DNA from: a virus
Virus record (IMG/VR): IMGVR_UViG_3300044647_000510
Coordinates: 1 to 31,379 of that record
DNA length: 31,379 bases
Reading direction: 5' to 3' (one strand)
This document shows positions 1 to 31,379 of the stretch, one piece after another. Position numbers and translations under genes: made by a program. How positions within the stretch are numbered: the first letter of the stretch is position 1; each line of letters begins with the position of its first letter. The notes under the pieces were generated by a model. The model was not told the DNA's origin. It did no database searches and saw only the letters and a list, made by a program, of their open reading frames with translations.

Positions 1-462
1 GCATCTGGCAGCACGTCCTTCTCGTTCACGGTCAACAACGCCACGCTCGGCGCCATCGTTGATGCTATCGGCGCTGCGCTGGTGCAGTTCTCAAACAGTG
101 CCACGGTCAGGGCCACGGGAAATTTGAGCGGCGACATCACACCATTCACCGAACTCAGCCCGCAAAATTTAGCGGCGGCTGTATGGGAAACGATTGCCGC
201 AGACTTCAACGATCCAGGAACGATGGGCAACAAGTTGAACCTTGCTTCGTCAGGCGGGATAGACTACGATACGCTTGCGCAAGCTGTGTGGACCTATGTG
301 AGCCGCACGCTCACTGCAAGTTTGGACCCCACAGCCAATCAGATAGCTCAGGCTGTGCTGACTGCTGCGCAGACTACGCCCATCCACTCCGATATCCGCA
401 AGGTCAACGACTACGTGGTTGCGGGCGAGGGCACCGAGGTTAACCCCTGGGGGCCAGTGTAG
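1..462 (+). CDS. Phage virion-associated protein, 5'-truncated by window edge
   Basis: The reading frame is open from base 1 to a TAG at 460-462, so the N-terminus lies outside the window; the GTG at 82 is an internal codon in a frame that is already open. The visible part (153 residues) has a Ser/Thr/Ala/Val-rich, probably beta-rich start. It then carries a recurring motif of the type xLAxAVW: LAAAVWE, LAQAVWTY and a weaker IAQAVL, the second followed by SRTLT. I know this motif from many phage structural proteins of undefined role. The position just upstream of a Trp-Gly-repeat protein, the scaffold and the capsid gene suggests a portal-proximal virion component. The stop is directly followed by the GTG start of the next gene. 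That it is coding is likely; its function is not established. Confidence 0.65.
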   Translation, partial: ASGSTSFSFTVNNATLGAIVDAIGAALVQFSNSATVRATGNLSGDITPFTELSPQNLAAAVWETIAADFNDPGTMGNKLNLASSGGIDYDTLAQAVWTYVSRTLTASLDPTANQIAQAVLTAAQTTPIHSDIRKVNDYVVAGEGTEVNPWGPV

Positions 463-987
463 GTGGCTTCGGCTTGGGGCCTGTCGTGGGGCAAGTCCTG
501 GGGTAGCTCTTGGGGGGCCGCTGCACCCCCACCTCCACCCATTCTGCAGGGTGGTGGAGGTGGTACGGCGCTGCGACACAGACGCAAGCGTTTAGAGTGG
601 GAAGCGTGGAGAGTTCAAGAACGTGCTAGGCTGGAGAGCTTGCTGCGTGGTGATGACACCACCCCCGAGATCAGGCAGGTGGTGGCCGCTCTCTCTGCAT
701 CTGCAGAACCCCAGGCGCAACGCGTGGTGCGTAAGCTCACCACCTACCGTGGAGAATTTGATCAGCTTAGGAGCCTCCAGCGAGACATTGCCAAGCTAGA
801 GCTAGATATTCAGCAGAGGCGCATTGCAGATGAAAATTATCAAGCCCTGCAACAGTCCGCTGCCGAACTCAAGGTAATTATAGAGGAAGATCAAGAATTT
901 CTTATTGCCTACACTGAGCTCCAGCAACAGGAAGCTGAGCTCGTGTTTGCTGCCCTAGGGGGTGGCGGTGTCCGTCTGCTTTCGTGA
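463..987 (+). CDS. Trp-Gly-repeat coiled-coil phage protein, unknown function
   Basis: A 174-residue protein starting at GTG 463, immediately after the preceding stop. The N-terminus has a short repeat in which Ala/Ser-Trp-Gly recurs every four residues (AWGLSWGKSWGSSWG), then a proline run and a glycine run (about residues 20-38). From about residue 42 to 160 it is charged and Glu/Gln/Arg/Leu-rich with a heptad-like pattern, consistent with a long coiled coil. It ends with a second Gly run. Short WGxSWG proteins are common next to head genes in phages, but no role is known to me. The location suggests a virion or head-assembly component. No catalytic motif is visible. Confidence 0.7.
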   Translation: MASAWGLSWGKSWGSSWGAAAPPPPPILQGGGGGTALRHRRKRLEWEAWRVQERARLESLLRGDDTTPEIRQVVAALSASAEPQAQRVVRKLTTYRGEFDQLRSLQRDIAKLELDIQQRRIADENYQALQQSAAELKVIIEEDQEFLIAYTELQQQEAELVFAALGGGGVRLLS

Positions 988-995
988 GGTAGTGT

Positions 996-1274
996 GTGGA
1001 TAATCAAGAGTTGTTGGAACGAGCTGGATTTGGCAAAGAAGTTGAGCTTTTTTGGGGCTCTGGTGTGGGGCAGTACTTGCGCAACCGTGCGCAGGAGTGT
1101 TATAGTGAGGCCATCCAAAGCCTAAAGTCTGTAGACCCAACCGACACTCGCGCAGTGATGAAGGCTCAGAACGAAGCCCGCGTGGCTGAAATGTTTGAGC
1201 AGTGGCTTTCACAAGCTGTGTTGGACGGACTCAAGGCGCTTGAGCTTTTAGAAGGAGAAGAGTCAGATGAATGA
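996..1274 (+). CDS. Small acidic helical phage protein upstream of scaffold
   Basis: A 92-residue protein starting at GTG 996, with a GAGGT purine-rich site just upstream. It is predicted to be largely helical, with acidic and aliphatic residues and an acidic C-terminus (LLEGEESDE). Its end overlaps the scaffold start at 1267 by eight bases, so the two are probably translationally coupled. Similar short proteins sit between portal and scaffold in many podovirus-type genomes, but I do not recognise a named family. It may be a head-assembly accessory protein; this is inferred from position only. Confidence 0.7.
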   Translation: MDNQELLERAGFGKEVELFWGSGVGQYLRNRAQECYSEAIQSLKSVDPTDTRAVMKAQNEARVAEMFEQWLSQAVLDGLKALELLEGEESDE

Positions 1275-2226
1275 AGACGAAGTCAATCAGTCCAATGACG
1301 AGCAAGGCGTCATTGGGTCATCTAATGATGATCGTGTCGCTCGCCTGAACGCTATTGCCGATCAGACGGATGCTGGACGCGCTGATGAGTTCGCCAACGT
1401 CAATGACGATGGCTCCACTGAGCCGTACACTGTAGCCGCCGAGCAAGCTGAGACAGACGACACTACGGTCTCAGATGAGCAGTCTACTGGTGATGAGGCA
1501 GCTACCTCCACCAGCGCGGAGCCCAAGCGTTATCGTATCAAGGTCAATGGCAAAGAGCTCGAGTTGACTGAAGCTGAGTTGATCGAGCGCGCACAAAAGA
1601 TTGAAGCTGCTGACGACTACCTCCGTCAAGCAGCAGAAGCCCGCCGCAAGCTGGAGCAAATCGCTCGGCCTGAGGTTGACGAAGCTGAAATTCGTCGTCG
1701 TCAAGACGAAGAAGATCGAGCGCTTGTCCGCGCTATACAAGTGGGCACAGAAGAAGAGGCCACTGTCGCGTTGCGTAAGCTGCGCGAACAGACGAGTGCT
1801 CGTCCATCCCTCAGTAGGGACGACGTCTCCCGCACTATCGACGAACGCCTTGCATTTAACCAAGCCATCGAAAAATTCAGTTCCGAGTATACCGACGTTT
1901 GGTCTGACCCTATTCTGAAGAAGATTGCCCTTGACCGGGACGCACAACTTCTGAAAGATGGTGATCAGCGTGCGTACTGGGAAAGGTATTCCTCGATTGG
2001 TGAGGAGATCCGCAACTGGAAACAGTCACTGGCACCTGCTCCCAAGCAAGAAACGGTGATTGAAGATAAGGTGGCGCGTAAGGCCTCGGCTCCCAAGGTT
2101 CCCGCCCCTGCTTCGGCGAAGGCGAAACCGGCAAAGGTTGAGGAAGATGATGTGGACGATTCCCCCGCATCCGTTATTGCCTCAATGGCACAACGGCGCG
2201 GCGGACCTCAATGGATGAGAAGTTAA
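1267..2226 (+). CDS. Putative capsid scaffolding protein
   Basis: A 319-residue protein starting at ATG 1267, with GGAG nine bases upstream. The composition is typical of scaffolds: a long acidic, low-complexity N-terminal third rich in Asp, Glu, Asn and Thr; a charged helical middle (about residues 95-180, KELELTEAELIERAQKIEAA type) that should form a coiled coil; and a Pro/Ala/Lys-rich linker near the end. It closes with a basic C-terminal tail (AQRRGGPQWMRS), as expected for capsid-binding tails. It lies directly before the major capsid gene, ten bases away. Such proteins guide procapsid assembly and then leave the shell. The call rests on composition and position, since scaffolds share little sequence. 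Confidence 0.8.
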   Translation: MNEDEVNQSNDEQGVIGSSNDDRVARLNAIADQTDAGRADEFANVNDDGSTEPYTVAAEQAETDDTTVSDEQSTGDEAATSTSAEPKRYRIKVNGKELELTEAELIERAQKIEAADDYLRQAAEARRKLEQIARPEVDEAEIRRRQDEEDRALVRAIQVGTEEEATVALRKLREQTSARPSLSRDDVSRTIDERLAFNQAIEKFSSEYTDVWSDPILKKIALDRDAQLLKDGDQRAYWERYSSIGEEIRNWKQSLAPAPKQETVIEDKVARKASAPKVPAPASAKAKPAKVEEDDVDDSPASVIASMAQRRGGPQWMRS

Positions 2227-2236
2227 GGAGATTATC

Positions 2237-3208
2237 ATGTCCGGACAAGTTTGGGCAGTAAACTCTCTTGGCGGCTTCATGTACAGCCGTCAATTGAGCA
2301 ACGTACTGCGCATGGCAGTGCAACCGCTGGTGAAGTTCCGTCAGTTCGCTGATGTGCGCGATGCCAGCCAACAGGGCAAGAAGAAGGGTGACATCTTTAC
2401 GTGGGATGTTTTCTCGGACGTTGCCACCGCAGGTGGCATCATTCAAGAAACGAACACGATGCCCGAAACCAACTTCACGATTACGCAGGGCACCCTGACG
2501 CTGAGTGAAGCTGGCAACAGTGTTCCGTACTCTGGCAAGTTGGACAACCTGTCCAAGTTCCCGGTGATGGAGCTGATTCAGAAGGTGCTGAAGAACGACG
2601 CAGTCAAGTCTTTCGATCGACTGGCATGGCAGCAGTTCAACTCTACGCCGCTGCGGGCATTGCCCACCGGAGGCACGGACACCGCCGCCATCAGCCTGTT
2701 CACCAACGGTACGGTGACTGGGACCAACCAAATCGCGTTCAACAACAGCCACGCCAAGGCTATCGTTGACACGATGAAGGAGCGCAATATTCCCGCCTAC
2801 ATTGGCGACGACTACTACGCTCTGGCTTGGCCCACCACGCTGCGCACGTTCAAGAACAATTTGGAGACCATCCACCAGTACAGTGAGACTGGCTTCAAAC
2901 TGATCATGAACGGCGAGATCGGCCGCTACGAGAACGTTCGCTATGTCGAGCAGACCAACATCGTCAAGGGCAACAGCATTGACGGTTTGACGGGTACGCC
3001 TTGGACTGGCGGCGATAGTGACTGGATCTTCTTCTTCGGTAACGATACGGTGGCCGAGGCTATCGCTGTTCCGGAAGAGATGCGGGGTAAGATCCCCAGC
3101 GACTATGGTCGCAGCAAGGGCGTCGCTTGGTACTACCTGGGCGGCTTTGGCATCGTTCACACCCTGGCTTCCAATGCTCGCATTGTGAAGTGGGACTCGC
3201 AGGCCTAA
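2237..3208 (+). CDS. Major capsid protein, N4 gp56-like family (HK97 fold expected)
   Basis: A 323-residue protein with a strong ribosome binding site (AAGGAG) ahead of ATG 2237. It resembles the N4 gp56-like capsid proteins of environmental podoviruses: an N-terminal arm, a stretch with GDIFTWDVFSDVA near residue 52, the segment MPETNFTITQGTLTLSEAGN, then MKERNIPAYIGDDYYA and NGEIGRYENVRYVEQTN in the second half. It closes with the segment EEMRGKIPSDYGRSKG and a C-terminus ending IVKWDSQA. The protein builds the icosahedral shell. It sits between the scaffold and a small beta-rich protein, as expected of a head-assembly operon, and a terminator follows two genes later, so it may be expressed from a shared late transcript that ends there. 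Confidence 0.9.
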   Translation: MSGQVWAVNSLGGFMYSRQLSNVLRMAVQPLVKFRQFADVRDASQQGKKKGDIFTWDVFSDVATAGGIIQETNTMPETNFTITQGTLTLSEAGNSVPYSGKLDNLSKFPVMELIQKVLKNDAVKSFDRLAWQQFNSTPLRALPTGGTDTAAISLFTNGTVTGTNQIAFNNSHAKAIVDTMKERNIPAYIGDDYYALAWPTTLRTFKNNLETIHQYSETGFKLIMNGEIGRYENVRYVEQTNIVKGNSIDGLTGTPWTGGDSDWIFFFGNDTVAEAIAVPEEMRGKIPSDYGRSKGVAWYYLGGFGIVHTLASNARIVKWDSQA

Positions 3209-3225
3209 TTAGGAGGAACTGAATC

Positions 3226-3606
3226 ATGGCATTGAGAAGCATGTCCTATGACGCACCGCCTTATCAGGCAGTGCTGCCGCTGGGCTTCAACATGACGGGC
3301 GCTAGCGCTGCGACTGCAAAGTTCGCCGCGTTTACCGACACCATCGTGCGGTCCATCACCATCAAAGCAACCACGGCTGGCACCAGCAACGATGTGGTCA
3401 CTGCCTTCCGCTACTCGGGCACCGCCACCACCACGCAAGTGCTGACTACCATCGGCTCTGGTATCTTGACGGCCACCAACGTGCTCAGCACGTTTACCCT
3501 GGCGCGTGGTGACGTTCTTGGAATCGCCAAGGGCACCGACGCCACCGCCGTCTACGGCGTGGGCGTGGAACTGCAAGTGGTTCCGGGCGCTGAGTTCAAT
3601 TACTAA
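3226..3606 (+). CDS. Putative head decoration or capsid-stabilising protein
   Basis: A 126-residue protein with a very strong Shine-Dalgarno sequence (AGGAGG) before ATG 3226. It is rich in Thr, Ala, Val and Gly with alternating hydrophobic residues and almost no charged residues, consistent with an all-beta fold. It directly follows the major capsid gene. Small beta-rich proteins in this position commonly decorate the capsid surface. No enzymatic motif is visible. The strong initiation site, like that of the capsid gene, suggests high expression. The decoration role is inferred from position and composition; a minor head or fibre protein is an alternative. Confidence 0.6.
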   Translation: MALRSMSYDAPPYQAVLPLGFNMTGASAATAKFAAFTDTIVRSITIKATTAGTSNDVVTAFRYSGTATTTQVLTTIGSGILTATNVLSTFTLARGDVLGIAKGTDATAVYGVGVELQVVPGAEFNY

Positions 3607-3617
3607 GGAGAACAGCC

Positions 3618-3812
3618 GTGGCAATGGAAAAAGAAATGTCTGGGTTCCAGACCTCTGGGTACATCGACAAGAAGGGTACTCAAGACGGCGACATGACCAA
3701 GTTCAATGTCATGCCTCCGGGCTATGACATCTCGAACCAGCCGATGGCTGACATCCGAGACATGAAGATGGTCAAGCTGGTTGATGTTTCGTACCCTGGT
3801 GATGGGTACTAA
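3618..3812 (+). CDS. Small conserved-type phage protein, unknown function
   Basis: A 64-residue protein starting at GTG 3618, seven bases after a GGAG site; an alternative start at ATG 3624 is further from it. It is hydrophilic, with several Asp, Lys and Met residues, and has no membrane segment. It is the last gene before a clear intrinsic terminator, so it belongs to the capsid transcript. I do not recognise the family. The good initiation site and tight packing (12 bases after the previous stop) support it as real. Confidence 0.6.
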   Translation: MAMEKEMSGFQTSGYIDKKGTQDGDMTKFNVMPPGYDISNQPMADIRDMKMVKLVDVSYPGDGY

Positions 3813-3831
3813 GCATTCAGTGCGTTAGACT

Positions 3832-3858
3832 ATAAAGGGGGCTGCGTGCCCCCTTTAT
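3832..3858 (+). terminator. Rho-independent terminator after the capsid gene cluster
   Basis: A perfect 11-base-pair stem (3832-3842 pairing with 3848-3858, core GGGGGC/GCCCCC flanked by A/T pairs) with a five-base loop TGCGT. The 3' arm ends in TTTATT, giving a short U-rich tail. It lies 19 bases after the stop of the small protein and just before the next gene. It probably ends or attenuates the capsid transcript. Confidence 0.85.
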
Positions 3859-3877
3859 TCCCATGGAGATTCAACAA

Positions 3878-4165
3878 ATGATGTTCCTTCAAGAGAAAAA
3901 CAATCAGCTCACGGTTTCTGGCCGCGCTGACGGAGGTGAGGCCTGGGCAGATGTTGCCAGCGCCCGCCGCGTCCCCACCAACACTGCGCAGTACGCATAT
4001 CAAGCGCCACCTGACTGCATGTTTGAACAGCCCGGTACCGTCACAGAGATGGACATGGGCTACCGCAAGCTCCGTATGAATGGTATGGAGGGCGTGGTGG
4101 TGGACATTGACTTTGGACAGCCGGAGTACCTTGTTCCCCGTAACAACATGATGTCGAGGATGTAA
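3878..4165 (+). CDS. Small phage protein, unknown function
   Basis: A 95-residue protein if started at ATG 3878. An in-frame ATG at 3863 would add five residues, but it has only the terminator behind it and no ribosome binding site. GGAG at 3865-3868 is well spaced for 3878 (or for the adjacent ATG at 3881), so I chose 3878. The protein is of mixed composition with several Met and Asp residues and a central region around ADVASARRVPTNTAQYAYQ. I do not recognise a family. The following gene starts one base after its stop, indicating co-transcription. Confidence 0.6.
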   Translation: MMFLQEKNNQLTVSGRADGGEAWADVASARRVPTNTAQYAYQAPPDCMFEQPGTVTEMDMGYRKLRMNGMEGVVVDIDFGQPEYLVPRNNMMSRM

Positions 4166-4166
4166 A

Positions 4167-4520
4167 GTGAAATTGGACAGGACCAAACCTTTTGGCACTA
4201 TCGTTGGACATAAGGTAGCCAAGTTTGAACAAAACGGGCTACTGTTCAATGTCCGTGGAGAGCTTATCGATGCGCCGAAGGCTGCTCCTGTTCAGCCCGA
4301 CCTAGTGATTGAGACGGATCAAGTAGACAGTGGGCGGCTCTTTTTGCTCAACATTTTGAAGAGTGGTCCCCTATCAAAGTCTGCGGTGTACAAGGTTGCA
4401 GAGGAAAACAACCAGTCCTGGGATTCCGTCAGCAAGGCTGCTGCCTTGCTGGGGGTGGTAAAATTCTCGTACAACAAGGCAACTATGTGGAAGTTGCCTG
4501 AGGAAGTTGGAGCTCTGTAA
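4167..4520 (+). CDS. Phage protein with predicted C-terminal winged-helix-like region
   Basis: A 117-residue protein starting at GTG 4167 (TAAAGTG junction with the previous stop). The N-terminal third is beta-like. The C-terminal half, about residues 60-113, reads as a small winged helix: a helix ending in SGPLSKSAVYKVAEE, a second helix containing WDSVSKAAALLGV, and a hairpin ending ATMWKLPEE. A similar layout (W-x-S/T...LGV...W-x-LP) occurs at the end of some phage and plasmid helicase-primase or RepA-type proteins and in small DNA-binding proteins. This suggests nucleic acid binding, but no named family can be claimed. The neighbours are small phage proteins and a methyltransferase. Confidence 0.55.
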   Translation: MKLDRTKPFGTIVGHKVAKFEQNGLLFNVRGELIDAPKAAPVQPDLVIETDQVDSGRLFLLNILKSGPLSKSAVYKVAEENNQSWDSVSKAAALLGVVKFSYNKATMWKLPEEVGAL

Positions 4521-4522
4521 TT

Positions 4523-5044
4523 ATGGTGTGGTCTGCCAGTGCGCCGTACAAGGCGGAGTCAAAGAAGGTGGTGTGGGAAGTTACCCCCTACCTGCGGGGC
4601 CGTGGCCTGGACATTGGTGCGGGCGACTTCAAGGTGCTGCCCCACGCTATTAGTGTGGACAATATGCACCACGCACAGTTTGGCTTTAGTGTTAGGCCAG
4701 ACATTATGTGCGAGGACGCTACCAAGCTGGACATGTTTGCAAGCCAAAGCATGGACTTTGCGTACAGCAGCCACACGCTGGAGCACATTACAGACTATGC
4801 AGCAGCACTCAAGGAGTGGTTCCGCGTGATCAAGCAGGGCGGATACCTGATTCTGTACCTGCCCGATGAGGACGAGTATCCCAAAGTTGGAGACCCAGGT
4901 GCCAACCCCGACCACAAGTGGAACGTGAACTACGACCGTGTGGTTGACGCCATGCGCCTTGTTGGTTCGTGGGACTTGGTGGACTTCCAAAAACGCAATG
5001 AAGACGACGAGTACAGTCTACTTTTCATATTCAAGAAGCTATGA
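4523..5044 (+). CDS. Class I SAM-dependent methyltransferase (Methyltransf_11-like)
   Basis: A 173-residue protein starting at ATG 4523, with GGAG ten bases upstream. It shows the class I order: motif I LDIGAGDF (residues 29-36, SAM binding), an acidic residue after the second strand (SVDN, 44-47), a post-strand motif SSHTLEHI (82-89) and the post-motif RVIKQGGYLILYLP (101-114). The segment DPGANPDHKWNV (about 123-134) resembles phage and sugar-biosynthesis methyltransferases rather than DNA methylases; no DPPY or NPPF motif is present. The acceptor is unknown. With a GT9 glycosyltransferase three genes downstream, a sugar or glycan acceptor is plausible. Its last four bases overlap the next gene (ATGA). 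Confidence 0.85.
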   Translation: MVWSASAPYKAESKKVVWEVTPYLRGRGLDIGAGDFKVLPHAISVDNMHHAQFGFSVRPDIMCEDATKLDMFASQSMDFAYSSHTLEHITDYAAALKEWFRVIKQGGYLILYLPDEDEYPKVGDPGANPDHKWNVNYDRVVDAMRLVGSWDLVDFQKRNEDDEYSLLFIFKKL

Positions 5045-5217
5045 AAAAGTCTGAAAAGCCTGTGTGGGAAGTACCCCGCCGCAAAGACCTTGGTCCATCC
5101 AAGCCCCTGAGTGCGGAGCAAAGGTCTAAGGCCAAGCGCACGGCCAAGGCGGCGGGCAGGCCCTACCCCAATCTTGTCGACAACATGAATGCAGCAAAGG
5201 AGAAGAAACGTGCCTAA
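5041..5217 (+). CDS. Small basic phage protein (58 aa), unknown function
   Basis: A 58-codon frame beginning at ATG 5041, overlapping the methyltransferase stop by four bases, a classic coupled ATGA junction. The product is Lys/Arg-rich with a central RSKAKRTAKAAGRPYPN segment that looks like a short basic helical or helix-hairpin motif. I recall near-identical GRPYPNLVDN endings in other phage proteins of unknown function. The charge suggests nucleic acid contact. The next gene begins within its last eight bases. Reality is supported by both overlaps and by codon continuity. Confidence 0.65.
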   Translation: MKKSEKPVWEVPRRKDLGPSKPLSAEQRSKAKRTAKAAGRPYPNLVDNMNAAKEKKRA

Positions 5218-5407
5218 GCAGCAGTATTGGATTGGTGAGGCCATTGAGCGCCCTGGTGCTTTGCGCAAGTCGCTTGGTATCAAGCGTGGTGAGAACATTC
5301 CTCAAGAGGAACTGGCTGCCGCAGCTAAGAAGCCAGGAAAGATGGGCCAGCGTGCCCGCCTTGCTCAGACGCTTGATGTGATGAGGAAGAAGAAGAGTGG
5401 CTACTAA
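5210..5407 (+). CDS. Small basic phage protein (65 aa), unknown function
   Basis: GTG 5210 is chosen because AAGGAG lies at 5197-5202, seven bases upstream; an in-frame ATG at 5189 has no such site and would overlap more of the previous gene. The 65-residue product is basic (many Lys/Arg) with a likely helical C-terminus. The segment RPGALRKSLGIKRGENIPQEE (about residues 12-32) resembles a short conserved unit seen in many phages and plasmids, in which a small product of similar length carries PGALRKSLGV; its function is not known to me. It overlaps both neighbours slightly. Confidence 0.7.
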   Translation: MPKQQYWIGEAIERPGALRKSLGIKRGENIPQEELAAAAKKPGKMGQRARLAQTLDVMRKKKSGY

Positions 5408-5663
5408 AAAAGCCGACATGGCGTGCAATAAGCCTCAACGCACGCCGGGGCACCCCACCAAGAGCCACGTGGTAAAAGCGTGTTGGGACGGCAAAGAGAA
5501 GGTAGTTCGCTTTGGGCAACAGGGCGTTAGCGGTAGCCCAAGGAAAGAGGGTGAGTCTGAAGCCGAGCGCAAGCGCCGTGAGTCATTCAAGGCGCGGCAC
5601 GCTAAGAACATTGCCAAGGGTAAAGAGTCTCCAGCATATTGGGCAGATAAGGTGAAGTGGTGA
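5397..5663 (+). CDS. Conserved small phage protein of the CNKPxRTPGHPTKSHVVKA type
   Basis: An 88-residue basic protein starting at GTG 5397 with GAGGA upstream. The conserved features are an N-terminal CNKPQRTPGHPTKSHVVKA, then RFGQQGVSGSP, then SFKARHAKNIAKGKESPAYW and a WADKVKW end. I recognise this as a protein present in many tailed phages, often marine or freshwater, but without a known activity; the charge and invariant His/Arg residues suggest nucleic acid binding. It overlaps the preceding small gene by 11 bases and the next gene by seven, so it is embedded in a coupled run. Confidence 0.8.
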   Translation: MATKKADMACNKPQRTPGHPTKSHVVKACWDGKEKVVRFGQQGVSGSPRKEGESEAERKRRESFKARHAKNIAKGKESPAYWADKVKW

Positions 5664-6724
5664 GCAACAAATACACGCACAGATTCAGCTACAAGAACGA
5701 CAAGCCCGTAAAGACTGCTTGTGTGGTGCGCTACGGCGCTTTTGGCGATCTTATGCAGGCTAGCAGCGTGTGGGCTGGGCTCAGGGCGCAGGGCTATCAC
5801 GTCACGCTGTTCTCTAGTTTGCCAGGGGCTGACGTCGTACTACACGACCCCAACATTGACAACTTGGTGCTCTTCGACAAGGACCAAGTGCCCAACGGCA
5901 ACCTGATGGACTTCTGGAACTGGCAGAAAAAGAAGTTTGACAAGTGGGTGAACCTTAGTGAGTCGGTGGAGGGTACGCTGCTGGGCATGCAGGGCCGCAC
6001 GGTGGCACTGTACCCGCCCCAAGTTCGCCATAGCTTGATGAACAGAAACTACGTAGAATTTCAGCATGCTATTGCAGAAATTCCGTACTTCTTTAAGAGT
6101 AAGTTCTACCCCACAGCTGATGAAGTTAAGTGGGCCAAGCGAGAACATGCCAAGCTGGGTGAGGGGCCGGTGGTGGTGTGGTCACTAGCGGGGAGCAGTG
6201 TACACAAGACCTGGGCTGGCCTAGACAACGTGCTGGCTAGTATTCTTGTAGAGTTCCCCACCGCACGCGTGGTGCTCACCGGGGGACCTGACTGTGTATT
6301 GCTGGAGGCTGGTTGGGAGAACGAACCGCGCATCCTCAAAAAATCTGGAGTCTGGTCTATCCGTGAGACGTTGAGCTTCTGTCTTGAAGCAGATGTAATC
6401 ATTGGTCCTGAGACAGGAGCTATGAACGCCATGGCTTGCGAACCCATGGCTAAGGTGGTATTCTTGTCACACAGCACGCACGAGAACCTGACCCGTGACT
6501 GGGTCAACACCATCCCCCTCTGGAGCGAGAATACTACGTGCGCGGGCAGGGGCAGCAATGCGGCTCCGGCATGCCACCTACTACACTACAACTGGAACGC
6601 ATGCACTCGTGACGACGAGAGTGGCACTGCACAGTGTCAAAAAGATATCACCATTGGTCAAGCCTGGGGTGCGGTGTACAATGCACTGCGCGGCTGTGAG
6701 TCCGCACGACAGAAAGCAGCGTAA
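5657..6724 (+). CDS. Glycosyltransferase family 9 protein (heptosyltransferase-like)
   Basis: A 355-residue GT-B fold protein (GTG 5657; GTG 5660 is equivalent). The N-terminal domain opens with RYGAFGDLMQASS (residues 25-37), the GT9 glycine loop normally written GALGD. The C-terminal domain has WSLAGSSVHKTW (175-186), VVLTGGPD (205-212) and GPETGAMNAMA (250-260), matching the GT9 donor-site signature GxDSGxxH with Glu and Gly replacing the usual Asp-Ser pair. GT9 enzymes typically transfer heptose from ADP-heptose to LPS. Four cysteines at 295, 306, 316 and 327 could bind a metal. It sits between small phage proteins and head-completion genes, an unusual place. The heptose biosynthesis genes on the other strand give it a plausible donor. 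The acceptor (LPS, virion glycan or DNA) is unknown. Confidence 0.85.
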   Translation: MVSNKYTHRFSYKNDKPVKTACVVRYGAFGDLMQASSVWAGLRAQGYHVTLFSSLPGADVVLHDPNIDNLVLFDKDQVPNGNLMDFWNWQKKKFDKWVNLSESVEGTLLGMQGRTVALYPPQVRHSLMNRNYVEFQHAIAEIPYFFKSKFYPTADEVKWAKREHAKLGEGPVVVWSLAGSSVHKTWAGLDNVLASILVEFPTARVVLTGGPDCVLLEAGWENEPRILKKSGVWSIRETLSFCLEADVIIGPETGAMNAMACEPMAKVVFLSHSTHENLTRDWVNTIPLWSENTTCAGRGSNAAPACHLLHYNWNACTRDDESGTAQCQKDITIGQAWGAVYNALRGCESARQKAA

Positions 6725-6730
6725 CTTCCT

Positions 6731-7684
6731 ATGGCGACTAGCGGCACCTACTCATTCGGCGTCACGAAGTACGACATCGTACGGCAAGCCATGCTGAATA
6801 TCGGCAAGCTGGACCCTGTTGAGCAGCCCACAGCGGACGAAATGCAAGACTGCACGTTCATGCTAAACATGCTGTGCAAGCAGTGGATGGGGAAAACTGA
6901 CTTTGCCCCAGGACTCAAGGTATGGACACGCAAGCGGGGACATCTGCTGCTCAGCAACAGTACGGGCACGTATACCATCGGTCCCAGTGCGCAGGGGTGG
7001 ACCAATGATCTCAACAGTACCACAACCACTGCGTCGGCTATCGCAGCCGCTACGGCAATTGTTGTTGACAGTGCCACGGGCATTTCCACAACAAGCACGG
7101 TAGCCATATACCTGGACAACGGTGCGCTACATTACTCCGGTGTCAGTAGCGTGGTAAGTAGCACTGTCAACTTGACTGTTCCGCTTTCCAGCAGCGCGGC
7201 CAGCGGCAATCCGGTGTTTTTCTACAGTGTGGCGGCTCAAAATCCAAAAGATATTGAGACCGCCATCCTGCGCGACATCAACAACACCGATAGCCCGCTA
7301 GACATCCTAACTGTTCAAGACTATGACTATCTGCCCAACAAGGCAGACCCCTTGTACTCGGGCGACCCAACCGCTATCTACTTTGAGCGTGGGCTTGGCA
7401 CTTCTAGAGTGTACACGGATGTTGGCAGTGCTGGAGACACCCGCAGCCACATCGTTATCACGTACCAAGAACCCATTCAAGACATGACTGTAAACGCGGA
7501 TAATCCATACTACCCGCAAGAGTGGTACTTGGCGCTGTGCTGGGGCCTTAGTGAGCAGATTGCCCCCATGTTCAAGGCTCAGTGGTCTCCAAAGATGGAG
7601 GCGCTGAAGAATACTGCGCTGTTAATTGCTAGGCAGGGCGACGCAGAGCGTTCCACAATGTACTTCCAGCCTGGGGAAGATTAA
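6731..7684 (+). CDS. Head-tail adaptor, P22 gp4-like, with beta-rich insertion
   Basis: A 317-residue protein. The N-terminal part (about 1-73) has the helical pattern of P22 tail accessory factor gp4: YDIVRQAMLNIGKLDP, then ADEMQDCTFMLNMLCKQWM. The C-terminal part (about 165-317) continues with conserved adaptor elements such as YDYLPNKADP, PTAIYFERG, and YPQEWYLALCWGLSEQIAP. Between them (about 80-160) lies a Ser/Thr/Val-rich segment that looks like an inserted beta domain, making the protein nearly twice the length of P22 gp4. The role is to join the portal to the tail after packaging. The next gene, a gp10-like stabiliser, supports this. No strong ribosome binding site is visible before ATG 6731. 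Confidence 0.8.
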   Translation: MATSGTYSFGVTKYDIVRQAMLNIGKLDPVEQPTADEMQDCTFMLNMLCKQWMGKTDFAPGLKVWTRKRGHLLLSNSTGTYTIGPSAQGWTNDLNSTTTTASAIAAATAIVVDSATGISTTSTVAIYLDNGALHYSGVSSVVSSTVNLTVPLSSSAASGNPVFFYSVAAQNPKDIETAILRDINNTDSPLDILTVQDYDYLPNKADPLYSGDPTAIYFERGLGTSRVYTDVGSAGDTRSHIVITYQEPIQDMTVNADNPYYPQEWYLALCWGLSEQIAPMFKAQWSPKMEALKNTALLIARQGDAERSTMYFQPGED

Positions 7685-7685
7685 C

Positions 7686-9125
7686 GTGCGTACCATACCA
7701 CTGTTCGGTACTGGTATCCGCGCAATATCGGACATCGTAACCCGCCAGCGGCGGGTTAACTGTCTTTACGATATCCGCAAAGACCAAGACCGCTCCGCTG
7801 TGGTGCTGCTGGGCACGCCCGGTAGTACGGTATGGACTACGCTGCCCAAGTCCTCCGTGCGGGGGTGGCACGTAATTGGCACCACCATGTACGTGGTGGC
7901 GGGCGATACGCTGTACTCAGTATCCACAGCAGGCGTGTACACGACCTTAGCCAGTGGAATTTCTGGTAGCGGGCACGTTGAGCTTGCAGACAACAGCATC
8001 CAGATAATAATTGTCACAGGCAGCACAGGTTACGTCTACGGGGTGGGGTCTGCTACACTCACCACCATTACGTCCGCGTTCTTCCCCACTGAGGCATCTT
8101 CTGTTATTTTCCTCAATGGGCGTTTTGTCGTTAACAAGCCCGGTACACGGGAGTTTTACGTCAGTGCGCTATTAGATGGACTAAACTGGACCTACCTCGG
8201 CTCGCTACCCATCACCGGCACCAAGGAAAATAGTAGTGACCTGCTGGTGCGCGTGGGCAACTTGAACGGTGCGCTGGTGTTGTGGGGCCAGCAGTCTATT
8301 GAGTTTTGGCAGGACGTAGGTACCGTGCCCCTGCCGTATCAACGCATCAACGGCGCTACGCAGAGCTGGGGGTTAGCTGCCACTCTTTCTGCTGTTGAAG
8401 TGAGCAACACGTATGTCTTCCTCGGCTATTCCCCGGACGGAGGCATCGCAGTAATTCGGTTGAATGGTTTTATACCTGAGGAGATTAGCGACTCTGATCT
8501 CAACACGCTGTTTTCATCGTTCAGCCGCGTTGACGATGCAGTAGCATTCACATATAGTGTGTACGGGCACCCGATTTACCAGATCACATTTCCCACAGAG
8601 AATAGGTCATTTGCCTACGACACGAAAACTGCCATTTGGCACGAGGCACAGACTGGCATTGCAGAGACAGCACGCCACTTTGCGCAGTACGGGGTGACGT
8701 TTAATGGGCGCAACTACGTCACAGATGAAGTAACGGGCCGTATCTACGAGCTGAACACAGGCACATGCACCGACAACGGCACCCCCATTAAACGGCAGGT
8801 TGTCACACGCCACGTTCGTAATCAGGGGAACGAGTTTACAATCTCTGAACTTTTCCTTGATTTTGAGACTGGCGTTGGCCTCAGTGGTGCGGAACCTACA
8901 CCGGGCGTTGACCCGCAAGTAATGCTGCGCATTTCTAGAGACGGAGGTCACACTTTTGGAAATGAGCGTTGGGTGCCGCTCGGCAAGCTGGGTGAGTTCA
9001 GTGCTCGTGTGATTTTGCGCAGGCTGGGCTCGGCACGGGACTTTGTTGTAGAGATGACACTTACAGATCCCGTCAAGTTTGTGCTGGCTTCTGGTAGTGT
9101 AGACATCGAGGGTGGAGATGATTAG
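7686..9125 (+). CDS. Packaged DNA stabilisation protein, P22 gp10-like
   Basis: Start GTG 7686 (479 residues) was chosen because it follows the previous stop by one base and has GGGGAAG just upstream. A longer in-frame version from 7626 would run through the preceding gene. The product begins RTIPLFGTGI and has the repeated beta-strand pattern of P22 gp10: VRGWHVIGTTMYVVAGD, NGRFVVNKPGTREFYVS, GALVLWGQQSIEFWQDVG and ITFPTENRSFAYD, then FAQYGVTFNGRNYVTDEVTG, as expected of a beta-propeller-like hub. It closes the portal-adaptor channel and attaches the tail fibre or spike. The flanking adaptor and tail genes agree. The next gene starts inside its last eight bases. Confidence 0.85.
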   Translation: MRTIPLFGTGIRAISDIVTRQRRVNCLYDIRKDQDRSAVVLLGTPGSTVWTTLPKSSVRGWHVIGTTMYVVAGDTLYSVSTAGVYTTLASGISGSGHVELADNSIQIIIVTGSTGYVYGVGSATLTTITSAFFPTEASSVIFLNGRFVVNKPGTREFYVSALLDGLNWTYLGSLPITGTKENSSDLLVRVGNLNGALVLWGQQSIEFWQDVGTVPLPYQRINGATQSWGLAATLSAVEVSNTYVFLGYSPDGGIAVIRLNGFIPEEISDSDLNTLFSSFSRVDDAVAFTYSVYGHPIYQITFPTENRSFAYDTKTAIWHEAQTGIAETARHFAQYGVTFNGRNYVTDEVTGRIYELNTGTCTDNGTPIKRQVVTRHVRNQGNEFTISELFLDFETGVGLSGAEPTPGVDPQVMLRISRDGGHTFGNERWVPLGKLGEFSARVILRRLGSARDFVVEMTLTDPVKFVLASGSVDIEGGDD

Positions 9126-9648
9126 CCCACCCCCGCTACAGATTCCTATAGCCACCCCACAGGGTGGGTTGACTACTGCATGGCTTGCGTGGTTTGATCA
9201 ACTGCGTCGTGTAGTGGCCGATGAAAAGGCGTTTACCGCAGACCCCAATGTTGCGTCTGCGCTGGCTTCGTTGGAGGCAGGGCTACGCACTGTTGCGCAG
9301 TCGTTCGCTCTGCTTCCATCCATTGACTACTTGGCTATCATCAGCAATTTGCGAGCGGACCTAGACATCGGCACGCAGCCGCCGGTTGTTCCTGTACAGA
9401 CTTCTAACTACACAACGCCCCCCACGGGTATTACTCCGTCTGGCTCGCCATTCACCTACATCAACCAGACTGGGTATACAGTAGACGTTATTGTCAGTGG
9501 CGGGGGCGTCAGTCTGTTGGAGTTTTCCCGTGACGGCGCTACATTTTTCAGCACCGGCAGTTTCTATGGGATGTTCACGCTTTCGCCAAACGATCGGTTG
9601 CGCGCTACCTACGTGGCGGCTCCTACCATGACTCTTGTTCAGAGGTAA
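9118..9648 (+). CDS. Small tail-associated protein preceding the tailspike
   Basis: A 176-residue protein from ATG 9118, which overlaps the previous stop; GAGGGTGG lies just upstream, and an in-frame GTG at 9112 would add two residues. The N-terminus (MISPPPLQIPIATPQGGL followed by TTAWLAWFDQL) matches a short pattern common to phage proteins encoded between head-completion and tail-fibre genes. The C-terminal half is Thr/Gly/Ser-rich and probably forms beta structure (about 125-176). No enzymatic motif is visible. It is likely a tail component or tailspike attachment factor, inferred from position. Confidence 0.65.
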   Translation: MISPPPLQIPIATPQGGLTTAWLAWFDQLRRVVADEKAFTADPNVASALASLEAGLRTVAQSFALLPSIDYLAIISNLRADLDIGTQPPVVPVQTSNYTTPPTGITPSGSPFTYINQTGYTVDVIVSGGGVSLLEFSRDGATFFSTGSFYGMFTLSPNDRLRATYVAAPTMTLVQR

Positions 9649-9651
9649 CAA

Positions 9652-11538
9652 ATGGCCACTCTCTCTCCAGCACCGAAACTACAGTTTTTTGACGCCAACG
9701 GCAACCCTTTGGTGGGCGGCAAACTGTACTCCTACGCGGCTGGCACGACCACGCCGCTGGCCACCTACACCGACGCGGGGGGCGCAACGGCCAACGCCAA
9801 CCCCGTCATTCTTGACAGTCGCGGCGAGGCGTCTGTGTGGCTGGGCGACGCATCGTACAAGCTCAGGCTGACGTCTGCCACCGACGTAGACATCTGGACG
9901 GTGGACAACATCAACGCCATTTCGGTGCTGACCACGCTGGCGGCGTCAGGTGGATCGAATCTGATCGGCTTTATTCAGTCCGGCACGGGCGCGGTTGCGA
10001 CAACCGTGCAGACGCGCTTGCGTCAAACGCTGTCGGTCAAGGACTTTGGCGCCACGGGCGACGGGTCTACCGACGACACCACGGCGATCCAGAACGCGCT
10101 GAACGCCGGCACCGGGCGCAGCGTCTACTTCCCCGCGGGCACCTACCGCATCTCTACCACGCTGCTTGTCAAGACCAAGACGACGCTGATCGGCGAGGGG
10201 ATGAACAAGTCGATCATCAAGCTGACCTCCGGGTTCGGAGCAGGCACGACCGCGATCCGCAACGAAATCATCTCAGGTACGGTCAATGTCTACTACGACA
10301 CCGACTTGGAGTTCTACGGGCTGACGTTTGATGGCAACAACAACTCCACTCGCACGGGCGAACTTGTCGCCGTTGCCAAGGTGCAGAACGTCACGTTCTC
10401 CAACTGCAGTTTCCAGAACCACACATACATTGCGTTGGCTATGACGGCCAACAGCAACATGGTGGTGACGGAGTGCTACTTCACCAACAACGGACGGCCC
10501 ATCCCGTCTACGACCAGCGCGCCCGCGCTCTGGATCGCAACCTCGGTGCTGGGTACGCCCTACGACGCGCGCGTAGAGAACAATTACTTCCGCGATAACA
10601 ACTGGTCTGCCGCGTACTTCATGCCGACCAGAGGCTCGTTCACCAACAACAACTGCGTTGACAACGGTGAGTCCACGCTTTTTTGCAACGACACTGGCTC
10701 GTACCTTCGCATCGAGAACAACACGATTACCGGCGCTACCCGATCAAACATCTCTGCGTCAGGTATAGAGTTGGGTTCGCCGTATTCCATCATCACGGGC
10801 AACACTATTGATTCGTGCGGTGCGGAAGGCATCGCCCTTTCGGACGTTCAGAACGTCACAATTGCCGACAACATGATTTTTAACAACGGGCAAGACACAG
10901 CGTACTACCCGTTCCCGAATGGCATCACTATCATTGGCACCGCGTCGTCGCCGAATCAGCCCGATCACATCCAGATCCACGGCAACCGCATTGGCGACCG
11001 TCAAGGCACTAAGACGCAGTACGCGGCGATTGGCTTTGGTGGCAGCGGCGCGGCGTGCACCAACGTCGCCATCTACAACAACGACTTCAACGAGCAGAAG
11101 ACCGCTACCTACTACAACCTGACAGCGGCGCGGTTTGGCACGGGTTGCTACACGCTGAACAACTATGACCGCAACGGCGCGCTGTTGCCGCCCTTTCGAT
11201 ACATCCAATTTACCCTTAACGCCGGGGCCGGGGCTCAATCCATTACCGGCGTCGGTTTTCGCCCCCGCGCTTTGCGAATTACTGCGGTGCTTACGTCAAC
11301 TACGCAGGCGTTTACGTCTGTGGGTACGCATGACGGCACGTCGGGCACGGTAATCTATTCAAGCGTAGATGCTTCTGGCCGGCGCGGCGGCGGCGATACG
11401 GGCGTCATTAACATCAAAGACAGCGCAGGTACGGCATTGGCGGTTGCAAACATGACGTCATATGATATTGACGGCTTCACCATCAACGTCGTCACGGGCA
11501 ACTCGTCCGTCGTTTGCAACGTAGAGTGTTTCCCGTAA
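9652..11538 (+). CDS. Tailspike with pectate-lyase-type beta-helix domain
   Basis: A 628-residue protein with AGAGG before ATG 9652. The N-terminal domain (about 1-100) reads FFDANGNPLVGGKLYSYAAG, then DSRGEASVWLGDASYKLRL, the type of particle-binding domain found in phage spikes. Then comes SVKDFGATGDGSTDDTTAIQ (from about residue 125) and VYFPAGTYRIS, the hallmark of Pectate_lyase_3-type right-handed beta-helices. Repeated coils with Asn-rich turns follow (NNTITG, GNTIDSC, ADNMIFNNGQ). The last roughly 120 residues form a separate Gly/Ser/Val-rich C-terminal domain. Such proteins bind and often cleave capsule or O-antigen. The catalytic residues cannot be assigned by eye. By eye this gene and the next favour GC-ending codons more than their neighbours, consistent with module exchange. 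Confidence 0.85.
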   Translation: MATLSPAPKLQFFDANGNPLVGGKLYSYAAGTTTPLATYTDAGGATANANPVILDSRGEASVWLGDASYKLRLTSATDVDIWTVDNINAISVLTTLAASGGSNLIGFIQSGTGAVATTVQTRLRQTLSVKDFGATGDGSTDDTTAIQNALNAGTGRSVYFPAGTYRISTTLLVKTKTTLIGEGMNKSIIKLTSGFGAGTTAIRNEIISGTVNVYYDTDLEFYGLTFDGNNNSTRTGELVAVAKVQNVTFSNCSFQNHTYIALAMTANSNMVVTECYFTNNGRPIPSTTSAPALWIATSVLGTPYDARVENNYFRDNNWSAAYFMPTRGSFTNNNCVDNGESTLFCNDTGSYLRIENNTITGATRSNISASGIELGSPYSIITGNTIDSCGAEGIALSDVQNVTIADNMIFNNGQDTAYYPFPNGITIIGTASSPNQPDHIQIHGNRIGDRQGTKTQYAAIGFGGSGAACTNVAIYNNDFNEQKTATYYNLTAARFGTGCYTLNNYDRNGALLPPFRYIQFTLNAGAGAQSITGVGFRPRALRITAVLTSTTQAFTSVGTHDGTSGTVIYSSVDASGRRGGGDTGVINIKDSAGTALAVANMTSYDIDGFTINVVTGNSSVVCNVECFP

Positions 11539-11547
11539 GGAGGCGAC

Positions 11548-11883
11548 ATGACAGTCACCGTCAAAGTTCTTGTCCCGGCCAAGACCGCCGAGAACACGCA
11601 GACCACGCAGTACGTCGCGCTGGGTGTAACTACTATCATCGACAAGTTCACCGCGACGAACTACAGCGCCTCGGCTGCGACGATCAGCGTGAACTTGGTG
11701 ACCGGCGCGGACACTGCTGGCAACCAGAACCTGATCGTTAAGACTAAGACGATCCAAGCGGGGGAGACGTACACGTTCCCTGAGATCGTCGGTCAAATGC
11801 TTGCGCCTAGCGGGTTCATCTCTACAATCGCCGGCACGGCAAGCGCCATCAACATCCGCGCAAGCGGGCGCGAAGTTTCATAG
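11548..11883 (+). CDS. Small beta-rich tail protein following the tailspike
   Basis: A 111-residue protein with a strong AAGGAGG site before ATG 11548. It is mostly Thr, Ala, Val and Ile with regular alternation, suggesting a beta-sandwich, and ends RASGREVS. No catalytic motif is visible. It directly follows the tailspike and shares its GC-rich codon style, so the pair may have moved together. It could be a tail-associated decoration protein or a tailspike chaperone. I do not recognise a named family. Confidence 0.6.
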   Translation: MTVTVKVLVPAKTAENTQTTQYVALGVTTIIDKFTATNYSASAATISVNLVTGADTAGNQNLIVKTKTIQAGETYTFPEIVGQMLAPSGFISTIAGTASAINIRASGREVS

Positions 11884-11921
11884 TTGCGGACTGTGCCCGC
11901 CACGCGGTACACTGCACAGGT

Positions 11922-12251
11922 ATGGAACTGCACTGCCCTGAGCAACTTGGTTGCGAGATAACGCATCATTTCTCCAGTGGCGTGTATGCCAAGGAGATTT
12001 TCATTCCCGCTGGGCGCATGCTTATTCAGCATCGTCACACACATGACCACATGTCTATTCTTGCAAGTGGGCACGTGCTGGTACAGCTTGGGGAAAGAAA
12101 GCGCGAGTATCACGCCCCAGCGGTAATCAATGTTCCAGCGGGGCTCAGCCACTCTGTCTCGTCAATTAAGGACAGCGTGTGGTACTGCATCCACCACACG
12201 GATGAAACTGATCCCGACAAGGTAGACGCACAACTTATCGTGGAGAACTGA
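11922..12251 (+). CDS. Cupin-fold protein, unknown substrate
   Basis: A 109-residue protein. The cupin pattern is visible: the segment FIPAGRMLIQHRHTHDHMSI (residues 27-46) supplies the first motif with His37, His39, His41 and His43, a beta hairpin follows with a conserved Gly at 50, and the second motif is VPAGLSHSV with His77. These histidines would bind a metal in the barrel. Stand-alone cupins include isomerases, dioxygenases and sugar-binding proteins, so the activity cannot be assigned. It sits alone between the tailspike module and the ejection genes; nothing in its neighbours indicates a substrate. It could act on a sugar in the phage's glycan modification, but that is conjecture. Confidence 0.7.
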   Translation: MELHCPEQLGCEITHHFSSGVYAKEIFIPAGRMLIQHRHTHDHMSILASGHVLVQLGERKREYHAPAVINVPAGLSHSVSSIKDSVWYCIHHTDETDPDKVDAQLIVEN

Positions 12252-12252
12252 A

Positions 12253-13227
12253 ATGCCCATCTTTGCTGCTGTGCTCACGGTTGGCGGTAGTCTCATAGCG
12301 GCAGACATGGCCGCCAGTGGGGCGGAGAATGCTGCCCAAACACAAGCAGATGCTGCCCTACGCGCCGCAGAAATACAGGCCGCTGAGCGAGCCCCCTGGG
12401 TTGAGGCTGGCAAGACCGCCCTACAGCGCCTGCAGACGGGGCTCGCCCCCGGTGGTGAGTTTAGAGCACAGTTCAGCATGGCCGATGCTATGAACGCACC
12501 CGCTATGCGGACTGCTCTTGCTACGGGTAGGGAAGCCATTGAACAATCTGCCGCTAGCAGGGGTGGCCTGCTCACTTCCAACACGCTGGCGGGGTTGACC
12601 GATTACGGGCAGAAGGTTGGTGCTCAGTACCAGAACCAAGCGTTCAACCAGTACCTCGCACAACTTGAGGCTAATTTGAAGCCTATCCAATCTCTCGCAC
12701 AGGTTGGGCAGACTGAGGTGGGCCGGATAGCTGATGTATCCTCAAATGCGGCGCTGGCTGCGGGCGGTGCGCTGGCGGGCAGTCAGGTAGCGCAGGGTAA
12801 CATTTACGGCAGTGCTGTGTCCAACCTGGGCAAGCAACTGGGGCAGATGAACGTGCTACAGGGCCTTTTTGGCGGCGGCGGTGGTGGTGTTGATTACTCA
12901 CTGTCCACGCAGGGCGTCAACCTATCTAGTCCTGCGATGGGAGGCTACACTCCGCCCGCAGGGTATGGGGGCACCTTTGGCAGTTCAGATATACTGTCCG
13001 GCGGTGTACCTACGCTAGGCATGGGTACGTCAGATATGCGGGCCAAGCGGGACGCTCGCCCTGTAGGCAAGACCTTTGAGGGGGACACAATCTACACCTA
13101 CCGCATGGTTAATGATGACGAACCACGCATGGGCGTTATGGCACAGGAGCTCGCACAGCGCAAGCCGCAAGCCGTGCAGCGCGGCCCCTCCGGGTACTTG
13201 ATGGTTGACTACGACATGGTGGGGTGA
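12253..13227 (+). CDS. Ejection-type virion protein with C-terminal S74 chaperone domain
   Basis: A 324-residue protein (GGAG before ATG 12253). The N-terminus has a hydrophobic stretch (FAAVLTVGGSLIAADMA) followed by an Ala/Glu-rich helical region (about 25-170), typical of small podovirus DNA-transfer proteins such as those in P22-like ejection sets. A Gly-rich linker (about 205-255) leads to a C-terminal Peptidase_S74 (endosialidase chaperone-like) domain: SDMRAKRDARPVG (260-272), IYTYRMVNDDEPRMGVMAQE, then a VDYDMV end. The Ser260 and Lys265 pattern (SDxRxK) matches the self-cleaving dyad of this family. The usual role of S74 is to trimerise spikes and then detach. Here it is on a protein in the ejection section, so it may assist assembly of a multimer. 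Confidence 0.75.
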   Translation: MPIFAAVLTVGGSLIAADMAASGAENAAQTQADAALRAAEIQAAERAPWVEAGKTALQRLQTGLAPGGEFRAQFSMADAMNAPAMRTALATGREAIEQSAASRGGLLTSNTLAGLTDYGQKVGAQYQNQAFNQYLAQLEANLKPIQSLAQVGQTEVGRIADVSSNAALAAGGALAGSQVAQGNIYGSAVSNLGKQLGQMNVLQGLFGGGGGGVDYSLSTQGVNLSSPAMGGYTPPAGYGGTFGSSDILSGGVPTLGMGTSDMRAKRDARPVGKTFEGDTIYTYRMVNDDEPRMGVMAQELAQRKPQAVQRGPSGYLMVDYDMVG

Positions 13228-13230
13228 GGT

Positions 13231-15225
13231 ATGGCTGTAGACTTTTCTGTCATGCAGAGTGCGGCTACTGTGCCTATGAAGGCACAGTTCACCCCCACTA
13301 ACCTCACCGGCTCTATTGAAGAGGCGTACTCCCTCGCTGGCACGATGGCTGACACGCAGACCAAGATGCGTACTCAGCAGTCTGCGCAGAACGACCGTGC
13401 TGCTGTACAGAACTATATCCGCTCTGGTGGTGATCTGTTCACCCCTCCGGGCATTGAGCGTGCGTTGACGCAGCTTAGGGGCCGCGTGAGCCCCGAGTAC
13501 TTCACCCGTCTCGGCGAGCAGGCGCAGAAGCTAAAGACTGCTGATATTGATCTGCAAAAGAAGATCTCAGGCTTGCGTGAAGATGAATTGTCCGCCTACA
13601 GCGCAGGCATTGAGAGCGCAATGCCATTCCTAGACGCGTTGCAGCGCCAGTACGAGGCAGACCTTGAGGCCGGTGGGGCTGAGAGTGCACTTGCCAAGTT
13701 TAACGATAATCGCGCCAAGCTGGTCACTACTATGCAGGGGCGCATGGCGGGGCCCAACACCCCCATGTTCAATGAACAGGTGGTACAGAGCCTACAGGTA
13801 GTTACGCCTGAGGTGTTGCCCGGAATGGTTAGCGCCAGCAAGTACCAGACGACGAAGATAAAGAATGCGCTTGAGGCTGCCCGCGCCAAGGCGGCTTCTA
13901 CGGGTAAGACTGAGAATCTTGTTGCCCCTGACGGTAAGGTGGTTGCTAACGTGCCGGGGGTTGGACTGGTTGACACCGCCACGGGTAATCAGTATACCGG
14001 CAACCCCGCAGAGCTGAAGCCCATGGTCACTGGGCGGGGTGCAGCAGCCCCCACCACGGGCCGAGATTGGGAACAGTATACAGATCCACAAGGCAACATT
14101 TACGAAAGCAGCCGCACTCTGCGGCAGACCGTCCAGGTCAACAAGGACGGCACACGTACTGAGGTACCGTCTTTGCCAGCGGATGCTTTCCGTGTCGGTA
14201 GCGTGGCCGCTGCCCGCGCTCTGGTTAAGCCGGGTGATGTACCGGACCTCACACCTGACGAGAACGCCAAGCTGGCTGAGTTTTCTCGAGTCTATGGTCG
14301 ACAGATTCCAGTACCTAGCTTCGGCACTGGCGCAGCCGCACGGCAGGACCGTGTGCTGTTCCTACGCAACTTTGTGCAGGACATGGCCTCCCGTGGGGAA
14401 ACACCCACCTCCGCAGGCGTGCAAGCGTCCATGGCTCGGGCTGGACAGGAGGCACTGAAGCGCATCACCACGCAGGACGTTATTCTTTCCGCAGGTGAGA
14501 AAGAGCTGCTCGGCATTCTTGACAAGATGGAGGCCGAACTTAAGAAGATTGGTGGACCTGACTCTCCGCTTGTCCGTAGGTACTGGAACCGCGCCGCTAC
14601 TGAGATTGCTGGTGACCCCACCTTCTCTGGCATGAATGCGCTGTACACCGCGTTCATTGATGAAGCGGCACGCGTCACCAGCGGTGCCACGGGCGCTGCG
14701 GGCACTCCGGTAGCGTACAAGCAGCTTGCCGAGCGCATGCTGGACCCCAACACCAACCTCAGCCAGTTGATGGCGTTCAAGCAACCGTTTAAGGACATGA
14801 TTGAGGCCCGCCAGCGTGGTGTGGAAGGGGCCAAGCAGCAACTGATTACCAGCATCTCACCGCCCCCTAGGCGCAGTGAGGGCACCACGGTGCCTCCGGC
14901 CACGCAAGCGGGTAGGGACCAAGACCGGACCACCATTCTCCGTCAAGAGTACGATGCTGCGCTCCAGCGCATGAACACAGCCACTGACCCCACCGCACGG
15001 AGCCGTGCAATGGCTGATGCGCGCTCCACGCGTGAGGAGTTGCGGCGCTTGGGTGTGGACGTACCCCCACCCGGTGAACCAACAGCAGCGGCGGCTCCCG
15101 CAGCGGACCAGACTCGCGCAATCAGAGACGCGCTCCGCAAGGCCAACCGCACGTACGAGCCTGATAAATTTGACTACCGCATTGGCCCCGATGGTATGGT
15201 GCAACAGCGCAGAAAGGTACAGTGA
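13231..15225 (+). CDS. Large internal virion (DNA ejection) protein
   Basis: A 664-residue protein starting at ATG 13231 with a GGGTGAGG region upstream. It is largely hydrophilic and helical with long Ala/Gln/Arg-rich tracts. No catalytic motif was recognised. It shows an initial segment around VMQSAATVPMKAQFTPTN and a C-terminal tail (RTYEPDKFDYRIGPDGMVQQ, ending RRKVQ). It is one of two long helical proteins following the S74 protein, the arrangement of P22-type ejection proteins gp7, gp20 and gp16, which leave the head and help form a conduit through the envelope. Sequence similarity to those is not visible by eye, so the role is inferred from order, size and composition. Its stop overlaps the next start (TGATG). 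Confidence 0.7.
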   Translation: MAVDFSVMQSAATVPMKAQFTPTNLTGSIEEAYSLAGTMADTQTKMRTQQSAQNDRAAVQNYIRSGGDLFTPPGIERALTQLRGRVSPEYFTRLGEQAQKLKTADIDLQKKISGLREDELSAYSAGIESAMPFLDALQRQYEADLEAGGAESALAKFNDNRAKLVTTMQGRMAGPNTPMFNEQVVQSLQVVTPEVLPGMVSASKYQTTKIKNALEAARAKAASTGKTENLVAPDGKVVANVPGVGLVDTATGNQYTGNPAELKPMVTGRGAAAPTTGRDWEQYTDPQGNIYESSRTLRQTVQVNKDGTRTEVPSLPADAFRVGSVAAARALVKPGDVPDLTPDENAKLAEFSRVYGRQIPVPSFGTGAAARQDRVLFLRNFVQDMASRGETPTSAGVQASMARAGQEALKRITTQDVILSAGEKELLGILDKMEAELKKIGGPDSPLVRRYWNRAATEIAGDPTFSGMNALYTAFIDEAARVTSGATGAAGTPVAYKQLAERMLDPNTNLSQLMAFKQPFKDMIEARQRGVEGAKQQLITSISPPPRRSEGTTVPPATQAGRDQDRTTILRQEYDAALQRMNTATDPTARSRAMADARSTREELRRLGVDVPPPGEPTAAAAPAADQTRAIRDALRKANRTYEPDKFDYRIGPDGMVQQRRKVQ

Positions 15226-16973
15226 TGGCTACCGAAGCTACCTGGGAGACCGTACCGGACGCTCGCGTCGAGGGCTGGGAGCCCGTGCGCCCCCGCGTGC
15301 GCCAGCCAAGCATCTACGCCCCACGGGAAGAATGGGCACGCTACCGTGCTGCGCAAGCCAGTGGGGACGCTGCACCGGCCCCCACGGGGCAGCTACGGTC
15401 GGAGATTGCACCCATGCCTGCGCCCATGGACGTTGTCAAGGGTACGGCAAAGGCTCTGGCCGGTGCTCTGCTGGAAACACCGGCCACCATGGTCACTGGT
15501 GCGGTGGCAACTCCGGTAGCGGGGCTGGCTGGCCTTGGCCGCACCGCGTACGACATTGCTACCGGCAAACCCACCGAGCAAGCTCTGGCCCGTGGGGCTG
15601 AGACTGTGGAGAGCGTGCAGCAAGCCATGACGTATCAGCCCCGTACGCAAACGGGGCAAGCATTCACGGCCATGGCGTCAGCTCCTTTCCAAGCTGCGGC
15701 TAATGTTGCTGGTAAGGTTGGCGGCGCGGTTGGAGAAGTGGTGGGTGGCGAGCAGGGACGCATAGCTGGTGAGGCTATCGGTAAGGTCACGCCCGAGATT
15801 GGATTGACGTTAGCCGGTGGGCGGCAAGCTCTCCGTGCTCAGCCTGGACGCCCCACGGGCCCTGCCCAGTTGACGCAAGAGCAAGACGCTATTGCCGCTG
15901 CTCAGCGGTCAGGCTTCCGTGCTCTGCCCACGGAGTCGCGTGGTGGGGCGGTGAACGTAGCAGTTGAGTCCGTAGCCAAGCAGGCTCCACTGGTCAAGCG
16001 GTTGGTGCAGTACAACGAGGAGCGGGCCAGCCAACTCGTGCGGCAGGACCTCGGCCTGTCCCCCACCGGACGGCTGGACGAGCAAGCAATCACCGGCCTG
16101 CGTAACCAAGCCGGTGCGGTGTACGATCAGCTGCGTGCTCTCCCAGATGTGATCAACGTGCGCGCCACTGATCCTGCTTGGATTACCAAGGTGCAGGACT
16201 TGGATGCACGCTTCCGCAGCATCAAAGCTGCCATGCCAGACATGTACCGCAGCGGTGGGCTGGAGCGGTTGCGTGGCTCCATGGGCAGGATAAATACCTT
16301 GACTCCTGAGCAGGTTGTTGACATCACCAAAAACCTGCGGGACACCGCTACCCGCACACTCAAGCGCACTGACGCACCCAGCGAGAGCATTGACGCCGCC
16401 TACGCCTTTAAGGAGGCGGCTAACATGATGGAAGATCTGCTGGAGACTCACCTTAGCCAGACTAATAGGCAAGGGGCGTTGGATAGGTTCCGCCGTGCGC
16501 GGGAACTCTACGCTAAGACTTACGTGGCTGAGGACGTTACCAACTTGACCACTGGCAAGGTTGACCCGCAGGCGCTGCGCCGTGCCATGGAGCGGGGCGA
16601 GCCACTCACCGGCAACATGCGCCGCGTGGCTGACGCCGCTGCCGCCATGCCCAGCGTAATGCGGAGGACTGAAGGACTCACCACCCCGGAGGGTATGGTC
16701 CTTAGCGACTGGGCCATGGGCGCGGGTATTCCAGCAGCAATCTTCAGTGGTCAACCCGGCATTGCGGCGGGGCTTGCTGCCGGTGCCGCTGCCCGCCCAG
16801 CGGTGCGCAGCATGGCCGCTGGTGAGCGCTACCAGCGCCTAATGGCGCAGCCTAGGGGTACAGTACCCCGCGCCCCTGTTGCGCCCGCTGTACCGGGCAT
16901 GGTCACCATGGGAGCAGCAGCCCAGCCCAGCCGTGAGCGTGCTCCATTCCTCATGGGTGAGGAAACTGAATGA
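15225..16973 (+). CDS. Large internal virion protein with membrane-active segments
   Basis: A 582-residue protein from ATG 15225, which overlaps the preceding stop as TGATG and has AAAGG seven bases upstream; an in-frame GTG sits three bases earlier. It contains several Ala/Gly-rich hydrophobic stretches (about 70-110, ALAGALLETPATMVTGAVAT; about 165-200; and about 500-530), separated by long charged helical regions. This pattern fits an ejection protein that inserts in or crosses the host membrane, comparable in position to P22 gp16. No enzymatic motif was recognised. The next gene overlaps by four bases (ATGA). Confidence 0.7.
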   Translation: MATEATWETVPDARVEGWEPVRPRVRQPSIYAPREEWARYRAAQASGDAAPAPTGQLRSEIAPMPAPMDVVKGTAKALAGALLETPATMVTGAVATPVAGLAGLGRTAYDIATGKPTEQALARGAETVESVQQAMTYQPRTQTGQAFTAMASAPFQAAANVAGKVGGAVGEVVGGEQGRIAGEAIGKVTPEIGLTLAGGRQALRAQPGRPTGPAQLTQEQDAIAAAQRSGFRALPTESRGGAVNVAVESVAKQAPLVKRLVQYNEERASQLVRQDLGLSPTGRLDEQAITGLRNQAGAVYDQLRALPDVINVRATDPAWITKVQDLDARFRSIKAAMPDMYRSGGLERLRGSMGRINTLTPEQVVDITKNLRDTATRTLKRTDAPSESIDAAYAFKEAANMMEDLLETHLSQTNRQGALDRFRRARELYAKTYVAEDVTNLTTGKVDPQALRRAMERGEPLTGNMRRVADAAAAMPSVMRRTEGLTTPEGMVLSDWAMGAGIPAAIFSGQPGIAAGLAAGAAARPAVRSMAAGERYQRLMAQPRGTVPRAPVAPAVPGMVTMGAAAQPSRERAPFLMGEETE

Positions 16974-18139
16974 AGCTGCTGCTGCTCGACCAAGACGCCA
17001 AGGCTTTGAGCCTTGTGCTGCGTGCTGCACAGGCAGGTCATAACGTGAAGTGGTACGCCCCAGATACTGAGGTGGGCAATGGCTTCCGTGGCTTTGAGCG
17101 AGTTGACAACTGGGTGGCCCACACCGGCTGGGCAGACCTAATCTTCAACTGTGGGTGTGATAAGTTTGAGCCCAAGCTGCGTCAACTAGTGCAGCGGGGC
17201 TACCCCGTGTGGAACACTCCGTGCTCCATGAAGTTTGAGGATTACGCCACCCTCACACCCGCTACGGAGCAGTTCACAACCGTTGATGCGCTGATCAAGC
17301 ACCTGTACGCCAAGCCTGCCCGCTACGTGCTGAAGGGCGAGGAGGTGGACAGCTACGAGTCTTACTCTGCTGCTGATATGCTGGCGCATGTGCGCAGCAT
17401 GCCCACACCGGAAGGCAATTTGCTTTTGCAAGACTACGTGGAAGGGCTCCAGGCCACGGTGCTGCGCCACATGGGCCGCGATGGATGGCTGGGCCCCGTG
17501 CAGGAAAGCCTCACCCACACCGGCATCAGCCGCTGGGTGGAGGACTCCCCGCTGTTTGACAACACATTGGGCACGTTGACTGACTTGTTGATGCAGCGCG
17601 GGCTCCGTGGTACGGCCATGGCTAAGTGCTGTATCAGCGCGGATGGAGAGGTCTTCGTCTTCAAGGTCAAGTGTCGCTGGGCTGTACAGAGCACCGCCCA
17701 GCCCACCAATGACCCCGTGCAGTGGGCGCTGGACGCCTTGTCTGCCAAGGACACTGCCACTTACCGCACTGAGGGCATGGCGTACTACGTTAAAATCGAG
17801 GCTGAGGAGCCGGGCGCACCCGTGTACGGCATCACCCGTGGGGTGGCGGTGCACGCTCAGCCAATGATGGTGCAACTGCGCCGCATGCCGGACATGAATG
17901 CTGACGGCACCGCCATTGTAGAGCGTGACTTGTGGGTCAGTGCGGGTGAGTATCCACTTGCTGTGGATGGGTATGGCACCTCCGCCAAGCAGGCGATGCG
18001 CCGTGCCATGTCCACACTGGACAAGATCTATTCTGCTGAAGCTGAACCCGACATTGAAGACGAATACTTCTCTGGCCTGCGGGACAAGCTCAGTGCTGCG
18101 CAAAGCGCGGGATTTTTGACTGCATTGAAGTACGATTGA
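16970..18139 (+). CDS. ATP-grasp-like protein resembling PurD (GARS)
   Basis: A 389-residue protein (ATG 16970, GAGG upstream). It is organised like phosphoribosylamine-glycine ligase: an N-terminal nucleotide-binding-like part (MKLLLLDQDAKALSLVLRAA) with a short segment GYPVWNTPCSMKFEDY where PurD has its sub-domain boundary; a central ATP-grasp-like region with YVLKGEEVDSYESYSAADM and LLLQDYVEGLQATVLRHM, like the EEYLxGxE strand of the family; and a C-terminal domain with ERDLWVSAGEYPLAVDGYG and a helical ending. The glycine-rich DGLAAGKG loop of PurD is not evident, so it may be a divergent ATP-grasp ligase or inactive. Its location between ejection genes is unusual. The call rests on pattern memory, so it is moderate. 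Confidence 0.55.
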   Translation: MKLLLLDQDAKALSLVLRAAQAGHNVKWYAPDTEVGNGFRGFERVDNWVAHTGWADLIFNCGCDKFEPKLRQLVQRGYPVWNTPCSMKFEDYATLTPATEQFTTVDALIKHLYAKPARYVLKGEEVDSYESYSAADMLAHVRSMPTPEGNLLLQDYVEGLQATVLRHMGRDGWLGPVQESLTHTGISRWVEDSPLFDNTLGTLTDLLMQRGLRGTAMAKCCISADGEVFVFKVKCRWAVQSTAQPTNDPVQWALDALSAKDTATYRTEGMAYYVKIEAEEPGAPVYGITRGVAVHAQPMMVQLRRMPDMNADGTAIVERDLWVSAGEYPLAVDGYGTSAKQAMRRAMSTLDKIYSAEAEPDIEDEYFSGLRDKLSAAQSAGFLTALKYD

Positions 18140-18149
18140 GGGGCTGGCA

Positions 18150-21100
18150 ATGGCCGTGATGGACGAGCAACTAGATCCAGGCTATGAAACAGGCGAGGTA
18201 CCTCGCCGCCCTGACTCTCCGCTGGACGCCCCGTGGCGTCCAAGCTACATGCAGCCCATGGCACCCACTCCGCCGAGTGTGGTGCGTGCGCAGCCCACGC
18301 GTCCAGCCCCACCGGCCGAGATGCGTGAGTACCGCCCCACCACGCGGGAGCGTGACGCTGCCCGTGCACAGTCAGCACTAGAAGGGCTGGGCGTAGAGCG
18401 TGCTGGCGCACGCCGCATAGCACAGACCGTGTTGGGTGGTCCGCAAAGCAACCTGCCACTCGGCGCTGGGTTGATTGACGTACCCCTGCTGCCCGCGCTG
18501 CCCTACTTTATGGAAGAGGGCTACCGTAGCACCGAGCGTGCTGCCGGTGCCTTTGAGCGGGGAGACTACGGTACCGCCGCGCTGGAGTACCTTGGTGCCG
18601 TGGCGCAGACATCACCTGGAGCGTTTGCTGCCCGTGAGGTTGCCCCTGGCGTAGCCAAGGTGTTGAAGAGTGCGGGGGTTGCCCTGGGGGAGTCAATGGC
18701 TGCAAATGCGGTCACTTCTCCTATGGCGCGTGGGCAGCGTGGCACGTTTTTGCCAGAGACATTCTTCACCCCACAGGAAAAGGCCAAAATCAGCATCGCG
18801 CAGGAACTTGAGGCCAAGGGCACCTCCCCTGACGACGTACTGGTGCAGACCGGCTTGGTGCGTGACCTTGATGGCTCCTGGGCCGTTGAAATTAGCGACG
18901 ACAAGATGAAGTTCAAGGCTCTCGAGGCTGTCAAGGCCGCACGGGAGCCGATTGTGCAGCGCATCAGTGATATTGAAGTTGCCATGCAGGTCCGCGATAT
19001 TTTGGACCGTGGCGGCAGCATGGGCAACGCAGCACGTACTGTCCGCGTACAGACGGGGCAGGACCCATCCCCCAAGGCGCTGACGCTGGCGCAGCAGCGC
19101 ACAAACGAGCAGCTAGAGGCCGCACTACAGAACGCCAACAATAGCTTGACTGCGCCCATCAAAGGCTTGAAGTACGCCGATGTAATTGAGCACCCAGAGC
19201 TGTTCCAGCGCATCCCCGAGCTGGCGGAGATGCAGGTTGACTTCGTCACGCAAGCTGACTTGGGCAAGCGTGTAGCCGGTCACTTTGACCCTAGCGCCCC
19301 CGGCATGGGGGCTATCAGTGCGAGGGCACAGTACCTCCGCCCCGGTGAGGAGTATGGGCGCAGTTTGTTTGCGCACGAGACGCAGCACGCCATTGACTAT
19401 GCGTCTGGTAAAGACTACGGCATATCACCAGATACGATTAAAGAAGCGGGCGATAGCTGGAACCTTCGGCTCGAGGGTGATAAGATAAACTTTGATGCGG
19501 ATGCCACAGCTCTTCAAGCTCGTCGGCTAATGGATAAAACTCCGGGCATGACCCCCGAGCAAGCTCTTGATGAAGTAGTTGATAGGGCTAATTATTACGG
19601 AATAGCTGAAAATTTTGGAGCTGCCGGGAAATACAATCCCGAAAATGAAGGCACATTTGCGCAAGACGGAATGCTGCGGGACGCCACGCTTAGGATAATT
19701 AGAAATGTGCCGCTAGACCCACTTAAGCAACGTGTGGACGCAGCACAGGCTCGGCTTAGAGAAGCGTACCAAAAGGCCAGGATTGCCGAGCCAACCGAGG
19801 CTGGTAGATACGAGCAGTACATGAGCAACGTGGGCGAGGCCCGCGCCCGCCTGACGCAAACCCGCCTGGACCTCACGCCCGAGGAGCGCAGGGACATATT
19901 CCCGATGCGCGAAGGCATGATGGCGCTTGACCGCCCGCCCGAAGCGTTGAAGACGATTAGTGAGTTGACTGGTGGGCTGTACGGACCCAAGCAGGTAGCC
20001 GCCCCGGCTGCCAGCATGGCCCCTGAGCGCTCACTGCGCGAGGTACTGGAGGACGAGCCCTACACCCTCCGCACGCTGGAGAACCTACCGGGTAAGCGGA
20101 CCATGATCCCCATGTCCGAAATCCGCGACCAAATGCGCCGCCCCGAGGTCACCAAGGCCGAGAAGGATGTGCTGGAGCGCGTGCTTGCCCGTACTGAGGG
20201 CGACAGTATCTCTGCTGAGGACCTCGTGCGCGAGGTGGGGTTGGAAACCAAAGATTTCCGCCTTACGCCCAAGGATACTGATGATTTTGCCGACTATGGG
20301 CTGCAAAGCATTGGTAGAGATGCCACGCCAGCGGACTGGACTGGTGGTATGAGTCAGCCCAACGCACAGAACGCACGTACCACTATCCACCGCAGCCCCA
20401 CACCTACGGCAACGAACAATCACTTCCGTGATCCCAACTACTTCGGCCATATTAGGGCGTTTGAGGATGAGGTAGGCATCCCCCATGTGGTGGAGATTCA
20501 GTCAGACCTTGTGCAGAAAGCAGGCAAAGAACTGTCAGAAGAAGATCGCACACGCTTGCAGAGCGCCTTTGACAGCGTAGTGGCGCAGGAGAATGTTATT
20601 GAGCCGATACTTGGGCGGATTGGTGGAAGGGACAGTATTGCATGGGCGAGCTCTGCGGCAAATGACATCTTGCAAAACCAAGAGAAGTTGCTGCAAGCCA
20701 ATCCGGACTTTTTAATGCTACTGGAGGAAGAGATTGCCAGCAAACTGACAACGGATGCAGTAGCTGAGATTGGTTCCCTCGGGGCTCTTGAAAATGAAGG
20801 TGATTTGCTACGGCACATTGCAACGATACAGACTAGACCTGGGGCTGGACTACCCAATATAAGGCATGTTAGTCTCAGTTTAGCCCTGGAGGAGTCGCTG
20901 AAAGATGTCCGTAGAAGACTAAGTCTTCTAGCCAGCGAGCACGGTGCTAAGTTGGAGGAAGGTGCGGCAGCCACCGCGCAGCGCCCCATGTTCAAGAACT
21001 GGGAGCGCCGCTTGATCCGCGAAGAGTTGAGCCGTGCTGCCACGCCGCAGCTTAACCCTGAGTACGAAAGTCTGCGCAACCGAGCAAAGTCTGCGCTCAA

Positions 21101-21803
21101 GTACGTAAAGCAGGTAGAGGACTCCTACGTCGAGCAAGGATTCAACCGCAACGATAGAATGATAGCTGCTGTTACCGCCCCGCACAGGAAAGAGGCTGAG
21201 GAATTTGCACGGCGGGCGCTTGAGGTTGAGCAGTACAAGCCCGTCCCCTCAGTGGTCCGGTTTGCGGACGCTGACACCGTGGCGCTGGTGGAGGGCTGGG
21301 AGCGTAAGATGGAATATGTCCCCGGCACGGCTAAGGACTCCGCGCTGAAGGGCCTACGAGTCCCTGGCACTAACGTAGGCACTTCCAACGATTGGGAACT
21401 CACCGGCATGGTGCGTATGGACGCTGACGGCGCGTGGTACATGGAAAGAGTGCCCGTGGACGTTAGTGGGCGTCCTATGGGTGATTCTGATTGGGCGCGT
21501 AGCCCCTCTGTTTGGACGTATAGCGGATCTTCCCGCATCAGTCCAGAAATAGTCGACCGTTTCGTCAAACGCACGGATAAGTTTGAGTACCCCGAGCACC
21601 AAGGCATCTACGACCGCTACAAGAAGGAAGTGACCAACTACCTCAAGTCACTCGGTGGTAAGCAGGTTAAGGACCAGTACGGCCACTCTTGGTGGGAAGT
21701 ACCCGTTGACCCCAAGAAGGCCAAGCGCACTCAACTATTTAGCATGGGTGGGGCGGTTGCGGCGGGCGGTGCTGCCACGTACAATGCTGACGAAGAACAG
21801 TGA
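18150..21803 (+). CDS. Large polyvalent protein with zincin-like metallopeptidase domain
   Basis: A 1217-residue protein (GAGGGG before ATG 18150). The N-terminal third is Pro/Arg-rich, then helical with hydrophobic Ala stretches, as in ejection proteins. A metallopeptidase-like domain is visible: LKYADVIEHPELFQRIPEL (about residue 345) leads to SLFAHETQHAIDYASG with HETQH at 409-413, an HExxH zinc motif. This matches the LPD type found in large polyvalent proteins of phages and plasmids. The second half has conserved LPP segments: EIQSD (782-786), SVVRFADADTVALVEGW (from 1034) and a C-terminal YKKEVTNYLKSLGGK followed by WWEVPV. Proteins of this class are thought to be injected with the DNA to act in the host. 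The substrate is unknown. Ordinary catalysis at HETQH is inferred from the motif only. Confidence 0.75.
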   Translation: MAVMDEQLDPGYETGEVPRRPDSPLDAPWRPSYMQPMAPTPPSVVRAQPTRPAPPAEMREYRPTTRERDAARAQSALEGLGVERAGARRIAQTVLGGPQSNLPLGAGLIDVPLLPALPYFMEEGYRSTERAAGAFERGDYGTAALEYLGAVAQTSPGAFAAREVAPGVAKVLKSAGVALGESMAANAVTSPMARGQRGTFLPETFFTPQEKAKISIAQELEAKGTSPDDVLVQTGLVRDLDGSWAVEISDDKMKFKALEAVKAAREPIVQRISDIEVAMQVRDILDRGGSMGNAARTVRVQTGQDPSPKALTLAQQRTNEQLEAALQNANNSLTAPIKGLKYADVIEHPELFQRIPELAEMQVDFVTQADLGKRVAGHFDPSAPGMGAISARAQYLRPGEEYGRSLFAHETQHAIDYASGKDYGISPDTIKEAGDSWNLRLEGDKINFDADATALQARRLMDKTPGMTPEQALDEVVDRANYYGIAENFGAAGKYNPENEGTFAQDGMLRDATLRIIRNVPLDPLKQRVDAAQARLREAYQKARIAEPTEAGRYEQYMSNVGEARARLTQTRLDLTPEERRDIFPMREGMMALDRPPEALKTISELTGGLYGPKQVAAPAASMAPERSLREVLEDEPYTLRTLENLPGKRTMIPMSEIRDQMRRPEVTKAEKDVLERVLARTEGDSISAEDLVREVGLETKDFRLTPKDTDDFADYGLQSIGRDATPADWTGGMSQPNAQNARTTIHRSPTPTATNNHFRDPNYFGHIRAFEDEVGIPHVVEIQSDLVQKAGKELSEEDRTRLQSAFDSVVAQENVIEPILGRIGGRDSIAWASSAANDILQNQEKLLQANPDFLMLLEEEIASKLTTDAVAEIGSLGALENEGDLLRHIATIQTRPGAGLPNIRHVSLSLALEESLKDVRRRLSLLASEHGAKLEEGAAATAQRPMFKNWERRLIREELSRAATPQLNPEYESLRNRAKSALKYVKQVEDSYVEQGFNRNDRMIAAVTAPHRKEAEEFARRALEVEQYKPVPSVVRFADADTVALVEGWERKMEYVPGTAKDSALKGLRVPGTNVGTSNDWELTGMVRMDADGAWYMERVPVDVSGRPMGDSDWARSPSVWTYSGSSRISPEIVDRFVKRTDKFEYPEHQGIYDRYKKEVTNYLKSLGGKQVKDQYGHSWWEVPVDPKKAKRTQLFSMGGAVAAGGAATYNADEEQ

Positions 21804-22084
21804 TGGAGCCCTCTTTTATGACGGACGATGACTTCAAGCGCCTTGAGTCCAAGGTAGACAAGCTCACCGAGGCCGTTACCCGGCTTGTGCTGGTGGAGGA
21901 AAGGCTCTCCAACCAGGGCGAGCGCATCGGGCGCGTTGAGCAGCGCGTGGCCGCCAATGAGACCCAAACGCAGAAGCTGGACCGGCGCCTGGAGATGTGG
22001 GTCAACCGTGGCATCGGCGTGTGGGGCCTAGCCGTCACGCTGTTCGCTCTGCTGCAATACGGCACCAAACTGATCGGGAAGTAA
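21803..22084 (+). CDS. Small coiled-coil protein with C-terminal TM segment, lysis cassette
   Basis: A 93-residue protein from ATG 21803, overlapping the previous stop as TGATG (an in-frame GTG lies three bases earlier). The N-terminal 70 residues form heptads of Leu, Val and charged residues (KRLESKVDKLTEAVTRLVL and further), a clear coiled coil, followed by one hydrophobic segment (GIGVWGLAVTLFALLQYG) near the end and a short basic tail. The topology resembles XhlA-type or similar small membrane proteins next to holins. It precedes a 3TM holin and an endolysin, so a role in lysis (accessory holin or antiholin) is likely; no spanin lipobox is visible. Confidence 0.7.
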   Translation: MEPSFMTDDDFKRLESKVDKLTEAVTRLVLVEERLSNQGERIGRVEQRVAANETQTQKLDRRLEMWVNRGIGVWGLAVTLFALLQYGTKLIGK

Positions 22085-22086
22085 AC

Positions 22087-22476
22087 ATGCTGCAAGCACT
22101 CATCCCGGCCCTAGCGCCCATCCTGTCACGCGTGGCAGGTAACCTGTTCCCAGATCCCGAGGCGAAGGCCAAGGCTGAGTCTGAGATGATGCTGGCCCTG
22201 CTGGCCAAGCAGACCGAACTGGAGCAGGCTGCGGCTTCCATCGTCAAGGCAGAGGCTGCATCGGATAACTGGCTGGCGTCAAGCTGGCGCCCGGTGGTGA
22301 TGCTGACCTTCGCTGGCCTTATCGTGGCGAGGTGGTTCGGCTGGGCTGCGCCAAATCTCTCCGAGGCTGAATACCTCAAGCTCTGGAGCATTGTCGAGTT
22401 CGGTCTTGGCGGCTATGTCGTCGGCCGCAGCGTTGAGAAAATCGCCCCCAGCGTTGCCGGGGCAATGCGCAAATGA
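22087..22476 (+). CDS. Holin, 3TM family (GTA holin-like)
   Basis: A 129-residue protein starting at ATG 22087, two bases after the preceding stop. It has an amphipathic N-terminus (LIPALAPILSRVAGNLFPDPE), an Ala/Glu-rich helix, then the signature region ASDNWLASSWRPVVMLTFAG, a central hydrophobic segment and a final FGLGGYVVGRSVEKI. This is the layout of the 3TM holin family (PF11351 type), which form lesions for endolysin release. The endolysin gene overlaps its last four bases, giving the normal holin-endolysin order. An upstream extension of this frame lies within the previous gene and was rejected. Confidence 0.85.
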   Translation: MLQALIPALAPILSRVAGNLFPDPEAKAKAESEMMLALLAKQTELEQAAASIVKAEAASDNWLASSWRPVVMLTFAGLIVARWFGWAAPNLSEAEYLKLWSIVEFGLGGYVVGRSVEKIAPSVAGAMRK

Positions 22477-22835
22477 ACTGGTCAGACTACCCCAATTTCA
22501 CCGAGGCTGAGTTCCGCTGCCGCCACTGCGGCAAGCAGGAGATGCGGCCCGAGTTCATGGGCCGGCTTCAGGCACTGCGGGATGTCTACAAGCGCCCCAT
22601 GACCATCACCAGCGGCTACCGCTGCCCTGACCATCCGGTGGAGAAGGCCAAGGCCGAGCCTGGGATGCACTCCACCGGTTTGGCCTGCGACGTTGGCGTG
22701 CAGGGCGCTGACGCACATGAGCTGCTGCGCTTGGCGATGCACTTGGGCTTTACCGGCATCGGCGTGCAGCAGAAAGGCGCGGGACGGTTTATCCACCTGG
22801 ATCTGCGCACGCAGCCGACGGTGTGGTCGTACTAG
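22473..22835 (+). CDS. Endolysin, peptidase M15A-type (cell-wall peptidase)
   Basis: A 120-residue protein beginning at ATG 22473 (ATGA overlap). It carries the M15 signature: FRCRHCGKQEM near the N-terminus (residues 14-24, with two Cys typical of phage and prophage members), TITSGYRCPDHPV (44-56), the first zinc ligand in GMHSTGLACDVGV (His66 and Asp73) and the second ligand FIHLDL (His108, Asp110). Members cleave peptide cross-bridges of peptidoglycan (L-alanyl-D-glutamate peptidase or D,D-carboxypeptidase type). The small globular size without a cell-wall binding domain is typical of Gram-negative hosts. No signal peptide is present, so it relies on the holin upstream. Confidence 0.9.
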   Translation: MNWSDYPNFTEAEFRCRHCGKQEMRPEFMGRLQALRDVYKRPMTITSGYRCPDHPVEKAKAEPGMHSTGLACDVGVQGADAHELLRLAMHLGFTGIGVQQKGAGRFIHLDLRTQPTVWSY

Positions 22836-23068
22836 CGGCCAATTTCTTTGAGTAGTCTGGGCCCTGCTGAGTAGAACAATATCTGCTTGGTGGCGCGGGT
22901 GGGGTTAGGCCGCTTCGTACAAGTAACCCACCCCTTAACCTCCGCGTACTTGAGCGTCTTGTTGACGTTGTTGGGGTCTACACTCCAGCGTAGTGCAATC
23001 TCTTGTGAGGTAAGTTCGCTGCCTGGGTGAGTGGCAAGGTACACGCAAACCGGCGTTACTAGGCTCAT
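22832..23068 (-). CDS. Winged-helix DNA-binding protein, putative regulator
   Basis: A 78-residue protein from ATG 23068; a GTG at 23080 would add four residues and has no clearly better ribosome site. The body has a helix-turn-helix pattern: ELTSQEIALRWSVDPNNVNK (recognition helix), then the wing TLKYAEVKGWVTCTKRPN and a strand ending LFYSAGPRLL. The size and layout suggest a small transcription factor or a DNA-binding auxiliary. It is the last gene of the minus-strand run, after gmhB with a 54-base gap. Its stop codon shares the sequence CTAG with the stop of the endolysin on the other strand. Confidence 0.65.
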   Translation of the reverse strand: MSLVTPVCVYLATHPGSELTSQEIALRWSVDPNNVNKTLKYAEVKGWVTCTKRPNPTRATKQILFYSAGPRLLKEIGR

Positions 23069-23122
23069 GCAGCCACCCACACCGCTGGCACATGCCCATG
23101 GGACCTATCAGAAGCCCCGTGG

Positions 23123-23638
23123 CTACGTTTTTGCAGGTGGGGTAGGGCTAGGGTAGCGGGGGCGGTACCACGCGGCCCAGGAGCCGTCTTTTGGCACACG
23201 GATACACTTACCAACGCAGGGCACCATGTCACTTTCTTTATCTCCAAACATTAGGCTCTCGGCCAAGTCAATGTCAAAATCACGGGCTGCGCGCTCAAAC
23301 ATGGCGGTTCCAGGCTTGCGGCAAGTGCAGCCAGCGTCTGGCGTGTGCGGGCAGTAGTACGCAGCCGTGATGTACACGCCGTGCTGCCCCAGTAAGTCCA
23401 ACATGCGGCGGTGCACCGCAGTGTACTGCGCCTTGGTTATCCGCCATCGGCCAATGCCGCTCTGATTGGTGACTACGATTAGCAGGTATCCACAATCAAT
23501 TAGATTGCGTAGAGCAGGTACCACCCCCGGCAGTAGTTCTACTTGCGTGGGGTCATTCAAGTAGGGAACGTCCCGTATTAGGGTTCCGTCCCTGTCAAGA
23601 AATGCTGCTCGATTCTCCGCCACGGATGCGACGCTCAA
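23123..23638 (-). CDS. gmhB: D,D-heptose 1,7-bisphosphate 7-phosphatase (GmhB-like)
   Basis: A 171-residue HAD phosphatase of histidinol-phosphatase/GmhB type. Motifs: AAFLDRDGTLI (11-21, nucleophile Asp15 and acid Asp17), VVTNQSGIGRW (55-65), the zinc loop CPHTPDAGCTC (96-106; Cys96, His98, Cys104, Cys106) and RKPG, then FGDKESDM (131-138). All catalytic and zinc ligands appear intact. The enzyme removes the C7 phosphate from heptose 1,7-bisphosphate, here presumably the beta anomer, after the HldA kinase step. The start is uncertain: TTG 23638 is used, which overlaps the upstream gene by 44 bases; GTG 23623 (16 residues before the catalytic block ends) is another choice, and neither has a strong ribosome site. 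Confidence 0.88.
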   Translation of the reverse strand: MSVASVAENRAAFLDRDGTLIRDVPYLNDPTQVELLPGVVPALRNLIDCGYLLIVVTNQSGIGRWRITKAQYTAVHRRMLDLLGQHGVYITAAYYCPHTPDAGCTCRKPGTAMFERAARDFDIDLAESLMFGDKESDMVPCVGKCIRVPKDGSWAAWYRPRYPSPTPPAKT

Positions 23639-24026
23639 GTATGGTGGTGCTAATGTCTGGCACGCGGGGCAGTACAGTCACTGCTACGTTCCTGCTGAGC
23701 AGCCACTGCCCCTCGGCGCTGTGAGCAACGTCGCACTCACTGTCCTTTACATAGATGTCAGGTATTGTGCCCAGCGTGCTCCAGTACTCAACGGGGTTAG
23801 GGCCGTTGAATATGTGTACGTTCGCCACGCAGCGGAGAGCTTCCAGCACGCGGCGGCGGTAGGCCTCGGGTACTATGGGGCGGTGGGTACCCTTCAAAGC
23901 GCGGACGCTTGCGTCACTGTTCATGAATACGGTGAGCGTGCCCAGTTTGGCCGCACGTTCAAGGAACATGACATGCCCCGCATGTAGTAGGTCAAAGCAT
24001 CCATTAGTCCAAACACGGGCATTCAC
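23595..24026 (-). CDS. hldC: Heptose-1-phosphate adenylyltransferase (HldC/RfaE2-like)
   Basis: A 143-residue cytidylyltransferase-like (HxGH) protein. Motifs: TNGCFDLLHAGHVMFLERA (residues 7-25, HAGH at 15-18), MNSDASVRALKG (35-46) followed by RPI, and PDISTTILERRI near the end (123-134, ISTTIL type). The family normally has KGGDY around residue 94; here it reads VKDSECD, a local divergence. These proteins form ADP-D-glycero-beta-D-manno-heptose from ATP and heptose 1-phosphate. The start is GTG 24026, overlapping the gmhA stop as GTGA with GAGG seven bases upstream. The closest host proteins are the C-terminal domain of bifunctional HldE; here it is separate from the kinase. Function is inferred from family and neighbours. 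Confidence 0.85.
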   Translation of the reverse strand: MNARVWTNGCFDLLHAGHVMFLERAAKLGTLTVFMNSDASVRALKGTHRPIVPEAYRRRVLEALRCVANVHIFNGPNPVEYWSTLGTIPDIYVKDSECDVAHSAEGQWLLSRNVAVTVLPRVPDISTTILERRIRGGESSSIS

Positions 24027-24577
24027 TGCAAGGCCTCCTCAATCATCTGGCAAAGAATATGTCCCACTAGAATATGACACTCCTGAATACGTGCGGTGTC
24101 TGTGCTGTCAACGCACAAGGCATGGTCGGCAACCCGCCCCAACGCTCCCTCGTTGCGCCCAGTGAATGCTAGCACAGTCACGCTCAGCGCCCCGGCAATC
24201 TCTGCTGCGTTGACCACATTGGCGCTGTTGCCACTGGTGCTGAAGCACAGCAGCACATCACCCTCACAGGCCAGCGCGTCCACTTGGCGGGAGAACACTG
24301 ACTCAAATCCGTAGTCATTGCCCACAGCGGTGAGTATGGATGTGTCTGTAGTCAGCGCCACGGCGGCGTAGCCGCCCCGCTCCCGCTTAAAGCGGCCCAC
24401 CAATTCTGCCGCAATGTGTTGACAATCCGCCGCGCTGCCACCGTTGCCACACAGGTAGATGGTGCCACCCTGAGCAATACAATCGATCAGCACCTGTGCC
24501 ATCGCGTTGATGGTGTTTTCCTGCTCCAGCAGAGCACTTACAGCTGAGTTGTGCTGTTCAACAATCTTGGCAAGCAT
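24023..24577 (-). CDS. gmhA: Sedoheptulose 7-phosphate isomerase
   Basis: A 184-residue SIS-domain protein. Signature CGNGGSAADCQHIAAELVGR (residues 43-62), then TDTSILTAVGNDYGFE, STSGNSANVVNAA (113-125) and the end motif CHILVGHILCQMIE (167-180) with His168 and His173 as in the catalytic region of the family. The enzyme converts sedoheptulose 7-phosphate to D-glycero-D-manno-heptose 7-phosphate, the first step of heptose synthesis. The ATG at 24577 has AGGAG-type purines upstream (GAGGAGATTGAAG) and lies inside the end of the kinase gene (40-base overlap), so translation is probably coupled. Confidence 0.92.
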   Translation of the reverse strand: MLAKIVEQHNSAVSALLEQENTINAMAQVLIDCIAQGGTIYLCGNGGSAADCQHIAAELVGRFKRERGGYAAVALTTDTSILTAVGNDYGFESVFSRQVDALACEGDVLLCFSTSGNSANVVNAAEIAGALSVTVLAFTGRNEGALGRVADHALCVDSTDTARIQECHILVGHILCQMIEEALQ

Positions 24578-25449
24578 TCTTCAATCTCCTCTCGAGTAAT
24601 CACAGCCGTGCCTACGTGGCGCGTTGCAAGGGCACCGGCCACGCTACCACGCAAACAGGCGTCGTACAGCGGTAGTTCCTCTGCTAAACCCACCGCCAGA
24701 GCAGCCAAATAGCTATCGCCGGCACCAGTGGGGTCAACACACTGCACGGGCAGGGGCGGAACATGGCGTGTATCGGTCCACGAGACGCAGCCAATGATTT
24801 CTGACCCAGCGCCGCTCGCTGTTTTTATCAAATTGGCGAAGTTATGCTCCGCTGGTATTCTGTACTGTGACATACCCACCGCCTCCACCTCAGCCGCATT
24901 GGCCTTGACGTAGGTGGCATTTTCATACCTACCCCAGTTGGAGCCCTTGGGGTCTACCAATGTGATGCGCCCGTAGGCACACGCGTCAAGCATTGCGTCT
25001 ACATGCCGCAGAGCGCCCTTACCATAGTCACTAAATACGACCACACCGTACTCGTCAAACAGATCGTTGAGCGCGTCGTTCATGCGCTCAGCCTCTGGCT
25101 CGCTGAGTATGTGGTCCTCGTCAATGCGGGCACGCACCACACTGTTGACAAACAGGCGCGTCTTGGTGGTGGTGCGCTCCACCGGGCAGGCTTGGTACAG
25201 CAGGTCGCTGCTAGTGAGAATATCTAGCAGCGATGTTCCAGCCACATCCTGCCCCACGGCGGTGAGCAGCTTAACGTCTCCACCCATAGCCTTGATGTTC
25301 AAGGCTACGTTGGCAGCGCCTCCGGCGTAGCACTGTTCGTGGTCTACGTCGTAAATGGGGATGGGTGCCTCTGGGCTTATGCGCGTGACCTCGCAGTCAA
25401 TGCGCACGTCCAGCATGCTGTCACCCACCACTAGAATCTTTTTTGACAT
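24538..25449 (-). CDS. hldA: Heptose-7-phosphate kinase (HldA/RfaE1-like, PfkB family)
   Basis: A 303-residue PfkB/ribokinase-fold protein. Motifs: VVGDSMLD (7-14) followed by RISPEAPIP (23-31, as in HldE kinases), YAGGAANVALNIKAMGG (41-57), DYGKGAL (141-147), VDPKGSNWGRY (165-175), KANAAEVEA (182-190) and the anion-hole motif DPTGAGDSYLAAL (239-251, Asp245 as base). It phosphorylates D-glycero-beta-D-manno-heptose 7-phosphate at C1. The usual LVTRGExGM strand is replaced by a divergent segment (about 210-225), so confirmation is desirable. AGGAGG lies six bases before ATG 25449. This is the N-terminal half of host HldE as a separate protein. Confidence 0.88.
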   Translation of the reverse strand: MSKKILVVGDSMLDVRIDCEVTRISPEAPIPIYDVDHEQCYAGGAANVALNIKAMGGDVKLLTAVGQDVAGTSLLDILTSSDLLYQACPVERTTTKTRLFVNSVVRARIDEDHILSEPEAERMNDALNDLFDEYGVVVFSDYGKGALRHVDAMLDACAYGRITLVDPKGSNWGRYENATYVKANAAEVEAVGMSQYRIPAEHNFANLIKTASGAGSEIIGCVSWTDTRHVPPLPVQCVDPTGAGDSYLAALAVGLAEELPLYDACLRGSVAGALATRHVGTAVITREEIEECLPRLLNSTTQL

Positions 25450-25639
25450 TCTCGGCCTCCTGTGTGAGTTGCACTACCTCGCGGCGCAGGCGAGCAATGC
25501 GGCGAATGAGCATTTCTTCCATTGCGGAATAGTACTCTCGCTGCTCTACGGCTGTCAGCCGGTTACGCTCGGCCTCCTCCAACGCGGCGGCTGCGATACG
25601 CAACGGGCTTGGCTTGCGGAACGGGTTGAAATCTATCAT
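25421..25639 (-). CDS. Small helical phage protein (72 aa), unknown function
   Basis: A 72-residue protein starting at ATG 25639, seven bases after GGAG. It begins MIDFNPFRKPSPLRIAAAAL and continues as a single charged amphipathic helix (EEAERNRLTAVEQREYYSAM and further), likely coiled coil. I recall similar NPFRKPSPL openings in small proteins of other phages. It overlaps the kinase gene by 29 bases and the preceding small gene by 77, which is high but in line with the compact packing here. No activity can be suggested. Confidence 0.6.
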   Translation of the reverse strand: MIDFNPFRKPSPLRIAAAALEEAERNRLTAVEQREYYSAMEEMLIRRIARLRREVVQLTQEAENVKKDSSGG

Positions 25640-25811
25640 CTATCATCTCCACTGCAACGTGATTTTTGAGAGCTGGCAATAGCCCCTTGGCGGCTGCTAG
25701 GGCATCGCGGCGGGAGGCACCCTGCACCGTGCCCATGCGTTCTGCTACAACGTGCACGCTCCCCTCAGGGGGGATGTGCCGCCGCATGTAGTACACCTGA
25801 TATGTCTTCAT
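25563..25811 (-). CDS. Small phage protein (82 aa), unknown function
   Basis: An 82-residue protein from ATG 25811. The first 55 residues have regular beta/alpha alternation (YQVYYMRRHIPPEGSVHVVA, then RRDALAAAKGLLPALKN) that looks like a folded small domain; the last 25 residues are Arg/Pro-rich and lie in the overlap with the next gene. The ribosome binding site is weak. It follows the DUF3310 gene after an 88-base gap (25812-25899) in which no feature is clear. The long overlap means either this C-terminus or the neighbouring start could be misassigned. Confidence 0.5.
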   Translation of the reverse strand: MKTYQVYYMRRHIPPEGSVHVVAERMGTVQGASRRDALAAAKGLLPALKNHVAVEMIDDRFQPVPQAKPVAYRSRRVGGGRA

Positions 25812-25899
25812 CTAACACCCGGTTGGTTGTTGGGGTGCCCCCATTGTGGCAGGGGCTGGTATCTAAGCACAGTAGGGTAAACCCCTAGCCCGTACGACG

Positions 25900-26367
25900 C
25901 TAGTCGCCTTGGTTAACGTAGCCCTGCCCAGTAGGGCACGCGCCGTGGGCTTGGTGGGCGTCCTCTAGCGTCGCAGCCCGTACCATAGTGCCGCAGTGCC
26001 TGCAACGGTAGTGCTGGGTGAGGTCGCCGTAGTAGCCCTCGCACTGCCAGTCGTCATTGCTAAGGATCTCAGCAGCCTGCTGGCGGATGGGTACGGGCAC
26101 CGTGCCCAGTTCCTTGCTCTCTACAGGCTGGGGCGCGTCGTACTGCTCGGCAACTTCGATGTACTTTTGCAGAAAGTGCGCAGCCTTCTTCAAGTCCTCA
26201 AGTCGCCTTTCATACGTGGCGTGCTTGTGCTTCCAGCGCATAAGGTACTTGGTGACTTGATACTGGAAGGGGTCCCACTGGTACATGACGGCCAAGTCCC
26301 AATGCTGGAGCTTCTGCCCATGCGTGCGGTAATGGTCTCCGCCCACTTGCTTCTCATTTGCGCTCAC
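25900..26367 (-). CDS. DUF3310 family protein with C-terminal zinc-ribbon-like region
   Basis: A 155-residue protein starting at GTG 26367 (GTGA overlap with the preceding gene's stop; GGAG nine bases upstream). The N-terminal half matches DUF3310: QVGGDHYRTHGQKLQHWDL (7-25), then YQVTKYLMRWKHK and RRLEDLKKAAHFLQKYIE. DUF3310 includes the region related to T7 gp1.7, a nucleotide kinase, and is common in phage nucleotide-metabolism operons. The C-terminal part (about 115-145) adds a small metal-binding-like motif, YRCRHCGTMV followed by a His/Cys pair (HQAHGAC). The role is probably in nucleotide or DNA metabolism; the substrate is unknown. Its position after a thymidylate synthase homologue fits. 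Confidence 0.8.
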   Translation of the reverse strand: MSANEKQVGGDHYRTHGQKLQHWDLAVMYQWDPFQYQVTKYLMRWKHKHATYERRLEDLKKAAHFLQKYIEVAEQYDAPQPVESKELGTVPVPIRQQAAEILSNDDWQCEGYYGDLTQHYRCRHCGTMVRAATLEDAHQAHGACPTGQGYVNQGD

Positions 26368-27338
26368 TTGATCTCTCTCCTTTCACACCACTGTTGAAAA
26401 CCCAACTTCCAATCACACTCTGGCACGTTGCTGATGTCGTAACTTTCGCCAGTCTTACGGGCCAGGTACGCATCACGCAAGGGCGCAGCCACCCTATCCA
26501 TGAAAACCGTGTCCATGGCGCGGAACCCGTTAACAATCCGCTCACAGTCATCGAGGAAGTGCTGCCACGTTTCCTTGCCAGAGATGAGTGGGAGCGCCAC
26601 TGCACTGCCTGCCGCGTAGTAGTCAAAGCCTCCCACGGGCGGATAGCGCAGGAAGTCCTTAACCTTGTCGTTGTCTGTGTAGGCGTGCCAGTTGTTGCTG
26701 AACTGCCGGTACACTCCCACGGGCACCCCCACGGCGTGAGCAATTACCTCCTGCAACACGCTCATGTGCACGGCGTTGGCTCCGTAGCAGCCCCACAAAA
26801 TGTCGTTGCTGCGGCAGGTCACCGTCATGTTCAACTTGCCGCCACGGCAGTCAAAGTAGATAGCGGTGTTACAGGGTCTGTCCCGCCACGCGCCTTCCAG
26901 GTCCGCGGTGGGGTCCCACATCTGCAACACGGCTTGTCTGCTCTGCGGGTTGGTGCGCAGCATGTTGATGATGGCGGGCAGTTGGTCGTACATGCCGTCA
27001 TTAAACCAGTTGCGCCAGCGTGCTCCATACGCCCCGTGGATGTAGCCGTCAGGCTCCGCGTAGGTGCTGATGTTGCTGCTGAATTGGCTGAGCCACTCTA
27101 CGTCACTAAGCCCAGCCAGCATCCAAATAGATTCCATCAAGTGGAATACGTGGTTGGCGTCGCGCCGGGGGCTGAACAACACCCGCTCCATGGGGCGCAG
27201 GTAGGTAGTCACCACCGGGGTGGGGGCAACCATAACGGGTCCGTTACGGCTGGGCTCCTCCACGCCAGCAACGCTCAGGTAATGCCACGCGGAGTCAAAC
27301 GCATCGTTCACATTGTTTTCAGTTATGGAGTGGATCAT
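26364..27338 (-). CDS. Thymidylate synthase family; possible dUMP hydroxymethylase
   Basis: A 324-residue protein (GAGGA before ATG 27338). Key residues align with E. coli ThyA: PCN at 155-157 gives catalytic Cys156 (ThyA Cys146); RSND 176-179 corresponds to Arg166/Ser167/Asp169; Asn188 to Asn177, the residue that selects dUMP over dCMP; and His218/Tyr220 to His207/Tyr209. ThyA has His after the catalytic Cys, but this protein has Asn157. Family members either make dTMP (thymidylate synthase) or 5-hydroxymethyl-dUMP (dUMP hydroxymethylase), and the residues visible here do not separate these. The adjacent HMUDK-like and TAGT-like genes favour hydroxymethyl-dUMP production for DNA hypermodification. 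The gene is coupled to both neighbours by short overlaps. Confidence 0.85.
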   Translation of the reverse strand: MIHSITENNVNDAFDSAWHYLSVAGVEEPSRNGPVMVAPTPVVTTYLRPMERVLFSPRRDANHVFHLMESIWMLAGLSDVEWLSQFSSNISTYAEPDGYIHGAYGARWRNWFNDGMYDQLPAIINMLRTNPQSRQAVLQMWDPTADLEGAWRDRPCNTAIYFDCRGGKLNMTVTCRSNDILWGCYGANAVHMSVLQEVIAHAVGVPVGVYRQFSNNWHAYTDNDKVKDFLRYPPVGGFDYYAAGSAVALPLISGKETWQHFLDDCERIVNGFRAMDTVFMDRVAAPLRDAYLARKTGESYDISNVPECDWKLGFQQWCERREIK

Positions 27339-28143
27339 ATCTGTTCCTCACATGTCCGTTCATGTACTTGACCTTGCACCACTTGCTGAACTCGCACAAG
27401 CAGTTTTGGAAGTCTTGGTCACTAATGCGTGGCACCTCTGGCCGCACAAGTGGGTCAACCTCATGCCTGCAAGCACGCAGAGCGTGCCTGTATTCTCTAG
27501 GAGTTATTGATTGAATATTGTTCAGCATTGCCTCCTTATTGAAGTACCAGCTCAACCCCCGCAGGCTACCCGGCCCAGGCGCTGACCATGTCCACCAATC
27601 AGGTGCGTCGTGCAGGGGGTGGCCGTGAGTATTCTTCATGTCAGCAACCACTTGCCCTGCTAGAAAACTGCCCAGCCCATCTACAACTTCCAAGCTAGCG
27701 GCAGCGTAGGACAGCCCACTGTAGTTAAGTTCTGCAGGGGTGCCGCCCACAACATGATCAAATACATAGTCCAGCTTATCCATGCTGCGCCCACACGTAC
27801 TGATGGTGTACGCACTGGTGAACACCTTGTGTCCCTGGGCAACGCGCTTTTTCAGCACATCTTTCATCTGCCAGGGGAAGTCACAGTATAGCAACTGCTC
27901 AAGGCTCTCAGGCAGGTTGATCATGCGGCCCACCACAAACCGCCAAGCGGGGTCGGTACCACGGTTCCAATACTTGCGGATCCAACGGGTTACCTTATCG
28001 TCTTCCCGGTGTACGTTGCAGAACCGCACAGTGTTGAATACGGGGTCCTTGCTCCACGGTGGAGTGTCCTTTGCCTCCTTGGCGAGCTTGATGCGGTGGC
28101 GCTCGTTTATCCAGTAGGCAAGTTCATGCGTTAGATGCAGCAT
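27319..28143 (-). CDS. Base-hypermodification protein, HMUDK helical domain type
   Basis: A 274-residue protein resembling the 5-hmdU DNA kinase helical domain/aGPT-pyrophosphorylase family (PF18723 type). Recognisable segments: YWINERHRIKL (10-20), VRFCNVHREDDKVTRWIRKY (39-58), FTSAYTISTCGRSMDKLDYV (108-127), GLGSFLAGQVVADMKNT (156-172) and GPGSLRGLSWYF (190-201), then EFSKWCK. There is no P-loop (GxxxxGKS/T) anywhere in it, so this protein alone is unlikely to be the ATP-dependent kinase. Family members act in pathways that further modify 5-hydroxymethyluracil in phage DNA. Its location between a thymidylate synthase homologue and a TAGT-like glycosyltransferase fits such a pathway. The exact reaction is unknown. 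Confidence 0.75.
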   Translation of the reverse strand: MLHLTHELAYWINERHRIKLAKEAKDTPPWSKDPVFNTVRFCNVHREDDKVTRWIRKYWNRGTDPAWRFVVGRMINLPESLEQLLYCDFPWQMKDVLKKRVAQGHKVFTSAYTISTCGRSMDKLDYVFDHVVGGTPAELNYSGLSYAAASLEVVDGLGSFLAGQVVADMKNTHGHPLHDAPDWWTWSAPGPGSLRGLSWYFNKEAMLNNIQSITPREYRHALRACRHEVDPLVRPEVPRISDQDFQNCLCEFSKWCKVKYMNGHVRNRYDPLHN

Positions 28144-28912
28144 GCTGTCTCGCTTTCTTCCAGTACACCACTACATCGGTACGGGTGCCACCACCCCAAG
28201 CGGTCTTGGTTTCTTTCTCCACTACACTGACGTAGGGCTTGTGCAGCGCAGCAAGCAGATGCGCTGCCTCGGCCTGGAGCGCCATGGTGCGGTAGCTAGA
28301 GCAGCCACCGGGGGCGTCACTACCCTCGGCTTGGTTGTTGCACCAGTTGTTGAGCACCAGCGTGTCCTTGCCAGATTTAAGAATCTGCAAGCTAACGTGG
28401 AAGTCTTCCATCACGGGCATGGGGGCAAACGTGATGTTGTGGGTGCGGAGGTAGTGCCTGTCATACCCCAGCACGCGCATGATGCGCGTGTTGAGCATCA
28501 CTTGTTCCGTATTACGGTTGCCACCCTCCCGTGGAGCGATGCCCACGTGGGGGTAGAGGTCTAGCCTGCCCTCAATCTGATCTAGCATGCGGCGCAGTTC
28601 AAACGGTGCCAGGGCGCGGAACTTGGTGGGTTCGTCCACGCGGCGGGCAAAGAAGTGCAGGTCATCATCAAGCATGACAACAAAGCGCTCCTTCCAAATA
28701 TCGCTGTGTATCAAGTAGTCCCGTGTGGGGGCTACGGTTTGGATGTGCGGCGGCAGCACGTGCACGGGCCCGTCGTACCACGCGTACTGAGTGTGCTCAC
28801 GGTGCTGCACAACTAGAACAGGCAGCACGCCCTCGGCTCTAAGAGCACGGAGGGTATGCTGCCTGTCTTGTTGTGGACGCCCGTATGTTGGAATAAGGAC
28901 GTCCATGGCCAT
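28124..28912 (-). CDS. TAGT-like GT-A glycosyltransferase, candidate DNA glycosyltransferase
   Basis: A 262-residue GT-A-like protein. Motifs: VLIPTYGRPQQDRQHTLRAL (residues 5-24), VLPPHIQTVAPTRDYLI (52-68), VVMLDDDLHFFARR (78-91) with the metal-binding DDD at 82-84, HVGIAPREGGNR (122-133), VMEDFHVSLQILKSGKDTL (167-185), GGCSSYRT (202-209) and a conserved end VEKETKTAWGGGTRTDVVV (231-249) before WKKA. I recognise this order from the TET-associated glycosyltransferase (TAGT) family, proposed to glycosylate hydroxymethylated bases in phage DNA. The donor is unknown. It starts at ATG 28912, sharing TGATG with the preceding stop; ATG 28906 is a second option. Assignment to TAGT is from memory of the family. 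Confidence 0.75.
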   Translation of the reverse strand: MAMDVLIPTYGRPQQDRQHTLRALRAEGVLPVLVVQHREHTQYAWYDGPVHVLPPHIQTVAPTRDYLIHSDIWKERFVVMLDDDLHFFARRVDEPTKFRALAPFELRRMLDQIEGRLDLYPHVGIAPREGGNRNTEQVMLNTRIMRVLGYDRHYLRTHNITFAPMPVMEDFHVSLQILKSGKDTLVLNNWCNNQAEGSDAPGGCSSYRTMALQAEAAHLLAALHKPYVSVVEKETKTAWGGGTRTDVVVYWKKARQHAASNA

Positions 28913-29376
28913 CAGTCGATGGTCTCTTCAACCGCTACGTCGTCAACGGAGGCAGGGGCTGCCTCAGCGGTGGCGGCCTTGGCCTTCTTACCACGGGGGG
29001 CCTTGGGCTCCTTAGGAGCCTTTTCTGCCTTGGGGGCACGCTCCTTCTTCAACACCAGCTTGGGGTCGTACCCCTCAATGGCGATAAAGCCGTGCGCGGC
29101 ATCGTACACGAGGTTGGGGGTGGCGGCTTGGCCTACGGCGTCAAGGAACTGCTGCACCGTCATCCCGTCCACGTACTGCGCAAATGCGTCGTGCGCCTTG
29201 CTGCCCGGACGCTTGGGGTTGCCCTCAACCTTGAGGCTGATAATGGCGTCCAGCGCCACGCCCTTGGGGCCACGAGCGCCCACGGGAGCACCCGGTGCGT
29301 TCTTGGGTGCAGCCGGTGCGTCTGCCGCTGCGGAGGTAGAAGTCTCAACGGACTCCACTTGCTTCTTCTTAGCCAT
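28912..29376 (-). CDS. Possible separate C-terminal product from internal start (154 aa)
   Basis: An in-frame ATG at 29376 (Met164 of the longer frame) is preceded by AGAAGG at 29387-29392, ten bases upstream, a better ribosome site than many true starts here. The product starts MAKKKQVESVETSTS and has an Ala/Pro/Lys-rich linker, a compact region of about 70 residues (GVALDAIISLKVEGNPKRPG onward) and a basic Ala/Lys-rich end. I recall similar stand-alone phage proteins with NPKRPGS and GMTVxxF motifs. Whether both forms are made cannot be seen; the alternative is a genuine fusion with an internal methionine by chance. Confidence 0.5.
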   Translation of the reverse strand: MAKKKQVESVETSTSAAADAPAAPKNAPGAPVGARGPKGVALDAIISLKVEGNPKRPGSKAHDAFAQYVDGMTVQQFLDAVGQAATPNLVYDAAHGFIAIEGYDPKLVLKKERAPKAEKAPKEPKAPRGKKAKAATAEAAPASVDDVAVEETID

Positions 29377-29865
29377 GTTGGCTTTTCCTTCTAAAACGAA
29401 CGTTGGCACGGGGCGGCGTGTCCAACTACTTTGCTCTACCTTCCGCCCCAGGTAGTATGCTCGGTAAGCAGCAACGCTGTCACCGGCAATTTTGAACTCG
29501 TCTGGCATAGCCTGCGGTGGCTCAGTCCACAGGAGGGGCATTCCAGCTCCCCTGCCTGCTGCCGCAGCACGATAGATGATTTCTAAGCTGCGATGCTCCT
29601 TACCGCTGTAGCGGTAAGCGTACTCAGCCGCCAAAGCGCGGGCGTGCGTCACCAGCCACGTGAAGTTGTACAGCCCATCTCCCGCCCACAGCACGCTGGG
29701 GTGCCGTGGATGCGTGGGCTTGTACATATTCTCTTGCCACAGGCCGTGGCGATGACACACTGTACTGAGAATTTGAGCGCTTTCTAGAATCATCTTCACG
29801 ACATGCTTGTCGTGCATAATCTTAGCAGCAGCTTCTGGATCTCTGTCGAGATAAAAGACGTTCAT
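28912..29865 (-). CDS. Two-part phage protein: conserved MNxFYLDxDP domain plus C-terminal module
   Basis: A 317-residue frame. Residues 1-158 match a widespread phage protein of unknown activity: MNVFYLDRDPEAAAK, DKHVVKMILESAQILST (19-35), YKPTHPRHPSVLW (48-60), EPPQAMPDEFK (115-125), AYRAYYLGRK and a W-x-R-R-P-P ending. In other phages this is usually a stand-alone protein ending near that point. From Met164 the sequence changes to an Ala/Lys/Pro-rich linker, then a small domain (VEGNPKRPGSKAHDAFAQYV, then DGMTVQQFLDAVG, about 224-256), and a Lys/Ala-rich tail. Met164 has its own AGAAGG site, so both a fusion and a shorter C-terminal protein may be made. Function unknown; neighbours suggest DNA metabolism. 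Confidence 0.7.
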   Translation of the reverse strand: MNVFYLDRDPEAAAKIMHDKHVVKMILESAQILSTVCHRHGLWQENMYKPTHPRHPSVLWAGDGLYNFTWLVTHARALAAEYAYRYSGKEHRSLEIIYRAAAAGRGAGMPLLWTEPPQAMPDEFKIAGDSVAAYRAYYLGRKVEQSSWTRRPVPTFVLEGKANMAKKKQVESVETSTSAAADAPAAPKNAPGAPVGARGPKGVALDAIISLKVEGNPKRPGSKAHDAFAQYVDGMTVQQFLDAVGQAATPNLVYDAAHGFIAIEGYDPKLVLKKERAPKAEKAPKEPKAPRGKKAKAATAEAAPASVDDVAVEETID

Positions 29866-29894
29866 CGCAAACTAGTACCGTTGAGAGTTAATTA

Positions 29895-29917
29895 TGCCTG
29901 TTTGAGTTTCACAGGCA
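29895..29917. repeat. Perfect inverted repeat, 7-bp arms, 9-bp centre
   Basis: TGCCTGT and ACAGGCA flank a nine-base centre (plus-strand ttgagtttc). It lies in the leader of the minus-strand gene beginning at 29865, spanning the second promoter-like pair. It may form a leader hairpin or a dimer binding site. Short arms make chance occurrence possible. Confidence 0.45.
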
Positions 29918-29931
29918 AATTGTATTTTCCA

Positions 29932-29950
29932 ATTGAGAATGTTTCTCAAT
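29932..29950. repeat. Perfect inverted repeat, 8-bp arms, 3-bp centre
   Basis: ATTGAGAA and TTCTCAAT flank TGT, read on the plus strand, giving a perfect 8+3+8 palindrome. It overlaps the upstream promoter-like hexamer on the minus strand. It could be an operator or a small hairpin at the 5' end of the downstream mRNA; there is no U-run to make it a terminator. Confidence 0.5.
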
Positions 29951-29959
29951 AGCCACAGC

Positions 29960-31351
29960 CTATTGGCGTTTCATGCTCTTCAATAGGGTAAGGAAGTTGC
30001 TCTGCGTTGCGTCCTTGTTGTTGAGTACACGGAGCACACGCTCGTCCACAGTTTCTTTGGCAATGATACGATGTACAATCACCGTGTCGGCTTGCTGGCC
30101 TTGACGCCAGATACGGTCGATGGTTTGGCTGTAGTCTTGCAAGTTCCACGTAAGCCCGAACATGATTACGTTGCGGCACTTGTTCTGCAAGCCGTCAATG
30201 CCAAGGCTGATGCTAGTGAACTGCCCCAGCCCCATCTGCACAAATCCGCCCGCAAACAGGCCGATGTGTTTGGCATCCTGCGCGGCATTGCCCCCAGTGA
30301 GCAGCACCGCGTTGGGGAAAGCTTTGCGCAGCTTGTCTAGGTCTGGCTTGAACTCGTACACCACCAGCACACTCTCCCCGCTGAGCTCCTCAACCAAGTC
30401 TTTGAGTGCGTCTACCTTAGCGTCGTGCAGGTCAGTCCAGGTGCCGTCGCCCGCGTTGGTGAACAGGCACCCATTGGCTATCTGCCTGCACTTGCTTGTA
30501 GCGACAGCCGCATTGGCAGCCACCACCAGCTCTGCGTCTAGAGTGGCAAGCATGTGGGCCTCCATCTGGTCGTACTGCTTGCGGGCGGTGGGGGGTAGGT
30601 CAACCAGCACATCGTTAAAGATGAGCTCTGGCATATCAAGATTGCCCTCGCGGTCAAGCACCAGGGTAAGGGGCTCTATTTTGCTGGCAATCTCTTCCAT
30701 CGCCCACGCGTGCGGGGCTAGATTGTAGCCCATGTAGTCAGTGGGGTAGAAGTATTTGGTCTTGTAGTGGGTGATAAAGCGCCCCAGCGCAGCGCCCTCG
30801 TCTAGCAGGTAGACCTGCCCAAACAGGTCCATCAATCCATTGGGGGTGAACGTACCAGTGAGGATATACCGGCGCTTGAAGTGTTGGATGAACTTGCGCA
30901 CCCGCTTGAACCGTTGCGTGCCCGTGTTCTTGAACTTGGTGGACTCATCAATAATGAGCACATCAAAGTGCTGGCGCATCCAAGCAAGGTTCTCTGGTGT
31001 GTCAAGCCACTCCAGCCCCTCGGGGTTTATGCAGTAGATGTCGGCGTCAAGGTCGTGCAGGTTGTCTAGCCGATGCTTACCGTGCAGCACCTTGACGCGT
31101 AGGTCAGCAAACTCGGCCCAATCATTCTTCTGCTTGGGCCAGACGTTGTACACCACTCGCAGCGGGGCTATCACCAGCGTGCGCTTGATCAAGCCCTTGC
31201 TCTTCAATATCTTGATTATCGCATAGCTGATAGTAGTCTTGCCCATGCCGGGTCGTAAAAGAAACCCAGCGCACGCCTGCGAGACTCCTAAGCGCACCGC
31301 TTGCTCTTGATAAGAGCGCGGCTTCCAAGAACGCAATTCCGTCGTCGACAT
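29960..31351 (-). CDS. SNF2/DEAD-like helicase (superfamily II)
   Basis: A 463-residue protein with an ATG at 31351 and AGGAG nine bases upstream; an in-frame TTG at 31357 would add two residues. Helicase motifs in order: a Q-like PRSYQEQAV (11-19), Walker A RPGMGKTT (33-40), motif Ia IAPLRVV (61-67), motif II DEST (135-138) in VLIIDESTKFKN, motif III LTGTFTPNGLMDLFGQ (164-179), and the second RecA domain ending with WNLQDYSQTIDRIWRQGQ, the SNF2-type motif VI. This places it in the phage SNF2-like helicase group, used in replication, recombination or DNA remodelling. The C-terminal region has no extra domain. It is the first gene seen of the minus-strand transcript; upstream genes are outside the window. 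Confidence 0.88.
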   Translation of the reverse strand: MSTTELRSWKPRSYQEQAVRLGVSQACAGFLLRPGMGKTTISYAIIKILKSKGLIKRTLVIAPLRVVYNVWPKQKNDWAEFADLRVKVLHGKHRLDNLHDLDADIYCINPEGLEWLDTPENLAWMRQHFDVLIIDESTKFKNTGTQRFKRVRKFIQHFKRRYILTGTFTPNGLMDLFGQVYLLDEGAALGRFITHYKTKYFYPTDYMGYNLAPHAWAMEEIASKIEPLTLVLDREGNLDMPELIFNDVLVDLPPTARKQYDQMEAHMLATLDAELVVAANAAVATSKCRQIANGCLFTNAGDGTWTDLHDAKVDALKDLVEELSGESVLVVYEFKPDLDKLRKAFPNAVLLTGGNAAQDAKHIGLFAGGFVQMGLGQFTSISLGIDGLQNKCRNVIMFGLTWNLQDYSQTIDRIWRQGQQADTVIVHRIIAKETVDERVLRVLNNKDATQSNFLTLLKSMKRQ

Positions 31352-31379
31352 TGTCAATCACTCCTACAGGGATGCCCTG

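Follow-up and report, generated by a model that had tools for sequence, protein, structure and literature searches.

A phage operon joining a hydroxymethyluracil module to predicted genes for ADP-heptose synthesis: a candidate for heptosylated DNA

Introduction

Sugar-modified phage DNA is already known, and base J of kinetoplastids is a glucosylated hydroxymethyluracil; the ADP-heptose pathway is known for its part in lipopolysaccharide (LPS) and for the innate-immunity sensing of ADP-heptose. The characterised TAGT glycosyltransferases take glucose as the donor sugar, and their acceptor is an already glucosylated base (PMC13216743). RB69-type phages, in which a cluster of sugar genes is found with a DNA arabinosyltransferase, serve as the precedent for the locus described here (PMC13390438). 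No record of heptose on phage DNA was found in the open-access literature searched, coverage of which was incomplete.

The window is the whole 31,379-nucleotide stretch that was analysed (IMG/VR record IMGVR_UViG_3300044647_000510, positions 1 to 31,379), and the locus of interest lies at 23123-28912. A proposed hydroxymethylase, a DNA glycosyltransferase and donor genes stand together here, as in sugar-modified phage DNA systems of the T4/RB69 kind; from homology and gene context, heptose is probably transferred onto 5-hydroxymethyluracil in the phage DNA, with both donor and acceptor read from the gene content. All contigs compared are unclassified fragments or unverified assemblies.

Organization of the locus

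The run consists of seven genes, all on the minus strand, in the order TAGT, HMUDK_hel, thymidylate synthase (TS)-like, hldA, gmhA, hldC and gmhB (Table 1); this agrees in place, order and strand with the seven ORFs of the first-pass annotation, and each has a family match. Most of the genes had been described as overlapping or adjacent in a single minus-strand run; three small ORFs separate TS and hldA. A chance arrangement is rejected: divergent relatives have the genes in the same order, and purifying selection acts on each of the seven (dN/dS 0.07-0.19 against G002). The stop of the gene upstream of TAGT overlaps the TAGT start, and this gene adjoins TAGT in G001-G005 too; it is a possible member of the module.

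Table 1. Features of the window discussed in the text, with their positions, strands and supporting matches
Feature	Position	Strand	Evidence and remarks
GT9-like (heptosyltransferase-type) protein, structural block	5657..6724	+	possible alternative ADP-heptose user
gmhB-like D,D-heptose-1,7-bisphosphate 7-phosphatase	23123..23638	-	NF006506 E=1e-40; HAD
hldC-like D,D-heptose-1-phosphate adenylyltransferase	23595..24026	-	TIGR02199 E=1.6e-30; CTP_transf_like 2e-12
gmhA-like sedoheptulose-7-phosphate isomerase	24023..24577	-	NF010546 E=3.3e-59; SIS_2 5e-28
hldA-like D,D-heptose-7-phosphate kinase (PfkB family)	24538..25449	-	TIGR02198 E=1.7e-57; PfkB 2e-28
small ORF	25421..25639	-	same-place homologues in G001-G004, 84-100% identical
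small ORF	25563..25811	-	same-place homologues in G001-G005, 48-99% identical
small DUF3310-like protein	25900..26367	-	weak PF11753; phrog_5839 1e-18; kept in relatives; between TS and heptose cassette
thymidylate-synthase homologue, proposed dUMP hydroxymethylase	26364..27338	-	PF00303 3e-24; phrog_5131 2e-97
HMUDK_hel protein, helical partner without P-loop	27319..28143	-	PF18723 E=1.2e-29
TAGT glycosyltransferase, GT-A type, proposed DNA heptosyltransferase	28124..28912	-	PF20691 E=1.1e-19; phrog_842 9e-42; DDD motif
gene upstream of TAGT, Pyr_excise-like N-terminus	28912..29865	-	PF03013 E=1.9e-5; phrog_624 1e-49

The hydroxymethyluracil module

The TAGT protein scores 71.7 bits against PF20691, above the curated cut-off of 27.5, and its GT-A metal motif (DxD-type) is a DDD that is invariant across the alignment. 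HMUDK_hel reaches 104 bits against PF18723 (cut-off 25) and is homologous to gp055 of Pseudomonas phage M6, being distinct from the M6 kinase gp054; it had been annotated as an HMUDK-helical-type protein, which fits the PF18723 helical partner, but the P-loop kinase is absent. HMUDK_hel is proposed to be the subunit that recognises hydroxymethyluracil in DNA. Its AF2 model is confident (pLDDT 95), and a Foldseek search of this model against the PDB gave no significant match, so that a DNA-glycosylase-like fold is neither backed nor refuted. Sequence searches of the PDB, using the TAGT, GT9-like, HMUDK_hel and BGT-like families as queries, returned no useful match.

The TS-like protein is 46% identical to the M6-type enzyme over 98%, and its catalytic Cys and the Asn at the putative base-reading position, where a dUMP hydroxymethylase is expected to have Asn and not Asp, are each found in 69/69 homologues; the Asn aligns (HMMER) to both the TS Asn and the Asp of a CMP hydroxymethylase, in a loop with a one-residue shift. 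By homology the enzyme would convert dUMP to 5-hydroxymethyl-dUMP and thereby place hydroxymethyluracil in DNA. The P-loop kinase domain PF18748 and the amino acid:DNA transferase PF18724 are both absent from G000-G005, with M6 positive as the control in each case; the pathway is therefore not of the M6 type, and the M6-type amino-acid route was rejected. Among interior TAGT loci HMUDK_hel is found in 52/52 and TS in 51/52, with the M6 kinase or ADDT in none; TAGT, HMUDK_hel and the dUMP-hydroxymethylase-like TS are a fixed module.

The heptose cassette

All four enzymes of the ADP-D,D-heptose pathway (GmhA, HldA, GmhB and HldC) are present with their catalytic motifs. The gmhA-like protein carries CGNGGS..HxxAE and RIQECH and is 50-59% identical to bacterial GmhA; the hldC-like protein has NGCFDLLHAGH and ISTT. 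The hldA-like DPTGAGD motif is retained in 8/8 lineages, as are LDRDGTL and the zinc loop CxH..CxCRKP of the gmhB-like protein. The first-pass reading of a complete heptose-nucleotide pathway stands as regards the four enzymes and their motifs, but although the top NCBIfam model is a heptose enzyme for 4/4 cassette proteins, the curated equivalog cut-off is reached by 0/4; the substrate assignment therefore draws on completeness, motifs and co-occurrence as well. On these grounds the cassette would turn host sedoheptulose-7-phosphate into ADP-D-glycero-beta-D-manno-heptose, which should be its product. No hldD epimerase was found in the ten contigs examined, fragments included; the pathway thus ends at ADP-D,D-heptose, and the D,D form of heptose is probably the one used.

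It is highly improbable that the four enzymes make some other ADP- or CDP-activated sugar and that the DNA sugar is not heptose; the unreached cut-offs would fit such a reading, as would the hldC-like relatives in other TAGT contigs, which are isolated and resemble other cytidylyltransferases, whereas eight lineages have all four steps side by side, in an unchanging order and with their catalytic motifs intact, and the best NCBIfam match of each enzyme is a heptose model. Those hldC-like genes of other TAGT phages were also considered as extra heptose cassettes and rejected, as they occur without hldA, gmhA or gmhB.

Association of the cassette with the module

The full cassette lies directly downstream of TS in eight viral lineages, which were reached via four different query genes; five have TAGT, and in three (G034, G050 and L349) the TAGT slot is occupied by a protein with remote homology to T4 beta-glucosyltransferase (BGT). 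The check for heptose genes near TAGT in relatives was thus favourable for a subset. The slot family was compared as a profile with a seven-member BGT alignment by hhalign (E 7.7e-6, prob 84%, 202 columns), the best of 60 shuffled controls reaching E 0.045. Most members have no Pfam match, and AF2 on a two-row alignment gave a pLDDT of 40; the profile comparison was used instead.

All gmhA locus records (16/16) have the module, and gmhA is found in 0/64 hldA-like loci outside it. The cassette tree agrees in outline with the tree of HMUDK_hel and TS, while the transferase changes; support in the GmhA tree is too weak to count cassette acquisitions. The cassette follows the hydroxymethyluracil module, not any one transferase. 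Relatives keep both gene sets together even with an unrelated transferase, which makes heptose-decorated DNA probable.

The cassette is absent from most TAGT phages, and the TAGT family as a whole is therefore not heptose-specific; sugar cassettes as a general feature of TAGT phages were likewise rejected, the neighbour clusters being replication genes and small proteins, with no donor genes. TAGT donor specificity is not readable from sequence. The T6 TAGT puts a second sugar on glucosyl-hmC (PMC13216743), and in L369 a BGT-like protein and TAGT occur together with a PfkB kinase; both would suit a scheme in which TAGT adds a hexose to hydroxymethyluracil and another enzyme then adds heptose as the second sugar, or in which the first sugar comes from a transferase in an unsequenced part of the genome. 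Such a scheme is improbable, as the larger relatives G003-G005 show a single TAGT and no second TAGT- or BGT-like DNA transferase, and TAGT sits with TS and HMUDK_hel in 52 interior loci.

A rival use of ADP-heptose is kept because the same phage also encodes the GT9-like protein, which is absent from the first-pass annotation. This protein, or host enzymes of the WaaC/WaaF type, would use ADP-heptose on LPS or a virion protein; TAGT would act on DNA independently with a donor from the host, for instance UDP-glucose, and the grouping of the genes would reflect early timing only. The GT9-like protein has no Pfam match of its own, PF01075 included (a fused relative reaches E=8e-4 and 19.2 bits against PF01075, with a cut-off of 22), but heptosyltransferases are distant relatives of its family (78% against WaaU by hhalign), the gene occurs in every cassette-bearing contig long enough for testing, and most TAGT phages do without the cassette. 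It is however common in relatives without the cassette and was found in 77 loci; gmhA occurs in 2/21 of the contigs reached via this gene, both among the six with HMUDK_hel (one-sided Fisher ~0.07, calculated by hand, with many fragments). Wherever the cassette occurs it adjoins the DNA module, in no case GT9, and it stays with the module in L140, G034, G050 and L349 although the transferase differs. The rival is considered unlikely. The first-pass proposal of a heptose donor for a sugar on hydroxymethyluracil DNA is backed beyond co-location, by the eight lineages and the slot swap; it is tempered by a TAGT family that is not heptose-specific and by the GT9-like gene.

Proposed mechanism and significance

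For heptosylated DNA, the TAGT would use ADP-heptose to place heptose on the hydroxymethyl group of the base, and HMUDK_hel would be the common subunit recognising hydroxymethyluracil in DNA. The predicted nucleoside, heptosyl-5-hmdU, would be C17H26N2O12 with a calculated mass of 450.149 Da, 192.063 above hmdU (258.085), against 420.138 for hexosyl-hmdU. Among relatives the transferase slot is occupied by TAGT, by a T4-BGT-like enzyme or by the 5-hmdU kinase that belongs to the amino-acid route. With the partner slot of HMUDK_hel filled by different enzymes from phage to phage, the modification chemistry would be modular, being changed by the exchange of one gene. The fuller proposal, that the phage makes its own ADP-heptose, puts heptose on DNA hydroxymethyluracil and employs HMUDK_hel as a common adaptor for these exchangeable partners, has about an even chance of being correct. 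The likely benefit would be protection against restriction and other DNA-targeting defence, and transferase swaps perhaps provide an escape from defence enzymes specific for a single sugar or linkage.

If the proposal is true, a seven-carbon sugar drawn from the pathway of LPS and ADP-heptose is placed on DNA, and one hydroxymethyluracil module serves three modification chemistries; the locus would also provide a gene signature for finding such modifications and, as candidates, DNA glycosyltransferases that use a new donor.

Comparison with known systems

T-even phages share with this locus and its relatives a TS-type hydroxymethylase together with a DNA glycosyltransferase from the two families in question (TAGT, and BGT-like in the relatives); however, their base is hmC where it is probably hmU here, HMUDK_hel is a partner only here, and they use UDP-glucose without a sugar cassette. 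RB69-type phages (Mosigvirus) likewise have their own donor genes (isomerase, kinase and nucleotidyltransferase) beside a DNA glycosyltransferase (PMC13390438), but theirs is arabinose on 5-hydroxycytosine (5-hydroxy-dC), made by other enzymes, with no heptose genes reported. In the thymidine hypermodification of M6 and the ViI type, the dUMP hydroxymethylase (46%) and HMUDK_hel (30%) are homologues of the proteins described here, whereas M6 relies on a P-loop 5-hmdU kinase together with an amino acid:DNA transferase, both absent here. HTVC023P-type pelagiphages and Brevibacterium phage LuckyBarnes have TS, aGPT-PPlase1/HMUDK_hel and a TAGT-type transferase together (PMC9599517), although without the heptose cassette. 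Base J is eukaryotic, carries glucose and derives from hydroxymethyluracil made in DNA by oxygenases; its likeness to the modification proposed here is that of a DNA hydroxymethyluracil bearing a sugar.

Gene content of the operon

The viral fragment under study (the window) is 31,379 bases long, and a 38.2-kb contig (G001) is near-identical to it. The gene identities proposed by the first-pass annotation are each backed by family scans, with two cautions attached. The predicted HMUDK-type protein contains the PF18723 helical domain and nothing beyond it; the four heptose enzymes all score below their NCBIfam equivalog cut-offs, though heptose models are still their top matches, and all four retain catalytic motifs. 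Purifying selection acts on each of the seven genes, dN/dS being 0.07-0.19 against contig G002 and 0.06-0.29 against G004. The stop codon of a Pyr_excise-like gene overlaps the TAGT start; it holds this upstream position in many relatives as well, and is a possible further member of the TAGT module.

Features of the window and of related loci
Feature	Position	Strand	Remark
SAM methyltransferase	window 4523-5044	+	structural block; for this gene and the GT9-like gene see also L256:16049-17602
GT9-like gene	window 5657-6724	+	structural block, near the methyltransferase
389-aa protein	window 16970-18139	+	no family match; every relative has it among its structural genes (57-100%)
hldA-, gmhA-, hldC-, gmhB-like genes	window, ending at 23123	-	in this order after the small ORFs
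Three small ORFs	window, between TS homologue and hldA-like gene	-	
TS homologue	window 26364-27338	-	operon gene
HMUDK_hel	window 27319-28143	-	operon gene
TAGT	window 28124-28912	-	operon gene
Pyr_excise-like gene	window 28912-29865	-	
MazG/PRA-PH-like small gene	L100:14275-14658	-	between HMUDK_hel and TS
gmhB-like HAD phosphatase	L258:16224-16703		contig G030
HMUDK_hel, hldA-like PfkB kinase, BGT-like protein, TAGT	L369:4100-13263		95.6-kb contig
BGT-like protein, HMUDK_hel, TS-like gene	L263:3157-8789		Escherichia phage vB_EcoM_IME392
Kinase, HMUDK_hel, TS, ADDT	L264:7315-11597		contig G032

The proposed hydroxymethyluracil module

When IMG/VR is searched with an alignment of TAGT proteins, 80 loci result, and co-occurrence was counted in the 52 distinct loci where TAGT lies well inside the sequence; HMUDK_hel is present in 52/52 and TS in 51/52, while 5-hmdU kinase and amino acid:DNA transferase (ADDT) are each found in 0/52. 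By co-occurrence, TAGT, HMUDK_hel and TS are a fixed three-gene module, in which TAGT would act as a glycosyltransferase on whatever TS and HMUDK_hel handle. That substrate is most likely hydroxymethyluracil, given the kinship with Pseudomonas phage M6 and an Asn present in 69/69 homologues; HMMER pairs this residue with the Asn that reads dUMP in thymidylate synthase and with an Asp of a CMP hydroxymethylase, and a one-residue shift in the loop leaves some doubt on the base assignment. In relatives such as L100, a small gene with weak likeness to MazG/PRA-PH nucleotide pyrophosphohydrolases (E=0.03) separates HMUDK_hel from TS, and G002-G004 have a similar gap there; the window lacks this gene.

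The predicted heptose cassette and exchange of the transferase

The four cassette genes lie directly downstream of TS, in constant order, in eight lineages (window/G001; G002; G003/G004; G005; L140; G034; G050; L349). TAGT was the query that led to L140, the GT9-like gene led to G034, and the protein in the transferase slot led to both G050 and L349; these four were thus not selected by a heptose query. Among the loci compared, the module is present in 16/16 locus records that contain gmhA (five lineages), and 64 hldA-like loci outside the module contain no gmhA. Most TAGT phages lack the cassette (present in 0/23 contigs tested) and presumably draw on a host sugar donor. In G030 the TAGT module is followed by a single gmhB-like gene, perhaps a decayed or different sugar cassette.

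In G034, G050 and L349 the TAGT slot is occupied by a protein not related to TAGT, about 302 residues long and with almost no Pfam signal. When the 25-member family alignment is compared by hhalign with seven T4-type beta-glucosyltransferases (BGT), the match extends over 202 columns with E=7.7e-6 and a probability of 84%. The best of 60 column-shuffled versions reaches only E=0.045, and E is about 0.03 for the GT9-like and TAGT families. The aligned stretches take in YGGSFRxGxR and RVWE of BGT, which contain donor-binding residues. This BGT-like family occurs in 31 loci, nearly all with HMUDK_hel and/or TS.

In the TAGT tree, the members associated with heptose genes are placed in two distinct regions, each with strong support. 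The concatenated cassette tree agrees in outline with the HMUDK_hel+TS tree, both joining L140 (TAGT) to L349 (BGT-like) with moderate support. The cassette is thus passed on together with the hydroxymethyluracil module, and it is the transferase that is exchanged. By family assignment, each substitute transferase itself belongs to a DNA-glycosyltransferase family; together with the co-inheritance, this makes the strongest case for DNA as the destination of the heptose. One 95.6-kb contig holds a BGT-like protein and TAGT together, and gmhA was not found there. In phage vB_EcoM_IME392 the BGT-like protein, HMUDK_hel and TS-like gene are accompanied by a sugar deacetylase of the PIG-L type and by a small P-loop kinase, and its DNA may carry a de-N-acetylated amino sugar.

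The ADP-heptose could instead be used on LPS or a virion protein by the GT9-like protein, which the same phage encodes and which has remote similarity to heptosyltransferases (a fused relative matches PF01075 at E=8e-4, short of the cut-off; WaaU 78% by hhalign). However, the GT9-like gene is found in 77 loci, the cassette never adjoins it, and gmhA occurs in only 2/21 contigs found through it, both among the six with HMUDK_hel; as these numbers are small and many contigs fragmentary, this use of the heptose keeps a low but real probability. The methyltransferase and GT9-like protein are fused in G034 and G050, with 46-100% conservation across the 77 loci.

For transfer to DNA, the preferred reading, the TS homologue would form hydroxymethyl-dUMP and the cassette is predicted to produce ADP-D-glycero-beta-D-manno-heptose, with no hldD found in the ten contigs searched. 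The heptose would then be moved onto hydroxymethyluracil within DNA; HMUDK_hel, for which structure prediction gives a confident model with no fold match found, is the putative DNA/hydroxymethyluracil partner, and the probable benefit is protection from restriction. Gene content, order, conservation, motifs and co-inheritance are the sequence-level evidence shown here.

Comparison with known systems

No paper describing DNA that carries heptose came up in a literature search of incomplete coverage. Sugar-modified phage DNA is itself already known: T-even phages carry glucose on hydroxymethylcytosine, and in T2/T6 a further glucose is attached by TAGT (PMC13216743); RB69-type phages carry arabinose on 5-hydroxy-dC, with a sugar-gene cluster (PMC13390438). 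Solitary TAGT homologues, potentially novel transferases, occur in 288/753 phage genomes (PMC13216743). HTVC023P-type pelagiphages are described with TS, aGPT-PPlase1 and a putative glucosyltransferase (PMC9599517), and Brevibacterium phage LuckyBarnes has the same gene set as the module, with two TAGTs.

The DNA of phage M6 contains 5-(2-aminoethyl)dU (PMC6449724). Its TS-like enzyme (46%) and HMUDK_hel (about 30%) are close relatives of those of the window; however, M6 also encodes a 5-hmdU kinase of the P-loop type as a protein of its own (PF18748) and an ADDT (PF18724). The window and G001-G005 gave no match to either, with the M6 control positive for both, so an M6-type pathway is rejected for the window. 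G032, a relative in the phage group of the window that shares the GT9-like core gene, has kinase, HMUDK_hel, TS and ADDT replacing TAGT; the slot beside HMUDK_hel can thus take either kind of enzyme.

Follow-up and report, generated by a model that had tools for sequence, protein, structure and literature searches.

Genes of a predicted ADP-heptose pathway share a gene run with a phage DNA-modification module and may supply a sugar for phage DNA

The record IMGVR_UViG_3300044647_000510 of an uncultivated bacterial virus, here referred to as the window (31,379 bases, linear and probably a fragment, so that absences from it are provisional), carries a four-gene heptose cassette in one gene run with a TAGT-family DNA glycosyltransferase, HMUDK_hel (the helical partner of 5-hmdU DNA kinase) and a hydroxymethylase-type TS-fold enzyme. 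Such a placement suggests that the heptose is destined for phage DNA rather than for host LPS or a general auxiliary metabolism; the original prediction, which described the cassette, had overlooked these neighbors. On balance, we lean toward the view that the cassette supplies ADP-D,D-heptose as the sugar donor with which the phage modifies its own DNA.

In the mechanism that we propose, the TS-like enzyme would convert dUMP to 5-hydroxymethyl-dUMP, which would be incorporated in phage DNA in place of some of the thymine, and GmhA, HldA, GmhB, and HldC would turn host sedoheptulose-7-phosphate into ADP-D-glycero-beta-D-manno-heptose. HMUDK_hel would bind and present 5-hmdU within the DNA, where TAGT, found in the slot held in related phages by a P-loop 5-hmdU kinase, would move the heptose onto the hydroxyl. 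This last reaction would yield 5-(heptosyloxymethyl)-deoxyuridine, which is similar to base J except that heptose stands in for glucose, and DNA heptosylated in this manner might be shielded from host nucleases. What the analysis itself establishes is which genes are present, that their motifs are intact and under purifying selection, how they are ordered, and that the partner was exchanged while the cassette was kept; the hydroxymethylase reaction, the acceptor base, the adaptor function of HMUDK_hel, the sugar used by TAGT, and the protection of the DNA are inferred. The broader proposal is more tentative, and we rate it as possible but a little short of probable: that 5-(D,D-heptosyloxymethyl)uracil is present in the DNA of this phage lineage, made with self-supplied ADP-heptose and a TAGT that took over from the 5-hmdU kinase in the partnership with HMUDK_hel, the latter being a general base-presenting subunit for interchangeable modifying enzymes.

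The heptose cassette

The four cassette genes, with dN/dS calculated against the related contig G003, are as follows:

24538 to 25449, minus strand: HldA-like D-glycero-beta-D-manno-heptose-7-phosphate kinase (PfkB), 303 aa; TIGR02198, 2e-57; nearest solved chain PDB 4e84, 2e-38; dN/dS 0.19
24023 to 24577, minus strand: GmhA sedoheptulose-7-phosphate isomerase, 184 aa; NF010546, 3e-59; nearest solved chain PDB 1tk9, 6e-55; catalytic block aligned to E. coli GmhA; dN/dS 0.15
23595 to 24026, minus strand: HldC-like heptose-1-phosphate adenylyltransferase, 143 aa; TIGR02199, 1.6e-30; nearest solved chain PDB 5x9q (putative cytidylyltransferase); HxGH motif; dN/dS 0.09
23123 to 23638, minus strand: GmhB-like heptose-1,7-bisphosphate 7-phosphatase (HAD), 171 aa; NF006506, 1e-40; nearest solved chains E. 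coli 3l8e/2gmw; DxD and zinc-site Cys/His aligned to E. coli GmhB; dN/dS 0.07

The overlaps of 40, 4, and 44 bases that the original prediction gave for these genes all agree with the ORF coordinates, the last of them presupposing a TTG start of GmhB (a GTG five codons later is also possible). Its claim of intact core motifs held as well, as the active-site motifs align with those of the E. coli enzymes. HldA has the GAGD motif in common with E. coli HldE, to which HldC aligns through NGCFDLLHAGH and STT; GNGGS, the Glu of AEL and the RIQE..H...H block are all present in GmhA, and FLDRDGT, TNQSGI, CPH...CxCRKP, and GDK..DM in GmhB. With dN/dS values of 0.07-0.19, the cassette genes are therefore under purifying selection. 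The separation of HldA from HldC, on the other hand, had been presented as noteworthy and proved not to be, as the solved chains that match best are single-domain proteins too, one an HldA and the other of the HldC type.

When each protein was searched against profile HMMs, a heptose family was the best NCBIfam match in all four cases, with every score below the curated equivalog cut-off; judged by these profiles, the enzymes are diverged members of the heptose families. Scores under the cut-offs would also fit enzymes that make some other activated sugar for DNA modification, such as a pentose, another sugar phosphate or a CDP-sugar, and there are precedents in RB69, where a sugar-isomerase-domain protein has been proposed for UDP-arabinose supply (PMC6024577), and in Thanatos, which makes UDP-pentose (PMC12838424). 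We find this quite unlikely, as each of the four enzymes matched a heptose family best, with a wide margin, and the order agrees with that of the heptose pathway, which has a 1,7-bisphosphatase among its steps that pentose routes do not need.

Enzymes of the GDP-heptose branch belong to other folds. That branch is ruled out by the cytidylyltransferase-like fold of HldC together with the PfkB-type HldA, in agreement with the earlier assignment to the ADP branch. We detected no Pfam Epimerase (PF01370) that could represent HldD in the window, which is the whole record, or in nine related contigs (possible fragments), as had been anticipated for the window. Because no HldD was found, the expected product of the cassette is ADP-D-glycero-beta-D-manno-heptose, that is, the D,D-form. 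A DNA-level search for phage records with the cassette returned no match. The description of a four-step ADP-heptose set on a phage is thus supported, but not its exceptional character, as multi-gene phage heptose sets are known (SynMITS9220M01, PMC7378029).

The adjoining DNA-modification genes and the partner of HMUDK_hel

The genes surrounding the cassette are the following:

22832 to 23080, minus strand: small winged-helix-like ORF after GmhB (MarR_2, 5e-6, just below cut-off)
25421 to 25639, minus strand: small ORF, overlapping HldA by 29 bases
25563 to 25811, minus strand: small ORF, 82 aa, with a similar ORF (MKTY...MRRHIPP) in the equivalent position of contig G005
25900 to 26367, minus strand: p155, small conserved phage protein (PHROG label nucleotide kinase), which usually accompanies TS and HMUDK_hel
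26364 to 27338, minus strand: TS-fold enzyme, predicted dUMP hydroxymethylase (phrog_5131, 2e-97; 45% identity over 98% to phage M6 gp58)
27319 to 28143, minus strand: HMUDK_hel (PF18723, 1e-29; aligns with M6 gp55; no P-loop)
28124 to 28912, minus strand: TAGT glycosyltransferase, candidate DNA heptosyltransferase (PF20691, 1e-19; phrog_842, 9e-42)
28912 to 29865, minus strand: p624, phrog_624 DNA-binding protein with a Pyr_excise-like N-terminus, first gene of the tight run
29960 to 31357, minus strand: SNF2-type helicase, conserved just upstream of the module

The run, in which overlaps measure 1-77 bases, and 1-20 bases between neighbors as far as p155, consists of p624-TAGT-HMUDK_hel-TS-p155, a single 88-base gap, two small ORFs, and HldA-GmhA-HldC-GmhB. 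It is likely to be read as a single transcript; a consensus scan for promoters of the run gave no good signal and no more than chance would. The window TAGT matches PF20691 with 71.7 bits, against a gathering cut-off of 27.5, and the Asp-rich DDD donor motif is invariant across 39 TAGT sequences. Hydroxymethylases and thymidylate synthases are hard to distinguish from sequence (PMC5977210). In the MilA/TS alignments, the TS-like enzyme of the window has Asn at the position where MilA, a CMP hydroxymethylase, has Asp, and this substitution, along with the likeness to the M6 enzyme, favors dUMP over dCMP as the predicted substrate. No alpha-GT or beta-GT was found among the ORFs of this partial contig that were scanned against Pfam or PHROGs, and neither the window nor five related contigs gave a match to the P-loop 5-hmdU DNA kinase (PF18748), whose slot is occupied by TAGT.

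This last observation is part of a wider pattern. The TS scan recovered contigs in which the HMUDK_hel start is nearly always overlapped by a gene for a P-loop protein; one of these upstream proteins matches PF18748, and M6 gp54, labelled a terminase small subunit, shares the P-loop motif. Among 82 TAGT loci (80 viral loci and two phage records), 73 also have HMUDK_hel and TS, and no kinase was found in any of the 82. Once HMUDK_hel had been clustered at 85% identity, its partner across 87 viral clusters was TAGT in 50, the kinase in 31, another protein in two and unresolved in four, with no cluster having both, in a sample that was seeded by TS and TAGT and whose proportions are therefore not population frequencies. 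Within these 87 clusters, the mutual exclusion of kinase and TAGT stands. A relative with an 89% identical capsid protein (contig G007, 55 kb) has the kinase, HMUDK_hel, and TS, without TAGT or GmhA. The simplest reading is that HMUDK_hel recognizes 5-hmdU in DNA and can work with either a kinase or a glycosyltransferase, and the exclusion amounts to a testable prediction on its role.

Retention of the cassette and competing uses of ADP-heptose

The complete HldA-GmhA-HldC-GmhB set is present in the window lineage and in contigs G003, G004/G005, G006, L308, and L358, in each case directly downstream of HMUDK_hel, TS, and p155; L357 carries the cassette too, on a contig that is cut upstream. 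The gene order of the window is repeated in G001, G003, G004/G005, G006, and L308, with the HldA of G006 down to 49% identity. The order in L358 is the same, but an unrelated protein precedes HMUDK_hel. Searches for a glycosyltransferase identity of this protein gave no support, as neither Pfam nor PHROGs returned a match and hhalign did not match it to E. coli transferases; a distant relative of it is encoded close to a TS gene in E. coli phage IME392. The full cassette was found in five of the 87 HMUDK_hel clusters, all of them with TAGT or another protein as partner and none with the kinase. As 46 of the 50 TAGT clusters are without the full cassette, TAGT alone does not imply heptose, and in some TAGT phages the donor may be a nucleotide sugar of the host. 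A GmhA-type domain is absent from 27 of 28 other TAGT contigs, and L272 retains just a GmhB-like protein.

In the GmhA tree, the proteins from the cassettes form one clade (support 99/96), which indicates that the linkage reflects retention and rules out repeated independent gain. The cassette thus looks like a single acquisition that was kept over a long divergence. The TAGTs adjoining it, by contrast, split into two separate, well-supported clades: the G006 TAGT shares 67% identity with that of L308 and 41% with that of the window, while the SNF2 proteins of G006 and the window are 79% identical. From the comparison of both trees, the transferase was replaced at least once while the cassette stayed beside the DNA module. 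No convincing signature emerged among the residues that might separate TAGTs with the cassette from those without it, and the hld-bearing contigs gave no sign of a further nucleotide-sugar pathway. A genome scan with the capsid protein found relatives in records of Paraburkholderia, Pseudothauera, Bradyrhizobium, and others, most of them proteobacterial; in 12 of the matching genomes we found no HMUDK_hel and one unrelated TAGT, the absence of PF18723 being weak, as controls gave no signal either.

Heptose genes on phages have also been assumed, for cyanophages, to act on host LPS, for example, in superinfection exclusion or by supplying core heptose. Those of SynMITS9220M01 were described as LPS-related (PMC7378029), and in many other phages GmhA lies beside surface-sugar genes of the gmd/fcl/glf type. 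For the present cassette we hold this to be very doubtful, since the hld-bearing contigs yielded no surface-sugar gene and every complete cassette with upstream sequence follows the DNA-modification module. In addition, the LPS core of the E. coli type uses the L,D-form of heptose, and no HldD was found.

The main rival user of ADP-heptose is a protein encoded elsewhere in the window:

5657 to 6724, plus strand: GT9/heptosyltransferase-like protein, encoded in the structural region (match to E. coli WaaF/C/Q/U by hhalign with probability 97, E 4e-11; PDB 3tov (GT9), E 0.009; no Pfam match)

The cassette could feed this protein, which would then heptosylate a virion protein or a host surface glycan, leaving the DNA module as a separate system running on host UDP-glucose. 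GT9 (GT-B) is the usual family using ADP-heptose and the one to which the known ADP-heptose transferases belong; the family profile of the protein matches E. coli heptosyltransferases as well as a GT9 PDB chain, and the gene is present in the hld-bearing contigs. Two observations, moreover, speak against heptose as the donor sugar of TAGT: the characterized TAGT, that of T6, uses glucose, and TAGT is GT-A/GT2-like, unlike the GT9 transferases. Nevertheless, we regard this use of the cassette as unlikely. The GT9-like gene belongs to the structural module and lies far away from the cassette, which itself follows the TS/HMUDK_hel module, and it is conserved in 76 viral contigs, including two without GmhA (G007, 55 kb, and G019, 42 kb). 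Conservation beyond the cassette argues against a dedicated link, and its presence where GmhA is missing rules out that the gene tracks the cassette.

Comparison with known systems

The sugars known from phage DNA are arabinose in RB69 (PMC6024577), a pentose in Thanatos (PMC12838424), and glucose in T-even phages. In the literature that we searched, which did not include Iyer 2013 and Lee 2018 on these modules, we found no report of heptose on DNA and none linking an ADP-heptose cassette to 5-hmdU. If our preferred reading of heptosylated phage DNA is true, a seven-carbon sugar joins the known DNA decorations. It would also offer an answer to the role of solitary TAGT enzymes, which a 2026 study found without alpha- or beta-GT in 288 of 753 glycosyltransferase-bearing phage genomes, calling their function undefined (PMC13216743). 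As a caution, the neighbors of LPS-type sugar genes on viral contigs should be checked before such genes are called auxiliary metabolism.

Among the systems compared, Pseudomonas phage M6 follows the 5-hmdU kinase route to 5-NedU and shares with the window a TS-fold enzyme of the dUMP-hydroxymethylase type (45% identity, the window TS being closest to that of M6), homologs of HMUDK_hel and p155, and the same neighborhood. For M6-type phages, a deoxyuridylate hydroxymethyltransferase and a 5-hmdU kinase have been described in thymidine hypermodification (PMC11946847). M6 differs in having the P-loop kinase where the window has TAGT, in adding an amine, and in that no heptose genes are annotated in the stretch compared.

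With the glucosyl-hmC system of the T-even phages, here T6, the window has in common a transferase of the TAGT family (PF20691) and a phage pyrimidine hydroxymethylase, predicted in the case of the window. PF20691 includes the T6 TAGT, a GT-A-fold enzyme (PMC13216743) that places a second glucose onto glucosylated hydroxymethylcytosine using host UDP-glucose (PMC13390438, PMC13216743). The acceptor is thus cytosine and the donor comes from the host, whereas the window has 5-hmdU as its predicted acceptor and a donor pathway of its own, and its enzyme has Asn in place of the Asp of the T-even-type dCMP hydroxymethylase. As predicted for the window, RB69 and Thanatos encode their own enzymes for providing DNA modification with an unusual sugar nucleotide (PMC6024577, PMC12838424), but there a pentose is placed on cytosine by way of other enzyme families, in contrast to the complete heptose set and uracil-type module described here. 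The cyanophage SynMITS9220M01 likewise bears a heptose kinase and a phosphoheptose isomerase, along with an epimerase (PMC7378029). It differs from the window in the presence of that epimerase and in its LPS-related description, with no link to a DNA-modification module reported.

Base J is eukaryotic, contains glucose, and is formed after replication by the JBP1/2 hydroxylases. The predicted product of the window is also a glycosylated 5-hydroxymethyluracil (PMC4150806) and, if true, would be the bacterial-virus counterpart of base J.

Further proteins of the window

Window 5657-6724 (+): GT9/heptosyltransferase-like protein of the structural module; also found at compared locus L262:16143-17717
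Window 16970-18139 (+): 389-aa conserved protein, N-terminus PurD/ATP-grasp-like in look
Window 18150-21803 (+): large polyvalent protein, 1217 aa, LPD23 domain (PF18838)
Window 28912-29865 (-): phrog_624 protein, immediately upstream of TAGT

In 76 viral contigs the structural module encodes the GT9/heptosyltransferase-like protein. In G007 and G019 this protein carries a fused methyltransferase-like domain, and in the window a methyltransferase is encoded by its own ORF (4523-5044) next to the gene. The 389-aa protein, also encoded by relatives, matched nothing in Pfam, even with the E-value limit relaxed to 10. The phrog_624 protein combines a pyrimidine-dimer-glycosylase-like N-terminus with a Lys/Ala-rich tail.

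Variation around the TAGT-HMUDK_hel-TS-p155 module

L272:14531-15010: GmhB-like phosphatase, after TAGT-HMUDK_hel-TS-p155
L180:9633-10001 (contig G005): MazG-like nucleotide pyrophosphohydrolase, phrog_671

At L272 the phosphatase stands alone, with HldA, GmhA and HldC all absent, and may be a remnant or serve another purpose. In the relative G005, the MazG-like gene separates HMUDK_hel from TS; the window lacks it at that junction.

Candidate partners of HMUDK_hel

L268:9288-11566 (contig G024): radical-SAM/SPASM protein and 452-aa unknown, in the slot upstream of HMUDK_hel
L257:6707-7270: P-loop protein gp54 of Pseudomonas phage M6, adjoining HMUDK_hel

The two G024 proteins may represent a third kind of HMUDK_hel partner. 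M6 gp54, annotated as terminase small subunit, is probably a mislabelled 5-hmdU kinase, and phrog_800 probably shares this annotation error.
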